From assembly GCF_021917145.1 (NCBI RefSeq), contig NC_061062.1, positions 6,229,847 to 6,293,846 on the forward strand: DNA of 64,000 nt. Reading direction: 5' to 3'. How positions within the stretch are numbered: the stretch's first letter is position 1; each line of letters opens with the position of its first letter. The position numbers were made by a program, and so were the translations under genes. The DNA is from Hypomesus transpacificus. Its lineage: Eukaryota > Chordata > Actinopteri > Osmeriformes > Osmeridae. Below, piece after piece: positions 1-64,000 of this stretch. The notes under the pieces are model-generated. The model was not told where the DNA came from. It ran no database searches and saw only the letters and a program-made list of their open reading frames with translations.

Positions 1-47
1 GCTAGTCTCCACAGTGGTGTAAATCCCCTCTGTTCAATACAAAAACG
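1..47 (+). CDS. TRBV: TRBV family B, 3' end only, cut by the window edge
   Basis: Only the last three codons of a V exon (Ala-Ser-Leu) are present, followed by an RSS: heptamer CACAGTG at 10-16, a 22-bp spacer, and nonamer ACAAAAACG at 39-47. The end matches the family B genes ending near 17307 and 19959, which finish with Cys-Ala-Ala before the same signal. The rest lies outside the window, so its function cannot be judged. It is followed by the family C, D and E copies, the same B-C-D-E order seen inverted at 50.6-47.7 kb. Confidence 0.85.
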
Positions 48-230
48 TCTCCCAGACTGTGCTGTTTGTGTGGTAGGACTCCTCCACACACCTGCATGAA
101 GCCACTATCACCAGCTTTGATCCAGGGCCAGAACTCTGCTCAGCAATGAGGAGAGGAGGAGCTTCTTGATGCAAGAACACCTCAGATGATGCAGGCGGGG
201 CCTTTGTAGTTCCGCCCACCTCTTTCACTC

Positions 231-275
231 ACACACATACACACACAAACACATACACACACAAACGCACTCTCT
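231..275. repeat. CA-rich microsatellite
   Basis: Imperfect ACACACAA-type simple repeat between the family B signal and the family C leader. Related CA or GT tracts lie at the matching places in the right array (near 45477 and 49797). Confidence 0.85.
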
Positions 276-349
276 CTCATGCCCTCCCAATCCTACGGAA
301 GCTGCTTGGTTCTGTTCAGAGCAGCTCTCTCCAGATCTAGAGGGCCAGC

Positions 350-848
350 ATGACTCTCCAAGCTCTCATCCCTGTGTCTCTCTCTCTACTCTGGCTCACA
401 GGTACTGTAGGGTCAGTGGCTACATAGGAAACATCTCCATGATGGACAAGATAATGCTCACACGGTGTAGATGTTTACAAGAGCATCACTTCCACTCTGC
501 TATGATTATAATCTCCATCCCACAGGTCACTGCCAGAAGAGTGATGTCACACAGCAGCCAGGAACGATCTGGAGTCTTGCTCGGAAAACTGCGGAGATGA
601 ACTGCAGCCATGAGAAAGACGCGAGTCACATTCAGATGTACTGGTTCAGACAGCGTCCAGGGGAGTCCATGATGCTCATCGTGTTCACAAGCGTTGGTCT
701 GCAGCCGGACTACGGAGATCTCAGTAAAACCAAATATTCAGCTGTTAAATCTGTGGCTCAGAACGGAGCGTTCAGCGTGAAGGACTTGACACCAGAGGAC
801 AGAGGGCTGTATTTCTTTGCTGTCAGCCAACACAGTGATACAAACTGA
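350..848 (+). pseudogene. TRBV: TRBV family C, conserved Cys lost and RSS interrupted
   Basis: The leader exon (350-401) encodes MTLQALIPVSLSLLWLTG, with donor GT at 402. The V exon starts at 526 after CACAG and is open to the heptamer CACAGTG at 835-841. The domain has the expected first Cys (Met-Asn-Cys-Ser), Trp-Phe-Arg-Gln in framework 2, and an Asp/Leu-Tyr framework 3. The second disulfide cysteine is Phe (Leu-Tyr-Phe-Phe-Ala-Val). The sister gene at 49186-49705 has Leu-Tyr-Phe-Cys-Ala-Val. The RSS spacer is also broken by about 409 bp of foreign sequence, so no nonamer lies at the right distance. Both defects make a functional receptor chain unlikely. Confidence 0.85.
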
Positions 849-849
849 T

Positions 850-1258
850 ATCCAGATTTTCTGTGTACAGAGAAACTTGAGTCTCTTGCTGTGGTCAAGA
901 GGTCAGACAGTGGGTCTCTGACAATACACATATAGATGGAGGAATGTGCTACTTTCACCTTTGGAAAGAACAACATCAAGAAAATAGTACAAACCATGAG
1001 TGATGAACGAACCACCTGTGTGTTGTTCTCCCTGTGCATTAAGTTGTGGAATGTATACCGTTTAAGGACATGTTTTGGTGGCTACTATATTCAGCTCATA
1101 TATATAATGTCCATCTGAGACACATGTTTCTCACTCATGCCTATCACTCTGTTGTGGACTGATGGTATGATCCGAGCCTCGATAGCTAATAAACGAAGTC
1201 AACTCTTTTTCATTGTGGTGCGTTCCTTGGCCCCCCCTCCGACAGAAAATCATCTAAC
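850..1258. mobile_element. Unclassified insertion inside the family C RSS spacer
   Basis: Compared with the intact family C gene at 49186-49705, about 409 bp is inserted in the 23-bp spacer. The target ACAAACTGAT is present on both sides (840-849 and 1259-1268), the mark of a 10-bp or slightly shorter target duplication. No ORF of a known family, poly-A tail or terminal inverted repeat was recognised. The interrupted signal resumes at about 1269 and its old nonamer is near 1279-1288. It could be a non-autonomous DNA element or a solo terminal repeat of a larger element. Confidence 0.6.
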
Positions 1259-1470
1259 ACAAACTGATTGTACAGCTGAACAAATACTGGTTTGTGTAAG
1301 CCTCTGGTTTGTTTTCCTGCATCATCAGAACAGATGTGGTGTCTGTCCTTTAGGTGGAGCTACAGCTCAACAAGTTCTCCAGCACCAGACTGGGGGTAAA
1401 GTCTTGTTCTGGATCAACCAGAGCTCAGAGCTCCTCAGAGTCCCTGAACATTTCTGGACTGAGAGTCAAC

Positions 1471-1987
1471 ATGGTCACATGTCTCATATTCACAGTGATT
1501 TTCTTCATCCTGACCGGTAAATGTTATATATTCCTCTCAGAGACATTACTGTTTAGATATGCTAAATGTGAACAATGTGTTTTTATGTATTGTGTGTCCA
1601 TATGGTGGTAATATCTTCTCTGTCTGTCCAGATGTGTGTCAGACTGTGGAGGTCCACCAGACTCTCTCTGATCTCCTCAGCAGAGATGGAGATACTGTGC
1701 AGCTCGTCTGCACCCACGGCCAGGCTGACTACAGAGTGATGCTCTGGTACTTCCAGAAACCAGGGGACACAGCGCTCACACTCATTGGATAAATTAACTA
1801 CCAGAGTCCCACATATGAGGGTTCATACAACAAATATTTTAGTATGACGGGTGATTTCAGTGGAAGTGGAACCAAGAATGGCTCACTGTGTATTAGAAGC
1901 CTGTCTATATCAGAAAATAGTGCCATTTATTACTGTGCTGCCAGCTATGCGCAGTGCTACAGATCCCCTCTGTTCTCTACAAAAACC
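1471..1987 (+). pseudogene. TRBV: TRBV family D, in-frame stop
   Basis: The leader exon 1471-1516 encodes MVTCLIFTVIFFILT, with donor at 1517. The V exon begins at 1632 and encodes a V domain with Leu-Val-Cys-Thr, Leu-Trp-Tyr-Phe-Gln-Lys and a final Tyr-Tyr-Cys-Ala-Ala-Ser. A TAA at 1790-1792 follows Leu-Ile-Gly, where sister genes have a Phe or Tyr codon (compare 48469-49002). The RSS heptamer is CGCAGTG (1950-1956), off consensus at its second base, with a 22-bp spacer and a good nonamer ACAAAAACC at 1979-1987. The stop lies in framework 2 / CDR2 and cannot be trimmed away by recombination, so this is a pseudogene. Confidence 0.9.
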
Positions 1988-2121
1988 CACCTCTCTCCTC
2001 CAAGAGTGGTTTGTGTGTCAGAGTGAAACACCTGCATCTGTCGGCTGACTTAGAACCAGCAACATCATATCAGCACAGTCGGATTACATCACTTCCTGTT
2101 CCTGCTCCAACTCCAGTAAGT

Positions 2122-2636
2122 GATGGTCTTTTGTTCTGGATCACAGGTAAGCCTATTGAGCTTACAGGACATCACATTTTCACACTACCAGGAAAATGAC
2201 TTTAAACTGTAGTGTTGTAGTTGTACAGGAATAATCAAATCCGTGTGGCAAGCTTTAAGGATTCTCTAACTCAGTTTTACTCTTCTTCTCACTCCACAGT
2301 AGAGTCACTCAGTCAAGAGGTGAACCAGACTCCTTTTACTCTCCTGGGGAAGCCAGAAGAGAGGATCCAACTGAACTGCAGTCATAACATTCCTAATTAC
2401 GACACTATACTCTGGTACCAGCGCTCAGTGGGAGACACTGCTCTGAAACTAATAGGATGTTTTCTTAAAAAATACCACTGTTGAGTCTCCATATCGAGGG
2501 ATCTTCAATGCGAGTGGAGATGGTAAGAAAGAAGCCTACCTTCATCTCCAACTGAGGCAACCTAAAGATGATGGACAATATTTCTGTGCAGCCAGCTACA
2601 CAGTGGTACAGAGCTCAGCTCCGCTCTACAAAAACC
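2122..2636 (+). pseudogene. TRBV: TRBV family E, leader deleted and frame lost
   Basis: The 3' remainder of the leader exon (about 2122-2146, ending Leu-Phe-Trp-Ile-Thr before a GTAAG donor) is joined to upstream sequence by a deletion of about 80 bp. The deletion removed the start codon present in sister genes (for example 48238-48286). The V exon starts at 2300 (Ser-Leu-Ser-Gln-Glu-Val-Asn-Gln-Thr-Pro). It reads normally through Leu-Trp-Tyr-Gln-Arg-Ser and Leu-Ile-Gly, then loses frame near 2459. The RSS is intact: CACAGTG at 2599-2605, 22-bp spacer, ACAAAAACC at 2628-2636. A good RSS on a dead coding segment could still recombine non-productively. Confidence 0.88.
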
Positions 2637-2861
2637 TTTCAGAGATCAACAGGCCCCTCAGCACACCTGGATCAAACCACAATAACAGTAATGTACTCAG
2701 AGGAGATAGATATCGTCATCACAACTACAGATGTTACTTCTGTTGAGGGTTCTTACTTTGAGAGGATGCAATGCATGATGGGTACTTACAAGTATTAGTC
2801 TATAGGGGGTGGTAGACTGCTTTGAATGTGAACTTTGTTTTTGATTCCTGACTGGTAAATG

Positions 2862-3060
2862 CACGGTGCTGCCGATCCCCCTGTTCTCTACAAAACCCCT
2901 CCTCTCTTCTTCAAGAGTGGTTTGTGTGTCAGAGTGAAACACCTGCATCTGACATGTGAATCACTTCAAGCAACATCATATCAGCACTGTCAGATTACAT
3001 CACTTCCTGTTCCTGCTCCAACTCCAGGAAGTGAAGCTGGGGAAGGGGTGAGGAGGAGTA
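2862..3060 (+). pseudogene. Remnant: family D RSS plus family E promoter
   Basis: This stretch matches sequence found between D and E genes elsewhere. It has a decayed D-type heptamer and spacer (GCACGGTGCTGCCG), a nonamer-like ACAAAACCC near 2889, the shared CAGAGTGAAACACCTGCATC segment, and the ATCACTTCCTGTTCC promoter element near 2998. No leader or V exon follows. It is the broken end of the V block before the coiled-coil gene region. Confidence 0.75.
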
Positions 3061-3099
3061 TTGGGATTCGGCCTAAGTCCTCAGTTGATGCGACCTACA

Positions 3100-5180
3100 G
3101 ATTCTAACCAATGGTGACGCATTCTAAACTTTTTCATTGTGATGTCATGAACCTCAGAAGTTTTGCAACATTAAGTTGTGCCAGCACTGTGTTTTACTGT
3201 CAGTTCAAAGAAGATTCAAGTGAATGTAGTTAATTTTTTGTTTAGCTACTAACGGTTTGTGATCATGATCAGGAAGATGGAGTTATTGAGGTGAGGACAA
3301 AGACATTAAGTGGCACAACTGAGAAATGTTCTATTAATAAGCATGTTTGCTTGAGGAGAAAGGTTTACATAACAATATGGCAGACCATTATGGACTTAAC
3401 ATAACAATAATAATGCATCTGTAAGACAGAAAACACATAAACAATAGAAGCCTAAAGCATAACATTTATACAAAATACGAATAAAAAAATATGTTTAAAA
3501 TAGTTATTGCCAAGGATTTGGGATGCAGACTCAATAGTAGGCTACAACTGACAGTAAAGGGGAAAAAATGTGCAGCAAGATTTAAAACATGTCATATGCT
3601 GTATGGTGCTGTAACAATAATGCTGTTCATAATTTTGCCAATAATGAGTTTAACAGTTATAGCCTGCTCTTCCACAGCAACTCACAATGCTGCTTACTGA
3701 CCAAGATTAACATTTTTTCATGCATCGATGTATTTAATATCAGTGACCTATTGTTCAGTGATAAAAGCATTATGTCCTGATGAATAAATAACTCCCTGAT
3801 GAACACTGAGACTGATGTAGAGACTGGAGCTAGCCAGAAACAAACAAAAACACAAACTGAAACAGATATATATTTTTTTTCAACGTGAGGTGGGCTTTTG
3901 TTAGACGTAAAGGGACGTGACGACAATAATCCATTATGGACGAAATATATTATTGTTGCTTGCTTTTTCCACAGGTAGCCTACTCTCTTGCAATTTTGAG
4001 GTTATTGCTGTTTAATTGTAACTTGTCTAACTACATGCTCTTTTTGTTCTTCCCTTTGGGACTTATTTGGTTGCACGTTGGCTTCATGTTTGACTTCCCG
4101 AAATGTTTGGGGCTCGCGTTGTTATGATCAGTGACCTAGGCACTTTTGTAAAACTATATCTTGGAAGTCGCTTTGTATAAAAGCGTCTGCTAAATGCATA
4201 AATGTAAATGTCATGGACGCGGCGGTCTGCATCCAACAGTCTAACCAATGGCGGCGCATTCTTAACTTTTGCATTATGACGTCATTGTTAATCTCAGAAG
4301 TTTTGTAACATTATGTTGTGCCAACACACACATTCTAATGTCATTTCAGAGAAGATTCAATTTATGTTATGTGACTTTTGCTACTAACGGTTTGTGATCA
4401 TGATCAGGAAGATGGAGGTATTGAGGTGAGGACAAAGATAAGAATTTCCTTCTAATACACATTTGCTTGGGGGGAATGGTTTACATAACTGCTGGGGGCG
4501 GGCCTGTGATGCTTTTACAGTATTGACATTTAACTATATAGCCTGTAACTGACAACTATCATATCAGCCGACATCTTCCCTCGGTATGCCTCGTCCATTG
4601 ATTTTATAGCTTGACTAGTTATCCCTTACTTCTCAGCGTGTGAAATATTTAACAGTTGTGTGAAATACAAGGTGTGAGAAATGACTGAAATGCGTGAGAG
4701 CAGTGGTATGGCAGACAGACCATGATGGAACTAACACAACACAAATAATGTATTCGTTAAAGACAGGAAAAAACAGAAACAAAAGAAGCCTAAATAAATA
4801 AATGTTACAAAATACGAATGAACAAATACGTTTTAAATAATTATTTGCTAAGGATTTGAGATGCAGACAAAATTGTAGGCAACGACTAACAACAAAAAAA
4901 TAAAATAAATGTGTAGCAAGATTATGACCATGTCATGGTGCTGTAACAATAATGCTGTTCATAATTTAGCGGCTAATGACTTGAATGTACCATTTATTAC
5001 TAAGGGGAGTTTATAATGCTCATTTAGCTTAGACATAAAGTTGATGCTGAAACCTTATTGCTGCTTCCTGTATCTTGACCTTTTAGTGTTTTATTTGTTA
5101 CAGAACAAAACATTTGATTTGGTATTGACTTTCCCTTGCCATGTGTGTCTTTACAGATGAGAGAAAAAATGAATTGAAAA
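3100..5180 (+). other. 5' region of the coiled-coil gene, with an internal duplication
   Basis: No coding sequence was found. A segment of roughly 0.55-0.75 kb occurs twice in the same direction, about 3105-3650 and about 4225-4985. Both copies share an ATGACGTCA/GTGATGTCA-type site, the GTTTGTGATCATGATCAGGAAGATGGAG stretch (named here only by its position near 3257 and 4390), and a GTGAGG donor-like sequence. These could be alternative first exons or promoters of the downstream gene. Between them (about 3740-4215) lies repeat-derived DNA ending in the fish SINE-type tail AAGCGTCTGCTAAATG. The right-arm counterpart of the second copy is at about 62760-63480. Confidence 0.55.
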
Positions 5181-8100
5181 ATGCCAAGGAAGATGTAAGT
5201 TCTTTCTTACAAAATATTTCTGAGATTTAGATTTTTGTTCTTAGACTTTAACAATCTTTTCTAGTTATGATGAAATATGAATCTACAATGGATATCATGT
5301 TGTCTAAGTTGTTGTGTGTATGTATGTGTGTTGAAACAGAGAGAAAGTAGCTCTCTACTCTGGAGAGTTACCCAAAGCTCTCTTTTGGAAGAGGGGGAGT
5401 CGAAAGTAAGTCCGCAGTAAAATACAGTTTATGCTGCAAGCCTAGTAGTTGTGAGGTCAGGGTTTGGAGGTCTGATGTGTTTTAGTTGATTTATTACAAG
5501 AATACATAATGTTCATTTGGATGATGTGTTCTTCCAAATTGTACATTGAGTGCAATAGACCTCTTAAGTATGTAGACCTCTATCTGCATGTCACCTGTGT
5601 ACAATAACACATGATGGATGTGTGTGTTTCCCTCCACAGGGATGATGAACCCTCCTCCTTCAGAGCACTCTCACCTGGACAGATTCCAGACATGAGGATG
5701 TTGAAGAACATACGGTAAGACAGGGTTGCCTCAACAGAATCGTAGGAAGGTCCGGGCGTCCAAATGACGGCTAAGTTTGGGGTTGAAGTTCGGGTTTAGA
5801 TGATATGATGGTTTTAAGGCAGGACAGAGACTAAATGCCAGTGTTTGGAAAGAGGTTAAAACACAATTGTGATGTCCGGTCTGTCGCGTTTGAATGTGAG
5901 TTGATAACCTGCTGCCTGTGATGTGTCCATGTTACTGCAGAGGGGAGAGGTTCTATCTTGGAACCATCACCCTGGGGCTCAGTGACTCTGAGAGTTCCTC
6001 CGACGAGAGCTCTTCCTTCTCGTCTCACCGACTTCCCTGTCAACTTCCTGTAGCCACAAGGGGGCATCCTCAAATGAACCAGTAAGTGTCCTCTTCACAA
6101 GACACGCACACTCTAAATGGTACAAAATGATTATGCATTAGACATGTTAGGAAGGATTGCTTGACATGTGGAGTGAACTACAAAGATATTGACCATGTTG
6201 TAATGGGACCATGTTGTCATTCAGCGGGAAGATAAAGGAGCTAGAACACCTGGTGGAGGATTTGAGGAAAACCATCCGGGAGCTTCAACTAAAAAATATT
6301 TCTCTGAGCAACTTGGTTGAGAAATTACAGCATGTTGAAACCAGGAAGAAGGCTGAGATAAAGAATCTCAAGATGGAGGTATGACAATGTTACGTACTAC
6401 TTCCTCAGCACATACCCAAAGTTATGCCCCAAAACAATGGTATTATTGTGTTCTAACATCAGTTGCAAGATTCTTTATGGTCGTAAACACAAAATAAAAA
6501 GTTGCTATAGGGACACAGAGACACCCAGAAGAGTTACCATGGGGACAAATCGGTGTCCCTATTCAGTTTTTATCATTTGTGAGTTCAATGTTTATAGAGG
6601 ACAGCATAGGCCACCTTGTGTATAGTGTTTCATTGACCTTTTATGCATGCAGGTGCAGACACTGAAAGAAGCAGCATGCGATGGTGCTTGCCATAGACGT
6701 CTGGACAGGAAGAGGGTAGAGAACAGTAGAGAGAGAGTGATCAAGAGAGGGGAAGAAAGAGAGATGTACAGTGATGAAATGTACACAGAGAGAAAGGTTG
6801 ATAAGCGAACAAAGCAGAATATTGACAAAAGGCAGATTGTGATGGACAGCTTGCGAGAAAAGGAGAACGAGACACGGAGGGAAGTGGAAGAACGGGACAA
6901 CATGAAGAGGCAGAGAGACAAACTGCAGTGTGAGATCAAGAAGCTGAAAAGTGAACTTCTAGAGATGAAAAGGGAGAAGGTCCAAGAAATATATGAGAAG
7001 GATAGAATAAAAGCAAGGCAAGATGAAGAAAAAAACACAACAGAGTCACAGTGCCGGGCAGGAAAAAGCAGAGAAGTGTTGGGAAGGGGAGAAATGGAGA
7101 GACGGATGAAAGAGCAATCATTAGAAAAACAAAGAAAGGATGAGACGCAGAGGGAGTTGGAAAGGAGAGAAGAAGAGCTGATGCAAAGAGAGGCTAGGAG
7201 ACAAAAGGAGAGACAAAAAGCTCTGGACACAGAAAGGGAAGCCCTAGAGGGAAGGGAAGAACTAGAGAGAGCGAGGGAGGATGCAAGACAAAAACAAGAT
7301 CATCAGAAGGAACTTGAAAGACAGAAGAAGTTAGACGGAAAGGCCAAACAGGAGATGGAGGGTGCAAGAGAAAAAGAAGCACTGAAAAAGGAAGTTGAAG
7401 AGATGCAGAGACAAGAGAAGGAGAGGGAGAGACAGAGAGAACTGGAAAGAGAGAGTGAGGCCGCGAGACAAAAAGAGGATCTTCGGAGGGAAATTGAAAG
7501 ACTTGAAGAGAAGGTAAGACAAAGAGACATTGAACGTCAACAAGAACAAGAGAGACAAGCGGAGGAGGAAAAGAGACAGAAAGAACTAGAAAGAGAGAGG
7601 GAGGACGCAAGACTAAAAGAGGAAATTCAGAAAGAACTAGAAAGACAGATCAAGTTTGACAGAAAGGCCAAACAGGAGATGGAGGGTGCAAGAGAAAAAG
7701 AAGCACTGACAAGTGAAGTTGAAGAGATGCAGAGACAAGAGAAGGAGAGGGAGAGACAGAGAGAACTGGAAAGAGAGAGTGAGGCCGCGAGACAAAAAGA
7801 GGATCTTCGGAGGGAAATTGAAAGACTTGAAGAGAAGGTGAGACAAAGAGACATTGAACGTCAACAAGAACAAGAGAGACAAGCGGAGGAGGAAAAGAGA
7901 CAGAAAGAACTAGAAAGAGAGAGGGAGGACGCAAGACAAAAAGAGGAAATTCAGAAAGAACTAGAAAGACAGATCAAGTTTGACAGAAAGGCCAAACAGG
8001 AGATGGAGGGTGCAAGAGAAAAAGAAGCACTGAAAAGGGAAGTTGAAGAGATGCAGAGACAAGAGAAGGAGAGGGAGAGACAGAGAGCACTGGAAAGAGA

Positions 8101-11100
8101 GAGTGAGGCCGCGAGACAAAAAGAGGATCTTCGGAGGGAAATTGAAAGACTTGAAGAGAAGGTGAGTCAAAGAGACATTGAACTTCAACAAGAAAAAGAG
8201 AGACAAGTGGAGGAGGAAAAGAGACGGAAAGAACTAGAAAGAGAGAGGGAGGACGCAAGACAAAAAGAGGAAATTCAGAAAGAACTAGAAAGACAGATCA
8301 AGTTTGACAGAAAGGCCAAACAGGAGATGGAGGGTGCAAGAGAAAAAGAAGCACTGAAAAGGGAATTTGAAGAGATGCAGAGACGAGAGAAGGAGAGGGA
8401 GAGACAGAGAGAACTGGAAAGAGAGAGTGAGGCCGCGAGACAAAAAGAGGATCTTCGGAGGGAATTTGAAGGACTTGAAGAGAAGGTGAGACAAAGAGAC
8501 ATTGAACGTCAACAAGAACAAGAGAGACAAGCGGAGGAGGAAAAGAGACAGAAAGAACTAGAAAGAGAGAGGGAGGACGCAAGACAAAAAGAGGAAATTC
8601 AGAAAGAACTAGAAAGACAGATCAAGTTTGACAGAAAGGCCAAACAGGAGATGGAGGGTGCAAGAGAAAAAGAAGCACTGAAAAGGGAATTTGAAGAGAT
8701 GCAGAGACGAGAGAAGGAGAGGGAGAGACAGAGAGAACTGGAAAGAGAGAGTGAGGCCGCGAGACAAAAAGAGGATCTTCGGAGGGAATTTGAAGGACTT
8801 GAAGAGAAGGTGAGACAAAGAGACATTGAACGACAACAAGAACAAGAGAGACAAGCGGAGGAGGAAAAGAGACAGAAAGAACTAGAAAGAGAGAGGGAGG
8901 ACGCAAGACAAAAAGAGGAAATTCAGAAAGAACTAGTAAGACAGAACAAGATTGGCAGAAAGGCCAAACAGGAGATGGAGGATGCAAAAGAAGCACTGAA
9001 AAGGGAAGTTGAAAGACTTGAACAGATAGAGAGACTGAAAGAGACTAAAAGACAGCAAGAACAGGAGAGACGAGAGAGGAAGATGAAGAGACAAAGAGAA
9101 TTAGAAAGAGAGAGGGAGGACGCAAGACAAAAAGAGGATATTCAGAAAGAACTAAAAAGACAGAACAAGTTTGACAGAAAGGCCAAACAGGAGATGGAGG
9201 ATGCAAAAGAAAAAGAAGCACTGAAAAGGGAAGTTGAAAGACTTGAACAGATAGAGAGACTGAAAGAGACTAAAAGACAGCAAGAACAGGAGAGACGAGA
9301 GAGGGAGATGAAGAGACAAAAAGAATTAGAAAGAGAGAGGGTGGTCGCAAGACAAAAAGAGGATCTTCGGAAGGAAATTGAAAGATTCGAAGAGAATGCA
9401 AGGAAAAGAGAGAGGGAAAGTCAAAAAGATAAAATTAGACTTGAAAAGGAGGAAGAGAGACATAAACAGATGGACAAAACGAGCGAGGAGACAAGAGAAA
9501 CAGAAGCACTGCAGAGGTACGTTGAAAGACAGAGAGAGACAGAAAGAGATTACAGACAGGAGAGACAAGAGGAAGAAGAAAGACAGAAAGAGATGGAGGC
9601 AACAAAACACAAAGAAGAGCATCAGAGGGACATTGAGAGATTTGACGGGCTTGCAAAACATCGAGAGATTGAGATGAAGGGAGAACAACTGACAGGGGAG
9701 AGGAAAGAGAAGGGACAAAAAGAAATGGAGAGCGCAGAGGAGGCCAGACAAGAAGAGGACCTGCAAAGGAAAGTTAAGAGACTGAAAGAGAATGAGAGAG
9801 AGCAAGAACAGGAGAGACAGGAGGAGGAAGGGAGACAGAAAGAACTAGAGAGAGAGAGGGAGGAGGAGAGACACAAAGCAAACATGCAGAGGGAACTTGA
9901 CAAAAAAGGAGAAAATCAAGAAGAGCAACAGACTGAAGCAGAGGACCACAGACTTGCCATGAAGACAGAGCAACAACAAGTGGTCACTGAGGAAAGAAGG
10001 GGTGAGGTTGGAGAAATGGATCAAATGGAGCAAGACAGTGAGCAGGAAAGGAAAAGGCTCGAGACGGAAAGCCAAGAGGAGGGAAGAAAAAGAGAGATGG
10101 AAATAAAAATGGAGGAGAGGAGGCAGAGAGAAGAGCATAGAAAAGCCATGGAGCTGAGATGGAGACAAAAAGGAGACAGGAGATGGAAAGAGAAAGAATT
10201 GAAGAGACAGAAAGAGCTTGAGAAAAAGTCAGAGGAAGAGGTCAAACAACATGAGGAGAAAGGAGACAAGGAGAAAGAGTGGATGGAGGCGGAAATGGAG
10301 AGACTAAAAGAGAGGGACAAAACCCAGTTGGCCAGGTTATATAAAATGAGAGAAAAAGCTGCAGATAACTTTTGGCTCCAAACAACATTGGACAAGCAAA
10401 TAGAGTTGGTTAAAGATAGGGAGAGAATTATGAGAGAGGATGCAAAAATGAAAGAATCAGAGAAGAGATGGGAGGAGGAGGAAAGACAACGGCAGGAATG
10501 CGGACAAGAGTCCGATGAGGCAAGACGACAGTGGCAGGAGAAGCATACACTAGCAGTCATGAGGAGAAAGGAGAAAGAGAATAGGAGAGCCATCGAGGAA
10601 AGGAGTCAGTACAGGAGAGAAGAGGAGCAAAGAATCAAAGAGATGGAACTAGAAATGAAAAGGCAAGAGAAACTCAAGGAGGAGAAAATAGCAGATACCA
10701 AGGAGGATTGCACAGTCGTAAAGAAGGACGATGCAGAAATGAAACGCAAAAGCAGAGAGAAGGTTAAGAATGCGTGGGGGCCAGAGAAGGAAGTGACAGA
10801 GAAGGAAGTGTCAGAGAAGGAAGTGACAGAAAAGGAAGTGACAGAGAAGGAAGGGTCAGAGAAGGAAGTGACAGAGACTGAAGAGTCAGATAAGGAAGAG
10901 TCAGAGACGGATGAGTCAGATAAGGCACAGTCAGAGACAAGTAAGAAATGTTTTTGTGATGTGAAAGTGTACTATATAATGATGTCAGAATGATTTAATT
11001 GAGACACTGTTGTAGGCTTGACAATCGTTATTCTGTGTGCTCTAAACCACGTTGAAGTATTTAATGCTTGTCTCTTGTAAACAGACAAGGAGAAGAAACG

Positions 11101-11254
11101 TGGTTTCTGGAGACAGTTCTGGCAGAAAGTAAAACCAAAAAAGAAGGCAACAAAAGAGGAAAAAAAAAGAGCCAGACTGGCTGAGATTGAAGCTTATGTG
11201 GAGAAACTGAACAAGGAGGCCGACCGTAACATAAAGGCCTTTGAGGATACGTAG
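5181..11254 (+). CDS. Long charged coiled-coil protein, trichohyalin-like in composition, function unknown
   Basis: I splice seven coding exons with consistent phases: 5181-5194, 5340-5405, 5640-5714, 5941-6081, 6225-6378, 6653-10940 and 11085-11254. They give 1635 residues. The start ATG at 5181 was chosen because it is the only upstream ATG whose frame passes through every splice. The N-terminus begins MPRKIEKVALYSGELPKALF and is followed by a Ser/Asp/Glu-rich stretch and a leucine-heptad segment in exon 5. Exon 6 is almost entirely Glu, Arg, Lys and Gln and holds about four tandem 108-residue (324-bp) repeats near 7650-8990, then EKEVT repeats near 10790-10900. The last exon is basic and aromatic (GFWRQFWQKVKPKKK). 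No signal peptide or enzyme motif is visible. It looks like a structural or scaffold coiled coil. I do not recognise an orthologue. Confidence 0.8.
7650..8996 (+). repeat. 324-bp coding tandem repeat, about four units
   Basis: Near-identical 324-bp units encode 108 residues each. Landmarks recur at that spacing: ATCAAGTTTGACAGAAAGGC begins near 7651, 7975, 8299 and 8623. The unit length is a multiple of three, so gain or loss of a unit keeps the frame. The inverted copy on the right has one more unit. Confidence 0.92.
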
Positions 11255-11261
11255 TCTACAC

Positions 11262-14200
11262 CTTCAGTTGGGGCCTCAGATCAGACATGGCGGCCGCCTG
11301 GAGGGAAATCTGAATTCTCCCTCTTTTTGTTGCTTTTTATAGAGAGACCCTGCGCCTGCCCTGTCGGCGACTCGCTACCTGGCTCTGTGTTTATGTTTTT
11401 ATGTTCCTCGTTTCTTGTTTTACTTAACTGTTTTAAGCTGTCACAGTGGTAGATGTGTGGTGAACTTCCAATTAGTAAAATGTTTGGTCAAAAAGTTTGC
11501 GCGCTTGGACTTTTCTTGTGGTTTTTCCTGTGGACGGAATTTGTTTGTGAGGCTGTGCGAGCCCAGGGGGTGGCTGCTCCGGCCGCGTCCACGTACACAT
11601 ACAGCCCGGATGAACTACGCAGCATTCGGGATGCTGCGGCGATCTGTACCCCCCCTCCCCTGGATCTACCCCCAGAGCTGAAGCGGAGGAAAAGAGGCCG
11701 ACGGAGCGGCATGCGGGTGAAAAACAGGTTGAGGAAATTTAAGCCTGTTCTACCATCGGTGATTATGGGTAACGTTCGCTCCCTAGCGAACAAAGTTGAT
11801 GAACTCGCAGGGCTTCTGAAATACGATCGGATGTTTCGGCAAAGCAGCCTGCTTTGTTTTATGGAGTCTTGGCTTAATGACACAATTCCTATGGATTACA
11901 CGGACATGGATGGCTTCACAATTATCCGACAGGATAGGGATCACGTCATGACAGGCAAGCGGACGGGAGGCGGAGTCTGCCTGTATGTGAATGAACAGTG
12001 GTGTCACTCTGGGCACATCACAATTAAGGAGAGAGTGTGCGACAAGAACATTGAATTGCTGGCGGTGAGTTGCAGGCCCTACTATCTTCCTCGCGAATTT
12101 TCCAATGTCATTGTTCTGGTTGTATACATCCCACCATCTGCAAATGCAAAACTTGCAAATGACACTATAGCCAGAGCTGCTCACAGTCTCTTAAGTCACA
12201 CTCCAGATGCTCTCATTACTATAAATGGTGATTTCAACCACTGCACCCTCTCCTCCACACTGCCATCCTTCAAGCAGTTTTTTTACATGTCCAACAAGGA
12301 ATCACAGGACTATCGATTTGTTTTATGCCAACATCAAAGACAGTTACACATCCACTGCTCTGCCACCACTTGGCAGCTCTGACCATAACCTAGTGCTGCT
12401 TTCAACCAAATACACCACACAGGCCCGAAAACAACCCACATCCACCAAATCAGTTCGTGTGTGGTCTACGGAGGCATGTGAAGAATTAAAGGCCTGCTTC
12501 GAAAGCACAGACTGGTCCGTGTTTAAGGACGAGGACAATTTTGATAGTTTTAACCGGATTGACAGTGTGGCTGATTGTGTTTCTGATTATATAAAGTTCT
12601 GTACTGACATGATCATCCCATGTAAAACCATCAAACTCTTCACAAACAACAAGCCGTGGGTCACTAAGGAAATAAAGAGTGCTATTAACAACAAAAAGGC
12701 TGCCTTCATGAGCAGAGATAGGGAAAAAATTAAATCAGCACAGAAACATCTTAAACAGGTCATAAGGCAGGGTAAGAGGGATTTTAAGGTAAAGGTGGAA
12801 AATAAACTTGAGGAGTGCGACACTAAAGGTCTATGGAGGGGCCTTAAGTCAATAACAGGTTATGGCACTGCCAGTTCTCACCTCAAGGAGGGTACTTTCA
12901 CACCGGATGAGGCCAACCAATTCTTTGCCCGGTTTGAAACCATGGACCTCCCAGCTGTGGACATGGCAACCCACTCCACCCTGGGGGAGTCGAGGGGTAG
13001 CCTCAGCCCCTGTCCCCCTATAACGGTCACAGTGGATGAAGTACGCTCACAGCTTTTAAGGCTCAATGTAAATAAGGCACCTGGTCCGGATGGGGTCATG
13101 CCACGAGTTTTAAAAGTATGTGCTGATCAGCTGTGTACAGTATTGCATTTTATATTTTCTTTGTCTCTGTCCCTGTCTAAAATTCCAGTTTCATGGAAAA
13201 CCTCATGTATTGTGCCCGTGCCTAAGAAACCTAACGCCAGAGCACTTAAAGACATGAGACCTATTGCCTTAACCTCTCACTTAATGAAATGTTTTGAAAG
13301 GACTGTACTAGGGCACTTAAAGAAGCAGGTCTGTGCCTTTCAGGACCCACTACAGTTTGCCTATAGAGAAGGGCTGGGTGTGGACGATGCCCTCCTCTAC
13401 CTGTTGCACAGAGTATACAGCCATCTGGAGCAAACCTATGCATCTGTACGAATAATGTTTTTTGATTTTTCTAGTGCTTTTAACACACTGCAGCCACATA
13501 TTTTAGCCAGCAAGCTTTTAAATTTTAACCTCAACAGCTCCACTGTTGCATGGGTCACAGACTACCTCACTAGTAGACCCCAGTTTGTACGGCTTCATGG
13601 TACTAGCTCTGGCATTATTACCACAAATACTGGGGCCCCACAAGGTACGGTTCTATCTCCGTTTTTATTTTCTATGTACACCTCTGATCACAGGCATAGC
13701 AGTGAACTTTGTCATTTACAAAAATTTTCGGATGACTCTGCCCTAGTTGGCTATATAACTAAAGATGCCAATACGGCTTACCAAACAGAAGTTGATAGCT
13801 TTGTCAGTTGGTGTGAGGATGCCCACCTGATTCTTAATATTGATAAGACGAAGGAGCTCATTATTGATTTTAGAAAGAAAAAAGCACAGGCAGCCCCCAT
13901 CCTCATTAGGGGACAGTCAGTTGAGGTGGTCCCCTCGTACAAATATCTTGGTGTACATCTGGACAGTACACTTGACTGGAAATTGAACACCAGTGTCATT
14001 TTTAAAAAGGCCCAGTCCAGATTGTTTTTTTTAAGGAAACTCAGGTCATTTGAAATCAGCAGATCACTTCTTAATGTTTTTTATCACGGTATTGTTGCAA
14101 GTGTCCTTTTTTATGCTGTTGTTTGTTGGGGTGGCAGCTTGACAGTAGAGGACAGGAACAGGGTCAACAAACTGATAAAAAAGGCAGGATCCATTATTGG

Positions 14201-14665
14201 TATGAGCCCTGATTCTCTGGAGGTCATCACGGAGCAGAGAACCAGGAGGAAGCTTAGGACTGTCCTGTCACATGACGACCACCCCCTGCACTGCACTTTT
14301 GTTAGAAGTGGAAGGAGCAAACGTCTCCTGTTACCAAAGTGCTCTACAGAGAGATTCAGGAGGTCTTTTGTTCCTGCAGCAGCTAGGCTTTTTAATCATG
14401 ACTGCTGATTTGATTTGATTTGATTGTATTACTGCACATTGCTCATTTGCACATCATAGTATTGTTATATTGTTATGTATTCCCTGTTTTAACCTTCTAT
14501 TTTTACTGTGGTAGTGGACCACACTCCCCCTGTGACTATGCTTGTTTTATGTTGTTACTGTATTCCTGTTTTGTATGTTGTACAGACTATGGTGGCAAAC
14601 CAGTTTCCCCATTGGGGATCAATAAAGTAAATCATCATCATCATCATCAATCAATCATCTCCACT
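11262..14665 (+). mobile_element. LINE, L2/CR1-like non-LTR retrotransposon, left copy
   Basis: Two overlapping ORFs (11453-12382 and 12225-14408) together match the single 984-aa ORF of the right copy. The first part is an AP-type endonuclease (Asn-Val-Arg-Ser-Leu-Ala, Glu-Ser-Trp-Leu, Gly-Gly-Gly-Val-Cys-Leu-Tyr, Asn-Gly-Asp-Phe-Asn). The second is a reverse transcriptase with FFDFSSAFNT, GAPQGTVLSPFLF and the catalytic box Phe-Ser-Asp-Asp, then a C-terminal YKYLGVHLD segment. A T-run at about 12279-12285 has one base more than the right copy and shifts the frame, so this copy cannot make the full protein. The 3' end has AATAAA-like sequence and an (ATC)n tail near 14630-14660. It sits 8 or more bp after the coiled-coil gene stop codon, apparently inside its 3' UTR. 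Confidence 0.85.
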
Positions 14666-15107
14666 ACATCTACCGGCTTTTCCTCAAACATGAACCTTAT
14701 CAACCTTGAACCAATGAACCTTAATAAAGTTGACATATTGACCACATGCTTCTACAGTGCAATGTTGATTCAAATAAAGATTTTAATTGATGCATGGCAA
14801 CATCAACAAACAACATCATCAACCGTTAACCTAAGCAAACCAACACTTCCTTCTTCAGGTACCATGAACTACCATGTGATGACACAGAAGGGGTTGGGGG
14901 TAGCTCAGTGCAAGACAGCCTGGAAGAAACCATGCTAACCACATTGTGGATGATCACCCTCTCCCTGAATGTGCTGATTTGGATTTAAAGCTGTGAAATG
15001 TTAGATTGTGTGTATGTAATGAGGAGATGGGTTGAACACTGAGTCAGCAGGGGGAGACAGACCTCAACTTTTGAAGATTGAGGATGTTGGTACTGAGGTG
15101 ACAGTTG
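14666..15107 (+). other. Probable 3' UTR end of the coiled-coil gene, then a V promoter region
   Basis: After the LINE tail the sequence has two AATAAA signals (about 14721 and 14777) that fit the displaced polyadenylation region of the coiled-coil gene. From about 14860 it becomes the upstream region of the family F gene and includes a tRNA A-box-like GGGGGTAGCTCAGTG near 14895. No ORF is supported. Confidence 0.5.
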
Positions 15108-15117
15108 TGATGTCACT
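15108..15117 (-). promoter_or_regulatory. V-beta promoter decamer (family F)
   Basis: TGATGTCACT, whose reverse complement AGTGACATCA fits the vertebrate V-beta promoter decamer AGTGAYRTCA exactly. It lies about 92 bp before the start codon of the family F gene and is kept in the right-arm copy. Confidence 0.7.
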
Positions 15118-15208
15118 CTGGTAGCCCCGCCCTCATCCTCTTCATGTACAGGACCATGCTGAATGCCAGCAGGTCATCAGGTCGTCACACAACAGAAGAC
15201 TGTTCACC

Positions 15209-15678
15209 ATGATCCTAGCCTTCATCCTCTGCTCTCTCTGTCTGCCCTGCATCAAGGGTGAGCAGCACAACATTTCAGAGAGAAAATATAAGTCATGGTT
15301 TTAGTTTTTCTCATCACCACTGTTTCTCTCCACAGGTTCCTCTGCCAGTCAGTCAGTTCAGCAGACCCCCTCTGCTCTGATCAAGAACCTGGGAGACTCT
15401 GTTGACAAAGAGTTCCTTTGTTCACACAGCGTTCAAAGCTATGATCGTATCCTCTGGTACAAACAACATTTAGATGGGGCTCTCCAGCTACTTGGTTATC
15501 TGAATCTTAATTCTCCATATCCAGAAGAAGATGTGAAAGGACAAATCAGCTTTGAGGGAGATGGGCGTAGCGAGTCAAAGCTCTCCATCTCCACACTCTC
15601 TCCAAGTGACGGAGCAGTGTATTTCTGTGCTGCTAGTCTGCACAGTGATGCACCCTCCCTCTCTCCTCTACAAAAACC
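15209..15678 (+). CDS. TRBV: TRBV family F (left), intact
   Basis: The leader exon 15209-15257 encodes MILAFILCSLCLPCIK, with a GTGAG donor. The V exon 15336-15640 is open: Gln-Gln-Thr-Pro start, first Cys in Phe-Leu-Cys-Ser-His, framework 2 Ile-Leu-Trp-Tyr-Lys-Gln, and a final Val-Tyr-Phe-Cys-Ala-Ala-Ser-Leu. The RSS has consensus heptamer CACAGTG (15641-15647), 22-bp spacer and ACAAAAACC (15670-15678). It would supply the V domain of a TCR beta chain. It lies downstream of TRBC in opposite orientation, so it can join only by inversion. Its inverted sister is at 51982-52451. Confidence 0.9.
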
Positions 15679-16024
15679 CTCCTGTGATAAGAGTGGTGAT
15701 CAGTGTGTGTGAGCAGCCAGTCTGAGGCTGGCTCCCTCTCTACACCTGGGGCTCACGTCTGCCAGCGAATCAGGAGCAGCACTTTGATCAACGCTCACAC
15801 ACCACCACACTGGTGATCTGCTGATAAAGGTCTGCGGTCTGACTTGTTCTGAGGACACACAGAGAAACAGCATCTAACCTGGTGGAGGAGGTGACAGGAC
15901 TGGAGGTGGAGATCAGGAGGGTTTTTTCAGAGTCACGTCATTTCCTCCCTCCAGAGAGAGAAGCACAGCTCAGTCATGTTTCTGGTCAGTTGCTGAGATG
16001 TGTTCAGCTCTGACATCCTCATCC

Positions 16025-16548
16025 ATGATCTCTCTTGTCATCCCAGTCTCTGTGTCGCTACTGTGGGCTGCAGGTACTTTCCAGGAACTGTTCTCTCTGC
16101 TACAGTGTGGAGAGATTCATTCTCAGGTCTAGCTGAGCTGGTGGACCTCAACGGTGGTTTATCAAGTCATCCTCATGTTCTGGTTTTGGTCTCTGTGTCT
16201 CCAGGTCTCTCTGAGGGGAGTGATGTCACCCAGACCCCCAGCATCCTCTGGTCAATCAAGGGGCAGCCTGCTGAGATGGACTGCAGTCACACCAAGGGTG
16301 CTACACACTACCAGATGTACTGGTACAGACAGCTACCAGGACAGGGGATGAAGCAGGTTGTGTACAGTGTGCCAAGCAGCAAGCCTGACTATGGAGAGTT
16401 CAGTGAAGTCAAATTCTCTGCAAACAAGACTGTAGCAGAGAGAGGTTCTTTCACAGTGAAGAACTCTTCACCAGAAGACAACGGCATGTACTTCTGTGCT
16501 GTTTATGAACACAGTGATACAGACATCATGTGCAGCTGCACAAAAACC
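16025..16548 (+). CDS. TRBV: TRBV family A (left), intact
   Basis: The leader exon 16025-16073 encodes MISLVIPVSVSLLWAA. The V exon 16205-16509 encodes a full V domain with Asp-Val-Thr-Gln-Thr-Pro, Met-Asp-Cys-Ser-His, Met-Tyr-Trp-Tyr-Arg-Gln and Met-Tyr-Phe-Cys-Ala-Val-Tyr-Glu. The RSS has heptamer CACAGTG at 16510-16516, a 23-bp spacer and ACAAAAACC at 16540-16548. The upstream ATG near 15976 is out of frame and was not used. Sisters are at 46606-47131 and 51110-51633. All features for function are present. Joining to D-J-C would need inversion. Confidence 0.9.
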
Positions 16549-16703
16549 CCCAGTGAGTTTTGATCTTCATTCAGAATGATGAACCATCTGATGATGTTTA
16601 TCCCCATCATGGACTGTAGGGGGCTCTCCAGTCCCATCAATCATCATGTCTCTAATGTTGCTGCTGTTCTTTTAAAACCTCAGACTTCTCCTGAAAGGTC
16701 CTG

Positions 16704-16713
16704 AGTGACGTCA
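16704..16713 (+). promoter_or_regulatory. V-beta promoter decamer (family B)
   Basis: AGTGACGTCA, an exact match to AGTGAYRTCA containing a full CRE core, 163 bp before the family B start codon. The same site precedes every other family B gene here. Confidence 0.75.
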
Positions 16714-16875
16714 TGTGAGATGACAGTGTGTTCTGCTGACACTCTCTCCATCCACCTCCTCTGGGCAGAGTCACTGTGACACAGCAGGGGGTGGGTGTAG
16801 CTCAGTGGTAGACAGCCTCCTCCCTGATTATCTGAGTGAAGCCTCACTGGTAGAGCTTCAGCAGACAGGAGCACC

Positions 16876-17345
16876 ATGATCATCCTGCTCATCAGCATAT
16901 CCATTCATGCTGTCTGGGGTTCAGGTGAGTTTGCATTCATGCGATGGTTCATTGCTTTGGATACTTGTTATTTTTTAAGAAAGGCAATAACATCTTGTCT
17001 TCCATCATCTGCAGGTTCGTCTCTGAGTGACCAAGTTCACCAGACTCCTGCAGCCTTGATTAAGAACCTGGCAGATTCTGCTGAACTGAACTGCAGACAT
17101 GATATCCAGAGTTACAATGTTATCCTCTGGTATAAACAATCCGACACAGGAGAACTGGTGTATCTGGGATACATGCTAGTAACCTCAGGCTATCCTGAAG
17201 CTGGGTTCAAAATCACAGGAAGTGCAAACCAAGGCCAAAACTGCACATTAACCATAGAGCAGCTCTCTTCAGACAGCAGTGCAGTGTATTTCTGTGCAGC
17301 TAGTCTCCACAGTGGTGTAAATCCCCTCTGTTCAATACAAAAAGG
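16876..17345 (+). CDS. TRBV: TRBV family B (left, first copy), intact
   Basis: The leader exon 16876-16924 encodes MIILLISISIHAVWGS. The V exon 17015-17307 is open, with Val-His-Gln-Thr-Pro, Leu-Asn-Cys-Arg-His, Ile-Leu-Trp-Tyr-Lys-Gln and Val-Tyr-Phe-Cys-Ala-Ala-Ser-Leu. RSS: CACAGTG 17308-17314, 22-bp spacer, ACAAAAAGG 17337-17345. About 156 bp present between decamer and start codon in the other family B genes is missing here. The missing part is flanked by TCCCT, so it looks like a microhomology deletion. This may change promoter spacing but leaves the coding region untouched. Confidence 0.9.
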
Positions 17346-17655
17346 TCTCCCAGACTGTGCTGTCTGTGTGGTAGGACTCCTCCACACACCTGCATGAAGC
17401 AACCGTCACCAGCTTTGATCCAGGGCCAGAACTCTGCTCAGCTATGAGGAGAGGAGGAGCTTCCTGATGCAACACCACCTCAGATGATGCAGGCCTCTGT
17501 AGTGCTGCCCACCTCTTTCACTCACACACATACAGGAGCCTTGTCATGTGACCCCCCTCACACAGGGACCTGGTCATTTGACCTCCATGACAGCATCCTC
17601 ATTGCTGACAGTCTTCTTCCTCTGCACTCAGACTGTAAGCTGGGAGCCGACAACT

Positions 17656-18172
17656 ATGTTAGCGTGGCTGATTCTGTCTCTGCCAACACTGGGTAATGCT
17701 AAACTTGATTCTTCCACATCTTCTTGTGTTTATATTTACATTTAGTCATTTAGCAGACGCTCTTATCCATAGCAAGTTACAGTAAGTACAGGGACATTCC
17801 CCCCGAGGCAAGTAGGGTGAAGTGCCTTGCCCAAGGACACAACGTCATTTTGGCATGGCCGAGAATCGAACTGGCAAACTTAAGATTACTAGCCCGATTC
17901 CCTAACCGCTCATTCATCTGACTCCTTTTGTGTTAAATGTACAGTGTGCAACAATGTGGAAATGATTGTTTAGCAGCTTGGTTTGTTGGATCTTTGTTAG
18001 ATCTACAATATTGTTGTGTGATTCTGTCTGTGGTGCATTGGTTTTGAGTGCAGGCTTGTCCCTGAAGCAGCCCCCTGTGGTGGTGGTTGAGGAGAGGCAG
18101 CCTGTGAGACTCCTCTGTGACCAGGAGAACACCCCCAAATCTGTCTTGATCTGGTACCAGCAGAGGGGAAGG
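17656..18172 (+). pseudogene. TRBV: TRBV family G, first half only
   Basis: The leader exon 17656-17692 encodes MLAWLILSLPTL, with a GTAATG donor. After an intron holding a SINE, the first V exon (18054-18172) encodes Leu-Ser-Leu-Lys-Gln-Pro-Pro through Trp-Tyr-Gln-Gln-Arg-Gly and ends at a GTAAAG donor. The following intron matches that of the complete gene at 20304-21292 until about 18430, where it switches to unrelated sequence. The second V exon and RSS are missing. This is the broken edge of a tandem A-B-G duplication, so the gene cannot recombine. Confidence 0.85.
17733..17926 (-). mobile_element. tRNA-derived SINE in the family G leader intron
   Basis: Read on the minus strand, the element has an A-box-like start (AGCGGTTAGGG), a B-box-like GGTTCGATTC (here slightly decayed), and the common fish tail that on the plus strand reads CATTTAGCAGACGCTCTTATCC. 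The second family G gene carries the same element at the same place, so it inserted before the duplication. Confidence 0.8.
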
Positions 18173-18429
18173 TAAAGTCTCATCTCTCTCCAACAAGATC
18201 CATCTGAAGCATGTAGCTCTACTGTAAATCATGGCGTTCAATGAGCGTGCTTACATTTTGTATTTTATTCATTTAGCAGACTTTTTCATCTAAAGTGACA
18301 AACAAAGCACGTAGAAAATACAGCAGAGATTCAAGGATTAGAAGTGCTCTGTTCTAAGAATATTTGTGTGGGTAGAGTCAATGAATGGTCTGTATCTCAC
18401 CAGGCCCAGTACAAAAAGTGTGTGTTCTG

Positions 18430-18700
18430 TACAGTCTGATTCTCCGTTTTGGAAGAAACAGATACAGAAATGGCGTACGATAAATGTCTTTCTACATTTA
18501 CTTTACTTTTTGATGAATCATTTCCAATAAAGACGAAAAAAAACGCAGAAAACCATGGTTGACCCATGGCCTGCCTAAGTCGATTAAGACGAAAAACAAA
18601 CTTTGTGAAAAAACCCAACCCCCCTGACTGAGTACCTACAAAGTGTACAAGAACAAATAAATCATACATTAATAATTGCCAAAAAGAATGATTACCACAG
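18430..18700. other. Junction of the A-B-G tandem duplication
   Basis: About 270 bp of sequence unlike either parent gene lies between the truncated G gene and the leaderless A' exon. No ORF or known repeat was recognised. Confidence 0.5.
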
Positions 18701-19044
18701 CCACTCAGAGGGGGAGTGATGTCACCCAGACCCCCAGCATCCTCTGGTCGATCAAATGGCAGCCTGCTGACATGGACTGCAGTCACACAAAGGGTGTTAG
18801 GTACTACCAGATGTACTGGTACAGACAGTTACCAGGACAGGGGATGAAGCTGGTTGTGTTCAGTGTGCCCAGCAGCAAACCAGAGTATTCAGAGTACAGT
18901 GAAGTCAAATTCTCAATGGCAAGGACAATAGCAGAGAGAGATTCTTTCACAGTGAAGAACTCTTCACCACAACACAACAGCATGTACTTATGTGCTATGA
19001 GCAGACACAATAATACAGACTTCATGTGCAACTGGACAAAAAAA
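18700..19044 (+). pseudogene. TRBV: TRBV family A' orphan V exon
   Basis: A V exon of family A type (Ser-Asp-Val-Thr-Gln-Thr-Pro, Met-Asp-Cys-Ser-His, Trp-Tyr-Arg-Gln-Leu-Pro, Met-Tyr-Leu-Cys-Ala-Met) is open from about 18702 to the signal. No leader exon is found upstream, because similarity to family A begins within the V exon. The RSS heptamer has decayed to CACAATA (19006-19012), with a 23-bp spacer and an A-rich nonamer at 19036-19044. With no leader and no working heptamer it is a pseudogene, created at the breakpoint of the local duplication. Confidence 0.85.
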
Positions 19045-19199
19045 CCCTGTGAGTTTTCATCTTTATTCAGAATGATGAACCATCTGATGATGTTTATACC
19101 CATCATGGACTGTAGGGGGCTCTCCAGTTCCATCAATCCTCATGTCTCTAATGTTGCTGCTGTTCTTTTAAAACCTCAGACTTCTCCTGAAAGGTCCTG

Positions 19200-19209
19200 A
19201 GTGACGTCA
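19200..19209 (+). promoter_or_regulatory. V-beta promoter decamer (family B')
   Basis: AGTGACGTCA, identical to the site before the other family B genes, 319 bp before the start codon. The greater distance compared with the copy at 16704 reflects the roughly 156-bp segment lost there. Confidence 0.72.
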
Positions 19210-19527
19210 TGTGAGATGACAGTGTGTTCTGCTGACACTCCCTCCATCCACCTCCTCTGGGCAGAGTCACTGTGACACAGCAGGGGGTGGGTGTAGCTCA
19301 GTGGTAGACAGCCTCCTCCCTCTCAGTCAGTAAGCAGACTTCATGTGAACAGAACTTTAGAAACATTACCAATTGCTTTCACTGTACTTTTATCAATCCA
19401 ACAAACCAACACACAATCAAATCAAGACCCAGTAAAGACAAAAGTGGTCCAGCAGTAACAGGTCAGAACAAGTCCCTGATTATCTGAGTGAAGCCTCACT
19501 GGTAGAGCTTCAGCAGACAGGAGCACC

Positions 19528-19997
19528 ATGATCATCCTGCTCATCAGCATATCCATTCATGCTGTCTGGGGTTCAGGTAAGTTTACATTCATGAGATGAT
19601 TCATTCCTTTGGCTACTCGTTATTTTTTTATTAAGGCAATAACATCTTGTCTTCTCTCATCTGCAGGTTTGTCTCTGAGTGATCAAGTTCACCAGACTCC
19701 TGCAGCCTTGATTAAGGACCTGGGAGATTCTACTGAACTAAACTGCAGACATGAAATACAGGATTTTGATTACATCTACTGGTACAAACAAACCAACACT
19801 AGACAACTAGTGTATCTGGGACACATGGTAGGGACAACTGAATTTACTGAATCTGGGTTCAAGATAACAGGAAGTGCAGACCAAGGCCAAACCTGCACAT
19901 TAACAATAGAGCAGCTCTCTTCAGACAGCAGTGCAGTGTATTTCTGTGCTGCTCGTCGCCACAGTGGTGTAAATCCCCTCTGTTCAATACAAAAACG
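19528..19997 (+). CDS. TRBV: TRBV family B' (left, second copy), intact
   Basis: The leader exon 19528-19576 is identical in protein to the first B copy (MIILLISISIHAVWGS). The V exon 19667-19959 is open: Val-His-Gln-Thr-Pro, Leu-Asn-Cys-Arg-His, Ile-Tyr-Trp-Tyr-Lys-Gln, Val-Tyr-Phe-Cys-Ala-Ala-Arg-Arg. RSS: CACAGTG 19960-19966, 22-bp spacer, ACAAAAACG 19989-19997. CDR1 and CDR2 differ from the first copy (Asp-Phe-Asp-Tyr and Gly-Thr-Thr-Glu-Phe), so the duplicates probably differ in binding. Confidence 0.9.
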
Positions 19998-20303
19998 TCT
20001 CCCAGACTGTGCTGTCTGTGTGGTAGGACTCCTCCACACACCTGCATGAAGCCACCGTCACCAGTTTTGATCCAGGGCCAGAACTCTGCTCAGCTATGAG
20101 GAGAGGAGGAGCTTCCTGATGCAACACCACATCAGATGATGCAGGCCTCTGTAGTGCTGCCCACCTCTTTCACTCACACACATACAGGAGACTTGTCATG
20201 TGACCCCCCTCACACAGGGACCTGGTCATGTGACCTCCATGACAGCATCCTCATTGCAGTCTTGTACCTCTGCACTCAGACTGTAAGCTGGGAGCCAACA
20301 ACT

Positions 20304-21292
20304 ATGTTAACGTGGCTGATCCTGTCTCTGCCAACACTGGGTAATGCTAACTTTGATTCTTCCGCATCTTCTTGTGTTTACATTTCATTTAGTCATTTAG
20401 CAGACGCTCTTATCCAGAGCGACTTACAGTAAGTACAGGGACATTCTCCCCGAGGCAAGTAGGGTGAAGTGCCTTTCCCAAGGACACAACATCATTTTGG
20501 CATGGCTGAGAATCAAACTGGCAACCTTAAGATTACTAGCTCGATTCCCTAACAGCTCAGCCATCTGACTCCTCTTGTGTTAAATGTATAGTGTGCAACA
20601 ATGTGGAAACGATTGTTTAGCAGCTTGGTTTGTTGGATCTTCGTTAGATCTACAATATAGTTGTGTGATTCTGTCAGTGGTGCATTGGTTTTGAGTGCAG
20701 GCTTGTCCCTGAAGCAGCCCCCTGTGGTGGTGGTTGAGGAGAGGCAACCTGTGAGACTCCCCTGTGACCAGGAGAACACCCCCAAATCTGTCATGATCTG
20801 GTACCAGCAGAGGGGAAGGTAAAGTCTAATCTCTCTCTCCAACAAGATCCATCTGAAGCATGCAGCTCTACTGTAAACCATGGAGTCCAATGAGCCTGCT
20901 TACATTTTGAATTTTACTCATTTAGCAGACTTTTTCATCCAAAGTGACAAACAAAGCATGTAGAAAATACAGCAGAGATTCAAGGATTAGAAGTGCTCTG
21001 TTCTAACAATATTTCTGTGGGTAGAGTCAATGAATGGTCTGTATCTCACCAGGCCCAGTACAAAAAGTGTGTGTTTTGATCTCCCAGCACCTTGCAGCTG
21101 CTGCTGTGGTCCTCTGGACAGAACGTGGAGGTGGAGGCCCAAGGTCTGATCCAGGGCTTCAGGGGGGACAGGAAGGGCTCCTCTCTGGCTCTGCACCTGG
21201 AGAAGTCTCAACTCTCTCACAGCGCTCTTTACTACTGTGCTGTCAAGTCTCTACACAGTGACAGATCCACACCTGCAGCCATGACAAAAACC
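20304..21292 (+). CDS. TRBV: TRBV family G', V domain split by an intron
   Basis: The leader exon 20304-20340 encodes MLTWLILSLPTL. The first V exon 20701-20818 encodes framework 1, CDR1 and framework 2 through Trp-Tyr-Gln-Gln-Arg-Gly and ends at an AAG|GTAAAG donor in phase 2. The second V exon begins at 21088 after CCCAG, restores the frame (Ser-Thr-Leu-Gln-Leu-Leu-Leu-Trp) and runs to Leu-Tyr-Tyr-Cys-Ala-Val-Lys-Ser. RSS: consensus CACAGTG 21254-21260, 23-bp spacer, ACAAAAACC 21284-21292. Reading across the 269-bp intron unspliced gives stops. Family H (21752-22258), which is related, has no such intron. Either splicing makes a normal chain from a split V gene, or the gene was broken by an insertion that resembles an intron. 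Confidence 0.78.
20377..20572 (-). mobile_element. tRNA-derived SINE in the family G' leader intron
   Basis: Same element, orientation and position as at 17733-17926, duplicated along with the G gene. The tail toward the leader exon carries CATTTAGCAGACGCTCTTATCC, and the tRNA-like head is at the far end. Confidence 0.8.
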
Positions 21293-21751
21293 TCCCACAG
21301 TCAGCCAACCAGAAAACTAACCAACTAACCACCCAACCAGCAAAGAGACAGACTACCAGGAAACCAACCAATCAGCCTCTAAGCCAGACAGCCAATCAGC
21401 TCACCAGCCAGTAAAACAACCAGCTAACCAGGAAACCAGCCTTTCAGGAAATCAACCAACTGGCCAATCAGACAGACAGCCTTTCAGGAATCCAGCCAAG
21501 AAACCAACGAACCTGCCAGCCAGAAACCAATAAGACAGCCAAGAAAACAGCCAGCCAACAAGCCAGCCAGGAAGCATTAACCCCGAGGAGGGGTTAGGCT
21601 CTGGGGGTGTGGTGTCTGTGGGTTGAGGCAGGGTGAGTGTTGAGGCATCCTCTAGGTGTTCCAGAGACCACAGCAGCATCACACAACTCCAGCAGTCAGT
21701 CTATCTGTGAGCTTGAACAACTAGTGTCTCTGAGAGGTAATCTCTCTGAAT
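21293..21751. repeat. CCA/ACC-rich degenerate repeat, then V promoter
   Basis: From about 21300 to 21570 the sequence is an irregular array of CCAACCA, CAGCCA and GAAACCA words with no coding frame. It merges into the upstream region of the family H gene. Confidence 0.7.
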
Positions 21752-22258
21752 ATGGCTCTGAAAATGGTTGCCATGTGCCTTCTTCTCCAGCTTCTGCCAC
21801 TAGGTAACTATACAGGCCGATTAAACTTCATAAACAAAATGAGTGTGTGGATGTGTGTTTGTTCCGGGTTCTGATGGAGAAAAGCAAACAGCTCAGGCTC
21901 TTAACCGGTAGTTCTGGAACATTCTTTGACTTAGGTTCTGGGGTGAAACAGCCCCCCGACGTGCTCGTGGCTGAGGGCCTGAATACGACCCTGCGCTGCT
22001 CCCAGATCAGCACCTCCTACAACAGCATGCTCTGGTACCTCCAGAGACACGGCCAGAAGCACCTCACTCTAATAGTCCACGCATACGTCAACATGGTGAC
22101 TGTGAGTGAGGGGTTGGAGGTCAGATACTCAGCCACACGACACGGGACTGCACTGGATCTCACTGTGACAACGGCCAACAGCTCAGTCACCGGGGTCTAC
22201 TTCTGTGTCAAACAGGAAGCACAGTGGTAGAGCTGAGGCAGACGCCTCAACAAAAACT
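21752..22258 (+). CDS. TRBV: TRBV family H, intact
   Basis: The leader exon 21752-21803 encodes MALKMVAMCLLLQLLPL. The V exon 21935-22219 is open, with Val-Lys-Gln-Pro-Pro, Leu-Arg-Cys-Ser, Met-Leu-Trp-Tyr-Leu-Gln, Leu-Asp-Leu-Thr and Val-Tyr-Phe-Cys-Val-Lys. RSS: CACAGTG 22220-22226, 23-bp spacer, ACAAAAACT 22250-22258. It shares the Lys-Gln-Pro-Pro start with family G but has an uninterrupted V exon. It is single-copy in this window and has no inverted sister in the right array. Confidence 0.88.
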
Positions 22259-22486
22259 GATACAATCATCTTCAGGGTGAAAATAACACGTGTGCACACA
22301 ACATGAACTGATGACAGATAAGCTGCTGTGGTTTCATGCCCCTCTGAGTCACCAGAAGGTTACTCTGTCACTACTGCTCCAAAGGAAATCCATCTGAACA
22401 AAGAAATCAGTTCACCTCCAACCCAGCAGGGGGAGGCAGAGTCAAACTTCTGATGATTGAGGATGTTGGTACTGAGGTGACAGTTG

Positions 22487-22636
22487 TGATGTCACTCTGG
22501 TAGCCCCGCCCTCCTCCTCTTCATGTACAGGACCATGCTGAATGCCAGCAGGTCATCAGGTCGTCACAGAACAGAAGACTGTTCACCATGATCCTAGCCT
22601 TCATCCTCTGCTCTCTCTGTCTGCCCTGCATCAAGG
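22487..22636 (+). pseudogene. Orphan family F promoter and leader exon
   Basis: The decamer TGATGTCACT (22487-22496) and a complete leader exon (22588-22636, MILAFILCSLCLPCIK with GTGAG donor) match the family F gene at 15209. Sequence similarity stops soon after the donor and no V exon follows. It is a duplication remnant that could at most produce a short non-functional transcript. Confidence 0.85.
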
Positions 22637-23115
22637 GTGAGCAGAACAACATTTCAGCGAGAAAAACAGACTCGGTGGGTTCATAACCCTCGTTGAGCGC
22701 TTGATTTTGTTTGATCAAGTCTATGTTACGTCCTGTAACAGTCATGTCCTCTCCTCCAATGTCAGAAATCTAAAAACAAGACATCAAAATAATAATGTTT
22801 GTGTACGTAGGCTACAAATAAGCATGGGAGTATAGCAAATGCATACAAGACATGGAATTTCTGTTTTCAGTTCAACTGAGTTGATATTAAATGCGTTGAT
22901 TGGGATTCTTTTTCCAGGATTATCAATCCAAATGAATGCACTGACTGATGAAGTAAATTGTTAAAACTCAAATTTATTTTTTATTTTTTTACCGGGGCAT
23001 AGCAGATTTATACTGGGGCATGTGAATAACACCATTACAGTAATACTTAGATTATATTTAATATAACTGTGCCTAATAACTGTGCCTACTAATAACATCA
23101 TCCACTCAATATTAC
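22637..23115. other. Intergenic, nothing recognised
   Basis: A+T-rich sequence with no supported ORF, RSS or repeat family. It separates the orphan leader from the endod1-like exon. If that exon had a second exon it should lie here on the minus strand, but I did not find one. Confidence 0.5.
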
Positions 23116-23407
23116 CTGTGGTTCAATAAACCAGACTCCTCTTCTCTGTAAATCATTGTTCCTGCAGGTATGATCAATGGTATAGGCACTGTACACTGGA
23201 ATCCGATGACTTGTGGAATACAGGGAAGCGTAGTAGTCGAAACCTTTTTTCTGGCATATTTTTACAGCATTCTGATCTATACCTGTGGGTTCAGTGTTTA
23301 TGTAAAAAAATTCATTACATTCATTGAAAGTCTGTAACCACACAAGCTTCAAAGCCAAGAGGCCAAGCAGCAAGTGCTGAGAAGAGAAACAGAACCAGAG
23401 GAGCCAT
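23116..23407 (-). pseudogene. endod1-like (endonuclease domain-containing 1) exon 1 fragment
   Basis: From the ATG at 23407 the frame reads MAPLVLFLFSALAAWPLGFE, a clear signal peptide, then Val-Val-Thr-Asp-Phe-Gln and a stop. In the next frame it continues Cys-Asn-Glu-Phe-Phe-Tyr, Val-Lys-Ile-Cys-Gln, Ala-Ser-Leu-Tyr-Ser-Thr-Ser-His-Arg-Ile-Pro-Val-Tyr-Ser-Ala-Tyr-Thr, and Trp-Phe-Ile-Glu-Pro-Gln before a GTAATA donor at 23115. This pattern is typical of the first exon of fish endod1-like secreted nuclease-fold proteins. One frameshift near 23321-23327 and the absence of a second exon show it is a fragment. Confidence 0.75.
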
Positions 23408-24640
23408 TGGGAAATAGAAAACCCTGCCTGTTGTACTGACACAACACTTTATATATATAGTCCCTCGGTATTCCACATAAGATGGCCTTGATTTTCTGTT
23501 ATTGTATAACTTTGTCTAAGCCAACTGGTTATGTATGTTTATTCTAGTTTGTTAGCAGCTGTGTAACTGATGCATTGGGCCAAGAATAACATGAAAACAC
23601 AAATACATGGTCACTCTACAAACACATTTTCTGACTCAGCAAAATAAAGAAACTTCCAAACAGTCTTGGCTCTTTTCAGCCTGTAGCCCTTCCTCACCTC
23701 CCTGTTCCTCACCTCCCTGTACCTCATCTCCCTGTACCTCCCCTCCCTGTACCTCACCTCCCTGTACTTCACCTCCCTGTACCTCACCTTTTTAATAAAG
23801 ATACATGTATATTTATAAAAATATGATGGGATTTATTCCTAGAGACCTGGTTTAGTATAAACAGTAGGTAACCAGAAATACTATCGGTGTAATGCAGAAA
23901 GGACCAATGAAACATTGAGCCAGCTTGCAGGACTTTCCTAATTTTCCTAACTTTCCATTTCCTACGCATATTCCTAATTGAAAGCCACTTGGTTGGCTGG
24001 TGAGTATGTTAATTCCCATCCCCAATATTTAATGGACACACAAACAAACACACACACACACACACACACACTAGACTGCTGCATCTGTCAATCATTTAGA
24101 GTGCTACAGGTGCTCTAATCTAAACGGAATCAGTTGCTTTTTTGTTTGAATTTTTTCGAAGAATCTGAAGATATTGTAAAACTAGCTTGCATCGTTCCAT
24201 TTGACCTACCAGGGAACTTCAGTTTATTTTCTGTGTCATCAATTTCAATCAATTCTTGTCAGGAACATCATGATACAAACGATCTTATACCAGCTCAGAA
24301 TAACAGTAATTTTACTGTTTTCATCCTTTTGTTATTCTGTAATTATTGGGAAATAAAATAATATTTTGATTAACTCTGTTTTGACTTTATTCTTTTGTTT
24401 TTTAGTGTCCATCTATGTCTAGTATGTCACTTTGGATAAAAGCGTCTGAAAAATGAACAACATGTAAATGCTGTCATGTTGCTGCGTATTGGAAGCGTTT
24501 AGAAGCTTTTAGAAGGGAGATACCACCTGTCACCACTAGAGGTCCTGCGAGACCCAAACCTGTCCTAACGCTGTTCCAGATGGTTTACCCATTTATAACT
24601 GTAAACAGTCAGTCAGTCATTCAGTTCACCTGGACCAACT
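23408..24640. other. Intergenic with small repeats
   Basis: Contains a 15-bp minisatellite (about 23684-23795, ACCTCCCTGTACCTC type, about seven units), a CA dinucleotide run (about 24045-24072) and a SINE-tail fragment (about 24430-24470). No gene is supported. Confidence 0.65.
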
Positions 24641-25112
24641 ATGAAGTCTCTTCTCTGTTTCCTGCTGCTTAAATGTAAGAAAACACATCCACTATAATAA
24701 CCATACCAAGTAGAGTTTGTCTGAAATCCGTACTTCTCTCTCCATCAGTGTTACACTAACTCGTCCCTCTCCCCCTCCAGACATAGCGGGCATGGACGTC
24801 CAGCAGCATCCTCCCAGCCAGGTTCTGTCTCCTCTCTCCCCCGTGAAGGTCTCCTGCTCGGTCTCTGGCACCAGCGACCCCTACCTCTATTGGTACTGCT
24901 GGACCAGGGCAGACGGTATGAGGCTGGTCTTCACCTCGGTCACTGCTGGGTTTGTAGAACCAGCCAGTAAGGACGGGTTCAGCGCCGTGCGGCCCGACAG
25001 CCAGACGATGGTTCTGCAGTCGTCCGGTGTGGCCCAGACAGAGCCCAGCGTGTGGTTCTGTGCAGCCAGTACCCACAGCATAGCAGAGCAGGCTGGGAGC
25101 CATACAAAAACC
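24641..25112 (+). CDS. TRBV: TRBV family I, with an off-consensus RSS
   Basis: The leader exon 24641-24674 encodes MKSLLCFLLLK, with a GTAAGA donor. The V exon starts at 24781 after CTCCAG and is open: Gln-Gln-His-Pro-Pro, Val-Ser-Cys-Ser, Leu-Tyr-Trp-Tyr-Cys-Trp, Val-Trp-Phe-Cys-Ala-Ala-Ser-Thr. Framework 2 has Cys where most V domains have Gln. The heptamer is CACAGCA (25074-25080), which keeps the essential CAC but lacks the final TG. The spacer is 23 bp and the nonamer ACAAAAACC (25104-25112) is perfect. Coding is intact, but recombination may be inefficient. It is the V gene of the left array nearest to TRBC. Confidence 0.82.
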
Positions 25113-27908
25113 CCAGTGTCATTACAGTCATGTACTGTACTGCTCTGTCTTCTGGACAGAACATGAAAGCCCCACACCTTCCTCCCACAAGCACCACTGT
25201 CCCAAGGGATGAGGTGGATGGGTGTAATGTATGCATTCAAACCAGTGTCTTTAGCAGTGTAGATGTAGTACACTAATGCAGTGTCACATGTAGAAGATGG
25301 CTGTGTGATACTCTGGGTCGTGTAACACAACTGTCATCTCAGGAATGGAGCTGGAGGCCTCATCTCCCCTTATCTAATACTGTAATATGTTGTGTTCATT
25401 TAGGAGTCACTTTTATCCAAAGCAATATACTGGAAAGGATTTGAACCTGGGACTTCTGGATCTGTAATCAAATCTTCTAACTCCTTAGCTGTACCCATCC
25501 CCATCTGCCTCTCCCTGCCTCAAGTTCCTTGACTCACCCTGCCTCTCCCTGCCTCTCCATGTCTCACCGGCCCTGTCTCACCCTGCCTCACCCTGCCTCA
25601 CCCTGTCTCTCCCTGCTTCACCCTGCCTCACCCTGTCTCACCCTCCCATACTGTAGTTGTTTCTGCACCAAGCGAGTGGTTGGAGGAGCAGAGTTGCGTG
25701 GCTGCAGGTGTGTCTGTGTGCGGTGGTGGTGAAGTGCAAGGTCACACACACACACAAGGTTTCTGTGCACATGGGCTTGAGGCTACGCTGCACTCTGTGA
25801 CCACTTCCTGGCCTTGGCTGGCGATAGGAAGAGAACATCTTCTTCCTGTTGTCAGGTGCGACTCTGTGCTAGATTCACTACGACACTCATGTGCATGGCA
25901 GTCTCAAAAATATGTAGATCACTAGCTGTTCTACAGATCAACATTCAATAGACAGATCAACATTCATATACAGATCAAAAATAAATGTGGAATAAAAGCA
26001 AACTGTTCTTCATTAACAAATGTTTTATTCTCATAATATCCTTGAATAACTCAGGAACCTAAACTGAAGCCACACTGTTTTTGAAGACTGACTTTTTTTC
26101 TTCCACAATTATTCAAATCAACATTCATCTTACAGATCAACATTAGTTTATTTAAAGGGTAGATTCCTTTTTCTTAAGAAACTCTGTGGGACTTCATGCA
26201 CAAGAGCAAGGTATTAAACTAGAGTGATGTCCATTGTTGGCAACAATCATTTTGTCTTTGACTATCAAATACAGTTAACCTAACATAATATAGAGTTTAT
26301 GTAATGAAAGAACAATACATGTGATAGTGCAGATATTAACCTGACTTATCCACCCCTGGCAAAAGATTTGTTAGGAGGCCATACAATGTGTTATGAATGT
26401 AAGCAGGGTTTGACAGAAATTCTATATCTTATCAAAGTATTTAGCGGCACCCTAAGTTATGTCATGGGACATGAGACAGCATGTCCTAGAGGGCACGTTG
26501 TAGGAATGACTGGAAGGGCAGCATTTCATTTTCTTCACTGGGACTTTTTTTTCTCCATTGCAAGAGCACTTCATCATGTTTTCTCACTTGGAAGGGCATA
26601 AGAGGAGCACCAAATTGGGCACGCTTTTCTCACCTGTAGGAGTACCCTATACAGCACTGCATCCCCCACCCCCACCCCGAGTACACCAGTGGTACAGATC
26701 AAATATTCATTATACAGATCAATATTTATCTATTAGTGAACAGATTCTCATTCCTTAACTTATGTAATTTTTGTTTTAAGACTGCTAGGCAAAATGGAAA
26801 AGGTTATGTGTTAATGAAAACACAATACCCAAACTAAATGTCAGAGATCCAGTTTAGCTTAGTGGAAAAACTCAGACGAAGCCCCAGTGAGCAATCATGC
26901 CTCGCACCATTTTGCAGCACTTTGCAGCACTTTGCAGCGCTACCAGGAAACCGCATCGCCGTGTGGGCGCTGAGCAGGGCATGTTTCTCAGAAAAGTAGT
27001 CACACATCAGAATGAGAACATCTGCTCTAAATATCCTGCTCTCAGGTGCACTTCCTGTGGAAATACTGTAATACAGCTTGGAACACAAGTTGAAGGAGTC
27101 CTACTTTCCTTCCAGTGGCCTTTGTATCAGTTTGAACACTCATTGTTGAATTGAAAGTTTCACCCACTCTTCATTCATTTAAAAACGGTATTATTGACTA
27201 AATGTCAGAATAACTATAATAATAACCATCACTCAAAATGTATATTACAACTTTATTAACAATGAAAAATCTGAATGTGAATAATGTTAGCAGATGCAGC
27301 TGCTATGTTGAATACAAACATACACTATTATGGTTAATTCATTTCAAAAAGGTAGAGAACAAAAGTTTGTCTTCACAATGTTCTTTCTATACAGGCTTGA
27401 GGTTATTTCAGAAATCCCTATTAACAAAGCCCTCTTTACTCTGCAATCATTTCTATATACAGTACCCCACCATCCCAGTCAACACAGGTTTCCTGTTGTG
27501 GCCTCAGGTGAAATGCTTCCCAGATTTACCCTGTGGAGGAGAGAGGAGACAGGTGGCAGGCACACACTGCTGTTACTTTCAAAACATTACAGAACCTTTT
27601 ATCAACTGCCTAGGAATGAGCGAATAGTAATCATAATAATAATAATGTGTTATTTTGAAGAAGACTGATCAAAAGTGTAGTTAGAGGGATTTGAACCTCT
27701 TAATCTGCTGTTGTTACAATGCTCTGACCACTCAGCAAACCCGTAAACGCATGCATTTAAAATAGTTTCAAATAGTGTAGTAATAATAATTTTGGCATTA
27801 TATTTTTAGTGAGCCCTTTATTGTGAAGGTAATCTCAGGGCTCTTAAGCATACTATAGTATAGCATAAACAGTGTAGTGTTTCCATAGCTGTTGCAGGGG
27901 TGGAGTGG
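25113..27908. other. 2.8-kb intergenic region 3' of TRBC
   Basis: No gene is supported. It holds a tRNA-like SINE relic on the minus strand (about 25395-25500), a CCCTGCCTCA minisatellite (about 25530-25650) and a second tRNA-like relic (about 27675-27745). In mammals the TRB enhancer lies just 3' of the C gene, so this is the natural place to look for one. I cannot assign a specific enhancer motif cluster by eye. Confidence 0.5.
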
Positions 27909-28706
27909 TTAGTGTAGAACAGTCACCTGGAGCTTCCACACAAACACGACCACAAAGAACCCATACAGGCTGCTTTTAGCGATGAAGACGATGTACGCCA
28001 GTTTAGCTGTCTGAGTGCTCTTCACGTAGTTCTCTGTGGAAAACAACACACTTCCATAAGCCTTGACGGCAATGTGGGTTTCCAATGGCAGAGTCAAAGA
28101 TACAGTAGTCAGCATCTCACACAATTTGAGCTCGTTAAAAATACATGTATGAAACCTACCTGTTGTCATGCCTCCAGTTGACGGAGCTGTCAGAAACAAA
28201 TATTAGCCAACCTTAGATACAGTAACATTCACCATTAAATTACATTAAACATATCTACCACAATAACACACAAGACACAGTAGGCCTACCATTACATTCA
28301 GCCTTTAAATATATTTTGAGGATCTCAAGTCATTCGTTTAACGTACCTTTATCTCCCATAACAGACGCTGAAAAGGCTTTGTCTTCCGTACCATCAAAGA
28401 AGAGGACAGTACAGTTGAACTGATTGGTGTCTGTGTACCACTCTCCGGCAGGCACTCTCAAGCGGCTGGTGATGCTGTACCTCTCCGTTTCGTTGTCCCA
28501 CACGGCCGAGTTGTCCGTCCCCACTCCATCGGTCACGTTACGGTCACCGATCTTCCAGGACACGCTGACGTGATCCGGGTAGAAGCCGGTGGCCACGCAC
28601 ACCAGGGTCTTTTTGTTTTTGTTGTCTTTTGCATCCTTACACTCGTGTGTGGAGGGGGGCAGAACACTGACCTTCGGTGCGATGGCTATGTCTGATATTT
28701 TGGGAT
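27909..28706 (-). CDS. TRBC: T-cell receptor beta constant gene
   Basis: Exon 1 (28706-28347) encodes the Ig C domain. It runs from Asp-Pro-Lys-Ile-Ser and includes Val-Ser-Val-Leu-Pro-Pro, Leu-Val-Cys-Val-Ala-Thr-Gly-Phe-Tyr-Pro-Asp-His-Val, Ser-Trp-Lys, Ser-Arg-Leu-Arg-Val and Phe-Asn-Cys-Thr-Val. Exon 2 (28186-28160) is a 27-bp hinge. Exon 3 (28033-27909) encodes the connecting peptide and a transmembrane segment with Lys inside it (AYIVFIAKSSLYGFFVVVFV), the CD3-pairing feature of beta chains, then a short tail ending Val-Leu-His. All junctions are phase 1 and match the J donor phase. A further exon after Leu-Gln is possible because CAG|GTGACT resembles a donor. This is TRB rather than TRA or TRD. 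Confidence 0.93.
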
Positions 28707-28835
28707 CTGCAATGAGGGAATACACAATTCTCAACACTATATTTTCACATTGTTCTGTAGCCTAACGTCAAACATTTTCCGGCCAAATTGAAGGAGCATT
28801 AAAAAAGAATTCTAACAACATTTCAGATTTCTTAC

Positions 28836-28888
28836 CGAGCACTGTTAGCCTAGTCCCCCCTCCGAAGTAAGCCGGATAACCACTGGAG
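28836..28888 (-). CDS. TRBJ: TRBJ segment 9 (nearest C), weak RSS
   Basis: Encodes SGYPAYFGGGTRLTVLG with a GTAAG donor at 28835. The expected CACAGTG heptamer is not clear. The best candidate on the plus strand is CACACCA (28889-28895) with a 12-bp spacer and CAGAAAACT. It may recombine poorly. Confidence 0.8.
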
Positions 28889-29128
28889 CACACCACATAC
28901 GCACTAGCAGAAAACTATAGCCTGCCTGTTTTCTACGGCTGTCCAGAAAACATTATTCTTGAATGTTCACATTCTTACCATGTGTAGAAAACTATATTAG
29001 GCTACTCTGTCACATAATCTATCACTTACCCTTCATTTGAGACAGGATTAATAGACGGTTCCAGCATCTCTCATTAACATGGGAATTCATACATCACAGC
29101 CACAGTTTAAACACTGAAGGTTTCTCAC

Positions 29129-29177
29129 CTAGGACCGTGAGTTTAGTCCCGCCGCCAAAGAAAGCAGGGTTGTAGTT
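29129..29177 (-). CDS. TRBJ: TRBJ segment 8
   Basis: Encodes NPAFFGGGTKLTVLG with a GTGAG donor. RSS (plus-strand reading): CACACTG 29178-29184, 12-bp spacer, AGAAAAAAC 29197-29205. Confidence 0.88.
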
Positions 29178-29514
29178 CACACTGATAAACGGCTACAGAA
29201 AAAACACCCTGCTTTTGCGCTCTTACCTACTGTAAGATCATTTCTCACTATTCTACACAACACGGATATTGATAGAACCTCACATTTTACATCCTGATTC
29301 ATAACCTGACCAACAACAACAATTATCAGTGTATTGTTAATATTATATATTGTGTATTATTAGTGTATTGTAGGCATACTCGGAGGAGAAGTGTTTTCCA
29401 CACACATGTAGGCTAACAGAAAACCCTCCACACTTCTATCAGCTTTATTCGATCACTGCAAATTGTCTACAGTAGGCTATCCCTGAGACATTTAAGACAT
29501 TAATTAAGTCTTAC

Positions 29515-29563
29515 CTAAGACGGTGAGTTTGGTTCCTTTCCCAAAATAAGCCTCATTGAAACC
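29515..29563 (-). CDS. TRBJ: TRBJ segment 7
   Basis: Encodes NEAYFGKGTKLTVLG with a GTAAG donor. RSS: CACAGTC 29564-29570, 12-bp spacer, ATAAACTCA 29583-29591, a weak nonamer. Confidence 0.87.
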
Positions 29564-29872
29564 CACAGTCGCTAACGGAGATATAAACTCATTGTGCACC
29601 AGGATCTGGGCATAGAGCCAACTCTTGCACATAATCACCGCAATAGCCCAATATGATGGCAGAGCACAGGCAGTGCTTCCTATAGTTTATAAATCCTACA
29701 AGACTTTGAAATTTATTTTTACCGTTTCAAAATGCAACATCCTTATGTCATTTCAACCAAATAAATGGTCGTAATCAGCTAAAGGTTTGTACAATACTGA
29801 TTATGCCAAGACTGTTACTTTATTAGAGAGCTTTACACACATATCATAACAATTTACAGCATCTTTTCTTAC

Positions 29873-29922
29873 CTAAAACTGTAAGTTTCGTTCCAGCTCC
29901 AAAGTATGCCTGGGAGTACGAG
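29873..29922 (-). CDS. TRBJ: TRBJ segment 6
   Basis: Encodes SYSQAYFGAGTKLTVLG with a GTAAG donor. RSS: CACAGAG 29923-29929, 13-bp spacer, consensus ACAAAAACC 29943-29951. Confidence 0.9.
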
Positions 29923-30310
29923 CACAGAGTGTCTACGCTGTTACAAAAACCATCTTTACAAATTCTCCTGATGTCACTCCACCTTTAGAAAACGTTCTCA
30001 GTCTTTGTGACTCTTTGAGGGACAAGATCCATGAGATCAGAGTGTGATCTGACAGAGGTCAGCCTTCCTTTGCTGCAATTTATACATGCGTAAATTTATA
30101 TTTAATTTAATTTAGTAAATGTTTGTGTTGTTGCTGATGTTGCAGTTTTTTTGTATCTAGCAATCCCCATGTCACAATCTATCAGTCAACCTGCTTCCAG
30201 ATTGTCACAATACATTGTTATTGTACAACACAAAGGAGTCCAATTTACATATTTTAATCATACTATCCTGTGTTGGCTGTGAACAGGATTGACAGGAAAT
30301 CTGGTCTCAC

Positions 30311-30361
30311 CTAGGACAGTCAGCCTGGTTCCTCCACCAAAGTAAGCTTCTCTGCCAGAGT
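30311..30361 (-). CDS. TRBJ: TRBJ segment 5
   Basis: Encodes SGREAYFGGGTRLTVLG with a GTGAG donor. RSS: CACAGCT 30362-30368, 12-bp spacer, weak nonamer ACTCTAATT 30381-30389. Confidence 0.87.
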
Positions 30362-30633
30362 CACAGCTCTCCAGACCTCAACTCTAATTCACCCATCTCT
30401 CCCAGCTGCCTTCCTCTCTCTATAGTACATTTGATCCCGTTTGCATTTTAATCATGTTATTCTCTTGACAGACTCCTACAACACCACGATACAGTACAAC
30501 CACTGCCAAACACAAACGGATACAAACTGAAACGCTAATATTTCAACAGATATATTCAGCTAGGTTTGGGTATTTCAGCTCACCTACTGTACACCTGCAG
30601 TTACAACCCACATATTTTGTAAGGATTACTCAC

Positions 30634-30681
30634 CCAGAACTGTCAGTTTTGTGCCTTGACCAAAGTAGGCTTCATAATTGG
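30634..30681 (-). CDS. TRBJ: TRBJ segment 4
   Basis: Encodes NYEAYFGQGTKLTVLG with a GTGAG donor. RSS: consensus CACAGTG 30682-30688, 12-bp spacer, ATCAAAAAC 30701-30709. It is one of the best J signals here. Confidence 0.9.
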
Positions 30682-30809
30682 CACAGTGCACAAGCTCAAC
30701 ATCAAAAACGACCAAGTGGAAATCTACAAGCATCCTTCACCATACAGTATCAATCCCCCATATCACAGTTCAACTACTCCAAACAAAGAGACATTGTGCA
30801 GTTTCTTAC

Positions 30810-30861
30810 CCAAAACGGTCAGTTTGGTTCCAGCTCCAAAGTATGCTGGGTTGGCACTGTA
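30810..30861 (-). CDS. TRBJ: TRBJ segment 3
   Basis: Encodes SANPAYFGAGTKLTVLG with a GTAAG donor. RSS: CACACTG 30862-30868, 12-bp spacer, poor nonamer. Confidence 0.87.
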
Positions 30862-31015
30862 CACACTGGTGGGGTTTAGCATAATATGCTAACTATGCCC
30901 CGTCCTCTCTAACCTCCTGTTCTACAACAGTCCCATCCCTAACTCCACACTAACAAGACCCTAACAGACATGGGAAATAAAGACAAATGTTTTCAAGCAT
31001 TTTTAACATATTTAC

Positions 31016-31064
31016 CTAAAACTGTGAGTTTGGTTCCGTTGCCAAAGAAGGCTGGTTGATTGGT
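31016..31064 (-). CDS. TRBJ: TRBJ segment 2
   Basis: Encodes NQPAFFGNGTKLTVLG with a GTAAA donor. RSS: consensus CACAGTG 31065-31071, 12-bp spacer, poor nonamer CCCATTAGT. Confidence 0.88.
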
Positions 31065-31194
31065 CACAGTGTTTTCACACCAACCCATTAGTGGAACTTT
31101 TGACAGAACCCAACATCTCTCATGACAACTTCAACATTCTTTCCAGTTTTTTAAATTAATTACAGTGTTGTGACTTTGAAGGAGCTGAACTTAC

Positions 31195-31245
31195 CTAAAA
31201 CAGTCAGTTTTGTTCCATTCCCAAAGTAGGCTTGACTTCCAGTGT
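31195..31245 (-). CDS. TRBJ: TRBJ segment 1 (nearest D)
   Basis: Encodes TGSQAYFGNGTKLTVLG with a GTAAG donor. RSS: CACATTG 31246-31252, 12-bp spacer, TCCAAAAAG 31265-31273. Confidence 0.88.
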
Positions 31246-31586
31246 CACATTGAAAATGTCCTCTTCCAAAAAGACCCAGGTCACTTCAAAATCAAGACTT
31301 GGCAGGATGTTTCAAGACTGTTGGTATCCACGACCAACTGAAGAAATGTATTTCTTTATTCCAAAAAGAAGTAGATGTTGTGAGAGAGAAGGGATACAAA
31401 CACTTGTACCTGTCCGATAGAATCTCCAACAATTCTGCAGATTATTCAAAATATTCACTTTTAAAGTTTATTTTATAAATGTCAGAGGTCTTAGTTGTTG
31501 TAGGCTCCTTGGTCACTAAGCAAGTCCATGCATCCGTCCGCCCCAGGCCGCTGCAGAGCTCTCCTCTATAGAAGTTGATGGCAGGA

Positions 31587-31665
31587 GGTTTTTGTACGGC
31601 GGCTCAATAGGAATGTATCACCGTGGCCCCCTGTCCCCACGGTGTTAAACCATCACACAAAAACA
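31587..31665 (-). CDS. TRBD: TRBD segment with both RSSs
   Basis: On the minus strand: nonamer TGTTTTTGT (31665-31657), 12-bp spacer, heptamer CACCGTG (31644-31638), D core GGGACAGGGGGC (31637-31626), heptamer CACGGTG (31625-31619), 23-bp spacer (31618-31596), nonamer ACAAAAACC (31595-31587). The core is the 12-mer of mammalian TRBD1. The 12-signal faces V and the 23-signal faces J, as in all known TRB loci, giving V-D-J joining under the 12/23 rule. It lies about 350 bp before J1 and is the only D segment in the window. Confidence 0.95.
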
Positions 31666-33192
31666 CAGTTTCTCTCTTTTGCAACAGTATCACTCCTCCC
31701 TACCCCCCTCCTCTCCACACTCTTCCATATCCACCCCTCCATCTCTCTGAGGCCGGCGCTGAGAGCAGGTGCGCTGGCAGGAGCCTCTGAGGTGAGAGAC
31801 ACCTCTGCATGGACTGCTTCTATTTCTGTGAGCGCTAAGAAAAGCAACAGAGAGGAGGGGAGAACAAGGGAGGAGAATAGGAGGGGAGGAGAGGATAGGG
31901 TAGGACAGGGAGGTGGGGGGAGAAGACGAGAAGGGGAGGAGAGGATAGGGTAGGACAGGGAGGTGGGGGGAGAAGACGAGGAGGGGAGGAGGGAAGGACA
32001 AAGGGTAGAGGGAAGGAGGAGAGGAAAGGGGGGAGGAGAGAAGGGAAGGGAGGAAGGATTGGGGAGGATGGAGGGAGAGTAAGCGAGCAGGAAGGAAGGA
32101 GGGGAGGACAGGTACACGCTGGGTGTTTCTTTTCCTGCTGCAAAGGAGTTGACAGCTGTCACCCTGTTTACACCCCCACCACCCTGGTAAAGCTTACATC
32201 CAACAATAGGACCACATACAGTACACAGGACTAAATCATAATGAAACATTCCATTGTTTTGGTTAGTATCAATTGTATAAACACTACCGGTACTGCCTGA
32301 CAGAGACATGTGGTTATAAGTTGCTCAGAAATCCATTCCAATGCTAGTATTTAGATGTTATCTTAGATGTTTTACCTTTAGATACAGTATGTGGATCGTT
32401 CAGATTTAAGATGTGCTCTTTTAGTGTCTCAAGCAGATATTTCTAGTTGTAGACTACAGCCTTTGGTCTCTATAATGGAAAACCAAGTCTCATACAGTCC
32501 AACCAAAATCAGATCAAAGGTTATTCATATTACTGACCCTGAAGCTGTTTGTATTCGCACGTTGAACATGCCCTCTAAAACGGACCCCTCTGAGAGGTGA
32601 GAAGGGAACCAGGAAGAGGAGGAACAACTGTCGTAATAATAATATTAATTTAGCAGACGCTTTTATCCAAAGCAGTTTTAACCTGTGGCTTCTTGACCTG
32701 CAGACAAATGCTCAACTTTGGAACTAGAGTATATCCTGTCATATAAAACTCTATAAACACATAAAAAAAGTTTTTGATGTAATTACATAATTCTCCCATA
32801 GAGGTCAGTCTATGATCATGATTGAGATGTTTTCTGAGGCGAATCTAGCTGAGTTGACAGTTGAGACAGCTAGTTGACTGACGTGTTGCTAAGCGACTGT
32901 AGCGTGCCCCTCTCCAGCATGGACTGAGGGGCTGTTGCTCCTGTTCAGGTAGACACCTGTGCTATCAGATTTGTCACCTGTCATCAGAGTGGGAAGACGA
33001 AGTTTGATATGAAAATTCATGGGAAGGTTTTTATATAGAAATGACATAGCGAACATAAAGATGAAGTCAGAATGTTACTTTTTAGAATGACAGCTCTGTC
33101 TTCATACATCCTCCCCCCCTCCCATCCTCCTCCCCCACTTCTCCCTCCTCTCCCCCCACCTAGCGCACCCATGCTTCCCACCCCCTCCTCCC

Positions 33193-33223
<31 letters not shown>

Positions 33224-33245
33224 ACACTCCACGGTGTGGTTTCTA
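31666..33245. repeat. D to first V interval: purine-rich and simple-sequence tracts
   Basis: About 31850-32110 is almost pure purine on the plus strand (GGGAGGAG-type units; one of roughly 50-60 bp occurs twice at 31895-31985). About 33110-33232 is a C-rich tract with a poly-C run and a CA run ending just beside the RSS of the first V gene. A SINE-tail fragment lies near 32645-32690. Long ORFs here are low-complexity artefacts. Confidence 0.7.
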
Positions 33246-33739
33246 GGTTGTTGTCGCGCCATGTGGTTGCTCTGAGTCAGCGTGCCAGTGCTGGAGGCAC
33301 AGAGATACACCGCAGAGTCCTGGCCTTCCAGCTGTCTGATCTCCAGGGAGGAGTAAGTCAGGTTAGGACGAGACATGGCATATCTGGGTCCAGCCTCCAC
33401 AGTGGACACATTCTTGCCCATGGAGGAAGCAAGCATGCGCATCTGGCTGCCTGTTTGTCGGTACCAGAACATGTAGTAAAAGTTGCTGTCATCGTGTTCA
33501 CAGTCCAGAGTCACGCACTCTGCTTGACGTAGCGCTGCGTGTCGGGGCCTCTGCTGAACATTCACAGCTGAGCAGAACTCTGGGAAATGAAATAACAGCC
33601 ATTTAGTTGTCGGTGGAATGTTCTGGAATGTATATCTGAACACACTCTTTAGATGGGCACATAACCTGCTGTGTGTGTGAAGAGGGTTGCTATTACCGGT
33701 AGTGAGGTGGAGAGCTACTAACACACAGAACAGCTCCAT
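33246..33739 (-). CDS. TRBV: TRBV nearest D, Cys-Ala-Ser-Ser type
   Basis: The leader exon 33739-33697 encodes MELFCVLVALHLTT. The V exon starts at 33579: Val-Gln-Gln-Arg-Pro, Leu-Asp-Cys-Glu-His, Met-Phe-Trp-Tyr-Arg-Gln, and Val-Tyr-Leu-Cys-Ala-Ser-Ser, the classic beta-chain V ending and the clearest TRBV of the window. The RSS heptamer on the coding strand is CACGCTG (33284-33278), one base off in the fifth position, with a 23-bp spacer and ACAACAACC (33254-33246). It is closest to D and has no duplicate here. Coding is intact, but the RSS is slightly weak. Confidence 0.9.
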
Positions 33740-34538
33740 GGCGTCAGAGAGAGAGAAAGAACGTCCAGGTCTCTGTTCCCCAGCCCTGCTCTGCCTCCTT
33801 CCTGCATCCTCACTGCCTCCCCATGCCTAGAGGGAGGTTGTCTACTGACATCACCAGGAAACTGATACACACGGGAGGGGGGAGGGGTGTGTTTGTGTGT
33901 GTGTGTGTGGGGGGGGGTCATGTGGTCACGCCCCAGAGATGGGAAATTCAGACGTTGCCGGATTTTAGCAAAGTTGTGTTGATTTAGCAGAGCCTTTCAT
34001 CCAAAGCAACATTTGGCAAAATTGCCTCAATGTGGTTGCAATTGTGGTTCTGTGCCCAAATGTTCTGCCCCTGAGCTATACCCATCCCCATGCCCTACCA
34101 CTGAGCTATACCGAGTGAAAATTATTAATACAAGTACGTTCTACTAAACTCCCTTCTGTTCTCCACCAACAATGTCTTTACTCCTCCCCCGGTAATGAAA
34201 ATTATGTATAAGTATAAGTATGTATATAAAGTATGACTTGTGGATCCTCTAGAGTGGCTAGTTCATGCTGTCACATCAGTTTTTGTTGACATTGTTGACA
34301 AGACTGAGGTGGCTGTAACCCATCGGCCTCCTATTCTGGCCAAACAACCTCAAAACCTTCTTCTCCTCTATCTATGAAACGCCCCTCAGGAGGTTCCCAG
34401 CTGAACAGACAGACAAGCGCGCCACCAACACACCGTTACACCAGCCTGCTCACTAACAAAACCAGAAGAGCCACAACACCTTCCTGCACATCTCCGATCA
34501 GCCTTTCATGTCATCCTAATGTCATTAGCCTCACATGA
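33740..34538. other. Intergenic with SINE-like fragments
   Basis: A GT run near 33890-33915 and, at about 33970-34120, a SINE-derived stretch. The stretch has a tail-like AGCAGAGCCTTTCATCC and two reverse-strand TAGCTCAG A-box-like copies. No gene is supported. Confidence 0.6.
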
Positions 34539-35106
34539 TGTATTTGCATGGCTCCCAGTCTGCTTGGCAGCACTGTGACTGGCAGCACAGAGGTAGGTGC
34601 TGCTGTCATCCGGAGACAGCTCTGATATCCGCAGGGTGAAGCTGTTGCTGGACGTGTCGATAGAGGGCTGGAGGTGGCCCTCGGGAGTCTCGTACTCCTT
34701 GGTGAGGTACTCTATCGGAGCCCCGGAGCCAGCCTGGCGGTACCACAGCATGGTGTAGCTGCTCATGCTGAAGCCTGGACCCACGCTGCACTGCAGGGTC
34801 ACCTGGTCGGTCTGCCCAGCGTGGAGGACAAGGTCTGTGGGTGCCTGGAGGACCGTGGGGCCTGAACACTCACCTACACAACACCAGAGAAGAAGAAACA
34901 GCATTCAGGAGATCAGGTATGGAAAAACATTCTCGAATCTGTGAATGAAATATGATTTCAGCATTTCCAGTTTAGTATGCAGTACTGTGCATGCTCCAGT
35001 ACCAGTTGTGTTAATTGTTTTGTGTGGAAAAGTACCAGAACATTCCTTTCCTGCACTCACATGAGTAGATCAGAGTCAGAAGAACTCCCAGGACTGTGAC
35101 TAGCAT
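34539..35106 (-). CDS. TRBV: TRBV, Tyr-Leu-Cys-Ala-Ala-Ser type
   Basis: The leader exon 35106-35061 encodes MLVTVLGVLLTLIYS. The V exon 34873-34578 is open: Val-Leu-Gln-Ala-Pro, Leu-Gln-Cys-Ser, Met-Leu-Trp-Tyr-Arg-Gln, Leu-Arg-Ile-Ser, and Thr-Tyr-Leu-Cys-Ala-Ala-Ser. The heptamer CACAGTG (34577-34571) and 23-bp spacer are good. The nonamer is GCAAATACA (34547-34539), which departs from ACAAAAACC and overlaps an octamer ATGCAAAT. Recombination efficiency may be reduced. Single-copy here. Confidence 0.85.
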
Positions 35107-35833
35107 GTTGCTGGTAACCACTTCCCCTGCTGAATGATGTTACATCCACATCACGGTCTCACCAGTTCACAGTAAACCAACCGGCAGGTCACGTGACCAA
35201 TAGTTGGTGTTTTACTTGGAGACTAGCTCTTGCTCTGTGGTGCCCTGTGGCTCTTGTGTCTGGTGCAGTGAGGTGATGGATCAGTGACATGAATGTAGTA
35301 ATGCAGGGTCTTGCTGTGTTAGGGTCTGAGGGTTGGTGCTTGGTAGGGGTACTGTTGGACATGAATCTGAGGATAGGCCTAAAGGACAGTTCAGAGGTTA
35401 GAGTATGTGACTGCAGGTCAAGAGGTTGCAGGTTCAAATTCCTTCTGTACGTTGCGTTGGATAGAAACGCCTGCTGGATTAATATGTTACATGACATGCT
35501 CAGTTATAAAGGGAGATGGAGGAGAGGTACAGAGGTTAGAAAGACTAAATGAGTTAGAACTGGCTCCAGCGTAAAGTTACGACCACTCAGAAGGCTCTCC
35601 CTCACTCCTCATGGGAACACGAGACTAATTTCAGTTTGTTTTCAGGGAACGTTGTGAACAAAACTAATGTGAATTAACTCCCAGCATTTGGATATATGCT
35701 ATATGATATACATATAACATAATTCACACTGAGAATACAACTTTACCAATCCCTCCACAGAAACGTCTAAAACAAAACAACCAAACTCCCTAACAGCAGT
35801 GAGGTGGTTTTCCTGTGTGACTGAGCGCACCAG
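35107..35833. other. Intergenic with a plus-strand tRNA-derived SINE relic
   Basis: About 35385-35500 has an A-box-like TTCAGAGGTTAGAGT, a B-box-like GGTTCAAATTCC and the tail TGGATAGAAACGCCTGC. No coding region is supported. Confidence 0.6.
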
Positions 35834-36364
35834 GGTTTTGGTGAGGCGGTGGCATCAAGCCACATCACTGTGTACTGGCAGCACAGAAATACACGGCCGA
35901 GTCTGCAGGAGCTGCGCGGGGGAGGACGAGCGCTCCTCTCAGGATGTCCTCTCTGGTGAGCTGGAAGCTCTCCTGGAACTGACCCTCGTAGCTGGGCTCG
36001 GAGGAGGCATAACCGTACCCGATGAGGGTCATATCCCGAGAAACAGGTCGCTGCTGGTACCACAGCATGATCACCAAGTTGCTGTCGTCATGGCTACACA
36101 AGATTTTTACACTGGCGTTCTCTGTAACCATGACAGACGGAGACTGCTGGAAGGTCACGCTCTTCACAGCACCTACGGAGACAACAGGATGAACACAGAG
36201 AAGGAGACAAACAGGACATGGAGAGAGAAAGCAATGTATTTTACCAGCATACCTTTAATAAAAGGTTTTACATCTCTTGAAGCAATAAGTCAGAGCTTTG
36301 GTAGCCTGAGAAAAAGCTTACATGGAAATAAGATGAAGAAACCGAGACATCCCAGAACAATCAT
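35834..36364 (-). CDS. TRBV: TRBV, intact, Tyr-Phe-Cys-Ala-Ala-Ser-Thr type
   Basis: The leader exon 36364-36322 encodes MIVLGCLGFFILFP. The V exon 36172-35873 is open: Phe-Gln-Gln-Ser-Pro, Ile-Leu-Cys-Ser-His, Met-Leu-Trp-Tyr-Gln-Gln, Val-Tyr-Phe-Cys-Ala-Ala-Ser-Thr. RSS: CACAGTG (35872-35866), 23-bp spacer, ACCAAAACC (35842-35834). A minisatellite begins only about 25-30 bp upstream of the start codon and runs for 450 bp, so its promoter may lie within or beyond that array. Confidence 0.88.
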
Positions 36365-36389
36365 GGCCACGAGGGTATCAGCAGGTCTG

Positions 36390-36852
36390 GAGAGACTCAC
36401 AGTTAGACACTTCTGCTGTCTGTAGAGACTCACAGTTAGACACTTCTGCTGTCTGTAGAGAGACTCACAGTTAGACACCTCTGCTGTCTGTAGAGAGACT
36501 CACAGTTAGCCACCTCTGCCGTCTGTAGAGAGACTCACAGCTAGACACCTCTGCTGTCTGTAGAGAGACTCACAGTTAGACACTTCTGCTGTATGTAGAG
36601 AGACTCACAGCTAGACACCTCTGCTGTCTGTAGAGAGACTCACAGCTAGACACGTCTGCTGTCTGTAGAGAGACTCACAGTTAGCCACCTCTGCTGTCTG
36701 TAGAGAGACTCACAGCTAGACACCTCTGCTGTCTGTAGAGAGACTCACAGTTAGACACCTCTGCTGTCTGTAGAGAGACTCACAGTTAGACACCTCTGCT
36801 GTCTGTAGAGAGACTCACAGTTAGACACTTCTGCTGTCTGTAGAGACTTACA
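36390..36852. repeat. 35-bp minisatellite upstream of a V gene
   Basis: About thirteen imperfect units of 33-35 bp built on AGAGAGACTCACAGTTAGAC followed by ACCTCTGCTGTCTGT. Variation is mostly T/C at fixed places and a two-base length change. It occupies the promoter region of the V gene ending at 36364. Confidence 0.92.
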
Positions 36853-37630
36853 GTCACCAGATAGAGATGTTTAATCCTTAACCACATACTCCACATGACA
36901 GCATCTGCGCTCCCTCTATTGTCGTTGACACGTTATTGTTGTACTACACTAATGATAATAACTTACATTTACTGTGCCTTTCAAGACACCCAAGGGCACA
37001 TTTCACATAGTAAGTCAACAGTAATGTTGTCCTTGACATGTTATGGTTGCACGGTACTATGTAATATAGTTGAGATGTTATTGTTGCTTGTACTATGTAA
37101 TATAGTTGAGATGGTATTGTTGCTTGTACTATGTAATATAGTTGAGATGGTATTGTTGATTGGACTATGTAATGTTGTACTTGAGATATCCTGTAGTGTC
37201 CTGTAGTGAATATATATTATTGTTGAACTGAGATGTTACTTTGCATTGTGCCTGGTAAATATAGCCTGTTCCTTGACTAACCCCTGAAATGAAGTTAGAA
37301 TAATGTAATTCAGATCCTTGATCTGCTGCATTTTCTAAATGTAGTATTTGTATGTCATTTTGGATTAAAGATAGACACAGAAACATGACCCATGTTGTCC
37401 TGTTCCTCATGGCTACAGAAAGTCCTCATCCAAGAGGATTTGTCCATGGTTGGTTTCTGCCCAAACATGTAATGGCTTTAAGTCAGAATTAAAATAAATC
37501 AACTTTTTTCCCCCTCTGGAGGTAGATAAGGTAACTGCCTACTTAGGAAGACCCATTCTTTCCCACCACCAGTGAGCAGGCTGGGCCATGAACAGCAGGT
37601 GTCAGAGCCTCCTGGCAGCCTCCCAGGGAG
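36853..37630. repeat. Intergenic with a 36-bp tandem repeat
   Basis: About 37035-37165 holds roughly four copies of a 36-bp unit (GTTGAGATGGTATTGTTG plus TACTATGTAATATA). The rest is unrecognised A+T-rich DNA with no supported gene. Confidence 0.7.
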
Positions 37631-38160
37631 GGATATTGTCTCAGAGCTCCGTGACTCTGCAGCACCGTGCTGACTGGCAGCGCACAGATACACCGCCTCG
37701 TCAGTACTGCGCACCGCCTCCACGGCCAGAGACCACATCTTTTTCTCCGAGCTTGACACTCCAAAGCCAGAATCAAACCCAGGTTCGTAGCTCGGAGACC
37801 CAGCTACGAGAGTAGCCATCAGCACGGGCTCCTTCCCTCTCAGCTGCCTGTACCAGAACATGTAGGGATGGTCTGTGTTGTTCTGATAACAGTGCATCTC
37901 CACCGAGGCGTCAGGCTGGCTGGAGATGTAGCCTGGCCACTGGGTGATCAGCACAGTCTGGCTCCAACCTGAGGAGAACCAGGAGTTAGACACTCAGAAC
38001 CGAAGGTAGATGAGAACCAGGAGTTAGGTCCAAGTGAGTCTCAAACTCACAAGCACAAGACAAAGAATGAGGTAATTCAGTGTTGTAAAGGCAGAGGGTG
38101 AATGCTTGTTGTACCTGTGTGCCAGAGAGCAAAGACACTGATGGTGAGGGCTCGGAACAT
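37631..38160 (-). CDS. TRBV: TRBV, intact, Trp-Ser-Gln-Thr type
   Basis: The leader exon 38160-38115 encodes MFRALTISVFALWHT. The V exon 37968-37670 is open: Val-Leu-Ile-Thr-Gln-Trp-Pro, Met-His-Cys-Tyr, Met-Phe-Trp-Tyr-Arg-Gln, Val-Tyr-Leu-Cys-Ala-Ala-Ser-Gln. The heptamer is CACGGTG (37669-37663), one transition from consensus and the same as the D 3' heptamer. Spacer 23 bp; nonamer ACAATATCC (37639-37631) is weak. Single-copy in the window. Confidence 0.86.
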
Positions 38161-38994
38161 GTTGACTCAGTCAGAGACAAACACAATACAAACACTGACA
38201 AGTACAGAACGCGGCAGGCAGGAAATAACATAATCAGTTCAACCACCACAGTAAAACACGTCACTTCCTGAATTAAAATTATACAGAGGAGCCACCCACA
38301 TGCACCAAATAATATCAAATGTTTATGAAAAGAACACTTGAATTGTGCATTACTCAGTCCTCCTGAAACAAACATTTTAGAAGGGGTTTATGTTGAGGAA
38401 GTGGGCAAGGCCGGATTAACCATTAGGGCAACTGGGCCCAGGGGCACATGACATCTAAGGGGGCCTGGACAATGTCAACTAAAATGTTATATCACGTTAT
38501 GAACGCAGTCCTAACTTTCCTTAATGTGAGTACTTTATTGCAACTCGTTCGATCAAAATGCGTGTGTTGCCCAGGGCACAGAAAATTGTTAATCCGGCCC
38601 TGGAAGTGGGGCACTTTTAGCAGTGCCCTCGATTGACTGCACAGAAGGAATCTATAGTGAGCCTTGAGATACATGTGTGCGTGTACACGGCCCTGGAGGC
38701 TGATGTTGGCTGTGGTTTAAGTAGCTGGAGAGGGCAATGTACAGCTTGCCCAGAAGAGGCAAGACTCCACCATGGGCTCCTATACCGCTAGGAAACAGTA
38801 TTGCCTTGCGCATTGAGCGAGATAAGAACCACAATTTCCCACACAAAAGACCACGCACGAATACATTGAGCTAAAAGCCACGCACCATTGGTTAAGCTTC
38901 ATCAATCTTTGCCATTAAACTAAACCTAACACTTCAATAAATCGTTTCATCCTAAAATAACCATATGTTCACGGATACAAGTTTGGACCAGTTG
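38161..38994. other. Intergenic, no gene recognised
   Basis: About 38400-38600 carries a stretch (AGGCCGGATTAACCATTAGGGCAACTGGGCCCAGG type, near 38408-38442, and its partner near 38590 in reverse) that looks like a small interspersed repeat with inverted ends. Nothing else was identified. Confidence 0.5.
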
Positions 38995-39516
38995 AGTTTT
39001 TGTTAAGGGAAGTGGAGGATTGGTTTCACTGTGGTCGTTGCTGTGCAAAAATAAACACCGCTGTCCTTTACTGAGGCGTTTGAAATGAGCAACAAGCCGC
39101 TGGAAGTAGCCGTCCCGGCCATGGATAACCGCTTATCGACGTCCTTTTCCATGATGTGCTCCGAGTAGAAGAGTCTGCCAAGAAATTGGAGCTCTCCCAT
39201 CACAGATTGCTGGTACCAGTAAATATAATTGGCGCCAGTCTGCTTGTGATTGCAGCGTAGCTCGACATTCTCTCCAGGGTTACTTATTAAAGCGTGTGGG
39301 ATCTGGTACACCTTGCTAATCACGGAGGAACAACCTGGGACATAAATAATGATCATATACGTCTTTCAGATTAACATTACTCATGCAGTGAGTTACTATG
39401 AAAGTGTATCTAAAACTAATGTTTGCAAATGTGTAGTGTTGCTTATGTTGTTTACCTGTAGCCAGGAGAAAAGAGAAGACAAGAAGGACGAGAAGGCCAG
39501 CTTTAGACATTGTCAT
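38995..39516 (-). CDS. TRBV: TRBV, intact, Cys-Thr-Ala-Thr type
   Basis: The leader exon 39516-39456 starts at the first of two in-frame ATGs (Met-Thr-Met-Ser-Lys-Ala) and encodes a hydrophobic leader ending Leu-Ala-Thr. The V exon 39334-39034 is open: Val-Tyr-Gln-Ile-Pro, Leu-Arg-Cys-Asn-His, Ile-Tyr-Trp-Tyr-Gln-Gln, Val-Tyr-Phe-Cys-Thr-Ala. RSS: CACAGTG (39033-39027), 23-bp spacer, ACAAAAACT (39003-38995). Complete and single-copy. Confidence 0.9.
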
Positions 39517-39868
39517 GGCTGAGAGATGTGAACATGACATTCAGTCCTATTTGTACACATAGCTGGATGTTGGCACTGGGATGTCATGAAAAAACTTGGG
39601 GCTGTGCCTGCCCCCTTCTGGTAACTACTTTTTGTATATGTTGAAAACGGATTATTTAAATCTGCGATGCTGTCTCTTACCTATGTTTCTTTTAATTCAT
39701 TATTACACACATTCTCTCTGTTAGTTAGCAGACTGCTGGACACCATGTTGAGTTATTTAGGTATGTAGCCCATGCTGTGTTCATTGTGAAAGACTAAACT
39801 GACTCCACCACACTATCAGTGCAGTTTTAGAACGGTGGTGGCTTGTCAGGCATGTGGCTTTGGCACTG

Positions 39869-40720
39869 ACTTTTTGTCACAGAGGGAACGGAGATGTAAC
39901 ACTGTGCTGACTTGCTGCACAGAAATACACAGCCTTGTCATCCGCGGCCATGTTGGAGATGACCAGGGCGGCCTTGCCCTTAGAGTGGCCCGTTATGTTG
40001 AAGCGTCCTGAGTGGAATTTCTTCTCCAGGTTTGCGTTTTCATAGTGTAGCAACCCAACCAGCTCCATGGTCCCCTGGCCATCTCTTTGTTGGTACCACA
40101 GCATGTAAGGGTAGCTGTTGTCGCCGTGGTGACAATCGAGCCGTGTCTGCTGGCGTTCAGGCGTCACCAGAAGATGCTGAGGGGTCTGCTGGATGATGAG
40201 GGCTGAGAGCACTTCCTCTGCAAGAGACACAGAGACAACACCAGCTGAGAGGGCCAGGGTGGAGAGACACAGAGACAACACCAGCTGAGAGGGCCAGGGT
40301 GGAGAGACACAGAGACAACACCAGCTGAGAGGGCCAGGGTAGAGAGACACAGAGACAACACCAGCTGAGAGGGCCAGGGTGGAGAGACACAGAGACAACA
40401 CCAGCTGAGAGGGCCAGGGCGGAGAGACACAGAGACAACACCAGCTGAGAGGGCCAGGGTGGAGAGACACAGAGACAACACCAGCTGAGAGGGCCAGGGT
40501 GGAGAGACACAGAGACAACACCAGCTGAGAGGGCCAGGGTGGAGAGACACAGAGACAACACCAGCTGAGAGGGCCAGGGTGGAGAGACACAGAGACAACA
40601 CCAGCTGAGAGGGACAGGGCGGAGAGACACTTCCCTGGACAGGAAGGGGATGTTTCTGTCACACTTACCTGTAAGATAGAGGGACAGGGAAATAAGCACA
40701 GACAGGAAGACTGAGAACAT
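39869..40720 (-). CDS. TRBV: TRBV with a minisatellite-filled leader intron
   Basis: The leader exon 40720-40669 encodes MFSVFLSVLISLSLYLT. The intron (40668-40218) is almost entirely a 40-bp tandem repeat. The V exon 40217-39907 is open: Ile-Ile-Gln-Gln-Thr-Pro, Leu-Asp-Cys-His-His, Met-Leu-Trp-Tyr-Gln-Gln, Val-Tyr-Phe-Cys-Ala-Ala-Ser-Gln. RSS: CACAGTG (39906-39900), 22-bp spacer, ACAAAAAGT (39877-39869). Because the repeat has no stop in the relevant frames, a long ORF runs from the intron into the V exon. Retention of the intron would therefore not necessarily stop translation. Confidence 0.88.
40218..40640. repeat. 40-bp minisatellite, about ten units
   Basis: Near-perfect units of AGAGACACAGAGACAACACC followed by AGCTGAGAGGGCCAGGGTGG. 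Forty is one more than a multiple of three, so each unit shifts frame, yet the minus strand stays open in at least two frames across the array. It lies inside the leader intron of the V gene at 39869-40720. Confidence 0.95.
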
Positions 40721-40956
40721 TGTGTGACTTCTGAGACAGCTAGATGTATTTGAGCTTTATGAATTCAGTTGAACGGTTCTCCGTTGTCATTAACTGATGA
40801 GTGGGTGGTAGACAGACGGCTGCTGTCTCCATCTGGGTTCAGCAGTCGGCTGGTGTTTAATGTGGGAAGGGAAGATGAGAGAGGGGGAGGAGAGAGGGGG
40901 AGGAGATAAGCGAAGAGGAGGGGCGGTAGAGGGGGGAGGAGTAGGGGGAGGACTGA

Positions 40957-41516
40957 GGTTTTGTGTAACGTGGAGAGAGGAGCTGCCTCACCGTGCTCTA
41001 CCCACAGCACAGTAGTACACGGCCCTGTCCTCAGCTCTCACTGCAGACGCCTCCAGGAAGCCCTCGGCCTCAGCGTCACCTGACATGGTGAAGGGTTCTG
41101 GAGCGTCTTCTGTGTTCTGGAACATACTTTCTAGAAACATCTGCTTGAAGGTCAGGAAGCCCAGGAGCTGAAGCCCCTGCCCAGACCCCTGCCTGTACCA
41201 GTAAATCCGATCGTATTTTTTATCATGGTGGCTGCAGGTGAGGTTGATGGCATCTCCTAGCTTCACAACGAGTTCCCGTGGCGACTGTTGAACGAAGTTG
41301 GTTGAGAAGCCGGATGCCGTGGCGATCCAGAGGAGAGGGAGGACAGCTCCCAACAGTTCTAATCCGGTACCAGTCCTGACCGTGGGACATGACACAGAAC
41401 CTCCCCCTGGGACCCCCAGTCTCCAGACACAGACCACCACAAGAGCTGTAGTCATGGTGATTGTCAGCTTCACAGATAGGGGAGTAGATCAGAAACACAA
41501 CTAAACTCAGTTTCAT
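40957..41516 (-). CDS. TRBV: TRBV, leader arrangement uncertain
   Basis: The V exon is open from about 41340 to 40996: Phe-Val-Gln-Gln-Ser-Pro, Leu-Thr-Cys-Ser-His, Ile-Tyr-Trp-Tyr-Arg-Gln, Val-Tyr-Tyr-Cys-Ala-Val-Gly. RSS: CACGGTG (40995-40989), 23-bp spacer, CACAAAACC (40965-40957). A leader-like peptide (Val-Leu-Pro-Leu-Leu-Trp-Ile-Ala-Thr-Ala) is continuous with the V domain. An ATG at 41516 starts MKLSLVVFLIYSPI before a GTGAAG donor. I could not find a clean acceptor with a pyrimidine tract. A GGAG acceptor just upstream of Val-Leu-Pro keeps the frame. Either the leader is split unusually or the first exon is decayed. Confidence 0.72.
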
Positions 41517-42538
41517 CTTTAAACTTTTTGACGTGGGAGGAGCTAAGGGACCTAAACTCTATTTGATCTTCATACTTCCTGGTGTGGGAGAGAGTTATAG
41601 CTGCTACAGCGTCACAGCTAGTGTTGTGCTACTGCTCTCTACTGGATGTGTTAAATTACTGTGTTGCTAAGAAGGAAGTGATGTTCCAAGGTAGACATAA
41701 CATTACAGAATACTGTGAGTTAATTTAGCTGACCAAACAGGTTGACACACCAGCACCATATGATGTGTCGGTGTGTGTATTCAGATTTGATGATAGATCT
41801 GATGCGTTCATAATTTATTCGTAGTAAATTTATTTTATTTATCCTTTATTGAGTAAAGCCAACTGAGGGTGGGCCCCAGGACTCTTTTTTTAAAGAACAC
41901 ATTACATTTACATTTACATTACATTTTGTCATTTAGCAGACGCTCTTATCCAGAGCGACTTACAGTAAGTACAGGGACATTCCCCCCGAGGCAAGTAGGG
42001 TGAAGTGCCTTGCCCAAGGACACAACGTCATTTGCCACGGCCGGGAATCGATCGGACAACCTCCAGATTACTAGTCCGATTCCCTCACCGCTTAGCCGTC
42101 TGACTCCTACACAAAATAAACAACAACCAGAATACAGCAAACAGAGTTCCAGAACATAAACAGCCATCTGCGGCCGTTGGAACAACAAGAGCAGACATTA
42201 TGATCTGCCACTTTCAATACTCAAGCAAACCTACACCAGCTAACCTACACCAGCAAACCTACACCAGCTAACCTACACTAGCTAACCTACACTAGCTAAC
42301 CTACACTAGCTAACCTACACTAGCAAACCTACACCAGCTACCCTACACTGCTTCATGGATCTCATTGGTGGAGGGGGGATATAATATCCCTAGTGATGCT
42401 TTCTGTCTCTTTCCTTCAACCCACTCTATCTCTGTCGCTCTGTCCCTCTCTCTGTCTCACTCTTTCTCTCTCCTCTGAGTTTAAAACTGTGGTCGTGGTT
42501 TGATACAGGTGTGCTGCAGGGCCTGATAATGTCTGAAA
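41517..42538. other. Intergenic with a SINE and a 14-bp tandem repeat
   Basis: Besides the SINE at 41903-42108, about 42220-42345 is an array of CTACACTAGCTAAC units. No gene is supported. Confidence 0.7.
41903..42108 (-). mobile_element. tRNA-derived SINE
   Basis: Minus-strand element with tail (plus-strand reading ATTTAGCAGACGCTCTTATCC), body AAGTGCCTTGCCCAAGGAC, B-box-like CGGGAATCGATC and A-box-like complement CACCGCTTAGCC. Same family as those at 17733, 20377 and 49867. Confidence 0.85.
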
Positions 42539-43078
42539 CGTTTTTGTACAGCAGAGCAGAGCTCTGTACCACTGTGTAGCTGGCTGCACAGAAATATTGT
42601 CCATCATCTTCAGGTTGCCTCAGTTGGAGATGAAGGTGGGCTTCTTTCGCACCATCTCCAGTCACATTGAAGATGCCCTGATATGGAGACTCAACAGTAA
42701 TAGTTTTGTAATAAACATACCCTATTAGTTTCAGGGCAGTGTCTCCCACTGAGCGTTGATACCAGAGAATAATGTCGTAACTTGGAATGTTATGACTACA
42801 GCTCAGTTGGGTTTTCTGTTCTGGCTTCCCCAGGAGAGTAGAGGGAGTCTGGTTCACCTTTAAACTGACTGACACTCCTGTGGAAAGAGATGGAGGGTAA
42901 CACTGATTAATACAATCTGTAAAGCTTGCCACACAGATTTGAATGATCATGTAAGGGGACTACACCCCAGTTTAAAGGCATTTTGTAGCAGCGTCAACTT
43001 GTAATGTCCTTTAAGTTCAGCAGGTTTACCTGTGATCCAAAACAAAGGAACAGAGAAGATAGTGAGAAGTCTGATCAT
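42539..43078 (-). CDS. TRBV: TRBV family E (copy nearest D), intact
   Basis: The leader exon 43078-43030 encodes MIRLLTIFSVPLFWIT. An in-frame ATG at 43087 would add Met-Val-Thr. The V exon 42877-42577 is open: Val-Asn-Gln-Thr-Pro, Leu-Ser-Cys-Ser-His, Ile-Leu-Trp-Tyr-Gln-Arg, Gly-Gln-Tyr-Phe-Cys-Ala-Ala-Ser-Tyr. RSS: CACAGTG (42576-42570), 22-bp spacer, ACAAAAACG (42547-42539). It pairs with the family D gene just upstream (43261-43765) as part of a repeated D-E unit. Confidence 0.9.
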
Positions 43079-43260
43079 GGTGACCATCAGTGCTGAGCTT
43101 GGAGGACCAACTGAGGACTTAGCTTCACTTCCTGGAGTTGGAGCAGGAACAGGATGTGATGTCAACTGACTGTGCTGATATGATGTTGCTGGATCTAATT
43201 CAGACGTCAGATGCAGGTGTTTCACTCTGACACACAAACCACTCTTGAAGAAGAGAGGAA

Positions 43261-43765
43261 GGTTTTTGTAGAGAACAGAGGGGATCTGTAGCACTGTGCT
43301 TTGCTAGCAGCACAGTAATAAACTGCACTATCTTCTGACAGAGACAGGCTTCTAATAGACAGAAAGCCATTCTTGGTTCCACTTCCACTGAAATCACCCT
43401 TCATTGTAAAATATTTTGCGTATGAACCCTCATATGTGGAAACCTGAGAGTAAATATATCCAATGAGTGTGAGAGCTGTGTCCCCTGGTTTCTGGAAGTA
43501 CCAGAGCATCACTCTGTAGTCAGTCTGGCCGTGGGTGCAGACGAGCTCCACAGTATCTCCATCTCTGCTGAGGAGATCAGAGGGAGTCTGGTGGACCTCC
43601 ACAGTCTGACACACACCTGGACACAAAATACATATAAAACACTTTATTAAACAACACAAATACTTTACATTTAGCACATCTAAATAGTAATGACTCTGAG
43701 AGGAATATATAACATTTACCAGTCAGGATGAAGAAAATCACTGTGCCTATGAGACATGTGACCAT
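43261..43765 (-). CDS. TRBV: TRBV family D, intact
   Basis: The leader exon 43765-43720 encodes MVTCLIGTVIFFILT. The V exon 43616-43299 is open: Val-His-Gln-Thr-Pro, Leu-Val-Cys-Thr-His, Met-Leu-Trp-Tyr-Phe-Gln, Val-Tyr-Tyr-Cys-Ala-Ala-Ser-Lys. RSS: CACAGTG (43298-43292), 22-bp spacer, ACAAAAACC (43269-43261). Framework 2 Phe in place of the usual Gln is shared by all family D members. Confidence 0.9.
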
Positions 43766-43990
43766 GTTGACTCTCAGTCCAGAAATGTTCAGGGACTCTG
43801 AGGAGCTCTGAGCTCTGGAGTGATCCAGAACAAGACTTCACTCCCAGTCTGGTGCTGGAGGACTTGTTGAGCTGTAACTCCACCTACAGGACAGATGACA
43901 GATGTATATTTGTGTTCATGATTCCCATCTCATCTGAGTGCAGGCTTGTTATTATGGTTTGATACAGGTGCGCCTTGATATTGTCTGAAA

Positions 43991-44543
43991 GGTTTTTGTA
44001 AAGCAGAGCAGAGTTCTCTACCACTGTGTCATATAAGCTGCACAGCCATATTGTCCATCGTCTTCAGGTTGCCTCAGATTGAGGAGATGAAGGTAGGCTT
44101 CTTTATCACCATCTCCACTCACATTGAAGAGGCCCTGAAATGGAGACTCGACAGTGGGACTTTTGTAATAAACATACGCTATTAGTTTCAGGGCAGTGTC
44201 TCCCACTGAACGCTGGTACCAGAGTATAGTGTCGTAATTAGGAATGTTATGACTGCAGCTCAGTTGGATCTTCTGTTCTGACTTCCTCAGGAGAGAAGAG
44301 GGAGTTTGGTTCACCTCTTGACTGAGTGACACTCCTGTGGAGAGACAAGGGTATTACTTTGTAATACTGAATCATGCAATCCTTAAAGCCTGCCACACGG
44401 ATATGATTAATCATGTAAGTTTGCTACACTAAAGTTTAAAGGCATTTTTGTAGCAGCGTCAACGTGTAATGTCCTGTAAGGTCAGCAGGCTTACCTGTGA
44501 TCCAGAACAAAGGAACAGAGAAGATAGTGAGAAGTCTGATCAT
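43991..44543 (-). CDS. TRBV: TRBV family E, second copy
   Basis: The leader exon 44543-44495 encodes MIRLLTIFSVPLFWIT. The V exon 44334-44029 is open: Val-Asn-Gln-Thr-Pro, Leu-Ser-Cys-Ser-His, Ile-Leu-Trp-Tyr-Gln-Arg, and Gly-Gln-Tyr-Gly-Cys-Ala-Ala-Tyr. The residue before the second Cys is Gly instead of Phe, and a Leu-Asn insertion lies in framework 3 (Leu-His-Leu-Leu-Asn-Leu-Arg). RSS: CACAGTG (44028-44022), 22-bp spacer, ACAAAAACC (43999-43991). Probably functional, but the Gly may weaken the fold. Confidence 0.85.
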
Positions 44544-44619
44544 GGTGACCATCAGTGCTGAGCCTGGAGGACCAACTGAGCACTTAGCATCACTTCGTGG
44601 AGTTGGAGCAGGAAAAGGA

Positions 44620-44629
44620 AGTGATGTCA
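44620..44629 (+). promoter_or_regulatory. V-beta decamer upstream of a family E gene
   Basis: AGTGATGTCA, an exact fit to AGTGAYRTCA, 77 bp upstream of the start codon at 44543 (in reverse orientation to the gene). Other family D/E promoters have one mismatch here (for example AGTGATGTAA near 48372). Confidence 0.6.
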
Positions 44630-44689
44630 TCCGACTGTGCTGATATGATGTTGCTGGATCTAGTTCAGACCTCAGATGCAGGTGTTTCA

Positions 44690-44815
44690 CTATGACACAC
44701 AAACCACTACTCTGTCTCTGGAGGAGGGGATCCCTCACTGAATTGCTCCTCCCAAGGTTTCTTCCATTTTTTTCTTCCTTGAGGGTTTAGGTTTGATTTT
44801 TTTTTTATTTGACTC
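44690..44815. other. Repeat-derived insertion downstream of the hybrid V gene
   Basis: A stretch near 44715-44790 (GATCCCTCACTGAATTGCTC, CTCCCAAGGTTTCTTCC, long T-runs) interrupts the sequence that normally joins the D RSS to the E promoter in other units. It resembles common interspersed fish DNA, but I cannot assign a family. Confidence 0.45.
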
Positions 44816-44831
44816 CTGGATGAGAGAGGAG

Positions 44832-45379
44832 GGTTTTTGTAGAGAATAGCTGTGATCTGTAGCACTGTGCATAGCTGGCAGCACAGTAATAAACTGTACT
44901 GTGGCTGTTTACACTAAGGGTTTTAATGACAAGAGAGGTGTACTTTGCCTTGTCACCACCCAGATCCCCAATGAAACTAAAATGTTCTTTATTTGATCCT
45001 TCAAAGTTTGGAGTCCCATGATTCAAATACCCGATGAGTGTGACAGCTGTGTCCCCTGGTTTCTGGAAGTACCAGAGCATCACTCTGTAGTCAGTCTGGC
45101 CGTGGGTCCAGACGAGCTGCACAGGATCTCCATCTCTGCTGAGGAGATCAGAGGGAGTCTGGTGGACCTCCACAGTCTGACACACACCTGGACAGACAGA
45201 GAGAAGACACACATGGACACACAAGACCACAGAGTGGAAGTGATGCTCTTGTAAACATCTACACTGTGTGAGCGTTATCTAGTCCATCATGGAGATGTTT
45301 CCTATGTAGCCACTGACCCTACAGTACCTGTGAGCCAGAGTAGAGAGAGAGACACTGGGAGGAGAGCTTGGAGAGTCAT
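44832..45379 (-). pseudogene. TRBV: Hybrid TRBV: family C leader joined to family D V exon, first Cys lost
   Basis: The leader exon 45379-45328 is family C (Met-Thr-Leu-Gln-Ala-Leu, ending Leu-Trp-Leu-Thr), and the start of the intron also matches family C. Near 45240 the intron changes to family D sequence, and the V exon 45187-44870 is family D (Val-Cys-Gln-Thr-Val-Glu-Val). The splice phase is preserved. The first disulfide Cys is replaced by Trp (Leu-Val-Trp-Thr-His), TGG for TGC, which should prevent the V-domain disulfide. RSS: CACAGTG (44869-44863), 22-bp spacer, ACAAAAACC (44840-44832) are intact. It arose by unequal crossing-over or gene conversion between neighbours and can recombine, but probably gives no stable chain. 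Confidence 0.85.
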
Positions 45380-45651
45380 GCTGGCCCTCTAGATCTGGAG
45401 AGAGCTACTCTGAACAGAACCACTGGTGTACCTTCTCCAAACTGAGCTTCACTAGAACTGGGAGGGCGGGAGGATGTGTGTGTGTGTGTCTGTGTTTGTG
45501 AGTGAAAGGCCTGCATCACCTGAGGTGCATCGGAAAGCTCCTCCTCTCCTCATGGCTGAGCAGAGTTCTGGCCCTGGATCAAAATTGGTGACGGTGGCTT
45601 CATGCAGGTGTGTGGAGGAGTCCTACTACACAGACAGCACAGTCTGGGAGA

Positions 45652-46122
45652 TGTTTTTGTATTGAACAGGGGGGGTTTACACCACTGTGGAGACTAGCAG
45701 CACAGAAATACACTGCACTGCTGTCTGAAGAGAGCTGCTCTATGGTTAATGTGCAGGTTTGGCCTTGGTTTGCACTTCCTTTCATCTTGAACCCAGTTTC
45801 AGGAAATTCAGTTGTCCCTAGCATGTATCCCAGATACAGCAGTTCTCCTGTGTTGGATTGTTTATACCAGAGGATAACATTGTAACTCTGGATATCATGT
45901 CTGCAGTTTAGTTCAGCAAATTTTCCCAGGTCCTTAATTAAGGCTGTTGGAGTCTGGTGAACTTGGTCACTTAGCGACGACTCTGCAGATGAGGGAAGAC
46001 AAGATGTTATCGACTGATAAAATGTAAATGTACGCTAAGGAATGATTTTCACCTTTTATGAAAGCCCACTTACCTGAAGCCCAGACAGCATGAATGGATA
46101 TGCTGATGAGCAGGATGATCAT
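45652..46122 (-). CDS. TRBV: TRBV family B (right, first copy), intact
   Basis: The leader exon 46122-46074 encodes MIILLISISIHAVWAS. The V exon 45982-45690 is open: Val-His-Gln-Thr-Pro, Leu-Asn-Cys-Arg-His, Ile-Leu-Trp-Tyr-Lys-Gln, Val-Tyr-Phe-Cys-Ala-Ala-Ser-Leu. RSS: CACAGTG (45689-45683), 22-bp spacer, ACAAAAACA (45660-45652). The promoter keeps the decamer at 46441-46450 and the A-box-like tRNA sequence near 46350. Confidence 0.9.
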
Positions 46123-46440
46123 GGTGCTCCTGTCTGCTGAAGCTCTACCAGTGAGGCTTCACTCAGATAATCAGGGACTTGTTCTGACCTGTTACTGCTG
46201 GACCACTGTTGTCTTTACTGGGACTGGCTTTGATTCTGTGTTGGTTTGTTGGATTGATAAACGTACAGGAAAGCACTTTGTAACGGTTTCTTAAGTTCTG
46301 TTCACATGAAGTCTGCTTACTGACTGAGAGGGAGGAGGCTGTTTACCACTGAGCTACACCCACCCCCTGCTGTGTCACAGTGACTCTGCCCAGAGGAGGT
46401 GGATGGAGGGAGTGTCAGCAGAACACACTGTCATCTCACA

Positions 46441-46450
46441 TGACGTCACT
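46441..46450 (-). promoter_or_regulatory. V-beta promoter decamer (family B, right first copy)
   Basis: Minus-strand AGTGACGTCA, 319 bp before the start codon at 46122, the same distance as in the gene at 19528. Confidence 0.72.
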
Positions 46451-46605
46451 CAGGACCTTTCAGGAGAAGTCTGAGGTTTTAAAAGAACAGCAGCAACATT
46501 AGAGACGTGAGGATTGATGGAACTGGAGAGCCCCCTACAGTCCATGATGGGGATAAACATCATCAGATGGTTCATCATTCTGAATTAAGATCAAAACTCA
46601 CTGGG

Positions 46606-47131
46606 GGTTTTTGTGCAGCTGCACATGATGTCTGTATCACTGTGTTCACTCACAGCACAGAAGTACATGCCGTTGTCGTCTGGTGAAGAGTTCTTCACTG
46701 TGAAAGAACCTCTCTCTGCTCCTGTCCTGGTGATTGAGAATTTGTGCTCACTGACATCTCCATAGTCAGGATTACTGTTGGGCACACTGAACACAACCAG
46801 CTTCATCCCCTGTCCTGGTAGCTGTCTGTACCAGTACATCTGGTAGTGTGTAGCACCCTTGGTGTGACTGCAGTCCATCTCAGCAGGCTGCCCCTTGATT
46901 GACCAGAGGATGCTGGGGGTCTGGGTGACATCACTCCCCTCAGAGAGACCTGGAGACACAGAGACCAAAACCAGGACATGAGGATGACTTGATAAACCAC
47001 CGTTGAGGTCCACCAGCTCAGCTAGACCTGAGAATGAATCTCTCCACACTGTAGCAGAGAGAACAGGTCCTGGACAGTATACCTGCAGACCACAGTAGCA
47101 ACACAGAGACTGGGATGACAAAAGAGATCAT
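46606..47131 (-). CDS. TRBV: TRBV family A (right, first copy), intact
   Basis: The leader exon 47131-47083 encodes MISFVIPVSVLLLWSA. The V exon 46949-46645 is open: Asp-Val-Thr-Gln-Thr-Pro, Met-Asp-Cys-Ser-His, Met-Tyr-Trp-Tyr-Arg-Gln, Met-Tyr-Phe-Cys-Ala-Val-Ser-Glu. RSS: CACAGTG (46644-46638), 23-bp spacer, ACAAAAACC (46614-46606). Together with the following B gene it forms an A-B unit repeated at 51.6-50.2 kb. Confidence 0.9.
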
Positions 47132-47738
47132 GGATGAGGATGTCAGAGCTGAACACATCTCAGCAACTGACCAGAAACATGACTGAGCTGTGCTTCTCTC
47201 TCTGGAGGGAGGAAATGACGTGACTCTGAAGAAGCCCTCCTGATCTCCACCTCCAGTCCTGTCACCTCCTCCACCAGGTTAGATGCTGTTTCTCTGTGGG
47301 GCTCTTCAGACGTGTCCTCAGAACAAGTCGGACTGCAGTTGAACCTCTATCAGCAGATCACCAGTGTGGTGGTGTGTGAGCGTTGATCAAAGTGCTGCTC
47401 CTGATTTGCTGGAAGACGTGAGCCCCAGGTGGTGATTCTTGAAATGTGTGAAATGTCTGTAATTGTGAGGAATGTTACAGGTGGCCAAAAAACACAAATT
47501 GAAAGCATTCCATGGTTAATTTCTGCCCAGATCAAACAGCATTCACTTTCTAAGCAGTTAAGCACCCCCTGTTGGCGAACAATAGTAACTACACCATCAT
47601 GCATCACATCCTCTCAAAGTAAGAACCCTCAACAGAAGCAACATCTGTAGTTGTGATGACGATATCTATCTCCTCTGAGTACATTACTGTTATTGTGGTT
47701 TAATACAGGTGTGCTGAGGGGCCTGTTGATCTCTGAAA

Positions 47739-48286
47739 GGTTTTTGTAGAGCGGAGCTGAGCTCTGTACCACTGTGTAGCTGGCTGCACAGAAATATTGT
47801 CCATCATCTTCAGGTTGCCTCAGTTTGAGATGAAGGTAGGCTTCTTTCGCACCATCTCCACTCACATTGAAGATGTCCTGATATGGAGACTCAATAGTGG
47901 GATTTTTGTAATAAACATACGCTATTAGTTTCAGGGCAGTGTCTCCCACTGAACGCTGGTACCAGAGTATAATGTAGTAATTAGGAATGTTATGTCTACA
48001 GCTCAGTTGGATCTTCTCTTCTGGCTTTCCCAGGAGAGTAGAGGGAGTCTGGATCACCTCTTGACTGAGTGACACTCCTGTGGTGAGACAAAGGTATTAC
48101 TTTGTAATACTGAATCATACAATCCTTTAAGCTTTCTACACAAATTTGATTATTTCTGTAAAACTACAACACTACAGTTTAAAGTCATTTTCCTGGTAGT
48201 GTGAAAATGTAATGTCCTGTAAGGTCAGCAGGCTTACCTGTGATCCAGAACAAAGGAACAGAGAAGATAGTGAGAAGTCTGATCAT
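47739..48286 (-). CDS. TRBV: TRBV family E, third copy, intact
   Basis: The leader exon 48286-48238 encodes MIRLLTIFSVPLFWIT. The V exon 48077-47777 is open: Val-Ile-Gln-Thr-Pro, Leu-Ser-Cys-Arg-His, Ile-Leu-Trp-Tyr-Gln-Arg, Gln-Tyr-Phe-Cys-Ala-Ala-Ser-Tyr. RSS: CACAGTG (47776-47770), 22-bp spacer, ACAAAAACC (47747-47739). It is the intact counterpart of the pseudogene at 2122-2636. Confidence 0.9.
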
Positions 48287-48468
48287 GGCGACCATCAGTG
48301 CTGAGTCTGGAGGACCAACTGAGGACTTGGCATCACTTACTGGAGTTGTAGCAGGAACAGGAAGTGATGTAATCCGACTGTACTGATATGATGTTGATGG
48401 ATCTAATTCAGACCTCAGATGCAGGTGTTTCACTCTGACACACAAACGACTCCTGGAGGAGAGAGGAG

Positions 48469-49002
48469 GGTTTTTGTAGAGAACAAAGAGGATCTGTAGC
48501 ACTGTGCTTCTCAAGCAGCACAGTAATACATTGCACTATTTTCTGACAGAGACAGGCTTCTAATAGACAGTGAGCCATTTTTGGTTCCACTTCCACTGAA
48601 ATCACCCGTCATTGTAAAATATTTGTTGTATGGACCCTCATATGTGGGACTCTGGTAGTTAATAAATCCAATCAGTGTGAGAGCTGTGTCCCCTGGTTTC
48701 TGGAAGTACCAGAGCATCACTCTGTTGTCAGTCTGGCCGTGGGTGCAGACGAGCTGCACAGTATCTCCATCTCTGCTGAGGAGATCAGAGGGAGTCTGGT
48801 GGACCTCCACAGTCTGACACACACCTGGACAGACAGGGAGAAGATATTACCACCACATGGACACACAAGACATAAAAACACTTTATTACAATATAGAAAT
48901 CATTCACATTTTGCATATCTAAACAGTAATTATTCAGAGTGTAATAGAACATTTACCGGTCAGGATGAATAAAATCACTGTGAACATGAGACATGTGATC
49001 AT
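48469..49002 (-). CDS. TRBV: TRBV family D, with a germline stop in CDR3
   Basis: The leader exon 49002-48957 encodes MITCLMFTVILFILT. The V exon 48824-48507 is open through Met-Tyr-Tyr-Cys-Ala-Ala, then has TGA followed by GAA and the heptamer. The stop is only about four bases from the coding end, so ordinary trimming at the V joint can remove it and give a productive chain. RSS: CACAGTG (48506-48500), 22-bp spacer, ACAAAAACC (48477-48469). Framework residues Leu-Val-Cys-Thr-His and Leu-Trp-Tyr-Phe-Gln are normal. Confidence 0.85.
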
Positions 49003-49185
49003 GTTGACTCCCAGTCCAGAAATGTTCAGGGACTCTGAGGAGCTCTGAGCTCTGGAGTGATCCAGAACAAGACTTCACCCCCAGTCTGGTGCTGGAGGAC
49101 TTGTTGAGCTGTAGCTCCACCTACAGGACAGACACCACATCTGTTCTGATGATGCAGGAAAACAAACCCAAGGCTTACACAAACC

Positions 49186-49705
49186 AGTTTTTGTTCAGCT
49201 GTACAATCAGTTTGCATCACTGTGTTGGCTGACAGCACAGAAATACAGCCCGCTGTCCTCTGGTGTCAAGTCGTTCACGGTGAACGCTCCGTTCTGAGCT
49301 ACAGATTTAACAGCTGAGTATTTGGTTTGACTGAGATCTCCGTAGTCCGGCTGCAGACCAACCCTTGTGAACACGATGAGCATCATGGACTCCCCTGGAC
49401 GCTGTCTGAACCAGTACATCTGATTGTAACTCGCGTCTTTCTTATGGCTGCAGTTCATCTCTGCAGTTTTCTGGGCAAGACTCCAGATCGTTCCTGGCTG
49501 CTGTGTGACATAACTCTTCTGGCAGTGACCTGTGGGATGGAGATTATAATCATAGCAGAGTGGAAGTGATGCTCTTGTAAACATCTACACCGTGTGAGCG
49601 TTATCTAGTCCATCATGGAGATGTTTCCTATGTAGCCACTGACCCTACAGTACCTGTGAGCCAGAGTAGAGACAGAGACACTGGGATGAGAGCTTGGAGA
49701 GTCAT
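49186..49705 (-). CDS. TRBV: TRBV family C, intact
   Basis: The leader exon 49705-49654 encodes MTLQALIPVSLSLLWLT. The V exon 49529-49225 is open: Val-Thr-Gln-Gln-Pro, Met-Asn-Cys-Ser-His, Met-Tyr-Trp-Phe-Arg-Gln, Leu-Tyr-Phe-Cys-Ala-Val-Ser-Gln. RSS: CACAGTG (49224-49218), 23-bp spacer, ACAAAAACT (49194-49186). It is the only intact family C gene in the window and the reference for the damaged copy at 350-848. Confidence 0.9.
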
Positions 49706-49866
49706 GCTGGCCCTCTAGATCTGGAAAGAGCTGCTCTGAACAGAACCACTGGTGCACCTTCTCCAAACTGAGCTTCTGTAGGAATGGGAGGGCATGTGTG
49801 TGTGTGTGTCTGTGTTTGTGAGTAAAAGGCCTGCATCATCTGAGGTGCATCGGAAAGCTCCTCCTC

Positions 49867-50061
49867 TACATTTACATTTAGTCATTTAGCAGACGCTCTT
49901 ATCCAGAGCGACTTACAGTAAGTACAGGGACATTCCCCCCGAGGCAAGTAGGGTGAAGTGCCTTGCCCAAGGACACAACGTCATTTGGCACGGCGGGGAA
50001 TCGATCCGGTAAACTTCTGATTACTAGCCCGACTCCCTCACCGCTCAGCCACCTGATTCCT
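49867..50061 (-). mobile_element. tRNA-derived SINE between V genes C and B
   Basis: Full-length-looking SINE, minus strand. The family B copy at 45652-46122 lacks it at the same point (near 45541), where CTCCTCCTCT runs straight into CCTCATGG. Here those two parts are split by the element with a short CCTCT-type duplication. It therefore inserted after the A-B-C-D-E units duplicated. Confidence 0.85.
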
Positions 50062-50167
50062 CTCCTCATAGCTGAGCAGAGTTCTGGCCCTGGATCAAAG
50101 CTGGTGACGGTGGCTTCATGCAGGTGTGTGGAGGAGTCCTACCACAAAGACAGCACAGTCTGGGGGA

Positions 50168-50638
50168 TGTTTTTGTATTGAACAGGGGGGATTTACACCA
50201 CTGTGGAGACTAGCAGCACAGAAATACACTGCACTGCTCTCTGAAGAGAGCTGCTCTAGGGTTAATGTGCAGGTTTGGCCTTGGTTTGCACTTCCTTTCA
50301 TCTTGAACCCAGTTTCAGGATTGCCTGAGTCTGCTAGCATGTATCCCAGATACACTAGTTCCATAATGTTGGATTGTTTATACCAGTAAATGCGATTGTA
50401 ACCCTGGATATCATGTCGGCAGTTAAATTCAGCAGAATCTCCCAGGTTCTTCAACAAGGCTGCAGGATTCTGGTGAACTTGGTCACTCAGAGACGAACCT
50501 GCAGAGGAGAGAAGACAAGATGTTTTTGCCTTTATTAAAAAAGTAACACGTAGGCAAATGAATTAAAAATGCCATGAATATAAACTCACTTGAACCCCAG
50601 ACAGCATGAATGGATATGCTGATGAGCAGGATGATCAT
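50168..50638 (-). CDS. TRBV: TRBV family B (right, second copy), intact
   Basis: The leader exon 50638-50590 encodes MIILLISISIHAVWGS with a GTGAG donor. The splice gives Ser at the junction. The V exon 50498-50206 is open: Val-His-Gln-Asn-Pro, Phe-Asn-Cys-Arg-His, Ile-Tyr-Trp-Tyr-Lys-Gln, Val-Tyr-Phe-Cys-Ala-Ala-Ser-Leu. RSS: CACAGTG (50205-50199), 22-bp spacer, ACAAAAACA (50176-50168). Confidence 0.9.
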
Positions 50639-50956
50639 GGTGCTCCTGTCTGCTGAAGCTCTACCAGTGAGGCTTCATTCAGATAAGTAGAGACTTGTTC
50701 TGACCTGTTACTGCTGGAACACTGTTGTCTTTACTGGGACTGGCTTTGATTCTGTGTTGGTTTGTTGGATTGATACATGTGCAGGAAAGCACTTTGTAAC
50801 GGTTTCTTAAGTTCTGTTCACATGAAGTCTGCTTACTGACTGAGAGGGAGGAGGCTGTCTACCACTGAGCTACACCCACCCCCTGCTGTGTCACAGTGAC
50901 TCTGCCCAGAGGAGGTGGATGGAGGGAGTGTCAGCAGAACACACTGTCATCTCACA

Positions 50957-50966
50957 TGACGTCACT
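50957..50966 (-). promoter_or_regulatory. V-beta promoter decamer (family B, right second copy)
   Basis: Minus-strand AGTGACGTCA, 319 bp before the start codon at 50638. Confidence 0.72.
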
Positions 50967-51109
50967 CAGGACCTTTCAGGAGAAGTCTGAGGCAACAGCA
51001 ACATTAGAGACGTGAGGATTAATGGAACTAGAGAGCCCCCTACAGTCCATAATGGGGATAAACATCATCAGATGGTTCATCATTCTGAATTAAGATCAAA
51101 ACTCACTGG

Positions 51110-51633
51110 GGTTTTTGTGCAGCTGCACATGATATCTGTATCACTGTGTTCACTCACAGCACAGAAGTACATGCCGTTGTCTTCTGGTAAAGAGTTCTTC
51201 ACTGTCAAAGATCCCCTCTCTGCTCCTGTCCTGGTGATTGAGAATTTGTGCTCACTGACATCTCCATAGTCAGGATTACTGCTGGGCACACTGAACACAA
51301 CCAGCTTCATCCCCTGTCCTGGTAACTGTCTGTACCAGTACATCTGGTAGTATGAAGCACCCATGGTGTGACTGCAGTCCATGTCAGCAGGCTGCCCCTT
51401 GATTGACCAGAGGATGCTGGGGGTCTGGGTGACATCACTCCCCTCAGAGAGACCTGGAGACACAGAGACCAAAACCAGGACATGACGATGACTTGATAAA
51501 CCACCGTTGAGGTCCACCAGCTCAGCTAGACCTGAGAATGAATCTCTCCACATTGTAGCAGAGAGAACAGTTCCTGGACAGTACCTGCAGCCCCCAGTAG
51601 CAACACAGAGACTGGGATGACAAGAGAGATCAT
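51110..51633 (-). CDS. TRBV: TRBV family A (right, second copy), intact
   Basis: The leader exon 51633-51585 encodes MISLVIPVSVLLLGAA. The V exon 51453-51149 is open: Asp-Val-Thr-Gln-Thr-Pro, Met-Asp-Cys-Ser-His, Met-Tyr-Trp-Tyr-Arg-Gln, Met-Tyr-Phe-Cys-Ala-Val-Ser-Glu. RSS: CACAGTG (51148-51142), 23-bp spacer, ACAAAAACC (51118-51110). It is the inverted sister of 16025-16548. Confidence 0.9.
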
Positions 51634-51981
51634 GGATGAGGATGTCAGAGCTGAACACATCTCAGCAACTGACCAGAAACATGACTGAGCTGTGCTTCTC
51701 TCTCTGGAGGGAGGAAATGACGTGACTCTGAAGAAGCCCTCCTGATCTCCACCTCCAGTCCTGTCACCTCCTCCACCAGGTTAGATGCTGTTTCTCTGTG
51801 TGTCCTCAGAACAAGTCAGACTGCAGTTGAACCTTTATCAGCAGATCACCAGTGTGGTGGTGTGTGAGCGTTGATCAAAGTGCTGCTCCTGATTCCCTGG
51901 CAGACGTTAGCCCCAGGTGTAGAGAGGGAGCCAGCCTCAGACTGGCTGCTCACACACTGATCACCACTCTTATCACAGGAG

Positions 51982-52451
51982 GGTTTTTGTAGAGGAGAGA
52001 AGGAGGGTGCATCACTGTGCAGACTAGCAGCACAGAAATACACTGCTCCGTCACTTGGAGAGAGTGTGGAGATGGAGAGCTTTGACTCGCTACGCCCATC
52101 TCCCTCAAAGCTGATTTGTCCTTTCACATCTTCTTCTGGATATGGAGAATCAATATACAAATAACCAAGTAGCTGGAGAGCCCCATCTAAATGTTGTTTG
52201 TACCAGAGGATACGATCATAGCTTTTAACGCTGTGTGAACAAAGGATCTCTTTGTCAACAGAGTCTCCCAGGTTCTTGATCAGAGCAGAGGGGGTCTGCT
52301 GAACTGACTGACTGGCAGAGGAACCTGTGGAGAGAAACAGTGGTGATGAGATAAACTAAAACCATGATTCTGTTTTTCTCTCTGAAATGTTGTGCTGCTC
52401 ACCCTTGATGCAGGGCAGACAGAGAGAGCAGAGGATGAAGGCTAGGATCAT
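51982..52451 (-). CDS. TRBV: TRBV family F (right), intact
   Basis: The leader exon 52451-52403 encodes MILAFILCSLCLPCIK. The V exon 52324-52020 is open and very close to the left copy. CDR2 differs (Tyr-Leu-Tyr-Ile-Asp-Ser instead of Tyr-Leu-Asn-Leu-Asn-Ser). It ends Val-Tyr-Phe-Cys-Ala-Ala-Ser-Leu. RSS: CACAGTG (52019-52013), 22-bp spacer, ACAAAAACC (51990-51982). It is the outermost V gene before the LINE. Confidence 0.9.
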
Positions 52452-52542
52452 GGTGAACAGTCTTCTGTTGTTGGACGACCTGATGACCTGCTGGCATTCA
52501 GCATGGTCCTGTACATGAAGAGGATGAGGGCGGGGCTACCAG

Positions 52543-52552
52543 AGTGACATCA
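52543..52552 (+). promoter_or_regulatory. V-beta promoter decamer (family F, right)
   Basis: AGTGACATCA, an exact match, about 92 bp upstream of the start codon at 52451, as in the left copy. Confidence 0.7.
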
Positions 52553-53009
52553 CAACTGTCACCTCAGTACCAACATCCTCAATCTTCAAAAGTTGAGGTC
52601 TGTCTCCCCCTGCTGACTCAGTGTTCAACCCATCTCCTCATTACATACACACAATCTAACATTTCACAGCTTTAAATCCAAAGCAGCACATTCAGAGAGA
52701 GGGTGATCATCCACAATGTGGTTAGCATAGTTTCTTCCAGGCTGTCTTGCACTGAGCTACCCCCAACCCCTTCTGTGTCATCACATGGTAGTTCATGGTA
52801 CCTGAAGAAGGAAGTGTTGGTTTGCTTAGGTTAACGGTTGATGATGTTGTTTGTTGATGTTGCCATGCATCAATTAAAATCTTTATTTGAATCAACATTG
52901 CACTGTAGAAGCATGTGGTCAATATGTCAACTTTATTAAGGTTCATTGGTTCAAGGTTGATAAGGTTCATGTTTGAGGAAAAGCCGGTAGATGTAGTGGA
53001 GATGATTGA
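52553..53009. other. Family F upstream region and displaced 3' UTR, right arm
   Basis: Counterpart of 14666-15107: V promoter sequence followed by the probable polyadenylation region of the coiled-coil gene. No ORF is supported. Confidence 0.5.
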
Positions 53010-56000
53010 TTGATGATGATGATGATGATTTACTTTATTGATCCCCAATGGGGAAACTGGTTTGCCACCATAGTCTGTACAACATACAAAACAGGAATAC
53101 AGTAACAACATAAAACAAGCATAGTCACAGGGGGAGTGTGGTCCACTACCACAGTAAAAATAGAAGGTTAAAACAGGGAATACATAACAATATAACAATA
53201 CTATGATGTGCAAATGAGCAATGTGCAGTAATACAATCAAATCAAATCAAATCAAATCAAATCAGCAGTCATGATTAAAAAGCCTAGCTGCTGCAGGAAC
53301 AAAAGACCTCCTGAATCTCTCTGTAGAGCACTTTGGTAACAGGAGACGTTTGCTCCTTCCACTTCTAACAAAAGTGCAGTGCAGGGGGTGGTCGTCATGT
53401 GACAGGACAGTCCTAAGCTTCCTCCTGGTTCTCTGCTCCGTGATGACCTCCAGAGAATCAGGGCTCATACCAATAATGGATCCTGCCTTTTTTATCAGTT
53501 TGTTGACCCTGTTCCTGTCCTCTACTGTCAAGCTGCCACCCCAACAAACAACAGCATAAAAAAGGACACTTGCAACAATACCGTGATAAAAAACATTAAG
53601 AAGTGATCTGCTGATTTCAAATGACCTGAGTTTCCTTAAAAAAAACAATCTGGACTGGGCCTTTTTAAAAATGACACTGGTGTTCAATTTCCAGTCAAGT
53701 GTACTGTCCAGATGTACACCAAGATATTTGTACGAGGGGACCACCTCAACTGACTGTCCCCTAATGAGGATGGGGGCTGCCTGTGCTTTTTTCTTTCTAA
53801 AATCAATAATGAGCTCCTTCGTCTTATCAATATTAAGAATCAGGTGGGCATCCTCACACCAACTGACAAAGCTATCAACTTCTGTTTGGTAAGCCGTATT
53901 GGCATCTTTAGTTATATAGCCAACTAGGGCAGAGTCATCCGAAAATTTTTGTAAATGACAAAGTTCACTGCTATGCCTGTGGTCAGAGGTGTACATAGAA
54001 AATAAAAACGGAGATAGAACCGTACCTTGTGGGGCCCCAGTATTTGTGGTAATAATGCCAGAGCTAGTACCATGAAGCCGTACAAACTGGGGTCTACTAG
54101 TGAGGTAGTCTGTGACCCATGCAACAGTGGAGCTGTTGAGGTTAAAATGTAAAAGCTTGCTGGCTAAAATATGTGGCTGCAGTGTGTTAAAAGCACTAGA
54201 AAAATCAAAAAACATTATTCGTACAGATGCATAGGTTTGCTCCAGATGGCTGTATACTCTGTGCAACAGGTAGAGGAGGGCATCGTCCACACCCAGCCCT
54301 TCTCTATAGGCAAACTGTAGTGGGTCCTGAAAGGCACAGACCTGCTTCTTTAAGTGCCCTAGTACAGTCCTTTCAAAACATTTCATTAAGTGAGAGGTTA
54401 AGGCAATAGGTCTCATGTCTTTAAGTGCTCTGGCGTTAGGTTTCTTAGGCACGGGCACAATACATGAGGTTTTCCATGAAACTGGAATTTTAGACAGGGA
54501 CAGAGACAAAGAAAATATAAAATGCAATACTGTACACAGCTGATCAGCACATACTTTTAAAACTCGTGGCATGACCCCATCCGGACCAGGTGCCTTATTT
54601 ACATTGAGCCTTAAAAGCTGTGAGCGTACTTCATCCACTGTGACCGGTATAGGGGGACAGGGGCTGAGGTTACCCCTCGACTCCCCCAGGGTGGAGTGGG
54701 TTGCCATGTCCACAGCTGGGAGGTCCATGGTTTCAAACCGGGCAAAGAATTGGTTGGCCTCATCCGGTGTGAAAGTACCCTCCTTGAGGTGAGAACTGGC
54801 AGTGCCATAACCTGTTATTGACTTAAGGCCCCTCCATAGACCTTTAGTGTCGCACTCCTCAAGTTTATTTTCCACCTTTACCTTAAAATCCCTCTTACCC
54901 TGCCTTATGACCTGTTTAAGATGTTTCTGTGCTGATTTAATTTTTTCCCTATCTCTGCTCATGAAGGCAGCCTTTTTGTTGTTAATAGCACTCTTTATTT
55001 CCTTAGTGACCCACGGCTTGTTGTTTGTGAAGAGTTTGATGGTTTTACATGGGATGATCATGTCAGTACAGAACTTTATATAATCAGAAACACAATCAGC
55101 CACACTGTCAATCCGGTTAAAACTATCAAAATTGTCCTCGTCCTTAAACACGGACCAGTCTGTGCTTTCGAAGCAGGCCTTTAATTCTTCACATGCCTCC
55201 GTAGACCACTCACGAACTGATTTGGTGGATGTGGGTTGTTTTCGGGCCTGTGTGGTGTATTTGGTTGAAAGCAGCACTAGGTTATGGTCAGAGCTGCCAA
55301 GTGGTGGCAGAGCAGTGGATGTGTAACTGTCTTTGATGTTGGCATAAAACAAATCGATAGTCCTGTGATTCCTTGTTGGACATGTAACAAACTGCTTGAA
55401 GGATGGCAGTGTGGAGGAGAGGGTGCAGTGGTTGAAATCACCATTTATAATAATGAGAGCATCTGGAGTGTGACTTAAGAGACTGTGAGCAGCTCTGGCT
55501 ATAGTGTCATTTGCAAGTTTTGCATTTGCAGATGGTGGGATGTATACAACCAGAACAATGACATTGGAAAATTCGCGAGGAAGATAGTAGGGCCTGCAAC
55601 TCACCGCCAGCAATTCAATGTTCTTGTCGCACACTCTCTCCTTAATTGTGATGTGCCCAGAGTGACACCACTGTTCATTCACATACAGGCAGACTCCGCC
55701 TCCCGTCCGCTTGCCTGTCATGACGTGATCCCTATCCTGTCGGATAATTGTGAAGCCATCCATGTCCGTGTAATCCATAGGAATTGTGTCATTAAGCCAA
55801 GACTCCATAAAACAAAGCAGGCTGCTTTGCCGAAACATCCGATCGTATTTCAGAAGCCCTGCGAGTTCATCAACTTTGTTCGCTAGGGAGCGAACGTTAC
55901 CCATAATCACCGATGGTAGAACAGGCTTAAATTTCCTCAACCTGTTTTTCACCCGCATGCCGCTCCGTCGGCCTCTTTTCCTCCGCTTCAGCTCTGGGGG

Positions 56001-56407
56001 TAGATCCAGGGGAGGGGGGGTACAGATCGCCGCAGCATCCCGAATGCTGCGTAGTTCATCCGGGCTGTATGTGTACGTGGACGCGGCCGGAGCAGCCACC
56101 CCCTGGGCTCGCACAGCCTCACAAACAAATTCCGTCCACAGGAAAAACCACAAGAAAAGTCCAAGCGCGCAAACTTTTTGACCAAACATTTTACTAATTG
56201 GAAGTTCACCACACATCTACCACTGTGACAGCTTAAAACAGTTAAGTAAAACAAGAAACGAGGAACATAAAAACATAAACACAGAGCCAGGTAGCGAGTC
56301 GCCGACAGGGCAGGCGCAGGGTCTCTCTATAAAAAGCAACAAAAAGAGGGAGAATTCAGATTTCCCTCCAGGCGGCCGCCATGTCTGATCTGAGGCCCCA
56401 ACTGAAG
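53010..56407 (-). mobile_element. LINE, L2/CR1-like, right copy with full-length ORF
   Basis: One ORF (56216-53262, 984 aa) holds an N-terminal basic segment, an AP-type endonuclease (Asn-Val-Arg-Ser-Leu-Ala, Gly-Gly-Gly-Val-Cys-Leu-Tyr, Asn-Gly-Asp-Phe-Asn) and a reverse transcriptase (FFDFSSAFNT, GAPQGTVLSPFLF, Phe-Ser-Asp-Asp). The 3' end is an (ATC)n tract near 53010-53035. No second ORF was seen upstream. The intact frame suggests recent insertion or very recent duplication. It sits at the same place after the coiled-coil gene as the left copy, so one insertion came before the inverted duplication. Confidence 0.87.
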
Positions 56408-56414
56408 GTGTAGA

Positions 56415-59400
56415 CTACGTATCCTCAAAGGCCTTTATGTTACGGTCGGCCTCCTTGTTCAGTTTCTCCACATAAGCTTCAATCTCAGCCAGTCTGGCTC
56501 TTTTTTTTTTCCTCTTTTGTTGCCTTCTTTTTTGGTTTTACTTTCTGCCAGAACTGTCTCCAGAAACCACGTTTCTTCTCCTTGTCTGTTTACAAGAGAC
56601 AAGCATTAAATACTTCAACGTGGTTTAGAGCACACAGAATAACGATTGTCAAGCCTACAACAGTGTCTCAATTAAATCATTCTGACATCATTATATAGTA
56701 CACTTTCACATCACAAAAACATTTCTTACTTGTCTCTGACTGTGCCTTATCTGACTCATCCGTCTCTGACTCTTCCTTATCTGACTCTTCAGTCTCTGTC
56801 ACTTCCTTCTCTGACCCTTCCTTCTCTGTCACTTCCTTTTCTGTCACTTCCTTCTCTGACACTTCCTTCTCTGTCACTTCCTTCTCTGGCCCCCACGCAT
56901 TCTTAACCTTCTCTCTGCTTTTGCGTTTCATTTCTGCATCGTCCTTCTTTACGACTGTGCAATCCTCCTTGGTATCTGCTATTTTCTCCTCCTTGAGTTT
57001 CTCTTGCCTTTTCATTTCTAGTTCCATCTCTTTTATTCTTTGCTCCTCTTCTCTCCTGTACTGACTCCTTTCCTCGATGGCTCTCCTATTCTCTTTCTCC
57101 TCATGACTGCTAGTCTATGCTTCTCCTGCCACTGTCGTCTTGCCTCATCGGACTCTTGTCCGCATTCCTGCCGTTGTCTTTCCTCCTCCTCCCATCTCTT
57201 CTCTGATTCTTTCATTTTTGCATCCTCTCTCATAATTCTCTCCCTATCTTTAACCAACTCTATTTGCTTGTCCAATGTTGTTTGGAGCCAAAAGTTATCT
57301 GCAGCTTTTTCTCTCATTTTATATAACCTGGCCAACTGGGTTTTGTCCCTCTCTTTTAGTCTCTCCATTTCCGCCTCCATCCACTCTTTCTCCTTGTCTC
57401 CTTTCTCCTCATGTTGTTTGACCTCTTCCTCTGACTTTTTCTCAAGCTCTTTCTGTCTCTTCAATTCTTTCTCTTTCCATCTCCTGTCTCCTTTTTGTCT
57501 CCATCTCAGCTCCATGGCTTTTCTATGCTCTTCTCTCTGCCTCCTCTCCTCCATTTTTATTTCCATCTCTCTTTTTCTTCCCTCCTCTTGGCTTTCCGTC
57601 TCGAGCCTTTTCCTTTCCTGCTCACTGTCTTGCTCCATTTGATCCATTTCTCCAACCTCACCCCTTCTTTCCTCAGTGACCACTTGTTGTTGCTCTGTCT
57701 TCATGGCAAGTCTGTGGTCCTCTGCTTCAGTCCGCTGCTCTTCTTGGATTTCTCCCTTTTTGTCAAGTTCCCTCTGCATGTCTGCTTTGTGTCTCTCCTC
57801 CTCCCTCTCTCTTTTTAGTTCTTTCTGTCTCCCTTCCTCCTCCTGTCTCTCCTGTTCTTGCTGTCTTTTAGTCTCTTTCAGTCTCTCTATCTGGTCAAGT
57901 TCTTCAACTTTCCTTTTCAGTGCTTCTTTTTCTTTTGCATCCTCCATCTCCTGACTTTCCCTCTCTCTTTTTGGCATTTCTGTCAAACTTGTTCTGTCTT
58001 TCTAGTTCTTTCTGAATATCCTCTTTTTGTCTTGCGTCCTCCCTCTCGCTTTCTAATTCTTTTTGTCTCTTCATCTTCCTCTCTCGTCTCTCCTGTTCCG
58101 GCTGTCTTTTAGTCTCTTTCAGTCTCTCTATCTGTTCAAGTCTTTCAACTTCCCTTTTCAGTAATTCTTTTTCTTTTGCATCTTCCATCTCCTGTTTGGC
58201 CTTTCTGTCAAACTTGTTCTGTCTTTTTAGTTCTTTCTGAATATCCTCTTTTTGTCTTGCGTCCTCCCTCTCTCTTTCTAATTCTCTTTGTCTCTTCATC
58301 TTCCTCTCTCGTCTCTCCTGTTCTTGCTGTCTTTTAGTCTCTTTCAGTCTCTCTATCTGTTCAAGTCTTTCAACTTCCCTTTTCAGTGCTTCTTTTGCAT
58401 CCTCCATCTCCTGTTTGGCCTTTCTGCCAATCTTGTTCTGTCTTACTAGTTCTTTCTGAATTTCCTCTTTTTGTCTTGCGTCCTCCCTCTCTCTTTCTAG
58501 TTCTTTCTGTCTCTTTTCCTCCTCCGCTTGTCTCTCTTGTTCTTGTTGTCGTTCAATGTCTCTTTGTCTCACCTTCTCTTCAAGTCCTTCAAATTCCCTC
58601 CGAAGATCCTCTTTTTGTCTCGCGGCCTCACTCTCTCTTTCCAGTTCTCTCTGTCTCTCCCTCTCCTTCTCTCGTCTCTGCATCTCTTCAAATTCCCTTT
58701 TCAGTGCTTCTTTTTCTCTTGCACCCTCCATCTCCTGTTTGGCCTTTCTGTCAAACTTGATCTGTCTTTCTAGTTCTTTCTGAATTTCCTCTTTTTGTCT
58801 TGCGTCCTCCCTCTCTCTTTCTAGTTCTTTCTGTCTCTTTTCCTCCTCCGCTTGTCTCTCTTGTTCTTGTTGACGTTCAATGTCTCTTTGTCTCACCTTC
58901 TCTTCAAGTCCTTCAAATTCCCTCCGAAGATCCTCTTTTTGTCTCGCGGCCTCACTCTCTCTTTCCAGTTCTCTCTGTCTCTCCCTCTCCTTCTCTCGTC
59001 TCTGCATCTCTTCAAATTCCCTTTTCAGTGCTTCTTTTTCTCTTGCACCCTCCATCTCCTGTTTGGCCTTTCTGTCAAACTTGATCTGTCTTTCTAGTTC
59101 TTTCTGAATTTCCTCTTTTTGTCTTGCGTCCTCCCTCTCTCTTTCTAGTTCTTTCCGTCTCTTTTCCTCCTCCACTTGTCTCTCTTTTTCTTGTTGAAGT
59201 TCAATGTCTCTTTGACTCACCTTCTCTTCAAGTCTTTCAATTTCCCTCCGAAGATCCTCTTTTTGTCTCGCGGCCTCACTCTCTCTTTCCAGTGCTCTCT
59301 GTCTCTCCCTCTCCTTCTCTTGTCTCTGCATCTCTTCAACTTCCCTTTTCAGTGCTTCTTTTTCTCTTGCACCCTCCATCTCCTGTTTGGCCTTTCTGTC

Positions 59401-62400
59401 AAACTTGATCTGTCTTTCTAGTTCTTTCTGAATTTCCTCTTTTTGTCTTGCGTCCTCCCTCTCTCTTTCTAGTTCTTTCCGTCTCTTTTCCTCCTCCACT
59501 TGTCTCTCTTTTTCTTGTTGAAGTTCAATGTCTCTTTGACTCACCTTCTCTTCAAGTCTTTCAATTTCCCTCCGAAGATCCTCTTTTTGTCTCGCGGCCT
59601 CACTCTCTCTTTCCAGTGCTCTCTGTCTCTCCCTCTCCTTCTCTTGTCTCTGCATCTCTTCAACTTCCCTTTTCAGTGCTTCTTTTTCTCTTGCACCCTC
59701 CATCTCCTGTTTGGCCTTTCTGTCAAACTTGATCTGTCTTTCTAGTTCTTTCTGAATTTCCTCTTTTTGTCTTGCGTCCTCCCTCTCTCTTTCTAGTTCT
59801 TTCTGTCTCTTTTCCTCCTCCGCTTGTCTCTCTTGTTCTTGTTGACGTTCAATGTCTCTTTGTCTCACCTTCTCTTCAAGTCTTTCAATTTCCCTCCGAA
59901 GATCCTCTTTTTGTCTCGCGGCCTCACTCTCTCTTTCCAGTTCTCTCTGTCTCTCCCTCTCCTTCTCTTGTCTCTGCATCTCTTCAACTTCACTTGTCAG
60001 TGCTTCTTTTTCTCTTGCACCCTCCATCTCCTGTTTGGCCTTTCTGTCAAACTTGATCTGTCTTTCTAGTTCTTTCTGAATTTCCTCTTTTAGTCTTGCG
60101 TCCTCCCTCTCTCTTTCTAGTTATTTCTGTCTCTTTTCCTCCTCCGCTTGTCTCTCTTGTTCTTGTTGACGTTCAATGTCTCTTTGTCTTACCTTCTCTT
60201 CAAGTCTTTCAATTTCCCTCCGAAGATCCTCTTTTTGTCTCGCGGCCTCACTCTCTCTTTCCAGTTCTCTCTGTCTCTCCCTCTCCTTCTCTCGTCTCTG
60301 CATCTCTTCACCTTCCCTTTTCAGTGCTTCTTTTTCTCTTGCACCCTCCATCTCCTGTTTGGCCTTTCCGTCTAACTTCTTCTGTCTTTCAAGTTCCTTC
60401 TGATGATCTTGTTTTTGTCTTGCATCCTCCCTCGCTCTCTCTAGTTCTTCCCTTCCCTCTAGGGCTTCCCTTTCTGTGTCCAGAGCTTTTTGTCTCTCCT
60501 TTTGTCTCCTAGCCTCTCTTTGCATCCGCTCTTCTTCTCTCCTTTCCATCTCCCTCTGCGTCTCATCCTTTCTTTGTTTTTCTAATGATTGCTCTTTCAT
60601 CCGTCTCTCCATTTCTCCCCTTCCCAACACTTCTCTGCTTTTTCCTGCCCGGCACTGTGACTCTGTTGTGTTTTTTTCTTCATCTTGCCTTGCTTTTATT
60701 CTATCCTTCTCATATATTTCTTGGACCTTCTCCCTTTTCATCTCTAGAAGTTCACTTTTCAGCTTCTTGATCTCACACTGCAGTTTGTCTCTCTGCCTCT
60801 TCATGTTGTCCCGTTCTTCCACTTCCCTCCGTGTCTCGTTCTCCTTTTCTCGCAAGCTGTCCATCACAATCTGCCTTTTGTCAATATTCTGCTTTGTTCG
60901 CTTATCAACCTTTCTCTCTGTGTACATTTCATCACTGTACATCTCTCTTTCTTCCCCTCTCTTGATCACTTTCTCTCTACTGTTCTCCACCCTCTTCCTG
61001 TCCAGACGTCTATGGCAAGCACCATCGCATGCTGCTTCTTTGAGTGTCTGCACCTGCATGCATAAAAGGTCAATGAAACACCATATACAAGGTGGCCTTT
61101 ACTGTCCTCTATAAACATTTAACTCACAAATGACAAAACTGAATAGGGACACCTATGTGTCCCCATTGTAACTCTTCTGTGTGTCTCTGTGTCCCTATAG
61201 TAACTTTTTATTTTGTGTTTACGACCATAAAGAATCTTGCAACTGATGCTAGAACACAATAATACCATTGTTTTGGGGCATAACTTTGGGTATGTGCTGA
61301 GGAAGTAGTAAGTAACATTGTCATACCTCCATCTTGAGATTCTTTATCTCAGCCTTCTTCCTGGTTTCAACATGCTGTAATTTCTCAACCAAGTTGCTCA
61401 GAGAAATATTTTTTAGTTGAAGCTCCTGGATGGTCTTCCTCAAATCCTCCACCAGGTGTTCTAGCTCGTTTATCTTCCCGCTGAATGACAAATGGTCCCA
61501 TTACAACATGGTCAATATCTTTGTAGTTCACTCCACATGTCAAGCAATCCTTCCTAACATGTCTAATGCATAATCATTTTGTACCATTTAGAGTGTGCGT
61601 GTCTTGTGAAGAGGACACTTACTGGTTCATTTGAGGATGCCCCCTTGTGGCTACAGGAAGTTGACAGGGAAGTCGGTGAGACGAGAAGGAAGAGCTCTCG
61701 TCGGAGGAACTCTCAGAGTCACTGAGCCCCAGGGTGATGGTTCCAAGATAGAACCTCTCCCCTCTGCAGTAACATGGACACATCACAGGCAGCAGGTTAT
61801 CAACTCACATTCAAACGCGACAGACCGGACATCACAATTGTGTTTTAACCTCTTTCCAAACACTGGCATTTAGTCTCTGTCCTGCCTTAAAACCATCATA
61901 TCATCTAAACCCGAACTTCAACCCCAAACTTAGCCGTCATTTGGACGCCCGGACCTTCCTACGATTCTGTTGAGGCAACCCTGTCTTACCGTATGTTCTT
62001 CAACATCCTCATGTCTGGAATCTGTCCAGGTGAGAGGGCTCTGAAGGAGGAGGGTTCATCATCCCTGTGGAGGGAAACACACACATCCATCATGTGTTAT
62101 TGTACACAGGTGACATGCAGATAGAGGTCTACATACTTAAGAGGTCTATTGCACTCAATGTACAATTTGGAAAAAAACATCATCCAAATGAACATTCTGT
62201 ATTCTTGTAATAAATCAACTAAAACACATCAGACGTCCAAACCATAAACTGACAACTACTGGGCTTGCAGCATAAACTCTATTTTAGTGCGGACTTACTT
62301 TCGACTCCCCCTATTCCAAAAGAGAGCTTTGGGTAACTCTCCAGAGTAGAGAGCTACTTTCTCTCTGTTTCAGCACACATACACACAACAAATTAGACAA

Positions 62401-62523
62401 CATGATATCCATTGTAGAATCATATTTCATCATAACTAGAAAAGATTGTTGAAGTCTAAAAACAATTCTAAAATAGCATCTCAGAAATATTTTGTAAGAA
62501 AGAACTTACATCTTCCTTGGCAT
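56415..62523 (-). pseudogene. Coiled-coil gene, right copy, decayed
   Basis: All seven coding exons are recognisable: 62523-62510, 62364-62299, 62064-61990, 61763-61623, 61480-61327, 61053-56730 and 56585-56415. The large exon has a TAA at 60121-60123 in place of a Glu codon, a frame change near 57960-57990 with loss of part of the region present on the left, and a 7-bp deletion near 57100. The last exon has one extra A in a poly-A run near 56501. It has one more 324-bp repeat than the left gene. The splice sites remain, so it may be transcribed, but it cannot make the full protein. The left copy probably supplies the function. Confidence 0.85.
58416..60090 (-). repeat. 324-bp coding tandem repeat, about five units
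   Basis: Same unit as at 7650-8996. Landmarks recur near 58760, 59084, 59408 and 59732, and the two units around 59124-59408 and 59448-59732 are virtually identical, marking the extra unit. Confidence 0.9.
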
Positions 62524-64000
62524 TTTTCAATTCATTTTTTCTCTCCTCTGTAAAGACACACATGACAAGGGAAAGTCAATACCAAATCAAATGTTTTGTT
62601 CTGTAACAAATAAAACACTGGAAGGTCAAGATACAGGAAGCAGCAACAAGGTTTCAGCATCAACTTTATGTGAAGCTAAATGAGCATTATAAACTCCCCT
62701 TAGTAATAAATGGTACATTCTAGTCATTAGTCGCTAAATTATGAACAGCATTATTGTTACAGCACCATACAGCATGACATGGTTTAAATCTTGCTACACA
62801 TTTTTTTATTTTCTTGCTGTTAGTCGTTGCGTACAATTTAGTCTGCATCTCAAATCCTTATATAAAATAATATAATTATTTAAAACGCATTTGTTCATTC
62901 GTATTTTGTAACATTTAATGATTTAGGCTTCTTTTGTGTCTGTTTTTTCCTGTCTTTAACGAATACATTATTTTTGTTGTGTTAATTCCATCATGGTCTG
63001 TCTGCCATACATCTGCTCTCACGCATTTCAGCCATTTCTCACACCTTGTATTTCACACGACTGTTAAATATTTCTCACGCTGAGAAGTAAGGGATAACTA
63101 GTCCAGCTATAAAATCAATGGACGAGGCATACCGAGGGAAGATGTCGGCTTATATGATAGTTGTCAGTTACAGGCTATAGTTAAATGTCAATACTGTAAA
63201 AGCATCACAGGCCCGCCCCCAGCAGTTATGTAAACCATTCCCCCCAAGCAAACGTGTATTAGAAGGAAATTCTCATCTTTGTCCTCACCTCAATACCTCC
63301 ATCTTCCTGATCATGATCACAAACCGTTAGTAGCAAAAGTCACATAACAAAAATTGAATCTTCTCTGAAATGACATTAGAATGTGTGTGTTGGCAGAACA
63401 TAATGTTACAAAACTTCTAAGATTAACTATGACGTCATAATGCAAAAGTTAAGAATGCGCCGCCATTGGTTAGACTGTCGGATGCAGACTGCCGCGTCCA
63501 TGACATTTACATTTATGCATTTAGCAGACGCTTTTATACAAAGCGACTTCCAATATATAGTTTTACAAAGGTGCCTAGGTCACTGATCATAACAACGAGA
63601 GAGCCCCAAACATTTCGAGTTGCCAAACATGAAGCCAACGTGAAACCAAATAAGTCCCAAAGGGAAGAACAATAAGAGCATGTAGTTACACAAGTTACAA
63701 TTTAACAGCAAGAACCTCAAAAGAGCAAGAGAGTAGGCTACCTGTGGCAAAAGCAAGCAACAATAATATATTTCGTCCATAATGGATTCTGTCGGCACGT
63801 CCCTTCAAAATTACTAAACACAATCGCTATCTGCCGTCTCACAAAACCCCACCTCACGTTGAAAAAAAAGCGATTAAGCAGTTGTATATCTGTTTCAGTT
63901 TGTGTTTATGTTTGTTTCTGGCTAGCTCCAGTCTTTACATCAGTCTCAGTGTTGATCATGGAGTTATTTATTCATCAGGACTTACTGCTTTTATCACTGA
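62524..64000 (-). other. 5' region of the right coiled-coil copy
   Basis: Mirror of about 3755-5180. It includes the candidate promoter/first exon segment (about 63250-63480) and a SINE-tail fragment near 63503-63553 (CATTTAGCAGACGCTTTTATAC). No separate gene is supported. The ORF near 63580-63798 is repeat-derived. Confidence 0.5.

Follow-up and report, generated by a model that had tools for sequence, protein, structure and literature searches.

As a rule, the V exon of an immunoglobulin or T-cell receptor gene is in one piece, which annotation methods take for granted. In the 64,000-nucleotide stretch of Hypomesus transpacificus DNA analysed here (the window), one gene, designated G' and located at 20304-21292 on the plus strand, carries an intron inside its V domain. 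This raises the question of whether G' is a functional split V gene or a pseudogene. Our preferred answer, to which we assign a probability of about 0.8, is that G' is a germline TCR beta V gene of a bony fish, with its V domain in two exons and the intron between them spliced after RAG joining.

Gene model and surrounding TCR beta locus

G' was read and translated over 19800-22000, and the resulting model matches that of the first-pass annotation to the base. It consists of the following parts.

20304-20340 (+), L-PART1 exon, 12 codons plus 1 nt, MLTWLILSLPTL; donor G/GTAATG
20341-20700 (+), leader intron, 360 bp
20701-20818 (+), first part of the V exon: leader end, FR1 (C23), CDR1 and FR2 up to the C-C' turn (W41, WYQQRG)
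20819-21087 (+), intron within the V domain, 269 bp, phase 2, GTAAAG...CTCCCAG
21088-21253 (+), second part of the V exon: remaining FR2, CDR2, FR3 with YYC104 and the start of CDR3
21254-21292 (+), RSS with a 23-bp spacer, CACAGTG-23-ACAAAAACC, heptamer and nonamer both perfect

Read unspliced, G' contains stops in all three frames. When 20818 is joined to 21088, the gene encodes GLSLKQ...WYQQRG/STLQLLL...YYCAVKSL, and only with 20819-21087 removed does it present a V domain containing C23, W41 and C104 (IMGT numbering). The spliced protein scores 45.5 bits against Pfam V-set (E 9.6e-12), whereas the first and second parts alone reach 16.9 and 22.7 bits; family H, described below, has an uninterrupted V domain that scores 38.3 bits. 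These data uphold the earlier claim that a normal V domain is obtained only by removing the 269-bp intron. The intron borders read AAG/GTAAAG at the donor and GATCTCCCAG/C at the acceptor, and 155 coding nucleotides precede the break, hence phase 2. Donor, acceptor and phase therefore fit as had been stated, with coordinates and phase re-derived from the sequence. The position assigned to the intron, between FR2 and CDR2, has to be corrected: the break follows W41-YQQRG and lies inside FR2, at the C-C' turn, ~8 residues ahead of CDR2. The second V part is a single open exon up to the RSS, which lies directly 3' of the V region and was rightly described as consensus. Exact consensus 23-RSSs of this kind number 12 in the window, where 0 are expected (100 shuffles). 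The rule for a TRBV gene, as worded in the part of PMC10464911 used here, is L-PART1 plus one uninterrupted V-EXON. G' departs from this two-exon IMGT arrangement in that its V-EXON is split.

The gene is linked to TRBD, TRBJ and TRBC sequences, which lie on the other strand.

28330-28761 (-), ORF with a TRBC immunoglobulin domain (C1-set, 56.6 bits)
31626-31637 (-), D segment with 12- and 23-RSS (RSS scan, mismatches allowed)
31245, 30681, 29922 and 29177 (-), J segments (RSS plus FGxG scan, mismatches allowed)

The best 60 of 5719 PDB matches to the C domain are mostly TCR beta chains, the top one being an entry labelled UrIg2 V-C1-C2-C3. The best 60 of 5321 PDB matches to the V sequence of G' are a mixture of TCR alpha, TCR beta and Ig light chains, so the "beta" label of G' rests on the locus. 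The D segment reads GGGACAGGGGGC, which we take to be identical to human TRBD1. Minus-strand V genes, at 33-52 kb, stand in normal order relative to D-J-C; plus-strand V genes, including G', lie 3' of C in the opposite orientation. V(D)J recombination needs the RSS only. An intron within the V domain should be no hindrance to it, since the intron lies upstream of the RSS and would be removed from the RNA. RAG would join the RSS 3' of the second V part to a D-J unit, and joining would proceed by inversion, the D-J-C cluster being ~7-10 kb away on the other strand. As described in the passages of PMC10464911 and PMC8656973 used here, mammals have a V gene that lies on the 3' side of the D-J-C clusters and joins by inversion, and catfish V genes too are located 3' of D-J-C. 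The rearranged G' transcript would lose the leader intron, the J-C intron and the introns within C, plus the 269-bp FR2 intron. The product would be an ordinary V-beta domain encoded by two exons.

The D-J-C cluster is flanked by an inverted duplication (3910-16825 versus 50845-63805) with two main blocks that are 97-98% identical; shorter blocks pair 0.3-2.8 kb with 47.5-49.7 kb. Both arms carry V genes, a LINE and a long repetitive ORF, and the duplication may be genuine or in part an assembly artefact. Non-LTR retrotransposon-like frames (endonuclease plus reverse transcriptase, judged by eye) occur at 11453-14408 (+) and 53262-56216 (-), the right copy as one 984-aa frame and the left copy split into 309 + 727 aa. 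An ORF of 1455 aa at 6626-10993 (+) contains E/R/K-rich, coiled-coil-like repeats at ~324 bp spacing, and its counterpart at ~56677-61098 (-) is broken into several frames.

The splice pair and the other V genes of the window

The 20819/21087 pair was compared with other ways of joining the two V parts, using an HMM trained on 25 other V exons of the window. Combining 16 donors with 17 acceptors (GT/GC-AG) yields 16 combinations that are open and in-frame. Among these, 20819/21087 scores highest at 51.5 bits; the 15 alternatives range from 19.1 to 40.8 bits and were rejected. Joining 20819 to 21162 or 21171 also gives an in-frame domain, one that lacks CDR2. When the GT-AG rule is dropped, the score of the 20819/21087 join is equalled or surpassed by 32 of 555 open deletions (best 56.3). 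All of the 15 such deletions that were listed lengthen FR2 by one or two residues, indicating that the spliced FR2 of G' is ~1 residue shorter than the window HMM prefers, at the turn that holds the intron. The same scan includes 5 GT-AG pairs, of which 20819/21087 is again the best, followed by one at 29.8 bits. The spacings of the spliced domain, 11 for C23-W41 and 55 for W41-C104, fall within the range of the other V's (11-14 and 51-62), taken from the 24 of 27 that could be measured by script; a value of 16 for V-33284 reflects the picking of an earlier cysteine.

The splice signals themselves were scored, the donors against a consensus of nine positions. The V-intron donor matches at 7 of 9 positions and the leader donor of G' at 5 of 9. 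Pyrimidines make up 73% of the acceptor tract in the V intron and 53% in the leader intron. A 7/9 match is reached by 2 of the 36 GTs in 20701-21249. Of 48 AGs scored, one has a richer pyrimidine tract than the V-intron acceptor and two others equal it. The splice signals of the V intron fit but are not exceptional.

The window was scanned in six frames with one HMM for each half of the V domain (first-half cutoff > 20 bits). Of the 31 first halves found, 29 lie no more than 40 bases from a second half. Copies with a stop or frameshift are among these 29 contiguous V's. Of all 31, G' alone has a displaced second half; a paralogue, G (first half at 18068), has none within 600 bases. The half-domain HMMs were trained on 25 of the 29 contiguous V's, with G and G' outside the training set, and therefore favour contiguous V's. 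The two genes with which G' is best compared are the following.

17629-18430 (+), paralogue G, incomplete: leader, first V part and the intron to ~position 260 of 269
21955-22215 (+), V domain of family H, uninterrupted

The segment 17548-18426, containing G, is 94% identical to 20200-21075, containing G'. Because G carries the intron too, the intron predates the duplication that gave rise to the pair. G has no second V part and no RSS; from ~18430 onward it continues into unrelated sequence, and it is a dead fragment. The replacing sequence, 18430-18703, is without other copy in the window except for a 20-base match (E 0.13). Between G and G' there are 5 differences in 155 coding positions and 35 in 615 intronic ones (Fisher p = 0.31), so that their comparison gives no evidence for or against coding constraint. 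Family H had been called a related family that has no intron. It is indeed uninterrupted and is the nearest V of the window to G' by BLAST score, yet at 32% amino acid identity it is barely closer than three others at 31-32%. As an ordinary teleost TRBV, it shares with G' a leader exon and intron, C23, W41 and C104, and a 23-RSS; the difference is that its V exon is in one piece, like that of 29 of the window's 31 V's, whereas the V exon of G' is split.

Retroposon sequence in the intron, and how the intron and gene may be read

The introns of G' contain the following retroposon-derived features.

20912-20965 (-), diverged UnaL2-type LINE/SINE 3' tail in the V intron (Rfam, 27.3 bits, whole model length)
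20933-21064 (-), retroposon body in the V intron, intron positions 115-246
20387-20440 (-), retroposon with a UnaL2 3' tail in the leader intron, reverse-oriented (64.9 bits)

The tail in the V intron corresponds to the SINE-tail-like sequence that the first-pass annotation placed near 20915-20950, which is thus identified as an UnaL2 3' element, at a score below the Rfam gathering score of 55 (E 0.0028, with the intron alone searched). The corresponding match in the intron of G reaches 21.7 bits (E 0.081). Judging from its lower score, the V-intron copy looks older than the one in the leader intron. The body aligns with the window at 37369-37240 (-), where 98 of 136 columns are identical and 0 of 500 shuffles do as well; over the 126 ungapped columns there are 28 differences between the two copies, ~22%. 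An Rfam search of the second copy (37200-37468) gave no match up to E 1; the alignment to this copy begins inside the tail. We read these matches as a reverse-oriented retroposon fragment that occupies roughly 20895-21064, ~60% of the V intron.

The UnaL2 tail is the 3' end of such elements. In G', this end faces the donor and lies ~75-95 nt inside the intron; the ~75-95 nt between donor and tail consequently lie outside the element. The 82 nt beside the donor show no similarity to the flank of the other copy or to the G' exons (143, 332 and 67 of 500 shuffles reach the scores). It follows from the gap and this lack of similarity that the element did not bring the donor. The acceptor-side end of the intron has no match to the other retroposon copy (254 of 500 shuffles reach the score). 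An origin of the intron by segmental duplication of an exon piece was rejected as well, the intron ends being without similarity to exons 2 and 3 (67-435 of 500 shuffles reach the scores).

The proposal in the first-pass annotation that the inserted retroposon itself became the intron therefore finds no support at the donor, which stands ~75-95 nt beyond the 3' end of the element rather than within it or at its edge. That the element fills ~60% of the intron and that 29 of the 31 V's of the window are contiguous would suit such an intronisation, and the acceptor end could sit in an element that extends further than the 37.2-37.4 kb copy. With 82 donor-side nt that match neither the flank of that copy nor the exons, and an acceptor-side end that finds no counterpart in it, we regard creation of the intron by the insertion as unlikely. 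The alternatives are that the element landed in an existing intron or that an insertion into the exon made use of a pre-existing donor, and we prefer the first. An older short intron in this V family, with 82 + 23 nt outside the element (~105 nt in all) and the retroposon inserted later, would explain why the recognisable element sits away from both splice sites. The residual 105 nt has the usual length of a V-gene leader intron; the axolotl medians given in the part of PMC9911811 used here are 97 bp for IGHV and 115 bp for IGLV. The leader intron of G' likewise took an insertion. With the right-hand limit of the element uncertain, we put this account just short of an even chance; it is no less probable than that the element created the intron. 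The broader suggestion that the family gained its intron is parsimonious, given 29 contiguous V's out of 31, although the event can be neither dated nor polarised from the window alone.

Other introns in immunoglobulin-type and fish genes offer partial parallels. The half-domain hypothesis, as presented in the passages of PMC7916673 used here, sees in mid-domain introns an argument for descent from a half domain, and the G' intron does lie near the middle of the V domain, at the edge of the half ABCC'. Unlike the Ig domains discussed there, G' shows no sign of an ancestral intron, and half-domain ancestry is improbable given that the surrounding V exons are unbroken. For melanocortin receptors of fish, the sections of PMC3151243 used here describe novel introns in exons that are normally continuous, with a proto-splice site MAG/R. 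G' resembles them as a ray-finned-fish gene with an intron in a usually unbroken exon and with MAG (AAG) at the site; it belongs to another gene family, and the base after its site is C, not R. For NITR genes, the portion of PMC2442602 used here does not mention V-domain introns.

The rival that competes with the two-exon explanation is a pseudogene, in which a retroposon-bearing insertion disrupted the V exon, the GT and AG at its borders are a fortuitous fit and the gene is unused; the accounts of the intron's origin, and orthology to the salmonid gene discussed below, are compatible with two exons. The 94% identical paralogue G is dead through loss of its second half, G and G' differ without detectable constraint, the interval contains retroposon sequence and joins without GT-AG can outscore 20819/21087, all as expected of a pseudogene. 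Yet both V parts of G' are open, C23, W41 and YYC104 are kept and the RSS is consensus. Moreover, homology is interrupted at a GT-AG pair of compatible phase, whose donor is better than that of the leader, and the retroposon stops short of that donor. Neutral decay of the joined frame was simulated with 6000 runs per divergence and indels assumed at 0.06 per substitution. At divergences of 0.03, 0.06, 0.10, 0.14, 0.20 and 0.25, the frame stays open in 36.6, 13.9, 4.3, 1.6, 0.13 and 0.03% of runs with indels and in 65, 44, 28, 19, 11 and 8% without them. The outcome depends on the divergence, for which 0.10 and 0.14 were estimated by halving the ~22% difference between the two retroposon copies. 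At these values, an open frame after long decay is an unlikely but possible result with indels (4.3% and 1.6%). The argument is weak, because 28% and 19% of frames stay open when indels are omitted; the simulation favours use of G' and is no proof of it.

Taken together, the spliced score, the best-scoring pair, the splice signals, the spacings, the RSS, the linked D, J and C segments and the salmonid precedent speak for a two-exon V gene, while the short FR2, the ordinary character of the splice signals, the missing constraint signal and the broken state of the only close paralogue in the window speak against it. We consider the pseudogene distinctly unlikely. On the sequence evidence, G' is a real, well-formed split V gene and probably functional, and we infer that its splicing and rearrangement take place.

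The salmonid TRBV6 precedent

A split V structure has already been published. According to the passages of PMC10464911 used here, TRBV6 of five salmonids has four exons, with two introns within the V-EXON, and each genome contains one functional copy for which rearranged transcripts are known. The copies are named TRB1V6-1 and TRB1V6-2, the split gene being present in salmon and trout. Its authors first found a TRBV6 pseudogene only and needed a published protein sequence to find the split gene. The first-pass annotation had stated that rearranging V segments almost always have an uninterrupted V exon. As a statement of rarity this holds in the window, where 29 of 31 V's are contiguous, but it overlooks the expressed salmonid gene. 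Beyond TRBV6, no split rearranging V exon was found in the parts consulted of the open literature, including PMC8656973, PMC13149839 and PMC12529555, a body of work to which subscription journals mostly do not belong; the passages used of PMC13113880, PMC8559430 and PMC9911811 describe no rearranging V exon split by an intron. On this comparison, G' is an uncommon variant, not a new kind of gene.

G' and TRBV6 are alike in being rearranging teleost TRBV genes with an interrupted V-EXON, TRBV6 having one functional, expressed copy. They differ in intron number, with two V-EXON introns and four exons in TRBV6 and one V-EXON intron in G'. They also differ in their loops: the text of PMC10464911 used here gives a CDR1 of 9 residues and a CDR2 of 3 for TRBV6, whereas the CDR1 of G' has 6 residues (C23-W41 spacing 11). 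The CDR2 of G' is 3-7 residues long by hand count, depending on the alignment. Exon lengths computed from the Atlantic salmon coordinates in a legend of the same paper are 57, 159, 168 and 54, summing to 438; 438 is long for a V gene and two of the ranges run backwards, which makes these lengths unsuited to a comparison of intron phase. CDR1 length and intron number suggest that G' belongs to a different V family from TRBV6.

Orthology to TRBV6 would account for the shared type of locus, the interrupted V-EXON and the occurrence of one intact and one defective copy, as in rainbow trout TRBV6. The two introns, 9-residue CDR1 and 3-residue CDR2 of the salmonid gene are difficult to reconcile with the single intron and 6-residue CDR1 of G'. 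In addition, another V of the window (RSS at 34577, minus strand) has a 9-residue CDR1 and a very short CDR2 and is unsplit, which hints, by CDR length only, that the TRBV6-like gene of this fish is without an intron and that G' is a separate case. We therefore think orthology quite improbable. The other V, at 34578-34904 (-), has a poor RSS nonamer (3 mismatches) and an unsplit V exon. The idea that it lacks a leader intron was rejected, a good acceptor being present and its ATG probably being intron sequence.

If G' does stand apart, it may represent a second, independent split V exon. An intron, associated with an UnaL2-tailed retroposon, would have arisen at the C-C' turn in a V-beta family that has no relation to TRBV6, and the gene would have stayed in use. 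We hold this reading tentatively and regard it as somewhat doubtful. If it is true, V segments are able to take up introns more than once and still serve in V(D)J recombination. The existence of another family with a split V would imply that intron gain can happen inside rearranging segments and that counts of split V segments in fish loci are too low.
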